Below the pieces are notes generated by a model. The model saw only the letters and a list, made by a program, of their open reading frames with translations. It did not search any database and had not been told where the DNA came from. Source: Prevotella sp. (GTDB lineage Bacteria > Bacteroidota > Bacteroidia > Bacteroidales > Bacteroidaceae). From it: 32,554 nt of DNA. Shown one piece after another: positions 1-32,554 of the stretch (positions are counted from its first letter, which is position 1; every line of letters begins with the position of its first letter). The position numbers and the translations under genes are program-made. The stretch covers positions 1-32,554 of the forward strand of contig JAFPWS010000004.1 of the NCBI GenBank assembly GCA_017412705.1, written 5' to 3'.

Positions 1-393
1 CTGCTGCTTGAACCAGCCCTTCGAGGGGTCGTTGTGGTCGATGTCCTGCTTGTAGTTGAAGAAGTACGCCGTCCTGTCGACGAACTGTTCTGTGTGCATA
101 TTATACGAGTGTACCATCGTGAAAGGCTTCACGTCGGTCACCTTGTCGATGGCCTTCAGGGCGTTGACGATGTTCTGGTCAAAGTTGGTGGCGGCAGCCA
201 CCTTGGTCTTGAACTCGTTCTCTGGCAATGTCAGTCCTGCTTCCACTTCTATCGTGTAACCGTCCTCGTCGGTAGCAGGGTCAACGATTTCTTTGCCGTT
301 GTCCTTGTCATCACTGTCGCTGCACGAGGTCAGTGTCATTCCAAGACCGCAGGTAAGGATGGCTGTCAGCATCCATAGATTCATCTTTTTCAT
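1..393 (-). CDS. Lipoprotein, 5' part of a PS-10/S37-like peptidase (runs off window)
   Basis: Reading leftward from an ATG at 393 gives 131 open codons to the window edge. The N-terminus MKKMNLWMLTAILTCG, followed by a hydrophobic stretch and LTSCSDSDD, is an SPII signal with lipobox cysteine 24, so the protein is a membrane-anchored lipoprotein. After an acidic linker, the last visible residues (YKQDIDHNDPSKGWFKQQ) match the N-terminal pattern I know from Bacteroidota PS-10/S37 and related S28 serine peptidases, where a D-H-x-x-P-x-x-G-x-F-x-Q segment precedes the alpha/beta-hydrolase core. The catalytic residues lie outside the window, so the activity is inferred. It lies 34 bp after the neighbouring leftward gene and is probably co-transcribed with it. 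Confidence 0.6.
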   Translation of the reverse strand, partial: MKKMNLWMLTAILTCGLGMTLTSCSDSDDKDNGKEIVDPATDEDGYTIEVEAGLTLPENEFKTKVAAATNFDQNIVNALKAIDKVTDVKPFTMVHSYNMHTEQFVDRTAYFFNYKQDIDHNDPSKGWFKQQ

Positions 394-427
394 CTAATTC
401 TAATGATTTTTTTTATTAATGTGTAAT

Positions 428-1150
428 TTACTTCTTATGGTGATAGTCTTGAATGAGTCCCTTCTTCACCAGAATGGGCAGGATGTTGGCTGCCGACTGG
501 CGGTCCCCCTTCTTCTGGCGGCCATAGTATTGCTCGAAGGTGACGGGGTCGTCACGCAGCAGCTGCTCCATGAAGGCATCGTTCAGACGGGTCATGATAT
601 ATTTTCCTTTTGCATTAGGCTCCTTGTCCACCAGATACAGAATGTGGTGCTGCATCAGGTCATCGTTGGTCAGCAATAGGTCGGTGGCGAGGAAGATAGA
701 GCCCCAAGTGGTATGACCAGTGGCAAGCAATGCGATGTCGAGACCGATGTTCACCAAGTCCAGGACATCACCCAAGGTCACATGGTAACTGACCACCAAC
801 AGCTTGTTACCCTTGTAAGGGAGGGCACGCAGGTAGTTATTGACTGGCAGGATACCACCGTCCTCGTCACGCAGGAAACGCTGGTTGATAAACAGCTGCT
901 TGTCAATCTGCATCATGAAGACGTCGTGCTTGATGACCTTGTTCACCTCCTTGTCGGAAGTCTTGAGGGTAAAGTCCTGTCCGTCGTACTTGACACGTAT
1001 CGAGTCGGGTTCCTTTTCAGGAATCAGGTCTGCATAGGGTTTCCACTGGTTAGTCTTGTACTCGGCATAACTGTTACAAAACTTGGTCTGAGCCTGTGCA
1101 TTCAGTGCCATGAGGCACATCAGCACCAATAATAACTTTACAGGTTTCAT
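428..1150 (-). CDS. Secreted protein of unknown function, 240 aa
   Basis: Start chosen at the ATG at 1150. The longer frame would begin at a GTG at 1180 and place ten polar residues before the signal peptide. From 1150 the protein begins MKPVKLLLVLMCLMALNAQA, a clean SPI signal with cleavage after AQA, so it is probably periplasmic. The region around residues 50-110 (conserved-looking phrases LKTSDKEVNKVIKHDVFMMQ, LFINQRFLR, YKGNKLLVVSYHV) recalls small Bacteroidota proteins filed under domains of unknown function, possibly DUF6563, but I cannot confirm this. No catalytic motif is visible. It precedes the S37-like lipoprotein gene by 34 bp in the same direction, suggesting one operon. Confidence 0.65.
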   Translation of the reverse strand: MKPVKLLLVLMCLMALNAQAQTKFCNSYAEYKTNQWKPYADLIPEKEPDSIRVKYDGQDFTLKTSDKEVNKVIKHDVFMMQIDKQLFINQRFLRDEDGGILPVNNYLRALPYKGNKLLVVSYHVTLGDVLDLVNIGLDIALLATGHTTWGSIFLATDLLLTNDDLMQHHILYLVDKEPNAKGKYIMTRLNDAFMEQLLRDDPVTFEQYYGRQKKGDRQSAANILPILVKKGLIQDYHHKK

Positions 1151-1312
1151 TTTTTTACTATTCCCTATATTCCGCAGCACTTTAGTTTAATAGCTTTTAT
1201 AAGTTCCTGAGCAACAAAAAGTTCTTCGACGCGCGAAGCGGCAAAGCCGAGCGGCCAAGGATTTTGTCATGTCAGATTTTTCACTTACCTTAGTGCTGCA
1301 ATTCAAGACAAG

Positions 1313-1344
1313 CAAAATCATCAATGACGTGGCAAAGGTACAAA
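1313..1344 (-). promoter_or_regulatory. Weak candidate promoter for the leftward operon
   Basis: On the minus strand, TTTG (1344-1341), then 20 nt, then TGATTTTG (1320-1313). This differs by one base from the Bacteroidota -7 element TAnnTTTG. It would give a leader of about 150 nt containing two small hairpins (CTTCG/CGAAG and CGGC/GCCG near 1213-1245). Weak evidence only. Confidence 0.3.
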
Positions 1345-1550
1345 TAAAATCTGAGAAAGTCACTCCTTTTGGAGGAATATTTCACGTAAGAGAACTTTTT
1401 CCCGTTATATGGCTCCGATTATCGACAAAGTGCTGGGGCTGCGATGTGCGTCGTACGGCTATCAGTACAGCGAGATCGTTGGTTCACTGTCAAGCGTCTA
1501 TTTCTGTGGTGGAGACTGCGTGGAGGATGTGACAAGCCGTATCAAAGCCT
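1329..1550 (+). pseudogene. IS1380-family transposase, N-terminal fragment, frameshifted
   Basis: From a GTG at 1329 the frame reads VAKVQIKSEKVTPFGGIFHV, the characteristic start of Bacteroidota IS1380 transposases (IKSEKLTPFGGIF). Near 1405 the homology moves to another frame, starting at ATG 1409: LGLRCASYGYQYSEI and SVYFCGGDCVEDVTS, again typical of the family. One base lost or two gained around 1400-1408 explains the shift. Only about 70 of the roughly 430 residues usual for the family remain and the catalytic DDE region is missing, so this is a dead fragment. It is joined directly to what looks like the end of fusA. The family identity is from memory of conserved phrases, not a search. 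Confidence 0.75.
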
Positions 1551-1613
1551 TTGTCTTCAGCACTGGCTAAGGCTGTGCTCGAGGAGGTGAAGGGACGTGC
1601 AGACTTAGTATAA
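1551..1613 (+). pseudogene. Probable 3' end of fusA (elongation factor G)
   Basis: Twenty codons read LSSALAKAVLEEVKGRADLV and then TAA. This lines up with the C-terminus of EF-G (E. coli ends ...APSNVAQAVIEARGK): S-x-x-A-x-A-V-(I/L)-E, then a basic/glycine end. The position supports it, because in many Bacteroidota fusA sits directly before rpsJ, which begins here 122 bp later. The rest of fusA is absent; the IS1380 fragment abuts it around 1540-1552. The essential full fusA must lie elsewhere, so this is either a duplicated segment end or a rearrangement scar. Identification rests on a short match. Confidence 0.5.
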
Positions 1614-1654
1614 TCTAGGAGAATTAGTCTGACTAGTCCTACTAGTATAACTAG
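1610..1654 (+). repeat. Five tandem 9-bp units before rpsJ copy 1
   Basis: Five consecutive nonamers, each ending in TAG (four CTAG, one TTAG) at 1618, 1627, 1636, 1645 and 1654, with the first five bases of each unit variable (for example TCTGACTAG, TCCTACTAG). The array sits between the fusA-like stop and the rpsJ leader hairpin. It has the same period as the array between rpoA and rplQ but a different sequence. Confidence 0.75.
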
Positions 1655-1669
1655 AAATTATAACGGAGT

Positions 1670-1697
1670 GCCGCTGAGCAAATGACTCTTTAGCGGC
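1670..1697 (+). promoter_or_regulatory. Leader hairpin of rpsJ copy 1
   Basis: GCCGCT (1670-1675) pairs with AGCGGC (1692-1697); GAG (1676-1678) can pair with CTC (1686-1688) inside. The 23 nt from 1675 to 1697 are identical to 8451-8473 before the second rpsJ, and in both cases exactly 38 nt separate the element from the ATG although those 38 nt differ. The loop contains a minimal reading frame ATG-ACT-CTT-TAG (1682-1693). I infer a ribosomal-protein autoregulatory site. No Bacteroidota promoter element is visible by eye upstream of it on this strand. Confidence 0.6.
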
Positions 1698-1735
1698 CTC
1701 CATATTTAAATAACAAATTAAACAATAAAAAGACA

Positions 1736-2041
1736 ATGAGTCAGAAAATTCGTATTAAGCTGAAGAGCTACGACCACAAACTCGTAGACAAGTCAGCAGA
1801 GAAGATTGTGAAGGCTGTCAAGGCCACAGGTGCTATCATCAGCGGTCCTATCCCCCTTCCCACACACAAGCGTATTTACACCGTGAACCGTTCGACCTTC
1901 GTTAACAAGAAGGCCCGTGAGCAGTTCCAGCTGTCAGACTACAAGCGTCTGATTGACATCTACAGCTCGACTGCTAAGACTGTTGATGCCCTGATGAAGC
2001 TCGAGCTCCCCAGTGGTGTTGAGGTAGAAATCAAGGTATAG
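1736..2041 (+). CDS. rpsJ: Ribosomal protein S10 (uS10/NusE), copy 1
   Basis: 101 residues, the normal S10 length, starting [20 protein letters not shown] and containing [17 protein letters not shown], the conserved loop that reaches into the 30S head. S10 is both a small-subunit head protein and NusE, the partner of NusB in antitermination. The protein is identical over all 101 residues to the copy at 8512, but I count 23 silent codon differences plus a different stop codon, so both copies appear to be held by selection. It stands alone: a probable fusA remnant lies upstream, a strong terminator (2061-2102) downstream, and no other ribosomal gene is adjacent. Confidence 0.97.
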
Positions 2042-2060
2042 TTTTAGTCACATTACGATA

Positions 2061-2102
2061 AAGTCCCGCAGCAGACGAAAATGGTCCTCGCGGGACTTTT
2101 TT
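2061..2102 (+). terminator. Intrinsic terminator of rpsJ copy 1
   Basis: AAGTCCCGC (2061-2069) pairs perfectly with GCGGGACTT (2090-2098) and is followed by a run of T. It lies 19 bp after the stop codon and makes this rpsJ a single-gene transcription unit at its 3' side. Confidence 0.9.
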
Positions 2103-2239
2103 GTCTTTTTTTTGCCTATTTCCTTTAAAAGTAAAAAAAATAAGCAATTTTGTAGGGATTATTACTATTTTGACCCACCATATCGCCCACTCAGCGATAC
2201 CTCTAGTTTCAATGACTATGTACTTCCCTAAAAATACTT

Positions 2240-2261
2240 CTATATTTATATATAAATATAG
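2240..2261. repeat. Perfect 22-bp AT palindrome
   Basis: The 22 bases 2240-2261 (CTATATTTATA and its exact reverse complement) form a perfect palindrome in the gene-free stretch 2103-2467. It could be a cruciform or a dimeric regulator site. Nothing else in this stretch looks like a gene. Confidence 0.7.
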
Positions 2262-2296
2262 AGTTAATTTTTGACTTTCATATAACTTATTTTGGA

Positions 2297-2321
2297 ACTG
2301 CAACACTGCAACAACTGCAAC
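2297..2321. repeat. Three direct copies of ACTGCAAC
   Basis: ACTGCAAC occurs at 2297-2304, 2305-2312 and 2314-2321, 36 bp after the AT palindrome. From memory, similar CTGCAACA runs recur between genes in Prevotella-type genomes. The function is unknown. Confidence 0.6.
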
Positions 2322-2467
2322 ACAGAGGAGAATGAACACGCTTATGACGCACAATACGACACCGAGTTATAAGAAAGTTGATCAAAAGAACCGTCGTTAC
2401 TGTGCTTGCTTTTTGTGTTCTGAACGGTCTTAAAGTTCCTGCTATCATCAACTTTTTGCCAAAATTG

Positions 2468-2500
2468 TTTGGAAGTTAGAGATTTTTTTTCGTATCTTTG
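2468..2500 (+). promoter_or_regulatory. Promoter of the 2535 lipoprotein gene
   Basis: TTTG (2468-2471), 21 nt, TATCTTTG (2493-2500): the Bacteroidota sigma-factor pattern. Transcription would start near 2507, about 28 nt before the chosen ATG. This excludes the longer frame that starts at 2469. Confidence 0.8.
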
Positions 2501-2534
2501 TCCCGAAGTATTTAACTTAATAACTAACCTAATT

Positions 2535-4490
2535 ATGACTAGTATGAGAAAATTATTTAATTGGATGTTCGCAGCTGTCCTGATTTGCTGCGGAGGAGGG
2601 TTGGCTTCCTGTGGCGAGAATGCTGACAATCCGGTTGACCCGAAGCCCTCGGAGATTAATCCAGAGGGTGTCCACTTGTTTGAGTTCGACTGGGATTATG
2701 ATCTGCCAGGTGGATATTATATAGCACCGGGTGTCTACGCAGAACTCAAGGAGACTTTAACTGAACTGATAGATGAGGAGCCGCAAATGGCGATTAACGA
2801 AGATACCTATCTGGTGATCCTCGACAAGGTCAGCGACCTGCCTGGTGACAAGTTGGTTGAACTCTATCACAGTGGTGTAACCATTGGTTTTGCTAATCCC
2901 AAGAAGGCGGAGATTGACGCCCTCTATCAGGAATATCCTGACCTGGGATACTATTGCAACGACGATGACATCGACAGGGCTCTGCTGTTTGCCATCAGCA
3001 GTTTCAACAACGGCTCCTACATCATACCCGACCCGGAGAAGTTCAAGGAGCAGTTCACCTACGAGTCTGATAATACTGACCCGACTGAGCCGACTGACCC
3101 AGGAGCGGGTGATCCCAATGACCCCATCGTCTATACTCCTGATGATGATCACAGTCTGCTCTATTTTTATTATGGAATGTTCTTGCAGGATCTGACTTCA
3201 GAGCAGGCCAAATATGATGATGAAGTAGCCCAGGCCCGTGCCATGAACAGAGCAGGTGAAAAAGAAGACAAACTCACTGCACAGATTAAGCGTGCAGAGG
3301 GCAAAGCACATGTTGGTAAGCCAGGTGTTATTAAGATCAGCGAGATCTATTTCCGATCGAGTTACAGGTTCAATGGCGAGGCGGTTGTAAATTTGGGTTG
3401 CGATGTCTATCCTATCCATGTGTATGAGGGTGAAAACGGTGCTGGCGACTACTATTTCATGGACATGACAGCCAGTATCAGCAATGAAACCATGTACAAG
3501 GGTAAAGATGGCTACTGGACAGGTGGTGCCCCAGTTTATCTGCGGTGGTGCGGTGCATACGCAACCAAATTCAGGGCTGCCAGCACGCTGATCAACGCCA
3601 ATGACGATAAAGAAGTAGCTAATGTGATGTTCACGGCAGAAGGTTTCCCAATACCCAGCACCGTCGTCAAGGATGTTGATCACTCAGAGTCGAAAACCTT
3701 TAGTATCGGATGCGGCATCTCTGGCGGCTATGATGGAAAAAGTGGATCAGAATCATCAGGAGAACCAGGTCATGATCCTACAGCTGAAAAATTAACCAGT
3801 GGAGGTCAATGGGGCATCAAAGCCAGTGTCAATCCCAGCTGGAGCTGGACTGATACTAAAAAGTGGAATGTCAAGGATGTCGACCTGGAGAACCAGACGA
3901 GCGGTAATACTGCAGCATGGTCACTTATCTATAACAACCTGCCGGAATTTAATTCAGGTTATGAATATTGGTATAAAGAAGGTGAATCAAGATCCTTCAG
4001 GTCGACAACTACAATCAGAGGTTCTTGGGTTTGGTATATTCCCAATGTACCCGATGATTCAGAGCCGACCCCAAGACGCATAAAATTGGATGCATCAGCT
4101 GACTATGGCTTCCAGAGATTCTTTGCTACAAAAGCCGACAACAAAGAGTTCAGATGGCACGCCAATTGGAATGTTGTCTGCAACATGCCGAAAATTGCCA
4201 ATTACAAGGCCGGCAACATCATCCTGAAGAATGACACCACGAAATTTATCTCCAACATCATGGTCTATAACAAGGATGGCAAGGAAATGATCTCCAAGTA
4301 CAGATTCCAGAACAGCTATCCCGCCGGTCAGGAGATTAAACTGGGTGCCTTCAGGTGTACTGACGACTTGATTGTCAAGTTCAAGATGGACGGCAAGACC
4401 TACGTCTATAAGCAGAACGACTATGTTAAGCCTATCTTCAAGGAGAGTGTAACGCTTTACGTCACCAATGACTTTAAAAAAGAGGAATAG
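2535..4490 (+). CDS. Large surface lipoprotein of unknown function, 651 aa
   Basis: Start taken at ATG 2535 (2544 is also possible) because the promoter lies at 2468-2500. MRKLFNWMFAAVLICCGGG is followed by LASCGEN, an SPII signal with lipobox cysteine. An N-terminal part of about 200 residues ends in a Pro/Asp/Thr linker (TDPTEPTDPGAGDPNDP). The remaining 430 residues look beta-rich and aromatic (GYDGKSGSESSG, SWSWTDTKKWNVKDVDLENQ, WYIPNVP, FRWHANWNVV). The alternating W/Y pattern with a Gly/Ser-rich central loop faintly recalls beta-pore-forming proteins of the leukocidin type, but I see no diagnostic motif and do not assign that function. A terminator follows at 4561. It is a single-gene unit, probably outer-membrane anchored. 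Confidence 0.8.
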   Translation: MTSMRKLFNWMFAAVLICCGGGLASCGENADNPVDPKPSEINPEGVHLFEFDWDYDLPGGYYIAPGVYAELKETLTELIDEEPQMAINEDTYLVILDKVSDLPGDKLVELYHSGVTIGFANPKKAEIDALYQEYPDLGYYCNDDDIDRALLFAISSFNNGSYIIPDPEKFKEQFTYESDNTDPTEPTDPGAGDPNDPIVYTPDDDHSLLYFYYGMFLQDLTSEQAKYDDEVAQARAMNRAGEKEDKLTAQIKRAEGKAHVGKPGVIKISEIYFRSSYRFNGEAVVNLGCDVYPIHVYEGENGAGDYYFMDMTASISNETMYKGKDGYWTGGAPVYLRWCGAYATKFRAASTLINANDDKEVANVMFTAEGFPIPSTVVKDVDHSESKTFSIGCGISGGYDGKSGSESSGEPGHDPTAEKLTSGGQWGIKASVNPSWSWTDTKKWNVKDVDLENQTSGNTAAWSLIYNNLPEFNSGYEYWYKEGESRSFRSTTTIRGSWVWYIPNVPDDSEPTPRRIKLDASADYGFQRFFATKADNKEFRWHANWNVVCNMPKIANYKAGNIILKNDTTKFISNIMVYNKDGKEMISKYRFQNSYPAGQEIKLGAFRCTDDLIVKFKMDGKTYVYKQNDYVKPIFKESVTLYVTNDFKKEE

Positions 4491-4523
4491 TTCGGATTAG
4501 TCCGGATGTTTGGTTAAGGAAAT

Positions 4524-4553
4524 CTCCCCCCGCTTGTCCCGAAGCGAGGGGAG
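4524..4553. repeat. G/C hairpin of the CTCCCC...GGGGAG type
   Basis: CTCCCC (4524-4529) pairs with GGGGAG (4548-4553) and CGCTT (4531-4535) with AAGCG (4542-4546), leaving one C/A mismatch. It is the same kind of palindrome as the one inside the gene at 29211-29240 and probably a member of a dispersed intergenic repeat family. Confidence 0.6.
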
Positions 4554-4560
4554 GTTATTT

Positions 4561-4595
4561 GTTGGGCTCAGTCCGAAATGCTCAACGGGCTTTTT
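4561..4595 (+). terminator. Intrinsic terminator after the 2535 gene
   Basis: GTTGGGC (4561-4567) pairs with GCTCAAC (4580-4586) with one G-U pair, followed by GGGC and TTTTT (4591-4595). Confidence 0.75.
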
Positions 4596-4951
4596 GGCCT
4601 GAAGGCGGAGCAGTGCTGATAAAACTCGGCAATAACGATTATCTGCTGGCAGGCACAGGCATTGTTGTAGTTTTTGCCTCTACATACGAAAAGGCTCACG
4701 AACAGCAGCAAGTGCTTGGCGAAGACGGCTTCGTAGCTGTCGGAACCCAATCAGACATCAAGCATCAGCCATCGACCTCCTTTAATGGCTCTCGCAAGGG
4801 CATTGTGAGCGTAGACGAGGTGAACATCGACAAGAATGGCAAGATGCAATACCTGCGCCGTCTGAATGGCGATCAAGATCACCAAGGCCGTCACGTGCGT
4901 ATAGCCTGTGGCGATTGGAAGATTCTGCACGTACGCCTGTATGATTATTAA
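4595..4951 (+). pseudogene. C-terminal fragment of a GH35/DUF5597 beta-galactosidase-like protein
   Basis: The reading frame WPEGGAVLIKLGNNDYLLAG, then VVVFASTYEKAHEQQQVLGE, SVDEVNIDKNG, YLRRLNGDQDHQGRHVRI and a final DWKILHVRLYDY corresponds, from memory, to the extreme C-terminus of Bacteroidota GH35 proteins with a DUF5597 domain. About 118 of the usual 530-550 residues remain. The glycosidase barrel with its catalytic glutamates is missing and the fragment begins inside the preceding terminator's T-run, so it has no promoter or proper start. It is a decayed gene end. Confidence 0.7.
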
Positions 4952-5006
4952 TAAAGAGGGTGTGTTTTTATTGTTTTATTTGTTTGTTTCGTGATTTTAT
5001 CGTATC

Positions 5007-5099
5007 GTTTGCCAACGAAAATCATACCGCCACCCTGCACTCAGGGAATCAAGCCAAAGCATGCGTTGTCTATAACGATTGGCGATACTTGTTGGCAAA
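5007..5099. repeat. Inverted repeat pair framing about 75 bp
   Basis: GTTTGCCAAC (5007-5016) and its reverse complement GTTGGCAAA (5091-5099) frame a short segment in the gene-free stretch 4952-5156. Inside, ATACCGCC (5024-5031) can pair with GGCGATAC (5081-5088) using wobble pairs, and CCCTG/CAGGG (5033-5037/5042-5046) form a small hairpin. It could be a miniature element or the template of a structured leftward RNA. Confidence 0.45.
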
Positions 5100-5126
5100 G
5101 GTACGAAAAAGTAGAGATAATACAAA
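5096..5126 (-). promoter_or_regulatory. Leftward promoter without a visible gene
   Basis: On the minus strand, TTTG (5126-5123), 19 nt, TACCTTTG (5103-5096), a full match to the Bacteroidota consensus. Transcription would begin near 5089 and run through the inverted-repeat segment. No convincing reading frame follows in that direction. Confidence 0.6.
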
Positions 5127-5156
5127 ACAAAATGCGAACAAATGTTGACTTTTATT

Positions 5157-5188
5157 TTTGGGTATGTCGAAAAATTTAAGTAATTTTG
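5157..5188 (+). promoter_or_regulatory. Promoter upstream of the XRE regulator
   Basis: TTTG (5157-5160), 20 nt, TAATTTTG (5181-5188). Predicted start near 5195, about 90 nt before the regulator's ATG, with a terminator-like hairpin in between. Confidence 0.75.
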
Positions 5189-5231
5189 CATTTCGTCAAA
5201 CTACTACCTTTACATGAATAGCGACAAAGAT

Positions 5232-5260
5232 CTGCCAGAAAACGTTGGCGGGCTTTTTTT
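5232..5260 (+). terminator. Terminator-like hairpin in the regulator leader
   Basis: CTGCCA (5232-5237) pairs with TGGCGG (5246-5251), followed by GC and seven T (5254-5260). It lies between the promoter and the coding region, so it would either attenuate the regulator or end a short RNA of about 65 nt. Confidence 0.65.
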
Positions 5261-5287
5261 ATGTAAACCCTTTAAACACTTACAACA

Positions 5288-5508
5288 ATGATACAAGAAA
5301 AAAAGAAGTATGAGTCGCAGCTACGGCTGTACGATGTGTTAGAGAAAAAAAGGTGACCAACCGCAGACTTGCCAGTCTGATAGGTGTTTCTGAACAGCAG
5401 GTTGGCAAGTATGTAAACAAACGCGAAGACCCCTCTCTTTATCGCCTGCACCAGATTGCCCATGCGCTCGGAGTGCTGGTGAAAGACCTTTTTGAGCCTA
5501 TCGACTAA
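5288..5508 (+). pseudogene. Small XRE-type helix-turn-helix regulator with a frame break at seven A
   Basis: From ATG 5288 the frame reads MIQEKKKYESQLRLYDVLEK and meets TGA at 5354. At the run of seven A (5345-5351) a -1 shift (or one extra A) gives VTNRRLASLIGVSEQQVGKY, then VNKREDPSLYRLHQIAHALG and LVKDLFEPID, stop at 5506. The second half is a standard Cro/C1 HTH (LASLIGVS..QVGKYVNKRE). The joined protein would have about 73 residues, a normal size for this class. The HTH is well preserved, so recoding by slippage at the A run or a sequencing error is as plausible as true inactivation. A promoter (5157) precedes it and a terminator (5529) follows. Confidence 0.65.
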
Positions 5509-5528
5509 ACGTATAGGTTTAGTAATGA

Positions 5529-5556
5529 CGTCCCGACGGAAAATCGGGGCGTTTTT
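5529..5556 (+). terminator. Terminator after the XRE regulator
   Basis: CGTCCCGA (5529-5536) pairs with TCGGGGCG (5544-5551, one G-U), followed by TTTTT. A second inverted repeat, ACTAAAC/GTTTAGT (5504-5523), overlaps the regulator's stop codon. Confidence 0.8.
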
Positions 5557-5648
5557 CCTTGCACGCTTCGCGGAAGTTGCGTAACTTCGCAGCATGGACG
5601 TATCGATATTACAACATTCGCGGGACTCGAGTCCGCAGACAGTGAGCA

Positions 5649-5894
5649 TCAGTCAAGTGGCCAGTCAGATTCGTGGTGGAACATGGCCGCCTCGACATTG
5701 TTTCGTTTGCGCTGCTCTTCGGGCGGCAGGCTCTCTATTTGCTTTCGTAGCTTGTAGGCTTCAATGTCCTTGTCCTCGAAGTAGCGCCAGCCTGTCTTGT
5801 TGTTCCAAGGAATCCGCCACCGCTTTCTGGTTCCCTGTTTCGTGACGGCCTTGACTGCCTCATAGGTGTTGCCGGTAGCTATCTCCCTGACATT
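5649..5894 (-). pseudogene. C-terminal fragment of an unrecognised protein
   Basis: A leftward frame without a start codon, beginning just inside the cut end of hipA in another frame, reads TGNTYEAVKAVTKQGTRKRW, RIPWNNKTGWRYFEDKDIEA, a charged helix YKLRKQIESLPPEEQRKRNN and a last stretch to the stop at 5649. About 80 residues, rich in W, K, R and E, look like real protein, but I do not recognise the family. The absence of a start and the abrupt junction with hipA indicate a gene end fused to the hipA remnant by deletion or insertion. Confidence 0.45.
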
Positions 5895-6328
5895 TCAATG
5901 GGAGGAACACGGTATTTTTCGCTTGCATTGATGAAGCTATTGTTACCTTCCTCCTTGTAGCGTATACCACCCATACGAGTGAAATCCTCAATACCGATAA
6001 GGTAATCGTAATTGGTGAGCATACGTGTCGGCCTGCCTTCTGACTGAGCCGTCAGCCGTTCCCTGCGGTCAAGCAGCAAACGGCCCCAACGGTCGGGGAA
6101 AGAATCCTTGACGAAACCGAATACATTGTCATTCCCGCGAGGATGCTGCAGCGAAGGAACATTCATCAGGTCACCGCTCAGCAGTATACCGCCATATTGC
6201 TTCAGCCACTCGCGAGAATACTCAAAGACAAAATGACCCTTGCTGCGAACATGTTCGTAGCCCAGTATTCCTATCTCCTGAGGAGCAGAGAGGAAGTCGA
6301 AATCTGCATAAACCGTTATTCTTTTCAT
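5879..6328 (-). pseudogene. HipA-like kinase, N-terminal third only
   Basis: 149 residues: MKRITVYADFDFLSAPQEIG, FEYSREWLKQYGGILLSGDL, NVFGFVKDSFPDRWGRLLLD, YDYLIGIEDFTRMGGIRYKE and VPPIEM, the order of phrases found in the N-subdomain of HipA toxins (the D-S-x-P-D-x-W-G-R motif is diagnostic). Full HipA proteins have about 400-440 residues; here the frame stops just after the I-P-P-(L/I) motif and the kinase catalytic domain is absent. The start ATG overlaps the hipB stop (ATGA, 6325-6328), the usual hipBA arrangement. It cannot phosphorylate anything. If made at all, the stub could at most bind the HipB-like partner. Confidence 0.75.
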
Positions 6329-6624
6329 TTCCTCAGTAATTCTGCATCCTGAGGTTGTCTGCCTAAGGCATCATCGGCAGCAAGCAGGGTGATGTCGTTT
6401 TCCAGATTCAGCGCAAAGAGTACTCGAGCATAAATGCCCATGGAGACCGTCGGGTCGCCATGTTCCACTTTAGAGACAGTCAGTCGGGTCACCGTTGCCC
6501 TGTCTGCTATGTCCTGCATGGACAGATGTCTGCGCTTGCGTGCCAGCATAATCTGTTCGCCCATGATCTTCAGGTTCTGGCTCAATGCCCTTGGCATCGT
6601 CTTTCCAAATGTATTCTTGCCCAT
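6325..6624 (-). CDS. HipB-like antitoxin/repressor, XRE family
   Basis: 99 residues with an HTH at about positions 22-75: ARKRRHLSMQDIADRATVTR, LTVSKVEHGDPTVSMGIYAR, a typical HipB/XRE sequence. In hipBA modules this protein represses its own operon and neutralises HipA. The gene overlaps the truncated hipA by 4 bp. A near-consensus promoter at 6644-6674 would start transcription only about 12 nt before the ATG. Because the toxin is cut off, this is now an orphan regulator. The HTH looks intact. Confidence 0.8.
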   Translation of the reverse strand: MGKNTFGKTMPRALSQNLKIMGEQIMLARKRRHLSMQDIADRATVTRLTVSKVEHGDPTVSMGIYARVLFALNLENDITLLAADDALGRQPQDAELLRK

Positions 6625-6643
6625 AATTGTACTTTATTGGGTG

Positions 6644-6674
6644 CAAATATAAGGAATAATGTTTAATATAACAA
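6644..6674 (-). promoter_or_regulatory. Promoter of the hipBA remnant
   Basis: On the minus strand, TTG (6674-6672), 20 nt, TATATTTG (6651-6644), a full consensus match. Predicted start near 6637, so the leader is very short. Confidence 0.8.
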
Positions 6675-6838
6675 GCATTTTATGGAAAATCTGCATTATC
6701 TCCCTTGTTTTTTATTCATATTGGAGATCGCTGGAGAGATTGCGGGACTCTCCGATTATTCTTCGGCGACTGGATTTGAACCGATGGTGGCAGTGTAGCC
6801 ATAATAAACCTGAACGAGGAAAAAGACATATCGTTGGC

Positions 6839-6922
6839 GTGGTTTTATCAATCTACGCCGTGGATTTAACAATCATCGGCGTGGATTTAACAATCATCGA
6901 CGTGGATTTAAGCTTGTACGGC
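6839..6922. repeat. Four 21-bp tandem repeats
   Basis: Units at 6839-6859 (diverged), 6860-6880, 6881-6901 (nearly identical to the previous one) and 6902-6922 (diverged second half), each starting GTGG and carrying TTTAAC or a variant. Because the period is divisible by three, they would read as a seven-residue repeat (VDLTIIG), but no convincing gene surrounds them. The stretch 6675-6996 holds no other feature I can support. Confidence 0.85.
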
Positions 6923-6996
6923 ACTTCAACACCCTTTCCCCCGTACCTCACAACCTTTTAGGACGGGCCTCTGGTCATTCCAAGAAGGTGTTTCGT

Positions 6997-8184
6997 CTAT
7001 CTGCCTATTTGTTTTTTCAGTCTCAGGATGCGGCGCACGCTCTGGTCGATGCGCTGCTCGCTGAGGGTGCCGTTCTCCACAGCCTTGACTACGGCATCGA
7101 AAGCTTCGACGAAGTTCTGCGGACCCAGCACGATGTCGGCGCCGGCCTGTAGCGTGCCCACAGCAGCCTCGGCGTTGGTGTACTGCCGGGTAATGGCTCC
7201 CATCTCCATGGCGTCGGTGATGATGATGTTCTGGTAGCCTAGTTCGCCGCGCAGCTTGTCCTGCAGGATGACGGACGACATGGTGGCAGGGATGTCGGAC
7301 CCCGTGACGTTAGGTGTGGCGATGTGGGCCGTCATAATCAGCTGTGTGCCCCACGCGATACCCGCCTTGAAGGTAATCATTTCGCAATCCAGCATCTCAG
7401 CCCACGTCTTGAGGCTCTGCGCATAGCCATAGTGTGTGTCGGACTTGGTGTCGCCATGTCCGGGGAAGTGCTTGATGCAGCCCGAGATGCCGGCATCCTT
7501 TAGTCCCTGCAGGTAGCTCGTGACCATTGTCGCAGCCACCTCGGGGTCGTCGCTGAAGGCTCGGGCACCGATGACGATGTTCTCAGGATTGGTGTTCACG
7601 TCGGCCACGGGGGCAAAGTCGATGTCGAAGTCGTAGAGACTTAGGTAGGTGCCGATGATGTTACCGCAGTAGTAGGCGTTTTGCGGGTCGCCCGTAGCAC
7701 CGATGGCAGCCATCGACACAAATGTCTCCACATCGAAGTCCTCGCTGTTGCCGATGCGGGCCACGCGGCCTCCTTCCTCGTCGATGCACAATAGTGGCGA
7801 GCCTTTCAGGGCACGAATCTGCGGGATGAACGCCGCGAGCTGTACCTCGTCCTTGATGTTGTGGGCATAGAGGATGATGCCGCCCACGGGGTACTTCTCG
7901 TTCACGCCCAGCATCGTGGCGTTCACAGCCTGCAACTTGATGGCCTTGATATCGTCCGCACTTTCGTCGATGCCGCTGGGCAGATTGAAGTGGATAGTGG
8001 TGTCGAGGCACTCAGGGCGCACATAGAACAGCTGTCCCACCTTTTCGCGCAGCGTCATCTTCTGTAGTTGCGACTCCACCTCGTCAGTCGGCGCGACGGG
8101 GTCATCCTCGTTCGTACACGAGGACAGGATAAAGCCGCAAACGGCAAGGAAGGCCATTCCTTTTGAAAGGGTGGCGGCGAGCAC
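6997..8184 (-). CDS. GH3-family beta-N-acetylhexosaminidase lipoprotein (NagZ-like)
   Basis: Single GH3 N-terminal barrel without the C-terminal GH3 domain, as in NagZ. Diagnostic motif KHFPGHGDTKSDTH carries the Asp-His acid/base dyad, and IIITDAMEMGAI carries the nucleophile Asp. LREKVGQLF near the start and PLLCIDEEGGRVAR are also typical. It probably removes beta-N-acetylglucosamine from peptidoglycan fragments or glycans. The longest frame starts at 8274, but the promoter's -33 box lies there and transcription should begin near 8237. I therefore choose GTG 8184, which gives a signal with a lysine followed by MAFLAVCGFILSSC (lipobox). ATG 8157 is the alternative. It is a lipoprotein facing the periplasm or the surface and stands alone, divergent from rpsJ copy 2. 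Confidence 0.9.
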   Translation of the reverse strand: MLAATLSKGMAFLAVCGFILSSCTNEDDPVAPTDEVESQLQKMTLREKVGQLFYVRPECLDTTIHFNLPSGIDESADDIKAIKLQAVNATMLGVNEKYPVGGIILYAHNIKDEVQLAAFIPQIRALKGSPLLCIDEEGGRVARIGNSEDFDVETFVSMAAIGATGDPQNAYYCGNIIGTYLSLYDFDIDFAPVADVNTNPENIVIGARAFSDDPEVAATMVTSYLQGLKDAGISGCIKHFPGHGDTKSDTHYGYAQSLKTWAEMLDCEMITFKAGIAWGTQLIMTAHIATPNVTGSDIPATMSSVILQDKLRGELGYQNIIITDAMEMGAITRQYTNAEAAVGTLQAGADIVLGPQNFVEAFDAVVKAVENGTLSEQRIDQSVRRILRLKKQIGR

Positions 8185-8243
8185 CCTATTAAGAATCTTT
8201 TTCGTCTTATTTGAGCCAAATCCGTAGTTCTCTTTTTCAGTCG

Positions 8244-8275
8244 GCAAAGATACGGAGTTATTTCGAATAATCAAA
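8244..8275 (-). promoter_or_regulatory. Promoter of the GH3 gene
   Basis: On the minus strand, TTTG (8275-8272), 20 nt, TATCTTTG (8251-8244). It lies inside the longest reading frame and so argues for a start codon at 8184 or 8157. Confidence 0.8.
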
Positions 8276-8397
8276 ATTTTGGGGCGGTAAATTCAAGACT
8301 CCATTTCTTTTAATAGAAGCGATTACGCCGCCAAAAGCCGAGGTCAGGCCAAAGTATTAAAAATCCTTAATATCCGCGCTTTTGCCTTGCCGGAATG

Positions 8398-8427
8398 TTG
8401 GAATCTCACGGGAAATGTGTAATTTTG
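8398..8427 (+). promoter_or_regulatory. Promoter of rpsJ copy 2
   Basis: TTG (8398-8400), exactly 19 nt, TAATTTTG (8420-8427), a complete consensus match. The predicted start near 8434 places the leader hairpin at 8446-8473 within the first 40 nt of the RNA. Confidence 0.85.
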
Positions 8428-8445
8428 CAGCCCGAAAAAGAACTG

Positions 8446-8473
8446 TCCGTTGAGCAAATGACTCTTTAGCGGC
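8446..8473 (+). promoter_or_regulatory. Leader hairpin of rpsJ copy 2
   Basis: CCGTT (8447-8451) pairs with AGCGG (8468-8472) using one G-U pair. Bases 8451-8473 are identical to 1675-1697 in front of copy 1 and again lie 38 nt before the ATG. Relative to copy 1, the left arm changed C to T while pairing is kept as G-U. The loop contains the same ATG-ACT-CTT-TAG mini-frame. Confidence 0.6.
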
Positions 8474-8511
8474 AGTATGGTATTAACATTTTAAACAAAA
8501 AAACAGAGACA

Positions 8512-8817
8512 ATGAGTCAGAAAATTCGTATCAAGCTGAAGAGCTACGACCACAAGCTCGTGGACAAGTCAGCCGAGAAGATTGTGAAGGCCGTCAAGGC
8601 CACCGGTGCTATCATCAGCGGTCCTATCCCCCTTCCCACCCACAAGCGTATCTACACCGTCAACCGCTCAACCTTCGTCAACAAGAAGGCCCGCGAGCAG
8701 TTCCAGTTGTCAGACTACAAGCGTCTGATTGACATCTACAGCTCTACCGCTAAGACGGTTGACGCCCTGATGAAGCTCGAACTCCCCAGCGGTGTTGAGG
8801 TTGAGATCAAGGTCTAA
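8512..8817 (+). CDS. rpsJ: Ribosomal protein S10 (uS10/NusE), copy 2
   Basis: 101 residues, identical in sequence to the product of the gene at 1736, with differences only at synonymous positions. Start [34 protein letters not shown] present. This copy has a consensus promoter (8398) and a strong terminator (8848), so it forms a complete single-gene unit. It is the nearer copy to rplC, its usual downstream neighbour, but a flavoprotein gene and a new promoter separate them. This copy uses C-ending codons more often than copy 1 (for example GTC, ACC, AAC), which would fit higher expression. Confidence 0.97.
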
Positions 8818-8847
8818 CGCACCTGCTTAAACATTTTAATAAGGTAT

Positions 8848-8877
8848 AGGCGTATCCGGTAGCGGGTACGCCTTTTT
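8848..8877 (+). terminator. Terminator of rpsJ copy 2
   Basis: AGGCGTATCC (8848-8857) pairs with GGGTACGCCT (8864-8873) over 10 bp with one G-U pair, followed by TTTTT. It separates rpsJ transcription from the genes downstream. Confidence 0.9.
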
Positions 8878-8921
8878 GGTTCGTCCAGTTCCTAATAAAG
8901 TTTAAATTATCAGTACTTGTC

Positions 8922-8952
8922 TTGTGTCTTTAAGAAACAAACACTATATTTG
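8922..8952 (+). promoter_or_regulatory. Promoter of the flavoprotein gene
   Basis: TTG (8922-8924), 20 nt, TATATTTG (8945-8952). Predicted start near 8959, leader about 80 nt. Confidence 0.8.
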
Positions 8953-9038
8953 CGACTGAAAGTCTAAGAACAAGCTTAAAGAGTAATGACGACCTCAGAG
9001 AAAGTGGATATCACCACTCGTGTATAAAAACCAAGATA

Positions 9039-10046
9039 ATGGAGCAAGTAAAAGTATTGATTGCAGGTGCAGGGCCGGCAGGAACTGTCTGCGGTCTGCT
9101 GCTGAGGGAACAGGGTGTCGACTGCATGCTGGCAGACCGTGCCCAGTTCCCCCGTGACAAAATTTGCGGCGGTGGGCTGACACCCCGTTCCTACCGTCTG
9201 CTGAGCAGTCTGCTGCCCACATTCCGCTACGACTACAATAGCGTGACGCGACTGAAGCTGCTGCTCGAAGGAGAACAAATCTTCGACCTCCACATGGACA
9301 GGGAACTGCGCATCGTGAAGCGCCGCGAGTTCGATAACCGCCTGCTCGACGAATACCGCAGGGGTGGGGGCCGGTTTGTCAACGATGCCTTGACGGCCAT
9401 CGAGGAACGCGACGGGAGGGTGATTGTGACGCTGAAGTCAGGCCGTCAGGTGTGTTGCGAATATTTGGTGGGGGCCGACGGTGCCAACAGCCGTGTGAGG
9501 AAATACCTTGCTCCGCACTCTGACCATGGTGTGTTGTGTATGGAGCAGTATGGTCCGAAGTCGTCCGACAATGCCATCGTTATCAACGTGTCGAACCAAT
9601 ATGACCAGGGGTATTACTACGCATTCCCTAACGAATCATGCGACGTGCAGGGTTTTGGCGACCATAGCACCGTACCTCGGAAATTTCGCAAAGTGCTCGA
9701 CGACATGGGCTGTCCCGACCTGAAGGCCAAAGGGGCCTATATCCCCAACAGTATCGACTATCCGCTCCACGACCGTATCATCCTTATCGGTGATGCAGGC
9801 GGCTTCCCTAACCGTCTGACGTTTGAGGGCCTCTACTATGCCTTTCTTACGGCTAAGCATGCTGCAGAGGCCATTCTCACGGGCCGTCCGTTCAAAGAGA
9901 TTAACCACAAAGTGTTTGCAAAAAAGAAAAAAGAGGAGCGCGAAGCCCGTTTCTTCTACAGCCGCTATGGCCTTGGCCTCCTGAAACTGCTTTGTAGGCG
10001 ATTCCCGCGAGTGATACGGTGGTGTTTTAACAGAGTAACAAAGTAA
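9039..10046 (+). CDS. Geranylgeranyl-reductase-family FAD-dependent oxidoreductase
   Basis: 335 residues. Rossmann FAD motif at the start: VLIAGAGPAGTVCGLLLREQ (GxGxxG). DKICGGGLTPRSY is the characteristic Cys-Gly-Gly motif of the geranylgeranyl reductase/FixC-like group; LVGADGANSRVRK and IILIGDAGGFPN are the second and third flavin-binding motifs. Members reduce isoprenoid double bonds or act as related flavin monooxygenases; the substrate here is unknown. It is soluble, without signal peptide. It has its own promoter and lies between rpsJ copy 2 and rplC, an unusual place, since these two ribosomal genes are normally adjacent. Start ATG 9039 gives the expected short lead to the FAD motif. 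Confidence 0.85.
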   Translation: MEQVKVLIAGAGPAGTVCGLLLREQGVDCMLADRAQFPRDKICGGGLTPRSYRLLSSLLPTFRYDYNSVTRLKLLLEGEQIFDLHMDRELRIVKRREFDNRLLDEYRRGGGRFVNDALTAIEERDGRVIVTLKSGRQVCCEYLVGADGANSRVRKYLAPHSDHGVLCMEQYGPKSSDNAIVINVSNQYDQGYYYAFPNESCDVQGFGDHSTVPRKFRKVLDDMGCPDLKAKGAYIPNSIDYPLHDRIILIGDAGGFPNRLTFEGLYYAFLTAKHAAEAILTGRPFKEINHKVFAKKKKEEREARFFYSRYGLGLLKLLCRRFPRVIRWCFNRVTK

Positions 10047-10151
10047 GAGTTTCCTACCGAGAAACTCCTGCTCCGTCTAATGTTGGCGTTGCATGCCGAT
10101 GCCTTAATTCATAAAAAAGATTAAATAATGTTATAAAGGAAGCCGTTCGGC

Positions 10152-10182
10152 TTGTCGGTTTCATATAAAATATGTACCTTTG
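10152..10182 (+). promoter_or_regulatory. Promoter of the rplC ribosomal operon
   Basis: TTG (10152-10154), 20 nt, TACCTTTG (10175-10182). The short inverted repeat AAGCC/GGCTT (about 10140-10153) touches the -33 box and might be an operator. This makes rplC, not rpsJ, the first gene of the operon. Confidence 0.8.
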
Positions 10183-10189
10183 CACCCGC

Positions 10190-10378
10190 AAAAGTGCCAA
10201 TTGCGCTGGCCGCAAGGCTATCAAAGCACTGAAAAAGAGCGACTTACTCTTCAAAAGGGGAGATGTAGTTCGTTTCTTTATGTGTGTGTATGAATGCTTG
10301 GTGGTGGCAAAATGACACTGATGCGAAACGTGATTATATACATTTATTAAATAACATTATTATTAAATTTAAACTGAA
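10190..10378 (+). promoter_or_regulatory. Structured 5' leader of rplC with a small reading frame
   Basis: About 190 nt between predicted transcription start and rplC. AGTGC (10193-10197) pairs with GCACT (10226-10230) and encloses the perfect hairpin TTGCG/CGCAA (10201-10205/10211-10215). A second hairpin is AAGAG/CTCTT (10235-10239/10247-10251). An 18-codon frame (ATG 10294 to TAA 10350, starting MLGGGKMTLM) ends 28 nt before rplC. By analogy with the L4-controlled S10 leader of gammaproteobacteria this may be an autoregulatory leader; that is inference. Confidence 0.5.
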
Positions 10379-10993
10379 ATGCCAGGATTAATTGGAAGAA
10401 AAATCGGAATGACATCCGTTTTCAGTGCCGACGGTAAGAATGTGCCGTGCACTGTTATCGAAGCTGGCCCTTGTGTTGTTACTCAGGTGAAGACCGTCGA
10501 GAAGGACGGTTACAAAGCCCTTCAGCTGGCTTATGGTGAGAAGAAGGAAAAGAACACCACCAAGCCTATGATGGGTATCTTTAAGAAGGCTGGTACGACA
10601 CCAAAGGCCCACTTGGCCGAGTTCAAGTTTGACGAGGAGCACAACCTGGGCGACACCATCACGGTGGAGCTGTTCAACGACGCTGAGTTTGTTGACGTGG
10701 TTGGTACTTCTAAGGGTAAAGGTTTCCAGGGTGTTGTGAAGCGCCACGGTTTCGGTGGTGTCGGTCAGAGCACCCACGGTCAGGACGACCGTCTGCGTAA
10801 GCCGGGTTCTATCGGTGCCTGTTCTTACCCCGCCAAGGTGTTCAAGGGAATGCGCATGGGTGGCCAGATGGGTGGCGACCGCGTGACAACGCAAAACCTG
10901 AGAGTGTTAAAGGTAATACCGGAGCACAACCTGATTCTTGTTAAGGGTAGTTGCGCTGGTTGTAATGGTTCAACTGTTTTAATTGAGAAGTAA
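10379..10993 (+). CDS. rplC: Ribosomal protein L3 (uL3)
   Basis: 204 residues beginning [16 protein letters not shown]3 is a primary 23S-binding protein whose central loop reaches the peptidyl-transferase centre; the loop is present as [20 protein letters not shown]. In E. coli the corresponding GQNQTPGKV segment carries the glutamine methylated by PrmB; here it is GACSYPAKV, so no glutamine is available in this stretch. First gene of the ribosomal cluster, 3 bp before rplD, transcribed from the promoter at 10152. Confidence 0.97.
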
Positions 10994-10996
10994 GCT

Positions 10997-11626
10997 ATGG
11001 AAATTAACGTATTGAATATCAAAGGTCAGGAGACCGGAAGAAAGGTTACGTTGAACGAGTCTATCTTCGGCATTGAGCCCAACGACCACGTTATCTATCT
11101 GGATGTAAAGCAGTATTTGGCCAATCAGCGCCAGGGCACTTCCAAGGCTAAGGAGCGCTCTGAGCATGCTGGTTCTACCCGCAAGCTGGGTCGCCAGAAG
11201 GGCGGCGGCGGTGCACGTCATGGTGACATCAACTCTCCGCTGTTGCGTGGTGGTGGTCGTGTGTTCGGTCCCAAGCCCCGCGACTATGGTTTCAAGTTGA
11301 ACAAGAAGGTTAAGCAGCTGGCTCGCCGTTCAGCGTTGTCGTACAAGGCTCAGGAGAATGCCATCATCGTTGTTGAGGACTTCAACTTTGAGGCTCCCAA
11401 GACCAAGGAGTTCGTAGAGATTGCAAAGAACCTGAAGGTAGACGGCAAGAAGGTACTGATGGTACTGCCCGAGTCTAACAAGAATGTTTATCTGTCGGCT
11501 CGTAACCTGCAGAAGGCTGAGTGCATTATCGCTGCTAACGTAAACACCTACAAGGTGCTGAACGCAGACGTGATGGTCATCACAGAGAACTCGCTGAAGG
11601 CTATCGATGGTGTGCTCTCTAAGTGA
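10997..11626 (+). CDS. rplD: Ribosomal protein L4 (uL4)
   Basis: 209 residues. The extended loop that lines the peptide exit tunnel is clear: [20 protein letters not shown] followed by [21 protein letters not shown]4 binds 23S rRNA and in gammaproteobacteria represses its own operon through the S10 leader, so it is the first candidate for regulating the leader at 10190. It starts 3 bp after rplC. Its final Lys and stop codon are part of a tandem 7-bp repeat that fills the gap to rplW. Confidence 0.97.
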
Positions 11627-11648
11627 TAAGTAGTAAGTGATAAGTGAA
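11621..11648 (+). repeat. Four tandem 7-bp units between rplD and rplW
   Basis: Four heptamers in register from 11621: AAGTGAT, AAGTAGT, then two more AAGTGA-type units. The first unit contains the rplD stop. Because seven is not a multiple of three, the repeated TGA/TAG/TAA triplets put stops in every forward frame. Confidence 0.85.
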
Positions 11649-11669
11649 AAATAATCATTGATTGAAGAT

Positions 11670-12032
11670 ATGGCATTTATTATAAAGCCTCTGATTACAG
11701 AGAAAATGACCAACATCACGGAGAAGTCTTCTGCTGACAGAACTTACAAGCCCAAGACTGGTAAGCACCGTGGTGAGGAGGTAACGAAGAAGGCCCAGCC
11801 CAAGTACGGTTTCATTGTTAAGCCCCAGGCTAACAAGATTGAGATCGCCAAGGAGGTAGAGTCTCTCTACAATGTTACCGTTGAGAGTGTGAACACGCTT
11901 CGTTATGCCGGCAAGCGCTCAAGCCGCTATACCAAGGCAGGTCTCGTGAGAGGCCAGAAGAATGCGTTCAAGAAGGCAATCGTCACTCTGAAGGAGGGCG
12001 ACAGCATTGATTTTTATAGCAATATTCAGTAA
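11670..12032 (+). CDS. rplW: Ribosomal protein L23 (uL23) with internal insertion
   Basis: Start at ATG 11670 (MAFIIKPLITEKMTN); a TTG at 11658 in frame would only add four residues. 120 residues, longer than the usual 95-100. After the conserved N-terminus there is a Lys/Gly-rich stretch (SSADRTYKPKTGKHRGEEV) that most bacterial L23 proteins lack, then the usual YGFIVKPQANKIEIAKEVES and VNTLRYAGK. L23 lies at the tunnel exit and is the docking site for trigger factor, SRP and the Sec translocon. The 43 bp before it contain the 7-bp repeat array. Confidence 0.95.
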   Translation: MAFIIKPLITEKMTNITEKSSADRTYKPKTGKHRGEEVTKKAQPKYGFIVKPQANKIEIAKEVESLYNVTVESVNTLRYAGKRSSRYTKAGLVRGQKNAFKKAIVTLKEGDSIDFYSNIQ

Positions 12033-12038
12033 TAAGAA

Positions 12039-12866
12039 ATGGCAGTACGTAAATTAAAGCCCGTAACTCCGGGCCAAAGACACAAGATTATTGGCACGTT
12101 CGAGGACATTACTGCATCCGTGCCAGAGAAGTCTCTCGTTTACGGTAAGCGTTCAACCGGCGGTCGAAACAACACCGGTAAGATGACTGTCCGCTACATG
12201 GGCGGCGGTCACAAGAAGAAGTATCGTCTGATCGACTTCAAGCGAGAGAAGGATGGTGTTCCAGCTGTAGTGAAGACTATCGAGTACGATCCGAACCGTT
12301 CGGCTCGTATCGCCCTGCTTTACTACGCTGATGGTGAGAAACGTTATATCATTGCTCCTAACGGACTGGAGGTTGGTGCAACCTTGATGTCTGGCGCAGA
12401 GGCAGTTCCTGAGGTAGGTAACGCGCTTCCGCTGGCCAACATCCCCGTGGGTACCGTAATTCACAACATCGAGTTACGTCCCGGACAGGGTGCCCTGCTG
12501 GTCCGTTCGGCTGGTAATTTCGCTCAGCTGACCTCTCGTGAGGGTAGCTATTGCGTGATTAAGCTCCCTTCAGGTGAGACCCGTCAGGTGCTCTCTGCCT
12601 GCAAGGCTACAATCGGTAGTGTCGGTAACTCAGACCACGCTCTGGAGCAGTCGGGTAAGGCCGGTCGCTCACGTTGGCTGGGTCGTCGCCCCCACAACCG
12701 TGGTGTTGTTATGAACCCGCACGATCACCCGATGGGTGGTGGTGAAGGCCGTCAGTCTGGTGGACATCCCCGTTCACGCAAGGGCCTGTATGCTAAGGGT
12801 CTCAAGACTCGCGCTCCGAAGAAGCAGTCTAACAAGTACATCATCGAAAGAGCTAACAAGAAGTAA
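12039..12866 (+). CDS. rplB: Ribosomal protein L2 (uL2)
   Basis: 275 residues starting [14 protein letters not shown]. Conserved L2 phrases: [35 protein letters not shown] and, near the C-terminus, [19 protein letters not shown]2 is needed for subunit joining and supports the peptidyl-transferase centre. Most bacteria have DHPHGGG where this protein has DHPMGGG. It follows rplW after 6 bp. Confidence 0.97.
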
Positions 12867-12892
12867 TCACGAAACCAAAAAGAGTGTAAATT

Positions 12893-13159
12893 ATGAGTCG
12901 TTCATTAAAAAAAGGCCCGTACATCAACGTATCGCTTGAGAAGAAGATTCTCGCCATGAATGAGAGCGGTAAGAAGAATGTCGTCAAGACTTGGGCCAGA
13001 GCTTCAATGATTTCCCCGGATTTCGTGGGACATACAGTTGCAGTTCATAATGGTAACAAATTCATCCCTGTCTACATTACCGAGAACATGGTGGGACACA
13101 AGCTGGGCGAGTTCTCTCCCACACGTCGTTTCGGAGGCCATGCAGGTAACAAGAAGTAA
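12893..13159 (+). CDS. rpsS: Ribosomal protein S19 (uS19)
   Basis: 88 residues, [20 protein letters not shown] at the start and [18 protein letters not shown] at the end, the standard S19 signature. It forms a complex with S13 in the 30S head near the A-site tRNA. 26 bp after rplB; 48 bp before rplV, in a gap holding a 7-bp tandem repeat. Confidence 0.97.
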
Positions 13160-13173
13160 ATCCCAGGGAAGAA

Positions 13174-13194
13174 AATTAAGAATTAAGAATTAAG
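13174..13194 (+). repeat. Three tandem AATTAAG units between rpsS and rplV
   Basis: AATTAAG occurs three times without interruption (13174-13194), followed by a degenerate piece. Same 7-bp period as the arrays after rplD, rpsN and rpsM but a different unit. Confidence 0.9.
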
Positions 13195-13207
13195 ATCAAG
13201 AATTATA

Positions 13208-13609
13208 ATGGGAGCAAGAAAAAGATTAGCGGCTGAGAAAAGAAAAGCAGCCAATAAGACACAGTACTTTGCAAAGCTGAAAGGCTGTCCCTCTTCACCC
13301 CGCAAGATGCGTTATGTTGTTGACATGATACGCGGCATGGAGGTGAACCGCGCACTCGGTGTGCTGCGCTTCTCGAAGAAGGCTGCCTCAGAGAATGTAG
13401 AGAAGCTTCTCCGCTCGGCTATTGCCAACTGGGAGGCCAAGAATGACCGCAAGGCAGAGGACGGCGAACTGTATGTCAGCCGTGTCTTCGTCGACGAAGG
13501 TGTGACAATGAAACGTATGAGACCGGCACCTCAGGGCCGTGGCTATCGCATTCGCAAGCGTTCTAACCACGTAACTCTGTTTGTCGACGCTAAAACTAAT
13601 GATAAGTAA
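13208..13609 (+). CDS. rplV: Ribosomal protein L22 (uL22)
   Basis: 133 residues starting [38 protein letters not shown] near the start and [20 protein letters not shown] at the tunnel-lining beta-hairpin identify L22. It narrows the exit tunnel opposite L4 and is a known site of macrolide-resistance changes. 5 bp before rpsC. Confidence 0.97.
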
Positions 13610-13614
13610 AAGGT

Positions 13615-14349
13615 ATGGGACAGAAAGTTAATCCTATTAGCAACCGTCTTGGCATTGTCAAGGGTTGGGATTCTAATTGGTTCGGAGGCAAGAACTTCGG
13701 AGACAACCTGGTAGAGGATCAGAAAATCCGTAAGTATCTGAACGAGCGTCTGGCCAAGGCCAGCATCTCGAAGATTGTCATCGAGCGTACGCTGAAGCTG
13801 GTTACCATCACCATTTGCACAGCCCGTCCGGGTCTGGTCATTGGTAAGGGTGGTCAGGATGTCGACAAGCTCAAGGAAGAGCTGAAGAAACTCTACGACA
13901 AGGAGATACAAATCAATATCTTCGAAGTGAAGAAGCCCGAGCTCGATGCAACCATCGTAGCTAACAACATCGCTCGCCAGATAGAGGGTAAGATTGCTTA
14001 CCGCCGTGCTATCAAGATGGCTGTGGCTAACACCATGCGTGCTGGAGCAGAGGGTATCAAGGTGCAGATCAGTGGCCGTCTGAACGGTGCCGAGATTGCA
14101 CGTAGCGAAATGATCAAGGAAGGACGTACTCCGCTGCATACCTTCCGTGCTGACATCGACTATTGCCAGGCTGAGGCCCTGACCAAGGTTGGCCTGTTAG
14201 GTCTGAAAGTCTGGATCTGCCGTGGTGAGGTTTATGGCAAGGTTGACCTGGCTCCTAACTTCGCACAGGAGAAGGGCGCTGCCCGCTCTAACGGTGGTCG
14301 TGACAACGGTGGCAGACGTTTCCGCAACAAGAAGAGTAATAACCGTTAA
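13615..14349 (+). CDS. rpsC: Ribosomal protein S3 (uS3)
   Basis: 244 residues, [20 protein letters not shown] at the start. Type-2 KH domain with the RNA-binding loop [14 protein letters not shown] at about residues 76-90; C-terminal domain with GVKVWI-like phrase [14 protein letters not shown]. The tail is basic and Gly/Asn-rich ([18 protein letters not shown]). S3 lines the mRNA entry channel and helps unwinding. 14 bp before rplP. Confidence 0.97.
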
Positions 14350-14363
14350 AGAAAGCATCTATC

Positions 14364-14792
14364 ATGTTACAACCTAAGAGAGTAAGATATAGAAGACCGC
14401 AGGACGGACGTGGCAATAAGGGCAACGCCCACCGCGGTACGCAGCTGGCTTTCGGCTCATTCGGCATCAAGACCCTTGACGCCAAGTGGATTGACAGCCG
14501 CCAGATTGAGGCAGCCCGTGTTGCCATCAACCGTTATATGAACCGTGAAGGTCAGGTTTGGATTCGCATCTTCCCGGACAAGCCCATCACTCGCAAGCCT
14601 GCTGACGTGCGAATGGGTAAAGGTAAGGGTGACCCCGCAGGATGGGTGGCTCCCGTAACCCCGGGTCGTATCCTCTTTGAAGTAGAGGGCGTTCCTTTTG
14701 AGGTTGCCAAGGAGGCTCTGCGCCTCGGTGCCCAGAAGCTGCCCGTGAAGACTAAGTTTGTTGTTAGACGCGATTACGATAAAAACGCTTAA
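14364..14792 (+). CDS. rplP: Ribosomal protein L16 (uL16)
   Basis: 142 residues, [20 protein letters not shown] at the start; the region [24 protein letters not shown] marks L16, including the arginine loop near the A-site tRNA. L16 is a late-assembling 50S protein. It is followed after 3 bp by rpmC. Confidence 0.97.
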
Positions 14793-14795
14793 GCT

Positions 14796-15017
14796 ATGAA
14801 GATGAATGAAATTAAAGGTCTCGAGACCAAGGAATTGGCCGAGAAGCTGGAGACTGAGGTTGCCAACTACCAGCAGATGAAGTTGAACCACGCAGTTACT
14901 CCCATGGAGAATCCATCACAGATTAAGGCCGCTCGTCGTGATATCGCACGTATGAAGACAGAACTCCGCCTGAGAGAATGCAATGCCGCGCTCACGAAGG
15001 GAGAACTTAACAAATAA
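14796..15017 (+). CDS. rpmC: Ribosomal protein L29 (uL29)
   Basis: 73 residues, two long helices: MKMNEIKGLETKELAEKLET at the start and IKAARRDIARMKTELRLREC as the second helix, typical of L29. It sits at the tunnel exit beside L23. The family is usually 63-70 residues; this protein has a few more at the C-terminus. Confidence 0.95.
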   Translation: MKMNEIKGLETKELAEKLETEVANYQQMKLNHAVTPMENPSQIKAARRDIARMKTELRLRECNAALTKGELNK

Positions 15018-15029
15018 CAATTGGTCCAG

Positions 15030-15287
15030 ATGGAAACAAGAAATTTAAGAAAGACAAGACAGGGTGTCGTTATCAGCAACAAGATGGATAAAACCATTGT
15101 TATTGCCGCTAAGTTCAAGGAGAAGCACCCGATTTATGGTAAGTTTGTCCAAAAGACAAAGAAGTACCATGCTCACGATGAGAAGAATGAGTGCAATGTC
15201 GGTGACACCGTGCTCGTTATGGAGACCCGCCCCCTCTCTAAGACCAAGAGATGGCGTTTAGTACAAATCGTAGAAAAGGCTAAGTAA
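15030..15287 (+). CDS. rpsQ: Ribosomal protein S17 (uS17)
   Basis: 85 residues from ATG 15030 ([20 protein letters not shown]); the TTG at 15021 would add only three residues. The OB-fold phrases [20 protein letters not shown] and [20 protein letters not shown] are standard for S17, a primary 16S-binding protein. 2 bp before rplN. Confidence 0.96.
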
Positions 15288-15289
15288 TT

Positions 15290-15655
15290 ATGATACAAAC
15301 AGAAACAAGACTTACCGTAGCTGACAACAGCGGTGCCCGTGAAGCTCTGTGCATTCGTGTGCTGGGTGGAACAGGCCGCCGTTATGCTAGCGTAGGTGAC
15401 GTGATTGTTGTTGCTATCAAGAACGCAATCCCCACAAGTGACGTTAAAAAAGGTGCAGTTTCTAAGGCTCTGGTTGTTCGCACAAAGAAGGAAATCCGTC
15501 GTGCCGATGGCTCGTACATCCGCTTTGACGACAATGCCTGTGTGTTGCTGAACAATGCCGGTGAGCTTCGCGGCAGCCGTATCTTCGGCCCCGTAGCCCG
15601 TGAGCTCCGTGCAGTAAACATGAAGGTCGTATCACTGGCACCTGAGGTTCTTTAA
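15290..15655 (+). CDS. rplN: Ribosomal protein L14 (uL14)
   Basis: 121 residues: [20 protein letters not shown] at the start, [20 protein letters not shown] and [23 protein letters not shown] at the end. It forms part of the subunit interface and the binding site of silencing factor RsfS. Opens the spc section; no separate promoter is apparent in the 2-bp gap. Confidence 0.97.
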
Positions 15656-15675
15656 CATTAAAACTGATAAAAGTA

Positions 15676-15993
15676 ATGGCAAAGTTACATATTCGTAAAA
15701 ACGATACGGTCATGGTTCTGTCCGGTGAGGACAAGGGCAAGACCGGTAAGGTGCTGAAGGTTCTCGTTGAGAAGCAGCGTGCACTGGTGGAGGGCGTGAA
15801 TATGGTCTCCAAGAGCACGAAGCCCAGTGCCAAGAACCCACAGGGAGGTATCGTGAAGCAGGAAGCTCCTGTTCACATCTCTAATTTAAGTCTCATCGAT
15901 CCGAAGAGCGGCAAGCCTACCCGTGTGGCTATCAAGCACGAGGGCAAGAACGTGATTCGTATTGCTAAAAAGTCAGGGGAGGAGATTAAGTAA
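15676..15993 (+). CDS. rplX: Ribosomal protein L24 (uL24)
   Basis: 105 residues: [20 protein letters not shown], a KOW motif (GKTGKVLKV) and [21 protein letters not shown]24 starts 50S assembly and lies at the tunnel exit. Its stop codon overlaps the rplE start by one base (TAATG), so the two are likely translationally coupled. Confidence 0.97.
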
Positions 15994-16550
15994 TGGCAAA
16001 TACAGCACAATTGAAGAAAGTGTACAACGAGCAGATTGCTCCGGCACTTGAGAAGCAGTTCAACTACAGTTCTAAGATGCAGGTGCCCGTCCTGAAGAAA
16101 ATTGTTGTCAATCAGGGTCTGGGTGATGCTACTCAGGACAAGAAGATCATTGATGTCGCCATCAACGAGATTACCACTATCTGCGGTCAGAAGGCTGTCG
16201 CTACCTACTCCAAGAAGGATATCGCCAACTTCAAGCTCCGTAAGAAGATGCCTATCGGTGTCATGGTAACCTTGCGCCGTGAGCGTATGTACGAGTTCCT
16301 GGAGAAGCTCGTCCGCGTGGCTCTGCCCCGTATCCGCGACTTCAAGGGTATTGAGAGCAAGTTCGATGGCCGTGGTAACTATACCCTCGGTGTTCAGGAG
16401 CAGATTATCTTCCCTGAAATCAACATCGATACTATTGACCGCATTCAGGGTATGAACATCACCTTCGTAACGTCTGCACAGACTGACGAGGAGGGTTATG
16501 CACTGCTGAAGGCTTTCGGTCTGCCGTTTAAGAACGCTAAAAACGATTAA
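15993..16550 (+). CDS. rplE: Ribosomal protein L5 (uL5)
   Basis: 185 residues: [20 protein letters not shown] near the start, [20 protein letters not shown], then [22 protein letters not shown] and the final helix region. L5 binds 5S rRNA and contacts S13 and P-site tRNA. The ATG shares its A with the rplX stop. 5 bp before rpsN. Confidence 0.97.
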
Positions 16551-16555
16551 GAGAT

Positions 16556-16858
16556 ATGGCAAAAGAATCAATGAAGGCTCGTGAGGTAAAGCGCGCAAAG
16601 CTCGTTGCCCGTTACGCAGAGAAGCGTGCTGCCTTGAAGAAGATTATCGCAACGTCTGAGGACCCCGCTGAAGCATACGAGGCAGCTCGCAAGCTCCAGA
16701 GCATCCCCAAGAACGCCAATCCTATCCGTCTGCACAACCGCTGCAAGATCACTGGTCGTCCCAAGGGATATATGCGCCAGTTCGGTCTCAGCCGTATCCA
16801 GTTCCGTGAGATGGCATCAAACGGTCTGATTCCAGGCGTGAAGAAGGCAAGCTGGTAA
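16556..16858 (+). CDS. rpsN: Ribosomal protein S14 (uS14), zinc-free type
   Basis: 100 residues, the long form of S14. The C-terminal part [23 protein letters not shown] is conserved. The short zinc form has four cysteines in two CxxC pairs; here only one cysteine is present, so the protein does not bind zinc. It assembles late in the 30S head. A 99-bp gap with repeats and a hairpin follows before rpsH. Confidence 0.96.
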
Positions 16859-16886
16859 TTTGGCGGTTAGCTTTTAGCCGATAGCC
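16859..16886 (+). repeat. Four tandem 7-bp units between rpsN and rpsH
   Basis: Four heptamers with the pattern NNTRGCN in register from 16859 (for example GTTAGCT and TTTAGCC). The first overlaps the last base of the rpsN stop region by adjacency only. Confidence 0.7.
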
Positions 16887-16922
16887 AGAAGCAAGGAAAA
16901 AGAGAGTTAGTTTTTAATATTG

Positions 16923-16937
16923 TCGGGGTAGTCCCGA
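16923..16937 (+). promoter_or_regulatory. Small hairpin before rpsH
   Basis: TCGGG (16923-16927) pairs with CCCGA (16933-16937) around a five-base loop, 20 bp upstream of rpsH. S8 controls the spc operon in E. coli by binding mRNA, so this is a possible but unproven binding site. Confidence 0.35.
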
Positions 16938-16957
16938 TTAATTAAACAATTTATTTT

Positions 16958-17353
16958 ATGACAGATCCAATAGCAGATTATCTGACCAGACTCAGAAACG
17001 CCATCATGGCCAACCACCGTGTTGTTGAGGTTCCTGCGTCTAACTTGAAGAAGGAAATCACAAAGATCCTCTTCGAGAAGGGTTACATCCTGAACTACAA
17101 GTTCATTGAGGATGGCCCTCAGGGTACTATCAAGGTTGCCTTGAAGTACGATCCGGCCACGAAGGCTAACGCCATCAAGTGCCTGAAGCGCGTGTCTACA
17201 CCAGGTCTCCGTAAGTACACTGGTTACAAGGACATGCCGAGAGTAATTAACGGATTAGGTATTGCCATCTTATCTACATCCCAAGGTGTAATGACAGACA
17301 AAGAGGCTTCACAGCTGAAGATCGGCGGTGAGGTGCTTTGCTACGTTTATTAA
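16958..17353 (+). CDS. rpsH: Ribosomal protein S8 (uS8)
   Basis: 131 residues: MTDPIADYLTRLRNAIMANH at the start and a C-terminus with RVINGLGIAILSTSQGVMTD KEA, the standard S8 signature. S8 organises the central domain of 16S rRNA. It is separated from rpsN by the largest internal gap (99 bp) of the spc section. 15 bp before rplF. Confidence 0.97.
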   Translation: MTDPIADYLTRLRNAIMANHRVVEVPASNLKKEITKILFEKGYILNYKFIEDGPQGTIKVALKYDPATKANAIKCLKRVSTPGLRKYTGYKDMPRVINGLGIAILSTSQGVMTDKEASQLKIGGEVLCYVY

Positions 17354-17355
17354 TT

Positions 17356-17360
17356 GGAGG
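17356..17360 (+). promoter_or_regulatory. Shine-Dalgarno site of rplF
   Basis: GGAGG, 8 nt before ATG 17369, one of very few clear Shine-Dalgarno sequences in the window. It decides the rplF start against the in-frame TTG at 17354, which it overlaps. A similar AAGGAG precedes rpmD. Confidence 0.7.
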
Positions 17361-17368
17361 ACCTGAAT

Positions 17369-17938
17369 ATGTCTAGAATAGGAAAATTGCCAATTAGTAT
17401 TCCTGCCGGTGTGACTATTGCACAGGGTCAGGACGGTGTCGTTACCGTAAAGGGTCCGAAGGGTGAGCTCTCACAGAAGGTTGACGCTTCCATCAAGATG
17501 AAGGTCGAGGATGGTCATGTGACTTTCGAGATTGACGAGAACAGCCCAGTAAATATCAAGCAGAAGCAGGCTTTCCACGGCCTTTATCGTGCACTGGTTA
17601 ACAACATGGTTGTTGGCGTGAGCGAGGGCTATAAGAAGGAGATGGAGCTCATTGGTGTTGGTTATCGTGTTTCTAACCAGGGCAACATCATCGAGTTTTC
17701 ACTCGGTTATACACACCCCATCTTCATCCAGCTTCCTAAGGAGGTGAAGGTTGAGACCAAGATGGAGCGTAACCAGAACCCCCAGATTATCCTGGAGTCT
17801 TGCGACAAGCAGCTTCTTGGTATGATTTGCGCTAAAATTCGTTCTTTCCGTATGCCGGAGCCTTACAAGGGCAAGGGTATCTTGTTCAAGGGTGAGGTTA
17901 TCCGTCGTAAGTCGGGTAAGTCGGCATCAGCTAAGTAA
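17369..17938 (+). CDS. rplF: Ribosomal protein L6 (uL6)
   Basis: 189 residues from ATG 17369, starting MSRIGKLPISIPAGVTIAQG; the upstream TTG would include the Shine-Dalgarno sequence in the protein. Two tandem L6 repeats; the second ends with RMPEPYKGKGILFKGEVIRR KSGK, the universal L6 C-terminus. It lies near the GTPase-associated centre. Confidence 0.97.
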   Translation: MSRIGKLPISIPAGVTIAQGQDGVVTVKGPKGELSQKVDASIKMKVEDGHVTFEIDENSPVNIKQKQAFHGLYRALVNNMVVGVSEGYKKEMELIGVGYRVSNQGNIIEFSLGYTHPIFIQLPKEVKVETKMERNQNPQIILESCDKQLLGMICAKIRSFRMPEPYKGKGILFKGEVIRRKSGKSASAK

Positions 17939-17962
17939 TAATCATTTAAAGCATTGAAGATT

Positions 17963-18307
17963 ATGACAACAAAGAAAGTAGAAAGACGAATTAAGATCAA
18001 ATATAGAATTCGCAAGAACGTTTTCGGTACTGCCGAGCGTCCTCGTATGAGCGTATTTCGCTCTAACAAGCAGATTTACGTTCAGGTAATTAACGATTTG
18101 GAAGGTAAAACACTTGCATCTGCATCGTCTGTAGGTCTGGAGGCTATGCCTAAGATTCAGCAGGCTGAGAAGGTTGGAGAACTGGTGGCTAAGAAGGCTC
18201 AGGAGGCAGGAATCACATCCGTTGTCTTCGACCGTAATGGCTACCTCTATCATGGCCGTGTAAAGTCTCTGGCTGATGCAGCACGTAAAGGTGGACTTAA
18301 ATTTTAA
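17963..18307 (+). CDS. rplR: Ribosomal protein L18 (uL18)
   Basis: 114 residues from ATG 17963 ([20 protein letters not shown]); TTG 17954 would add three residues. [20 protein letters not shown] and the C-terminal [26 protein letters not shown] identify L18, a 5S rRNA-binding protein of the central protuberance. 6 bp before rpsE. Confidence 0.96.
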
Positions 18308-18313
18308 ACGATT

Positions 18314-18826
18314 ATGGCAATGAACAAAGTTAAGATTAATAGCGACGTAGAGTTGAAAGACAGACTGGTTGCCATCAACCGTGTTACCAAGGTAACGAAG
18401 GGTGGTCGCACCTTTACTTTCGCAGCCATTGTTGTTGTCGGCGACGGCAACGGCATCATCGGCTGGGGTCTGGGTAAGGCAGGTGAAGTCACCGCAGCCA
18501 TCGCCAAGGGTGTAGAGGCAGCCAAGAAGAATCTGGTGAAGGTTCCTGTACTGAAAGGTACTATTCCTCACGAGATGGAAGCCCGCTTCGGTGGTGCACA
18601 GGTATTCCTCCGTCCCGCTGCAGCCGGTACTGGTCTGGTGGCCGGTGGTGCTATGCGTGCCGTACTGGAGAGCGCAGGTGTGAAGGATGTGCTCGCTAAG
18701 TCGAAGGGCTCTTCTAACCCCCACAACCTGGTTAAGGCTACCATCGAGGCTCTGAGCCAGATGCGCGATGCCTATACCATTGCAGGTACCCGTGGTATCA
18801 GTATGAATAAAGTGTTTAACGGATAA
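18314..18826 (+). CDS. rpsE: Ribosomal protein S5 (uS5)
   Basis: 170 residues: [21 protein letters not shown] near the start, [20 protein letters not shown] and the C-terminal [24 protein letters not shown] region. S5 affects decoding accuracy and lines the mRNA entry channel. Followed after 13 bp by rpmD, which has an AAGGAG ribosome-binding site starting inside the S5 stop codon. Confidence 0.97.
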
Positions 18827-18839
18827 AGGAGACAGAACT

Positions 18840-19016
18840 ATGGCAACAATTAAGATTAAGCAGATTAAGAGCAAGATCGGTTATCCTGTTGACCAGAAGC
18901 GTACCCTCGAGGCGCTGGGTCTGCACAAGATTTCTCAGGTCGTAGAGAAGGAAGATACTCCCGTTATCCGCGGTATGATCCGTAAGGTTCACCACCTCGT
19001 GGAGGTCATCGGTTAA
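18840..19016 (+). CDS. rpmD: Ribosomal protein L30 (uL30)
   Basis: 58 residues: [20 protein letters not shown], then [20 protein letters not shown] and a C-terminus [12 protein letters not shown]. The length and the K-S-x-I-G...R-T-L-x-x-L-G-L pattern are typical for L30. The preceding AAGGAG is 8 nt from the start, a rare clear Shine-Dalgarno site here. 29 bp before rplO. Confidence 0.95.
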
Positions 19017-19045
19017 TTTAATCACAATTTAAAACAGATAAGATT

Positions 19046-19492
19046 ATGAAACTACATACTTTAAAACCAGCTGAAGGCTCTACACATTCACGTCGTAGAA
19101 TCGGTCGCGGACCTGGCTCAGGTCTGGGCGGTACCTCTACCCGTGGACACAAGGGTGCCAAGGCTCGTTCGGGTTATAAGAAGAAGATTGGTTTCGAAGG
19201 CGGTCAGATGCCATTGCAGCGTCGCGTTCCGAAGTCTGGTTTCAAGAATATCAACCACAAGGAGTACTTCGCAGTAAACCTGTCTACTCTGCAGAAGCTG
19301 GCAGAGGAGAAGAAGCTCACCAAGATTGGAATCGCAGAGCTGGTAGCTGCTGGCCTGACCAATGGCAAGGAGCTCGTGAAGATTCTTGGCAACGGTGAGC
19401 TGAAGGCTAAGGTCGACGTAGAGGCTAATGCATTCTCAAAGACTGCCGAGGAGGCTATCAAGGCAGTTGGTGGTAACGCAACAATTATCTAA
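19046..19492 (+). CDS. rplO: Ribosomal protein L15 (uL15)
   Basis: 148 residues: MKLHTLKPAEGSTHSRRRIG, RGPGSGLGGTSTRGHKGAKA and GFEGGQMPLQRRVPKSGFKN identify L15, whose glycine/arginine-rich N-terminus threads into 23S rRNA. 8 bp before secY, the usual neighbour. Confidence 0.97.
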   Translation: MKLHTLKPAEGSTHSRRRIGRGPGSGLGGTSTRGHKGAKARSGYKKKIGFEGGQMPLQRRVPKSGFKNINHKEYFAVNLSTLQKLAEEKKLTKIGIAELVAAGLTNGKELVKILGNGELKAKVDVEANAFSKTAEEAIKAVGGNATII

Positions 19493-19500
19493 ACAAGACA

Positions 19501-20841
19501 ATGAAGAAGTTAATAGAGACACTGAAGAACATTTGGAAGATTGAGGACCTGCGTCAGCGTATCCTCATCACGATGCTGTTTGTAGCAATCTACCGTTTCG
19601 GCTCGTTCGTCGTGCTGCCCGGTATCAATCCCGCTCTGCTGGACAAGCTGCAGTCACAGACCGCTGGTGGCTTGATGTCACTGCTGGATATGTTCTCTGG
19701 TGGTGCATTCTCCAACGCATCAATCTTCGCGCTTGGAATCATGCCTTACATCTCTGCTTCTATCGTTATGCAGCTCCTCGCTGTCGCTGTGCCTTATTTC
19801 CAGAAGATGCAGCGCGAGGGTGAGAGCGGCCGCAAGAAGATTATGACCTATACTCGCTACCTGACAGTGGCTATTCTGCTGTTCCAGGCTCCGAGCTACC
19901 TCATCAATCTGAAAATGCAGGCCGGTGCTGCTCTGGCATCAGGTATCAGCTGGTCGGTGTTTGTATTCCCCGCCACGATTATCCTGGCTGCCGGCAGTAT
20001 GTTCATCCTTTGGCTGGGTGAGCGCATTACTGATAAAGGTATAGGAAATGGTATCTCGCTGATCATTATGATTGGTATTATTGCCCGCCTGCCGCAGGCA
20101 TTCATCCAGGAGGTCACCTCTCGCTTTACCGCTATTACCGGTGGTGGTCTGGTGATGTTCCTCGTCGAGATTATCATCCTCTATGCAGTTGTATGTGCAG
20201 CAATAGTTCTGGTACAGGGTGTCCGTAAGGTGCCCGTACAGTATGCAAAGCGTCTCGTAGGTGGCCAGCAGGTCGGCGGTGCACGTCAGTACATCCCCCT
20301 GAAGCTGTTCGCAGCCAATGTGATGCCTATCATCTTTGCTCAGGCTCTGATGTTCATCCCGCTGGCTTTCGTACAGTATGCAGCTCCTGAGAATGCAGGA
20401 TGGTTTGTTCGTTCCATGCTCGATCATCACAGCTGGACCTACAACCTCATCTTTGCCTTCCTCATCATTGCATTCACCTATTTCTATACGGCAATCACAC
20501 TCAACCCCACGCAGATGGCTGAGGACATGAAACGCAACAATGGCTTCATCCCTGGCATCAAGCCAGGTAAGCCGACAGCCGACTTCATCGACGAGGTGAT
20601 GTCACGCATCACGCTGCCCGGTTCTCTGTTCATTGCATTCATTGCAGTGATGCCTGCCTTTGCAAGCCTGTTGAATGTGCAGGACGCATTCTCTCAGTTC
20701 TTCGGTGGTACCTCACTGCTGATTCTCGTGGGTGTCGTCCTCGACACACTGCAGCAGATTGAGAGCCATCTGCTCATGCGCCACTATGACGGTCTGCTCA
20801 ACTCAGGTCGTATCCACGGTCGTGGAATGAGTGCGTACTAA
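19501..20841 (+). CDS. secY: Protein translocase channel subunit SecY
   Basis: 446 residues, ten membrane segments expected. The cytosolic start (LIETLKNIWKIEDLRQRI) leads into TM1. MSLLDMFSGGAFSNASIFAL GIMPYISASIVMQ forms plug and TM2, EGESGRKKIMTYTRYLT and WLGERITDKGIGNGISLIIM are the two SecY signature stretches, and HGRGMSAY is the end. With SecE and SecG it forms the inner-membrane channel that exports the secreted proteins and lipoproteins seen in this window. The location in the spc operon, followed by map and infA, is standard for Bacteroidota; adk is absent between them. Confidence 0.97.
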   Translation: MKKLIETLKNIWKIEDLRQRILITMLFVAIYRFGSFVVLPGINPALLDKLQSQTAGGLMSLLDMFSGGAFSNASIFALGIMPYISASIVMQLLAVAVPYFQKMQREGESGRKKIMTYTRYLTVAILLFQAPSYLINLKMQAGAALASGISWSVFVFPATIILAAGSMFILWLGERITDKGIGNGISLIIMIGIIARLPQAFIQEVTSRFTAITGGGLVMFLVEIIILYAVVCAAIVLVQGVRKVPVQYAKRLVGGQQVGGARQYIPLKLFAANVMPIIFAQALMFIPLAFVQYAAPENAGWFVRSMLDHHSWTYNLIFAFLIIAFTYFYTAITLNPTQMAEDMKRNNGFIPGIKPGKPTADFIDEVMSRITLPGSLFIAFIAVMPAFASLLNVQDAFSQFFGGTSLLILVGVVLDTLQQIESHLLMRHYDGLLNSGRIHGRGMSAY

Positions 20842-20847
20842 GCCAGT

Positions 20848-21651
20848 ATGAAGATATTTCTGAAGACTGAAGACGAAATCGAACTGATGCGCCAGGCTAA
20901 CCAACTGGTTGGTAAGACCCTTGGCGAATTGGCAAAACATATCAAGCCTGGCATAACGACCCTCCAGTTGGATCAAGTTGCCGACGAATTTATTCGCGAC
21001 AATGGAGCAATCCCCACCTTCAAGGGTTTCCCGAATCCATATGGAGGGCCGTTTCCAGCCAGCATCTGCACCTCGGTGAACGATGCCGTGGTACATGGCG
21101 TACCCAACGACAAGACGGTGCTCAAGGAGGGAGATATCATCTCCATCGACTGCGGCACCCTGCTCAACGGCTTTTGCGGCGATTCCTGCTATACGTTCTG
21201 TGTAGGGGAGGTGAGCGACGAAGTCAAAGAGCTGCTCCGCACCACCAAGGAGTCACTCTATAAGGGTATAGAGAACGCAGCTGCCGGCCATCATCTGGGA
21301 GATATCAGCTATGCGGTGCAGAGTCACTGCGAGGCCCATGGCTATGGTATCGTCCGCGAGCTCACCGGTCATGGCATAGGCCATGAGATGCACGAGGACC
21401 CGCAAGTGCCTAACTACGGTCGGCGTGGCAATGGCGTCCTGCTGAAAGCCTCTATGTGCATCGCCATCGAACCGATGGTCACCATGGGCAAGCGCGACAT
21501 CTACCTCGATGGTACTGACCGCTGGACCATCCGTACCCGTGACGGCAAGCCGGCAGCTCATTTCGAGCATACCATCGCAGTCAGGAAAGGACAGGCAGAG
21601 ATATTGTCCTCATTCGAAGAAGTAGAGCAAGTAGAAGGTAAATTATATTAG
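20848..21651 (+). CDS. map: Methionine aminopeptidase, type I
   Basis: 267 residues, the type Ia length. The five metal ligands are visible in context: Asp in [20 protein letters not shown] (two aspartates), His in [19 protein letters not shown], Glu in AIEPMVTMG and Glu in [12 protein letters not shown]. It removes the initiator methionine from nascent proteins with small second residues. It follows secY by 6 bp and its stop is one base from infA, so translation is probably coupled. Confidence 0.97.
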
Positions 21652-21652
21652 A

Positions 21653-21871
21653 ATGGCAAAACAAGGCGCTATTGAGCAAGACGGAACAATCGTAGAGGCA
21701 CTGTCCAACGCAATGTTCAGAGTAGAGTTGGAGAATGGTGTGCCCATCATCGCACACATCTCTGGTAAGATGCGTATGCATTACATCAAGATTCTGCCCG
21801 GCGACAAGGTAAAGGTGGAGATGAGTCCCTACGATCTCACAAAAGGAAGAATTGTATTCAGATACAAATAA
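21653..21871 (+). CDS. infA: Translation initiation factor IF-1
   Basis: 72 residues, exact family length: [40 protein letters not shown] and [21 protein letters not shown] single OB-fold that blocks the 30S A site during initiation. Placed between map and rpmJ, as in most Bacteroidota. Confidence 0.97.
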
Positions 21872-21889
21872 ATTAGGAGACTAAATAAA

Positions 21890-22006
21890 ATGAAGACAAG
21901 AGCATCATTGAAGAAGCGTACCCCCGATTGCAAGATTGTACGTCGTAAGGGTCGTCTGTTCGTTATCAACAAGAAGAACCCTAAGTACAAGATGCGTCAG
22001 GGTTAA
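21890..22006 (+). CDS. rpmJ: Ribosomal protein L36 (bL36), zinc-free type
   Basis: 38 residues ([20 protein letters not shown], then [18 protein letters not shown]). The zinc form has ligands at positions 11, 14, 27 and 32/33 (three Cys, one His). Here only Cys14 remains and the others are Thr, Asn and Lys/Tyr, so zinc cannot be bound. GGAG lies 13 nt upstream of the ATG. It is the last gene before a 118-bp gap with a new promoter. Confidence 0.95.
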
Positions 22007-22058
22007 TGATTTATGTTAATTAAGCATAAAAAGGTGGCGGAATATCAGATATTTTGCG

Positions 22059-22066
22059 TACCTTTG
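22059..22066 (+). promoter_or_regulatory. Promoter (-7 element) for rpsM-rpsK-rpsD-rpoA-rplQ
   Basis: TACCTTTG followed by C, a perfect -7 element, lies 59 bp before rpsM; no TTG is visible at the -33 position. It probably gives the alpha section its own transcription in addition to read-through. Confidence 0.65.
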
Positions 22067-22080
22067 CATGCTTTTTAGCG

Positions 22081-22094
22081 AAAATTCGAATTTT
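22081..22094. repeat. 14-bp palindrome in the rpsM leader
   Basis: AAAATTCGAATTTT is a perfect palindrome about 10 nt after the predicted transcription start of the rpsM unit. A possible operator or S4 leader element; no direct evidence for either. Confidence 0.5.
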
Positions 22095-22124
22095 ATTACA
22101 TTATTATTTTTTCAAGTTTAACAA

Positions 22125-22505
22125 ATGGCAATAAGAATTGTTGGAGTAGATTTGCCCCAGGAGAAGCGTGGCGAAATCGCATTGACCTATATCTATGGTA
22201 TTGGTCGAAGTAGTTCAGCAAAGATTTTGGACAAGGCCGGCGTGAGCCGCGACCTGAAGGTCAACGAATGGAGTGACGACCAGGCAGCCAAGATCCGTGA
22301 AATCATCGGCGCTGAATTCAAGGTAGAAGGTGATCTCCGCAGTGAGATCCAGTTGAACATCAAGCGACTGATGGATATTGGTTGCTATCGTGGAGTCCGT
22401 CATCGTAACGGTCTTCCCGTACGTGGTCAGAGCACTAAGAACAATGCTCGTACTCGTAAGGGTAAGAAGAAGACTGTTGCTAACAAGAAGAAGGCCACGA
22501 AGTAA
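22125..22505 (+). CDS. rpsM: Ribosomal protein S13 (uS13)
   Basis: 126 residues: [40 protein letters not shown], and [20 protein letters not shown] as the basic C-terminus that touches P-site tRNA. First gene after the 22059 promoter. The 39-bp gap to rpsK is filled by a 7-bp tandem array. Confidence 0.97.
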
Positions 22506-22512
22506 TTTTTAG

Positions 22513-22540
22513 GTTTAACGTTTAAAGTTTAGAGTTTAAA
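22513..22540 (+). repeat. Four tandem 7-bp units between rpsM and rpsK
   Basis: GTTTAAC, GTTTAAA and two further GTTTA-type heptamers in exact register (22513, 22520, 22527, 22534). The array ends five bases before the rpsK ATG. Confidence 0.9.
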
Positions 22541-22544
22541 GGTT

Positions 22545-22934
22545 ATGGCAAAGAAAACAGTCACTTCAAAGAAAAGAAACGTGAAGGTTACCGCTATCGG
22601 TCAGCTTCATGTGCATAGCTCATTTAACAATGTCATCGTATCACTCGCCAACGACGAGGGTCAGGTTATCTCTTGGTCTTCTGCCGGTAAGATGGGTTTC
22701 CGTGGTTCTAAGAAGAACACACCCTATGCTGCCCAGATGGCCGCTGAGGATTGCGCCAAGGTCGCTTTCGACCTGGGTCTGCGCAAGGTGAAGGCCTATG
22801 TCAAGGGTCCCGGTAACGGACGTGAGTCTGCTATCCGTGCCTGCCATGGTGCTGGTATCGAGGTTATTGAGATTGTCGACGTTACACCGCTGCCACACAA
22901 TGGCTGCCGTCCCCCGAAGCGTCGTCGTGTATAA
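22545..22934 (+). CDS. rpsK: Ribosomal protein S11 (uS11)
   Basis: 129 residues: [60 protein letters not shown] and the C-terminal [16 protein letters not shown], all standard for S11, which shapes the platform of the 30S subunit near the exit site. 28 bp before rpsD. Confidence 0.97.
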
Positions 22935-22962
22935 TTAGTAATAGAAATATTTTTTTAGAATT

Positions 22963-23571
22963 ATGGCAAGATATATTGGACCGAAATCAAAAATTGCCCG
23001 CCGATTTGGAGAAGCCATCTTCGGCCCGGACAAAGTTTTGTCCCGTAGGAACTTCCCCCCGGGACAGCATGGCAATAACCGTCGCCGCAAGCAGTCGGAG
23101 TATGCAGTCATGCTGGCAGAGAAGCAGAAGGCTAAGTACACCTATGGTGTGCTCGAGCGTCAGTTCCGTAACCTGTTTGAGAAGGCTGCTAAGGCCGAAG
23201 GTATCACCGGTGAGGTGCTCCTTCAGCTGCTGGAGAGTCGTCTCGACAACGTAGTGTTCCGTCTCGGCATTGCCCCCACACGTGCTGCTGCCCGCCAGAT
23301 GGTAGGCCACAAGCACATCGTTGTGGATGGACAGGTTGTCAACATTCCTTCTTATCAGGTAAAGCCTGGTCAGACTGTTGGCGTTCGCGAGAAGGCCAAG
23401 TCTCTTGAGGTCATCGAGGCTGCCCTTGCTGGTTTCAACCACAGCAAGTACCCCTGGATTGAGTGGGACGAGCAGACTAAGAGCGGTAAGTTCCTGCACA
23501 TGCCGGATCGTGCCGACATCCCCGAGAATATTAAGGAACAGTCAATCGTTGAGTTGTACTCTAAGAACTAA
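22963..23571 (+). CDS. rpsD: Ribosomal protein S4 (uS4), zinc-free type
   Basis: 202 residues: [40 protein letters not shown], and an S4 RNA-binding domain with [34 protein letters not shown]. The N-terminus has no cysteines, so it lacks the zinc knuckle present in some bacteria. S4 begins 30S assembly and in E. coli represses the alpha operon by binding its leader. 14 bp before rpoA. Confidence 0.97.
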
Positions 23572-23585
23572 AATCATTTAAATTA

Positions 23586-24578
23586 ATGGCGATATTAGCA
23601 TTTCAAAAACCTGATAAAGTCGTAATGTTGGAGGCTACAGGCAAGTTCGGCAAGTTCGAATTCCGCCCCTTGGAGCCCGGCTTCGGCGTTACCATCGGTA
23701 ATGCCCTGCGCCGCATTCTTCTTTCATCGCTTGAGGGCTATGCCATCAACACCATCCGCATTGCAGGTGTTGAGCATGAGTTCTCCTCAGTACCCGGTGT
23801 CAAGGAAGACGTCACCAACATTATCTTGAACCTGAAGCAAGTAAGGTTCAAGCAAGTAGTGGAAGAATTCGAGAACGAGAAAGTCTCAATCACCGTTGAG
23901 AATTCTACCGAGTTTAAAGCCGGTGATATAGGCAAGTATCTGACTGGATTTGAAGTGTTAAATCCCGATTTGGTGATTTGTCATTTAGATTCCAAAGCTT
24001 CGATGCAGATTGACCTGACTATCAACAAGGGCCGTGGCTACGTTCCCGCCGATGAGAATCGCGAGTTCTGTACCGATGTCAATGTGATAGCCATCGACTC
24101 AATCTACACCCCGATTCGTAACGTCAAGTATACCGTAGAGCCTTATCGTGTCGAGCAGAAGACCGACTACGACAAGCTGGTGCTTGAAGTCACGACGGAT
24201 GGTTCCATACACCCGAAGGACGCCTTGAAGGAGGCTGCCAAAATCCTCATCTATCACTTCATGCTCTTCTCCGACGAGAAGATTACGCTGGAGAATACAG
24301 AGGCTGAGGGCAACCAGGAGTTCGACGAGGAAGTTCTGCACATGCGCCAGCTGCTCAAGACCAAGCTGACCGACATGAACCTCTCGGTTCGTGCCCTCAA
24401 CTGTCTGAAGGCTGCTGATGTGGAGACCCTCGGCGACCTTGTTCAGTACAACAAGACCGACCTCCTCAAGTTCCGTAACTTCGGTAAGAAATCGCTCACT
24501 GAGCTTGATGATTTGCTCGAGAGTCTGAATCTGTCGTTTGGAACCGATATTACAAAGTATAAATTAGACAGGGAGTAA
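23586..24578 (+). CDS. rpoA: RNA polymerase subunit alpha
   Basis: 330 residues, normal length. The N-terminal dimerisation domain has [26 protein letters not shown]; the C-terminal domain has [23 protein letters not shown] and [20 protein letters not shown], the helices that bind promoter UP elements and activators. The alpha dimer nucleates polymerase assembly. The 63-bp gap to rplQ is long for this operon and holds a 9-bp tandem array forming a hairpin. Confidence 0.98.
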
Positions 24579-24581
24579 TAG

Positions 24582-24626
24582 TCTTATAGGTCCTATGGGG
24601 CCTATGGGACTTATAAGCCCTATTAG
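24582..24626 (+). repeat. Five tandem 9-bp units, hairpin-forming, between rpoA and rplQ
   Basis: Nonamers in register from 24582 with pattern NCYTATNNG (for example TCCTATGGG, ACTTATAAG). Bases 24583-24593 pair with 24607-24617 over 11 bp with one G-U pair. There is no T-run, so it is not a terminator; it may act as a processing or stability element. Confidence 0.8.
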
Positions 24627-24641
24627 AAAGAAAAAGAAACA

Positions 24642-25190
24642 ATGAGACACGGAAAAAAAATCAATCATCTGGGCCGTACTGCTGATCACCGCCGTGCCAT
24701 GCTTGCCAACATGGCCATCTCGCTGATCATGCACAAAAGAATCACTACGACCCTCGCCAAGGCAAAGGCACTCAAGAAATATGTTGAGCCCCTCATCACA
24801 CGCTCAAAGGACGACAGCACCAACTCACGTCGTGTTGTCTTCAGTTATCTGCAGAACAAGGAAGCCCTCAAGGAGCTCTTTGGTGCAGTAGCACAGAAGG
24901 TGGGTGACCGCCCCGGTGGTTACACCCGCATCATCAAGCTCGGAAGCCGTCAGGGCGATGCTGCTGACATTGCTTTCATCGAGCTCGTTGATTTCGATGA
25001 GAACATGCTCAAGAGCCCGAAGGCAGAGAAGAAGACCCGCCGTTCACGCAAGTCTTCCGCTCCTAAGGCCGAGGCTCCCGCCGCTGAGGCAGCACCTGCT
25101 GCCGAGGAGGTAAAGGCTGAGCCAGCTCCCGCTGCAGAAGAGGCTCCCAAGGCCGAGGCTCCTGCCGCTGAGGAGGCAAAGGCTGAGTAA
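24642..25190 (+). CDS. rplQ: Ribosomal protein L17 (bL17) with long Ala/Glu/Pro/Lys tail
   Basis: 182 residues. Residues 1-127 are standard L17 ([52 protein letters not shown]). The last 50 or so residues are an extension: a basic patch ([14 protein letters not shown]) followed by repeating Pro-Ala-Ala-Glu and Lys-Ala-Glu blocks, probably disordered. L17 lies near the tunnel exit, so the tail could extend into solvent. Last gene of the cluster, followed by a terminator at 25225. Confidence 0.96.
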
Positions 25191-25224
25191 ACACAGCAAC
25201 TTGAGAAATCCTCTATACCAAGGT

Positions 25225-25257
25225 GTCCTGCTCCATTCCGGGCAGGACGTCTTTTTT
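25225..25257 (+). terminator. Terminator of the ribosomal cluster
   Basis: GTCCTGC (25225-25231) pairs with GCAGGAC (25242-25248), followed after a few bases by six T. It closes the rpsM-rplQ unit. Confidence 0.8.
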
Positions 25258-25275
25258 CTAATTCCTCCGAAAACC

Positions 25276-25307
25276 TTTGGCCGTTCCGCAAAAATATCGT
25301 ATCTTTG
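25276..25307 (+). promoter_or_regulatory. Promoter of the phosphoesterase gene
   Basis: TTTG (25276-25279), 20 nt, TATCTTTG (25300-25307). It lies inside the longest reading frame and shows that translation starts later, at 25331. Confidence 0.85.
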
Positions 25308-25330
25308 CCAACAATAACCAATTATTTGTG

Positions 25331-26806
25331 ATGATGAGAAGAAGATATACCCTTCAGACAATGGTGCTGTCCATGCTGCTGACGCTGGCTGTCGGCATGC
25401 AGGCACAGACCAAGATTGTGGTGCTCACCGATACCCATGTCATGGCACCGGAGTTGCTCATTAAGGATGGATCAGCCTGGCAGCAGTACTTGGCCAGTGA
25501 CCGCAAGCTCGTTGACTTCAGCCAGCAGCTGTTCGATACGATGATAGACCGGCTGAAGACGGAGATACGCCCTGACATCGTGTGTATTACCGGTGACCTG
25601 TCGAAAGATGGCGAGCTGGTGAGTCATCAGTATGTGGCTGCCAAGCTGGAACAGTTGCGCGAGGCAGGCATCCGTGTGCTGGTCATTCCCGGCAATCACG
25701 ACTATGGCACCACTACAGCCCACTACTATGATGGCGACAATACCCTACCGGCCGAGACCGCCAGTATGGAGCAGTTGGCCACCATCTATGAGCATTTCGG
25801 CTATGACAGCAGTTCCGAGCGTGAGGCAACCACCCTTACCTATGCCTGCGAGCCCGTTGAGGGCCTGACGGTGATAGGCATCGACAGTGGTGTCTTTGGC
25901 CAGCTGTCGTCAACAACGCTTCAGTGGGTGTGCGACAAGGCTTCTGCGGCTTATGCTGCCGGCAACCGGGTCATCGCCCTGATGCACCATGCCCTGATAC
26001 CTCACATCACGGGCATTGAGAAGATAGGCAGTCTGATGGCTGTTGTCCAGGACTATGAGCAAGTGCGCAACCGCCTGGCCAACGCTGGTGTGAGCGCAGT
26101 CTTCACCGGCCATCTCCACTTTGGCGATATAGCACAGGACTTTAACGAAGACCTTTCTGTCAGCATCTATGACGTGTCTACTGCTGCCCTGGTCAGCTAT
26201 CCCTGTAGCTATCGTGAGCTGACGTTGGACAAGGACCTTCAGGAGCTGCAGGTCAGCACCGGCTATGTCACTTCCCTGCCTTCGCAGACCGATTTCACCT
26301 CGGTAGCCCGCGATAGGCTGAGAGGCACTATAGAAAGCCTTATAAAGGGTTACACAGGCAGTGGCAACTTTCTTACCAAAACCCTGATTAACAGTGCAGT
26401 CGAATATGCCGCCGATGTGGTTCAGCTCTATGCCGACGGCAACGAGCATCTCTCGTCCGATGCTGCCGACAAGCTGTCCACCTTTAAGTCGTTGGTCGGT
26501 CTGGCAGACATGTTTGTCGATGTGGAAGGCACCTTGAGCCAATACAACCTCACTATGGACGATGTGAACATCATGGCCCGTAGTGTCCTGGAGAACAAGA
26601 CCTCGTGTGGCATGGAAGGCCGCGAGAGCGTCACTGACGACCTCACGCTGACCATCCCCCTGCGGTCGCAGCCCAGAGAAGAAACAGGCATCCGTGAGCG
26701 TCAGGTTTCAGACGATGCTGCTGTCTGGTACACCCTGCAGGGCGTACCCGTAGAGCAACCCACCCATGGCCTCTATATCCGGAATGGCAAATTGGTCATC
26801 AAGTAA
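25331..26806 (+). CDS. Secreted calcineurin-like metallophosphoesterase
   Basis: 491 residues from ATG 25331 (or 25334), chosen because the promoter ends at 25307. MMRRRYTLQTMVLSMLLTLA plus VGMQAQ is an SPI signal. All metallophosphoesterase motifs are present: D34-T-H36, G88-D89, GNHD (121-124), HH (219-220) and GHLH (260-263), which hold a two-metal centre. The substrate cannot be read from sequence. The C-terminus WYTLQGVPVEQPTHGLYIRN then GKLVIK is the tail pattern seen on many Prevotella and Bacteroides secreted proteins. The next gene starts 13 bp later in the same direction and is probably co-transcribed. Confidence 0.9.
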   Translation: MMRRRYTLQTMVLSMLLTLAVGMQAQTKIVVLTDTHVMAPELLIKDGSAWQQYLASDRKLVDFSQQLFDTMIDRLKTEIRPDIVCITGDLSKDGELVSHQYVAAKLEQLREAGIRVLVIPGNHDYGTTTAHYYDGDNTLPAETASMEQLATIYEHFGYDSSSEREATTLTYACEPVEGLTVIGIDSGVFGQLSSTTLQWVCDKASAAYAAGNRVIALMHHALIPHITGIEKIGSLMAVVQDYEQVRNRLANAGVSAVFTGHLHFGDIAQDFNEDLSVSIYDVSTAALVSYPCSYRELTLDKDLQELQVSTGYVTSLPSQTDFTSVARDRLRGTIESLIKGYTGSGNFLTKTLINSAVEYAADVVQLYADGNEHLSSDAADKLSTFKSLVGLADMFVDVEGTLSQYNLTMDDVNIMARSVLENKTSCGMEGRESVTDDLTLTIPLRSQPREETGIRERQVSDDAAVWYTLQGVPVEQPTHGLYIRNGKLVIK

Positions 26807-26819
26807 CAACATGTGAAGA

Positions 26820-29800
26820 ATGAGTACAACGGCAAGCAACATACCCCAGGAGTTCAATAACTTCTTCTTGAAAGATGTCAGCTTCGTCAACCTGATGACG
26901 AAGCGCATCTTTAATATCCTGATAGTGGCCAACCCCTACGATGCCTTCATGCTGGAGGACGACGGCCGCATAGACGAGAAGCTGTTCGACGAGTATATGG
27001 AGCTGGGGCTGCGCTATCCGCCGACGTTCACGCAGGTCAGTACCACCGAGGAGGCTGACCATGTGCTGCAGACGACAGACATCGACCTGGTGATCTGTAT
27101 GCCGGGTAACGCTGACAACGATGCCTTTGCCGTGGCACGCGACGTGAAGCGCATGGCACCGTCCATCCCCATTGTGGTGCTGACGCCCTTCTCGCATGGC
27201 ATCACCAAGCGTATTGAGCACGAGGACATGTCCATCTTCGACTACGTGTTCTGCTGGTTGGGCAATACCAACCTCATCCTCTCCATCATCAAGCTGATAG
27301 AAGACCAGATGAACATTGAGCACGACATCGAGGAGGCTGGCGTGCAGGTCATCCTGCTGGTAGAGGACAACATCCGCTTCTACAGTTCCGTGCTCCCCAA
27401 CCTGTATAACTACATCCTGGCACAGTCGAAGAACTTCTCCACCGAGGCCCTGAACCCCCATGCCGCGGCACAGCGCAAGCGTGGACGCCCGAAGGTGGTG
27501 CTGGCTACAACCTACGAGGAGGCCATCCACTGGTATGAGATGCACCACGACAACATCCTGGGCGTCATCTCAGACACACGTTTCCCCATGCAGGGCGTGA
27601 ACGGGCGTCTGGCGCATGTCGAGGAGGGTGACCCGGAGGCTGGCCTGAAGCTGCTGCGTGAGATCAGGAGGCGCGACGAGTATGTGCCCCTCATCCTGCA
27701 GAGCTCGGAGGTTGTCAACAAGGCCAAGGCGGAGGCCGAGGGCTTCCTCTTTGTGGACAAGAACTCCAAGAAGATGAATGTCGACCTGCGCCAGCTCATT
27801 GAGGAGCACATGGGCTTTGGCGACTTTGTGTTCCGCGACCCTGTGACCAAGCAGGAGGTGGCCCGTGTGTCGTCGCTGAAGGAGCTGCAGGACAACATCT
27901 TCAAGATTCCCAACGACTCCATGCTATACCATATCTCGCGCAACCACATGAGCCGCTGGCTCTGTGCGCGGGCCATCTTCCCCGTGTCGCAGTTCCTGAA
28001 GCACGTCACCTGGCATAAGCTGAAGGATGTCGATGCACACCGTAAGATTATCTTCGATGCCATTGTGCAGTACCGCCGTATGAAGAATATCGGTGTCGTG
28101 GCTGTCTTCGACCGTCTGAAGTTCGACCGCTATGCCCACTTCGCACGCATTGGCGACGGCTCGTTGGGCGGCAAGGGCCGCGGCCTGGCATTCCTCGACA
28201 ACATCATCAAGCGCCATCCGGAGCTCAACCAGTTTGAGAATGCCAGCGTGCAGATACCCAAGACCGTTGTGCTGTGTACCGACTTCTTCGATGAGTTCAT
28301 GGACAACAACAACCTGTGGACCATTGCCTTGAGCGATGCCCCTGACGATGAAATCCTGCAGCACTTCATGCGCGCACAGCTGCCTGATGCGCTGATAGCC
28401 GACTTCTTCACCTTCTTCGATGCCGTCAAGGCACCTATCGCCGTGCGCTCCAGCTCGCTGCTGGAGGACTCCCACTACCAGCCTTTCGCAGGCATCTACT
28501 CGACCTATATGATACCCTATCTCGACGACAAGTATGAGATGCTGCGCATGCTGGCGTGTGCCATCAAGGCCGTCTATGCCTCGGTTTACTACCGTGACTC
28601 CAAGGCTTACATGACAGCCACCTCCAATGTCATAGACCAGGAGAAGATGGCCGTCATCCTGCAGGAGGTGGTGGGCCGTCAGTACGACACGCGCTTCTAT
28701 CCTACGTTCTCAGGCGTGCTGCGTTCGCTGAACTACTACCCCATAGGCGACGAGCTGGCCGAGGAGGGTATTGCCTCGCTGGCCCTCGGACTGGGCAAGT
28801 ATATTGTCGATGGTGGTCAGACGCTGCGCGTGTCGCCCTACCATCCCCGTCAGGTGCTGCAGACCTCGGAGATGGAGACAGCCCTGCGTGAGACGCAGAC
28901 GCGCTTTTATGCCCTGGACATGTCGCACATTGGCGACGACTTCAAGGTGGACGACGGCTTTAACATCCTGAACCTCCGAGTCAAGGAGGCCGACAAGGAC
29001 GGCTCGCTGCAGGGCATCGCCTCTACCTATGACCCCAACGACCAGATTATCCGCGACGGCATCTATGAAGGGGGCCGCAAGGTCATCTCCTTCACGGGTG
29101 TCCTGCAGCATGGCGTGTTCCCCCTGCCTGAAATCCTGCAGATGGCACAGAAGTATGGCTCTGAGGAGATGCGCCGTCCTGTGGAGATTGAGTTCGCCTG
29201 CAACCTGCAGTCCTCCCCTGCAGGGGGAGGTGTGGAGGGGGCTTTCTACCTCCTCCAGATTCGTCCCATTGTCGACTCCAAGCAGGTGCTTGACGAAGAC
29301 CTTGCCGCCATTCCTGACGAGCAGTGTCTGCTGCGCTCGCACAACTCGCTGGGTCACGGCATCTCCGAGGATGTGGTCGACGTGGTCTACGTCAAGGCTG
29401 ACGATGACTATACCGCCGCCAACAACCCCGTCATTGCTGAACAGATAGAGCAGATTAACAGGAAATTCTTGGATGACCCCGAGGGGGGTAATTACATCCT
29501 CATCGGCCCCGGACGCTGGGGCAGCAGCGACTACTGGCTGGGCATTCCCGTCAAGTGGCCCCATATCTCGGCAGCCCGTGTCATCGTGGAGGCAGGCCTG
29601 AAGAACTACCATGTAGACCCCTCGCAGGGCACACACTTCTTCCAGAACCTGACGTCCTTTGGCGTGGGCTATTTCACCATCAATACCTATACGGGCGATG
29701 GCATCCTGCAAAAGGAAATCCTCGACGCCATGCCTGCTGTCGAGGAGACGGAGTTCGTGCGCCACGTCCGCTTCGACCGTCCGCTGCGCATCATGATGGA

Positions 29801-29837
29801 CGGCAAGAAGCAACACGGCGTGGTATTGTTACCATAG
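26820..29837 (+). CDS. Receiver-domain/PEP-synthase-like ATP-binding protein, 1005 aa
   Basis: Residues about 28-165 form a degenerate receiver-like domain (FNILIVANPYDAF lacks the acidic pair). Residues 175-330 form a second receiver with plausible key residues: acidic pair in VILLVEDN, acceptor Asp252 in GVISDTRFP, Ser in LILQSSE and Lys314 in FVDKNS. From about 440 on there is a PPDK/PEP-synthase N-terminal nucleotide-binding domain (ARIGDGSLGGKGRGLAFLDN, then APIAVRSSSLLEDSHYQPFA G, and FYLLQIRPIVD). No phosphohistidine swivel or PEP-binding barrel follows; instead there is a distinct end (LIGPGRWGSSDYWLGIPVKW, DPSQGTHFFQNLTSFGVGYF). It is unlikely to make PEP. A signal-controlled phosphotransfer role is inference. 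Cytoplasmic; shares an operon with the phosphoesterase. Confidence 0.85.
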   Translation: MSTTASNIPQEFNNFFLKDVSFVNLMTKRIFNILIVANPYDAFMLEDDGRIDEKLFDEYMELGLRYPPTFTQVSTTEEADHVLQTTDIDLVICMPGNADNDAFAVARDVKRMAPSIPIVVLTPFSHGITKRIEHEDMSIFDYVFCWLGNTNLILSIIKLIEDQMNIEHDIEEAGVQVILLVEDNIRFYSSVLPNLYNYILAQSKNFSTEALNPHAAAQRKRGRPKVVLATTYEEAIHWYEMHHDNILGVISDTRFPMQGVNGRLAHVEEGDPEAGLKLLREIRRRDEYVPLILQSSEVVNKAKAEAEGFLFVDKNSKKMNVDLRQLIEEHMGFGDFVFRDPVTKQEVARVSSLKELQDNIFKIPNDSMLYHISRNHMSRWLCARAIFPVSQFLKHVTWHKLKDVDAHRKIIFDAIVQYRRMKNIGVVAVFDRLKFDRYAHFARIGDGSLGGKGRGLAFLDNIIKRHPELNQFENASVQIPKTVVLCTDFFDEFMDNNNLWTIALSDAPDDEILQHFMRAQLPDALIADFFTFFDAVKAPIAVRSSSLLEDSHYQPFAGIYSTYMIPYLDDKYEMLRMLACAIKAVYASVYYRDSKAYMTATSNVIDQEKMAVILQEVVGRQYDTRFYPTFSGVLRSLNYYPIGDELAEEGIASLALGLGKYIVDGGQTLRVSPYHPRQVLQTSEMETALRETQTRFYALDMSHIGDDFKVDDGFNILNLRVKEADKDGSLQGIASTYDPNDQIIRDGIYEGGRKVISFTGVLQHGVFPLPEILQMAQKYGSEEMRRPVEIEFACNLQSSPAGGGVEGAFYLLQIRPIVDSKQVLDEDLAAIPDEQCLLRSHNSLGHGISEDVVDVVYVKADDDYTAANNPVIAEQIEQINRKFLDDPEGGNYILIGPGRWGSSDYWLGIPVKWPHISAARVIVEAGLKNYHVDPSQGTHFFQNLTSFGVGYFTINTYTGDGILQKEILDAMPAVEETEFVRHVRFDRPLRIMMDGKKQHGVVLLP
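29211..29240. repeat. Palindromic G/C repeat inserted in frame in the 26820 gene
   Basis: CCTCCCCTGCAGGGGGAGG plus a trailing TGTGGAGGGGG lies inside the coding region and is translated as roughly SSPAGGGVEG between EFACNLQ and AFYLLQIRP. The sequence resembles intergenic CTCCCC/GGGGAG palindromes of this group of bacteria, such as the one at 4524-4553, and splits a normally compact beta-strand region. Confidence 0.6.
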
Positions 29838-29921
29838 TCTTCCATTTTGGCTATAGGCGAAAGATACTTTGCCCGGCATTTAATCCCTCTTTGCATAGGG
29901 CTTAGCCCCTGTTTGAAGCAA

Positions 29922-29938
29922 CCTTATACCTTATAAGG
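29922..29938. repeat. Short inverted repeat in the convergent gap
   Basis: CCTTATA (29922-29928) pairs with TATAAGG (29932-29938) around three bases. No T-run follows on either strand. The gap 29838-29942 holds nothing else I can support. Confidence 0.4.
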
Positions 29939-29942
29939 CGAG

Positions 29943-30099
29943 TCACCATCAATACCTACACGGGCGATGGCATCCTGCAAAAAGAAATCCTCGACAGCAT
30001 GCCTGCTGTCGAGGATACGGCGTTTGTGCGCCACGTCCGCTTCGACCGTCCGCTACGCATCATGGACGGTTAGAAGCAGCACGGCGTGGTATTATTACC
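29943..30099 (+). pseudogene. Duplicated 3' end of the 26820 gene
   Basis: Bases 29943-30099 repeat 29674-29833 with about 12 substitutions and one 3-base deletion, roughly 92% identity by my count. The frame reads TINTYTGDGILQKEILDSMP AVED and so on, but GGC-AAG became GGT-TAG, a premature stop. Only the last 53 codons of the gene are present, without promoter or start. The right end runs into the opposing repeat-protein gene at a shared GGTATTATTA-like sequence. Confidence 0.9.
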
Positions 30100-32554
30100 T
30101 TTTTGCCATTGATGATATAGATGCCCTTCTTTCCGTTGGGCACGCCATCGAGCTTGCGGCCTCGCAGGTCGTAGATTCCATCTATGGCACGCTGGTCATC
30201 AGTTACCGTGGTGATGGCTGTCTCCCTGTTGATGGTAATAGAGTAAATCTCCACAGGACCGTCGGTAGTATTCGCCTCTACCACAAGGTCACAGTCTTCC
30301 GCAACCTCATAGAGCTGTTCGTCCACCAACACGGTGGTGCCTGCACCGGCACGGTTCGAAGCCAGCAGGTCCTTGGCCTCCAGCACGGGCTGGAGGCTGG
30401 TAATCGTACCCTTGAAATGGAATATGATGGTATTACCCTTCTCGAGGCCTTTCACTGCAAAGCGGACATTGCTGCCCTGCAGGATGCGCAACGCACCGTC
30501 CGACATTACCAGGCGACCCTTGGCAGTCTTGTTGACGCTGATATCCCCCACGTATGGCAGTTCCTGTGCCGTGACATTCAGCGAGTAGAAGTCCTCCCCG
30601 TCGACGGTCACTACAGGAGCCTTGTCGTCGTTTACAGGAATGGTATTGTCTTTGATGGTCACATCTAAGGAGAGTGCCTCTACATCCTTGTAGTTGGCGT
30701 CGCCCGTCACACGGTAGTAGACAGTATACGTACCGGCGTCAGTAGCCGTCGGGATGGTGGTGGCAAAGTTCTTACCGTCCAGCGAATACTCCATCGTGCC
30801 GCCCGTCGTCGAGCCTGCCTCGATGAGTGCCTGCGCCTCACCGGTATACTCCAGTCCTGTCTTGGCCTTCGGGGCCGTCACTGTGGGCACAGCCTTGGCG
30901 ATGGTCACACTGATAGGCGCGTCGCCAGTCACCGTATCGTAGTTGGTGTTGCCGTTGGAACGGTAATAGACAGTATACGTACCGCCGTTCGTTCCTGTCG
31001 GGATGGTGGTGGCGTAGGTCTTGCCGTCCAGCGAATACTCCATCGTGCCGCCCGTCGTCGAGCCTGCCTCGATGAGTGCCTGCGCCTCACCGGTATACTC
31101 CAGCCCTGTCTTGGCCTTGGGGGCCGTCACTGTGGGCACAGCCTTGGCGATGGTCACACTGACGGGTGTCTGGCCTGCCACCGTATCATAGTTGTCGTTG
31201 CCGGTGGAACGGTAATAGACAGTATACGTACCGCCGTTCGTTCCTGTCGGGATGGTGGTGGCGTAGGTCTTGCCGTCCAATGAATACTCCATCGTGCCGC
31301 CTGTTGTCGAGCCTGCCTCGATGAGTGCCTGCGCCTGGCCGGTATATACCAGCCCTGTCTTGGCCTTCGGGGCCGTCACTGTGGGCACAGCCTTGGCGAT
31401 GGTCACGCTGACTGGTGTCTCGCCAGTTACCGTATCATATGTTCCATTACCGTTGGAACGGTAGTAGACTTGATAGGTGCCGGCATTTGTTCCTGTCGGG
31501 ATGGCGGCGGCAAAAGTCTTGTTGTCCAGCGAGTACTCCATCGTACCACCCGTCGTTGAGCCTGCCTCAATCAGTGCCTGGGGCTGGCCGGTATATACCA
31601 GACCCGTCTTGGCCTTCGGGGGCGTCACTGTGGGCGTCACTCCGGCAATGACACAGGTCACGCTCTTAGCCGGTAACTGCTCGATATTGGGATCTTCCTC
31701 TATACGGTACCATACGGTGTACGTTCCGGCGGCAGTTGCCTCGGGAACAAACGTACTCCACTTCTTGCCGCTCAGCGAGTACTCTAATGAACCGATGGAT
31801 GCCCAGCCCTCACGGGCCAACTGCTGTGACTCACCGTTGTACACAAGGTTTGGAAAGGGCTGTGGAGCCAAAATGGTGGGATAGGCCTTCTGAACTCTCA
31901 CTTCAACAAACTCAGGCCCCCATGTAGCATAGTTCTCATCGCCCTCCACCTTGTAGTAGACGGTATACTCACCGGCATCGTAGACAGTGGGCACCGACGA
32001 ACTGTAGTCCTTGCCGTCCAGCGAGTACACCACTGTGCCGTGCGTCGTTGTGGCCGGAGTACTTAACAATGTTAGCGTTCTTCCAGTATAAACCAGCGTC
32101 TGGTCTGCCTTGGGTGGCGTTACTGTTGGCAGTTCCTTACCGATACTCGCCTGCACGGTTTTAGCGGCCACATCGTTATAATTGGTATTCCCTTTTACGC
32201 GGTAGTACACCTTGTAGACGGCGACATTGGTGCCAGTGGGCACGGTCGTGGAGTAGTTAGTACCATCCAACGAATACTCCATCGTGCCACCCGTCGTCGA
32301 GCCTGCCTCAATGAGTGCCTGTGGCTGTCCCGTATAAGACAGCCCTGTCTTGGCTTTCGGGGCCGTCACCTCTGGATTAATCTTGGCGATGCTCACCTTC
32401 AGACTCGCGGCTGCAACATCGGCATAGTTCGTATTATTGCTCGTCACACGGTAGCGGACGGTATATTCTCCGGCATTGGTGCCTTGTGGCAGCGTTGTAT
32501 CCCATGTGGTGCCGTCTAACGAGTATTGCATTGTGCCGACAGAGGTTGTGCCGC
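30060..32554 (-). CDS. Surface protein of tandem MBG/Ig-like repeats (3' part; runs off window)
   Basis: Open to the window edge, at least 830 residues. Eight repeats of 82-83 residues, each with the order M-E-Y-S-L-D-G, P-T-G-T-N-A-G-T-Y-x-V-Y-Y-R, a V-T-I-A-K-A-x-P-T-V-T-A-P-K-A linker and L-x-Y-T-G-x-x-Q-A-L-I-E-A-G-S-T-T-G-G. These are beta-sandwich repeats of the MBG/Ig-like kind found in adhesins and long surface proteins. Repeat starts are at 32531, 32282, 32033, 31787, 31541, 31292, 31043 and 30794. A distinct C-terminal domain of about 190 residues follows, ending GIYDLRGRKLDGVPNGKKGI YIINGKKVII, then PRRAASNRP. The last residues are antisense to the duplicated fragment at 29943-30099 and replace the usual final lysine and stop. 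Confidence 0.85.
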   Translation of the reverse strand, partial: GTTSVGTMQYSLDGTTWDTTLPQGTNAGEYTVRYRVTSNNTNYADVAAASLKVSIAKINPEVTAPKAKTGLSYTGQPQALIEAGSTTGGTMEYSLDGTNYSTTVPTGTNVAVYKVYYRVKGNTNYNDVAAKTVQASIGKELPTVTPPKADQTLVYTGRTLTLLSTPATTTHGTVVYSLDGKDYSSSVPTVYDAGEYTVYYKVEGDENYATWGPEFVEVRVQKAYPTILAPQPFPNLVYNGESQQLAREGWASIGSLEYSLSGKKWSTFVPEATAAGTYTVWYRIEEDPNIEQLPAKSVTCVIAGVTPTVTPPKAKTGLVYTGQPQALIEAGSTTGGTMEYSLDNKTFAAAIPTGTNAGTYQVYYRSNGNGTYDTVTGETPVSVTIAKAVPTVTAPKAKTGLVYTGQAQALIEAGSTTGGTMEYSLDGKTYATTIPTGTNGGTYTVYYRSTGNDNYDTVAGQTPVSVTIAKAVPTVTAPKAKTGLEYTGEAQALIEAGSTTGGTMEYSLDGKTYATTIPTGTNGGTYTVYYRSNGNTNYDTVTGDAPISVTIAKAVPTVTAPKAKTGLEYTGEAQALIEAGSTTGGTMEYSLDGKNFATTIPTATDAGTYTVYYRVTGDANYKDVEALSLDVTIKDNTIPVNDDKAPVVTVDGEDFYSLNVTAQELPYVGDISVNKTAKGRLVMSDGALRILQGSNVRFAVKGLEKGNTIIFHFKGTITSLQPVLEAKDLLASNRAGAGTTVLVDEQLYEVAEDCDLVVEANTTDGPVEIYSITINRETAITTVTDDQRAIDGIYDLRGRKLDGVPNGKKGIYIINGKKVIIPRRAASNRP

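Follow-up and report, generated by a model that had tools for sequence, protein, structure and literature searches.

Two rpsJ genes for one S10 protein in a Prevotella genome bin: regulatory contexts, possible origins and a candidate leader hairpin

Introduction

The gene for ribosomal protein S10, rpsJ, is often used as a single-copy marker. Two rpsJ genes, both on the forward strand at 1736..2041 (copy A) and 8512..8817 (copy B), are found in the window, by which we mean the whole stretch of 32,554 nucleotides of Prevotella sp. contig JAFPWS010000004.1 analysed here. They specify the same protein in different codons, which raises the question of how the pair arose and whether both genes are in use. 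Extra ribosomal protein genes are known: the part of the census drawn on here counts 74 whose proteins are identical or nearly so, and treats copies without any nucleotide difference, seen in two species, as recent duplicates or artefacts of assembly (Yutin et al. 2012, PMC3353972). The mass duplications treated in that part consist of nucleotide-identical genes, whereas the pair in the window displays 24 silent differences and two regulatory contexts.

Results and Discussion

Translation of both open reading frames gives one and the same S10 protein of 101 residues, as the original prediction had stated. Both copies score above the curated bacterial S10 cut-offs (NF001861, 149.9 bits, cut-off 85; TIGR01049, 137.5, cut-off 72.75). 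The coding sequences differ at 24 of 306 positions, located in 24 codons; 23 of these are sense codons, all changed synonymously, and the stop codons are one nucleotide apart (TAG versus TAA), which agrees with the predicted count. No other S10 match was found in the genome bin, an 86%-complete draft. Upstream, the likeness of the two genes continues through a core of 23 nt in the leader (1675-1697 and 8451-8473), which does not recur in the bin with up to three mismatches allowed. A fresh tandem duplication was rejected on account of the 24 silent differences and the lack of a common flank outside leader and gene.

Of 66 rpsJ genes collected, 45 encode the exact S10 protein of the window; these 45 come from 43 genomes and include the two window copies. 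Between-genome pairs sharing this protein (n = 988) show a median difference of 25 nt (range 3-67), so that A and B, 24 nt apart, look like genes from two species. The closest relatives of A and B are found in G131 (96.4% identity) and G327 (94.1%), respectively; since A and B share 92.2%, they are not each other's closest relatives, as in-paralogs would be, and they do not stand together in the rpsJ tree, which is weakly supported here. The prediction that neither gene is a recent copy of its partner is therefore borne out: each is nearer to rpsJ of other genomes. In contrast, the silent divergence had also been read as proof of selection on both copies within this genome. This argument is not supported, because the same pattern arises if each gene was under selection in a lineage of its own and the two were then brought together by transfer or mis-assembly; an old pair under joint selection is not needed for a distance that equals the between-species median.

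That a second S10 gene is unusual was confirmed across genomes. In an order-level survey of 80 genomes, one S10 match was found in 77, none in two, and two in the own genome alone. The genus was covered by a DNA search of 398 genomes and a protein search of 200 of them; of the others, the 17 that had at least two DNA matches were also searched by protein. Two intact rpsJ genes on one contig were detected in two of the 398, the own genome (G000) and G235, both draft bins. Two full copies on different contigs occur in G077, G248 and G364; a second fusA in G077, 84% identical to the query, raises a suspicion of contamination there. S10 matches were also found in 64 plasmid and 13 phage records, 20 of which were among the matches shown. 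Two Bacteroides plasmid records were examined, of which H2 consists of a fragment of the str-S10 operon and H4 is without annotation; carriage of rpsJ on plasmids or phages was not adopted as an explanation, and carriage elsewhere is possible.

In Bacteroides finegoldii the gene order is rpsL-rpsG-fusA-81 nt-rpsJ-rplC. Among 50 intact rpsJ genes of the genus, drawn not at random but from those genomes that came closest to copy B in a single DNA search, 36 are situated 79-220 nt behind fusA and 14 apart from it. These 50 genes stem from 47 of 54 fetched stretches and the window; left out were contig C89, which lacks rpsJ, and the broken, gapped or truncated genes of G286, G037, G365, G291, G280 and G282 C1. 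The motif TAnnTTTG, which we take to be the Bacteroidetes -7 promoter motif, is present within 160 nt upstream of none of the 36 fusA-adjacent genes and of all 14 stand-alone genes, at 84-109 nt (Fisher p 1e-12 if the genes are independent); the reversed motif occurs in 0/36 and 1/14. The genus thus holds rpsJ in two forms, one behind fusA without a recognisable promoter motif of its own and one apart with such a motif.

Copy B belongs to the stand-alone form. Judged by its sequence, it is a complete predicted unit consisting of a promoter motif (TAATTTTG, 8420..8427, 92 nt before the gene), a leader hairpin (8444..8475), the gene and an intrinsic-terminator-like hairpin (8848..8873, MFE -25.8 for the stretch folded). 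Further downstream, rplC (10379..10993) opens the remaining S10 operon and is preceded by a promoter motif as well (TACCTTTG, 10175..10182).

Copy A is of the fusA-linked type. Located 122 nt before it is a 66-nt relic of the fusA 3' end (1548..1613), comprising the last 21 codons and the stop. This relic is abutted by a probable transposase relic, frame-shifted in translation (1340..1547), which we took to be IS1380-like; a Pfam search gave no significant match, leaving the label unconfirmed. A stretch of 107 nt covering the end of the fusA relic, the spacer and the hairpin (1596..1702) recurs without a difference where fusA meets rpsJ in G282, and yet the coding sequence of A differs from that of G282 at 15 of 306 bases. 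The donor is thus not simply G282, and A appears to be a mosaic, generated by recombination or by assembly. Behind A, an intrinsic-terminator-like hairpin is found as well (2055..2104, MFE -22.9 for the stretch folded).

The forward strand from 1 to 1736 contains no TAnnTTTG, promoter absence being judged here by this one motif. The difference seen between A and B accordingly concerns transcription, and A, severed from the str promoter, is probably transcribed weakly or not at all. A copy-specific antitermination role, as had been suggested, finds no foothold, given identical proteins and the same leader on both genes. Intact coding sequences, leaders and terminators in both copies would suit two working genes serving dosage or different conditions, B being constitutive, A using a promoter not recognised here and one of them serving NusE and antitermination. 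We consider this very unlikely in view of the identical proteins, the missing motif before A and the rarity of the doubled state on one contig within the genus.

The rpsJ tree is weakly supported, with 4 of 47 inner branches starred and neither window copy having a starred placement. The two forms are interleaved on it (11 changes among the 50 genes, shuffled mean 12.5), and at least three changes are forced by starred branches. Counting switches on a fusA tree was abandoned, as the 21 full-length fusA genes include one stand-alone form and are too few. In G235, where the cargo is different from that of the window, the order is fusA-rpsJ-Kelch-like gene-two genes-rpsJ; G067 carries the same cargo as G235 with rpsJ on the far side only. 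On the trees, G235 rpsJ A and G235 fusA group with G221/G018, and G235 rpsJ B groups with G067. An ancestral duplication followed by reciprocal loss, with both forms retained here and in G235, could account for the interleaved forms and for the similar promoter region of all 14 stand-alone copies. However, vertically inherited paralogs should group by form, which they do not, and the two G235 copies track different partners. Although gene conversion could hide both signals, this origin seems improbable to us.

The str-S10 operon is variable in these genomes. Between the two copies lie a protein without Pfam or NCBIfam match (2535..4490, forward strand), the DNA of which is 94% identical in G323, and, on the reverse strand, a HipA N-terminal domain fragment (5879..6328), a HipB-like helix-turn-helix protein (6325..6624, below the NCBIfam cut-off) and a glycoside hydrolase of family 3 (6997..8274), for which the nearest NCBIfam model is a beta-N-acetylhexosaminidase, just below cut-off. 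A FAD protein, nearest to the geranylgeranyl reductase family but below cut-off, is inserted between rpsJ B and rplC (9039..10046, forward strand); its homologue in G095 is found between fusA and rpsJ. The cargo among fusA, rpsJ and rplC varies between most mapped loci, as in an insertion hotspot, and the seven window cargo ORFs scanned against Pfam contain no integrase or transfer genes. In the part of the hotspot study considered here, transfer hotspots are described as variable cargo between conserved genes, many of them without recognised mobile elements, with core genes as homology anchors (2017, PMC5635113). The locus resembles these in its variable cargo and conserved flanks, but differs from them, as described in that part, in that one of the anchors, an essential gene, appears to be present twice within the hotspot.

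Taken together, the str-S10 operon (rpsL-rpsG-fusA-rpsJ-rplC) may have been opened in these Prevotella by insertion on either side of rpsJ. Copy B would be the resident working gene in its stand-alone form. Copy A would be a fragment of the fusA-linked form from a sister lineage, comprising fusA tail, spacer, leader, rpsJ and terminator, which recombination would have placed among the cargo that separates fusA from rplC. This account of a resident B and a transplanted A is our preferred reading, and our confidence in it is evenly balanced. If it is real, the replacement of an essential ribosomal gene would have been caught in progress. A route for exchange between species would be suggested, in which a second copy that encodes the identical protein and brings its own leader and terminator may cost little.

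The principal rival is a chimera of assembly or binning, in which a left piece with A and a right piece with B from different strains or species were joined via a short common sequence, the real genome then having only one rpsJ, in the order fusA-Kelch-like gene-...-rpsJ B-rplC. Contig C89 of the same bin carries an intact fusA followed by a Kelch-like gene (named by eye; no Pfam family found), an AAA ATPase and a transposase. Its last 97 bases are identical to window positions 5677..5773, probably a branch point of the assembly graph; the stretch lies inside a transposase remnant, with a weak DDE_Tnp_1_6 match, below cut-off, on the C89 side. A dispersed repeat of about 100 bp (2226..2325), up to 99% identical in other genomes of the genus, is a second possible join, and a further join could lie where the 107 identical bases give way to 5% divergence as copy A begins. 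Furthermore, rpsJ is prone to problems in bins of this kind, with internal deletions in G286, G037 and G280 and N runs in G365 and G291, and all 20 genomes with four or fewer contigs among those listed in the DNA search show one match each. The normal between-species distance of A and B points the same way. On the other hand, A and B share one contig and a second bin, G235, is doubled with different cargo. Moreover, the gene at the left end of the window is homologous to one about 1.3 kb downstream of rpsJ in G040, which is expected if the left part belongs to the same island. In G282 an intact rpsJ follows fusA, and a different contig, 200 kb long, has in its interior a truncated second copy without leader, which argues against a chimera. 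Starting at codon 8 and 98% identical over residues 8-101, this copy is a partial case of what the original prediction had named as contrary evidence, decay of one copy in a relative. On balance we judge a chimera to be unlikely, though a serious contender. In genome bins of Prevotella, rpsJ is a break point and calls for caution.

Both forms of rpsJ carry the same leader hairpin. In copy A (1668..1699) it consists of a 10-bp stem and the loop GCAAAUGACUCU at 1678-1689; in copy B the structure is the same, with the loop at 8454-8465. A 12-nt loop, GCRAAUGACUCU, on a covarying 10-bp stem is common to records of Prevotella, Bacteroides and Dysgonomonas; its invariance is partly due to selection of the sample, since 59 hairpins were picked by loop pattern and supplemented by that of G286, the loop of which is a variant. 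Across 60 distinct sequences, 94.7% of cells are paired and 105 cells are changed on both sides (shuffled 30.0), with a covariation of 0.558 (shuffled 0.191, slid at most 0.165). Double changes affect 9 of 10 pairs (shuffled 6.6; 9/500 shuffles reach 9). The pattern AATGACTCT, a strict one that misses variants, precedes rpsJ in 39 of 78 named loci (two of 80 were unparsed) and in 4 of the 28 order-level loci listed (of 29). The window gave no Rfam match at E up to 1, and in nine relatives there were only three weak matches, all of them unrelated and scoring under the respective cut-offs.

A conserved, covarying 5' structure before a ribosomal protein gene is what characterizes r-protein leader RNAs; unlike those with an Rfam entry, this one matches no family. 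In the portions of the literature compared, the Bacteroidia entries of the 2020 r-leader table are L13 and S4 (Eckert and Weinberg 2020, PMC7247131), and named S10/rpsJ leaders belong to Firmicutes and Peptostreptococcaceae (PMC7247131; rpsJ motif, PMC11109978), so that the present group is without an S10 leader there. The hairpin is a candidate S10 leader, would represent an undescribed family and may mediate feedback of S10 on its own production. Found before rpsJ in Prevotella, Bacteroides, Dysgonomonas and relatives, it offers a testable case independent of the duplication. More speculatively, rpsJ might be relayed recurrently between str read-through and own-promoter addresses: a sister-species copy would arrive, the old copy would later be lost, and the doubled state would be a snapshot, tolerated because the proposed S10-responsive hairpin on each copy buffers dosage. 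Such a relay, with the hairpin as an undescribed Bacteroidales S10 autoregulatory leader, strikes us as a tentative idea, more likely wrong than right.

Compared with the E. coli boxA consensus, the loop has CUCUU (5 nt) alone in common, and the rRNA leaders of the genus carry a different motif; identity with boxA was rejected and no boxA is claimed here. A putative boxA upstream of rpsJ is reported for three genera in the part of a gamma-proteobacterial survey considered, suggesting autoregulation by NusE (S10) (Baniulyte et al. 2017, PMC5725501). Among eight rRNA upstream regions of the genus, GTTCTTTGAAA is present in seven, AATGACTCT in none and AGCAAATGACT in one, 511 nt before the 16S gene, where it is taken as a chance occurrence.

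Divergence and rarity of the two rpsJ copies

The window, which is all of contig C83 in a bin of 3.42 Mb, 96 contigs and 86% completeness, contains the only two S10 matches of this bin, rpsJ A (1736–2041) and rpsJ B (8512–8817). The encoded proteins are identical, and the genes differ at 24 of 306 bases, corresponding to 23 synonymous changes in sense codons and one change of stop codon, which bears out the original prediction as far as the observation goes. Its further argument, that this silent divergence reveals selection on both copies, fails. Identity of the S10 protein between genomes is usual: 45 of the 66 rpsJ genes collected, spread over 43 genomes, have exactly this product, and their 988 between-genome pairs differ by a median of 25 nt (range 3–67), so that the distance between A and B is at the level commonly shown by two species of the group. 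The gene nearest to copy A belongs to genome G131 (11 differences) and that nearest to copy B to G327 (18 differences); a tree of 50 rpsJ genes places the two copies apart, with weak support. The closest named matches of the protein, among the best ten or so of 80, come from Prevotella and other Prevotellaceae, many of them from ruminants, and the window is taken as Prevotella on this basis.

In an order-level survey of 80 genomes, two S10 matches were detected in the own genome alone, one in 77 others and none in two. Within the genus, 398 genomes were surveyed by DNA, with protein-level checks on 200 and on 17 of the remainder, and two intact rpsJ genes on a single contig were found only in the own genome and in G235. 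In three further genomes (G077, G248 and G364), two full copies lie on separate contigs; a second fusA in G077 makes contamination likely there. Each of the 20 listed genus genomes with at most four contigs gave one rpsJ match.

Genomic context and promoter motif

The gene order in Bacteroides finegoldii is rpsL-rpsG-fusA-rpsJ-rplC. In the genus, the gaps on either side of rpsJ are often filled by cargo, which differs between most of the genomes mapped. Among 50 intact rpsJ genes, 36 are linked to fusA, starting 79–220 nt behind its stop codon, and 14 stand alone, at least 1048 nt from fusA or with no fusA upstream in the stretch examined. The motif TAnnTTTG, which we take to be the Bacteroidetes –7 element, lies 84–109 nt from the start of all 14 stand-alone genes and within 160 nt of none of the 36 linked ones, and the reversed motif was found at one and none, respectively. 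The corresponding Fisher value of 1e-12 is too strong, because these 50 genes, most of which were taken from the closest genomes to copy B in a single DNA search, cannot be treated as independent. On the rpsJ tree, however, linked and stand-alone genes are intermixed: the form changes 11 times, compared with a shuffled mean of 12.5, and at least three changes are forced by well-supported branches. TAnnTTTG is also present in all four named Prevotella loci without fusA upstream in the stretch examined; among these, L208 and L209 appear to duplicate the records of G363 and G187, and L216 has only 367 nt upstream.

Copy B has the stand-alone form, with TAATTTTG at 8420 followed by the leader hairpin, the gene and a terminator. 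Copy A has the fusA-linked form minus fusA, of which only the last 21 codons and the stop remain (1548–1613). The sequence abutting this relic is presumably a transposase relic, for which no significant Pfam match was obtained, and TAnnTTTG is absent from the forward strand between positions 1 and 1736. The intact fusA of the bin is situated on another contig, C89, and is followed not by rpsJ but by a gene which by eye we take to be Kelch-like and which matched no Pfam family. Members of this family also come after fusA in three genomes with stand-alone rpsJ, namely G067, G296 and the single-contig G117. Positions 1596–1702 (107 nt, covering the final fusA codons and extending to include the hairpin) match G282 at every base, but rpsJ A itself differs from the G282 gene at 15 bases, which indicates that A is a mosaic. 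Copy B is thus probably the resident gene, and copy A a gene of the fusA-linked form that probably came in from a sister lineage. The likeliest reading is that a recombination hotspot holds, besides a resident, promoter-bearing rpsJ, a transplanted one that is probably silent.

The main rival, a chimeric or mis-assembled window, is considered rather unlikely, and several features speak for it. The end of C89 shares 97 identical bases with window 5677–5773, within a transposase remnant, the arrangement expected where an assembly graph branches. Two further joins are possible: at a dispersed repeat (2226–2325, about 100 bp) that is present in many genus genomes, mostly at 86–99% identity, and at the start of A, where 107 identical bases give way to 5% divergence. 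In addition, five relatives have a broken or gapped rpsJ. The mosaic nature of A leaves the probability of a chimera unchanged, since it fits recombination and mis-assembly equally. At loci L090 (G286), L091 (G037) and L094 (G280), the rpsJ that follows fusA is internally deleted, and the rest of each assembly yielded no intact rpsJ; as rpsJ is essential, these deletions are likely assembly errors.

Doubled and relic copies were also observed in relatives. G235 displays, on one contig, fusA, rpsJ, a Kelch-like gene, two further genes and a second rpsJ, and G067 has the same cargo with rpsJ at the far side only. The first rpsJ of G235 clusters with G221 and G018, likewise its fusA, and the second with G067. 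In G282, one intact rpsJ sits behind fusA, and a different contig bears a second copy from which the leader and the first seven codons are missing and downstream of which the DNA is 86% identical to window 4824–5597. These patterns fit repeated arrival and loss, but the genomes concerned are draft bins as well. The second copy of G282 (L081, 8512–8961) consists of S10 residues 8–101 joined in frame with about 56 foreign residues, without a leader hairpin, and may be an S10 gene in decay or one that has been captured, if the assembly is correct.

A conserved hairpin upstream of rpsJ

The leader core is found upstream of all 50 intact genus rpsJ genes, and the hairpin merits follow-up whether transplant or mis-assembly is right. 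Sixty distinct hairpins, drawn from the genus and from four further genomes of the order, align to a 10-bp stem and a 12-nt loop, GCRAAUGACUCU. Stem cells are paired in 94.7% of cases, 105 are changed on both sides (30.0 when shuffled), and covariation scores 0.558, compared with 0.191 when shuffled and at most 0.165 when slid. Double changes occur in 9 of 10 stem pairs, a weaker signal equalled by 9 of 500 shuffles. With a strict pattern, the core was detected in 39 of 78 parsed named loci, including records titled Bacteroides, Mediterranea, Paraprevotella, Hoylesella, Paludibacter and Dysgonomonas. The same pattern found no core in the Muribaculaceae, Rikenellaceae and Tannerellaceae loci examined, where fusA and rpsJ are mostly no more than 30 nt apart, and none in some Prevotella, Hoylesella and Bacteroides loci. 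By its position and by analogy with other r-leaders, the hairpin may mediate autoregulation by S10.

No relevant match was returned by Rfam, and no title among the literature matches listed, a set outside which most subscription journals fall, was recognised as describing this hairpin. The Bacteroidia entries of a 2020 r-leader table are L13 and S4 (PMC7247131), and a report from 2024 places an rpsJ motif in Peptostreptococcaceae (PMC11109978).

Loop base 3 tracks stem pair 2 in 59 of 59 hairpins (A with G-U in 46, G with U-A in 13). This coupling may stem from an intramolecular contact or from the existence of two lineages. Of eight genus regions upstream of 16S rRNA (L154–L161), seven carry the boxA-like GTTCTTTGAAA and the eighth (L155) carries GTTCATTGAAA.

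Other features of the window

About 105 bp beyond the 3' end of a PEP-synthase-like gene (26820–29837), its final 50 or so codons (29674–29837) recur in decayed form at 29943–30099. The two stretches are 93% identical over 122 nt, and the second, which contains a 3-nt deletion and an in-frame stop, resembles the fusA 3'-end relic. Repeats of about 83 codons (246–249 nt) extend over 30691–32546, in and around a reverse-strand gene at 30060–32531.
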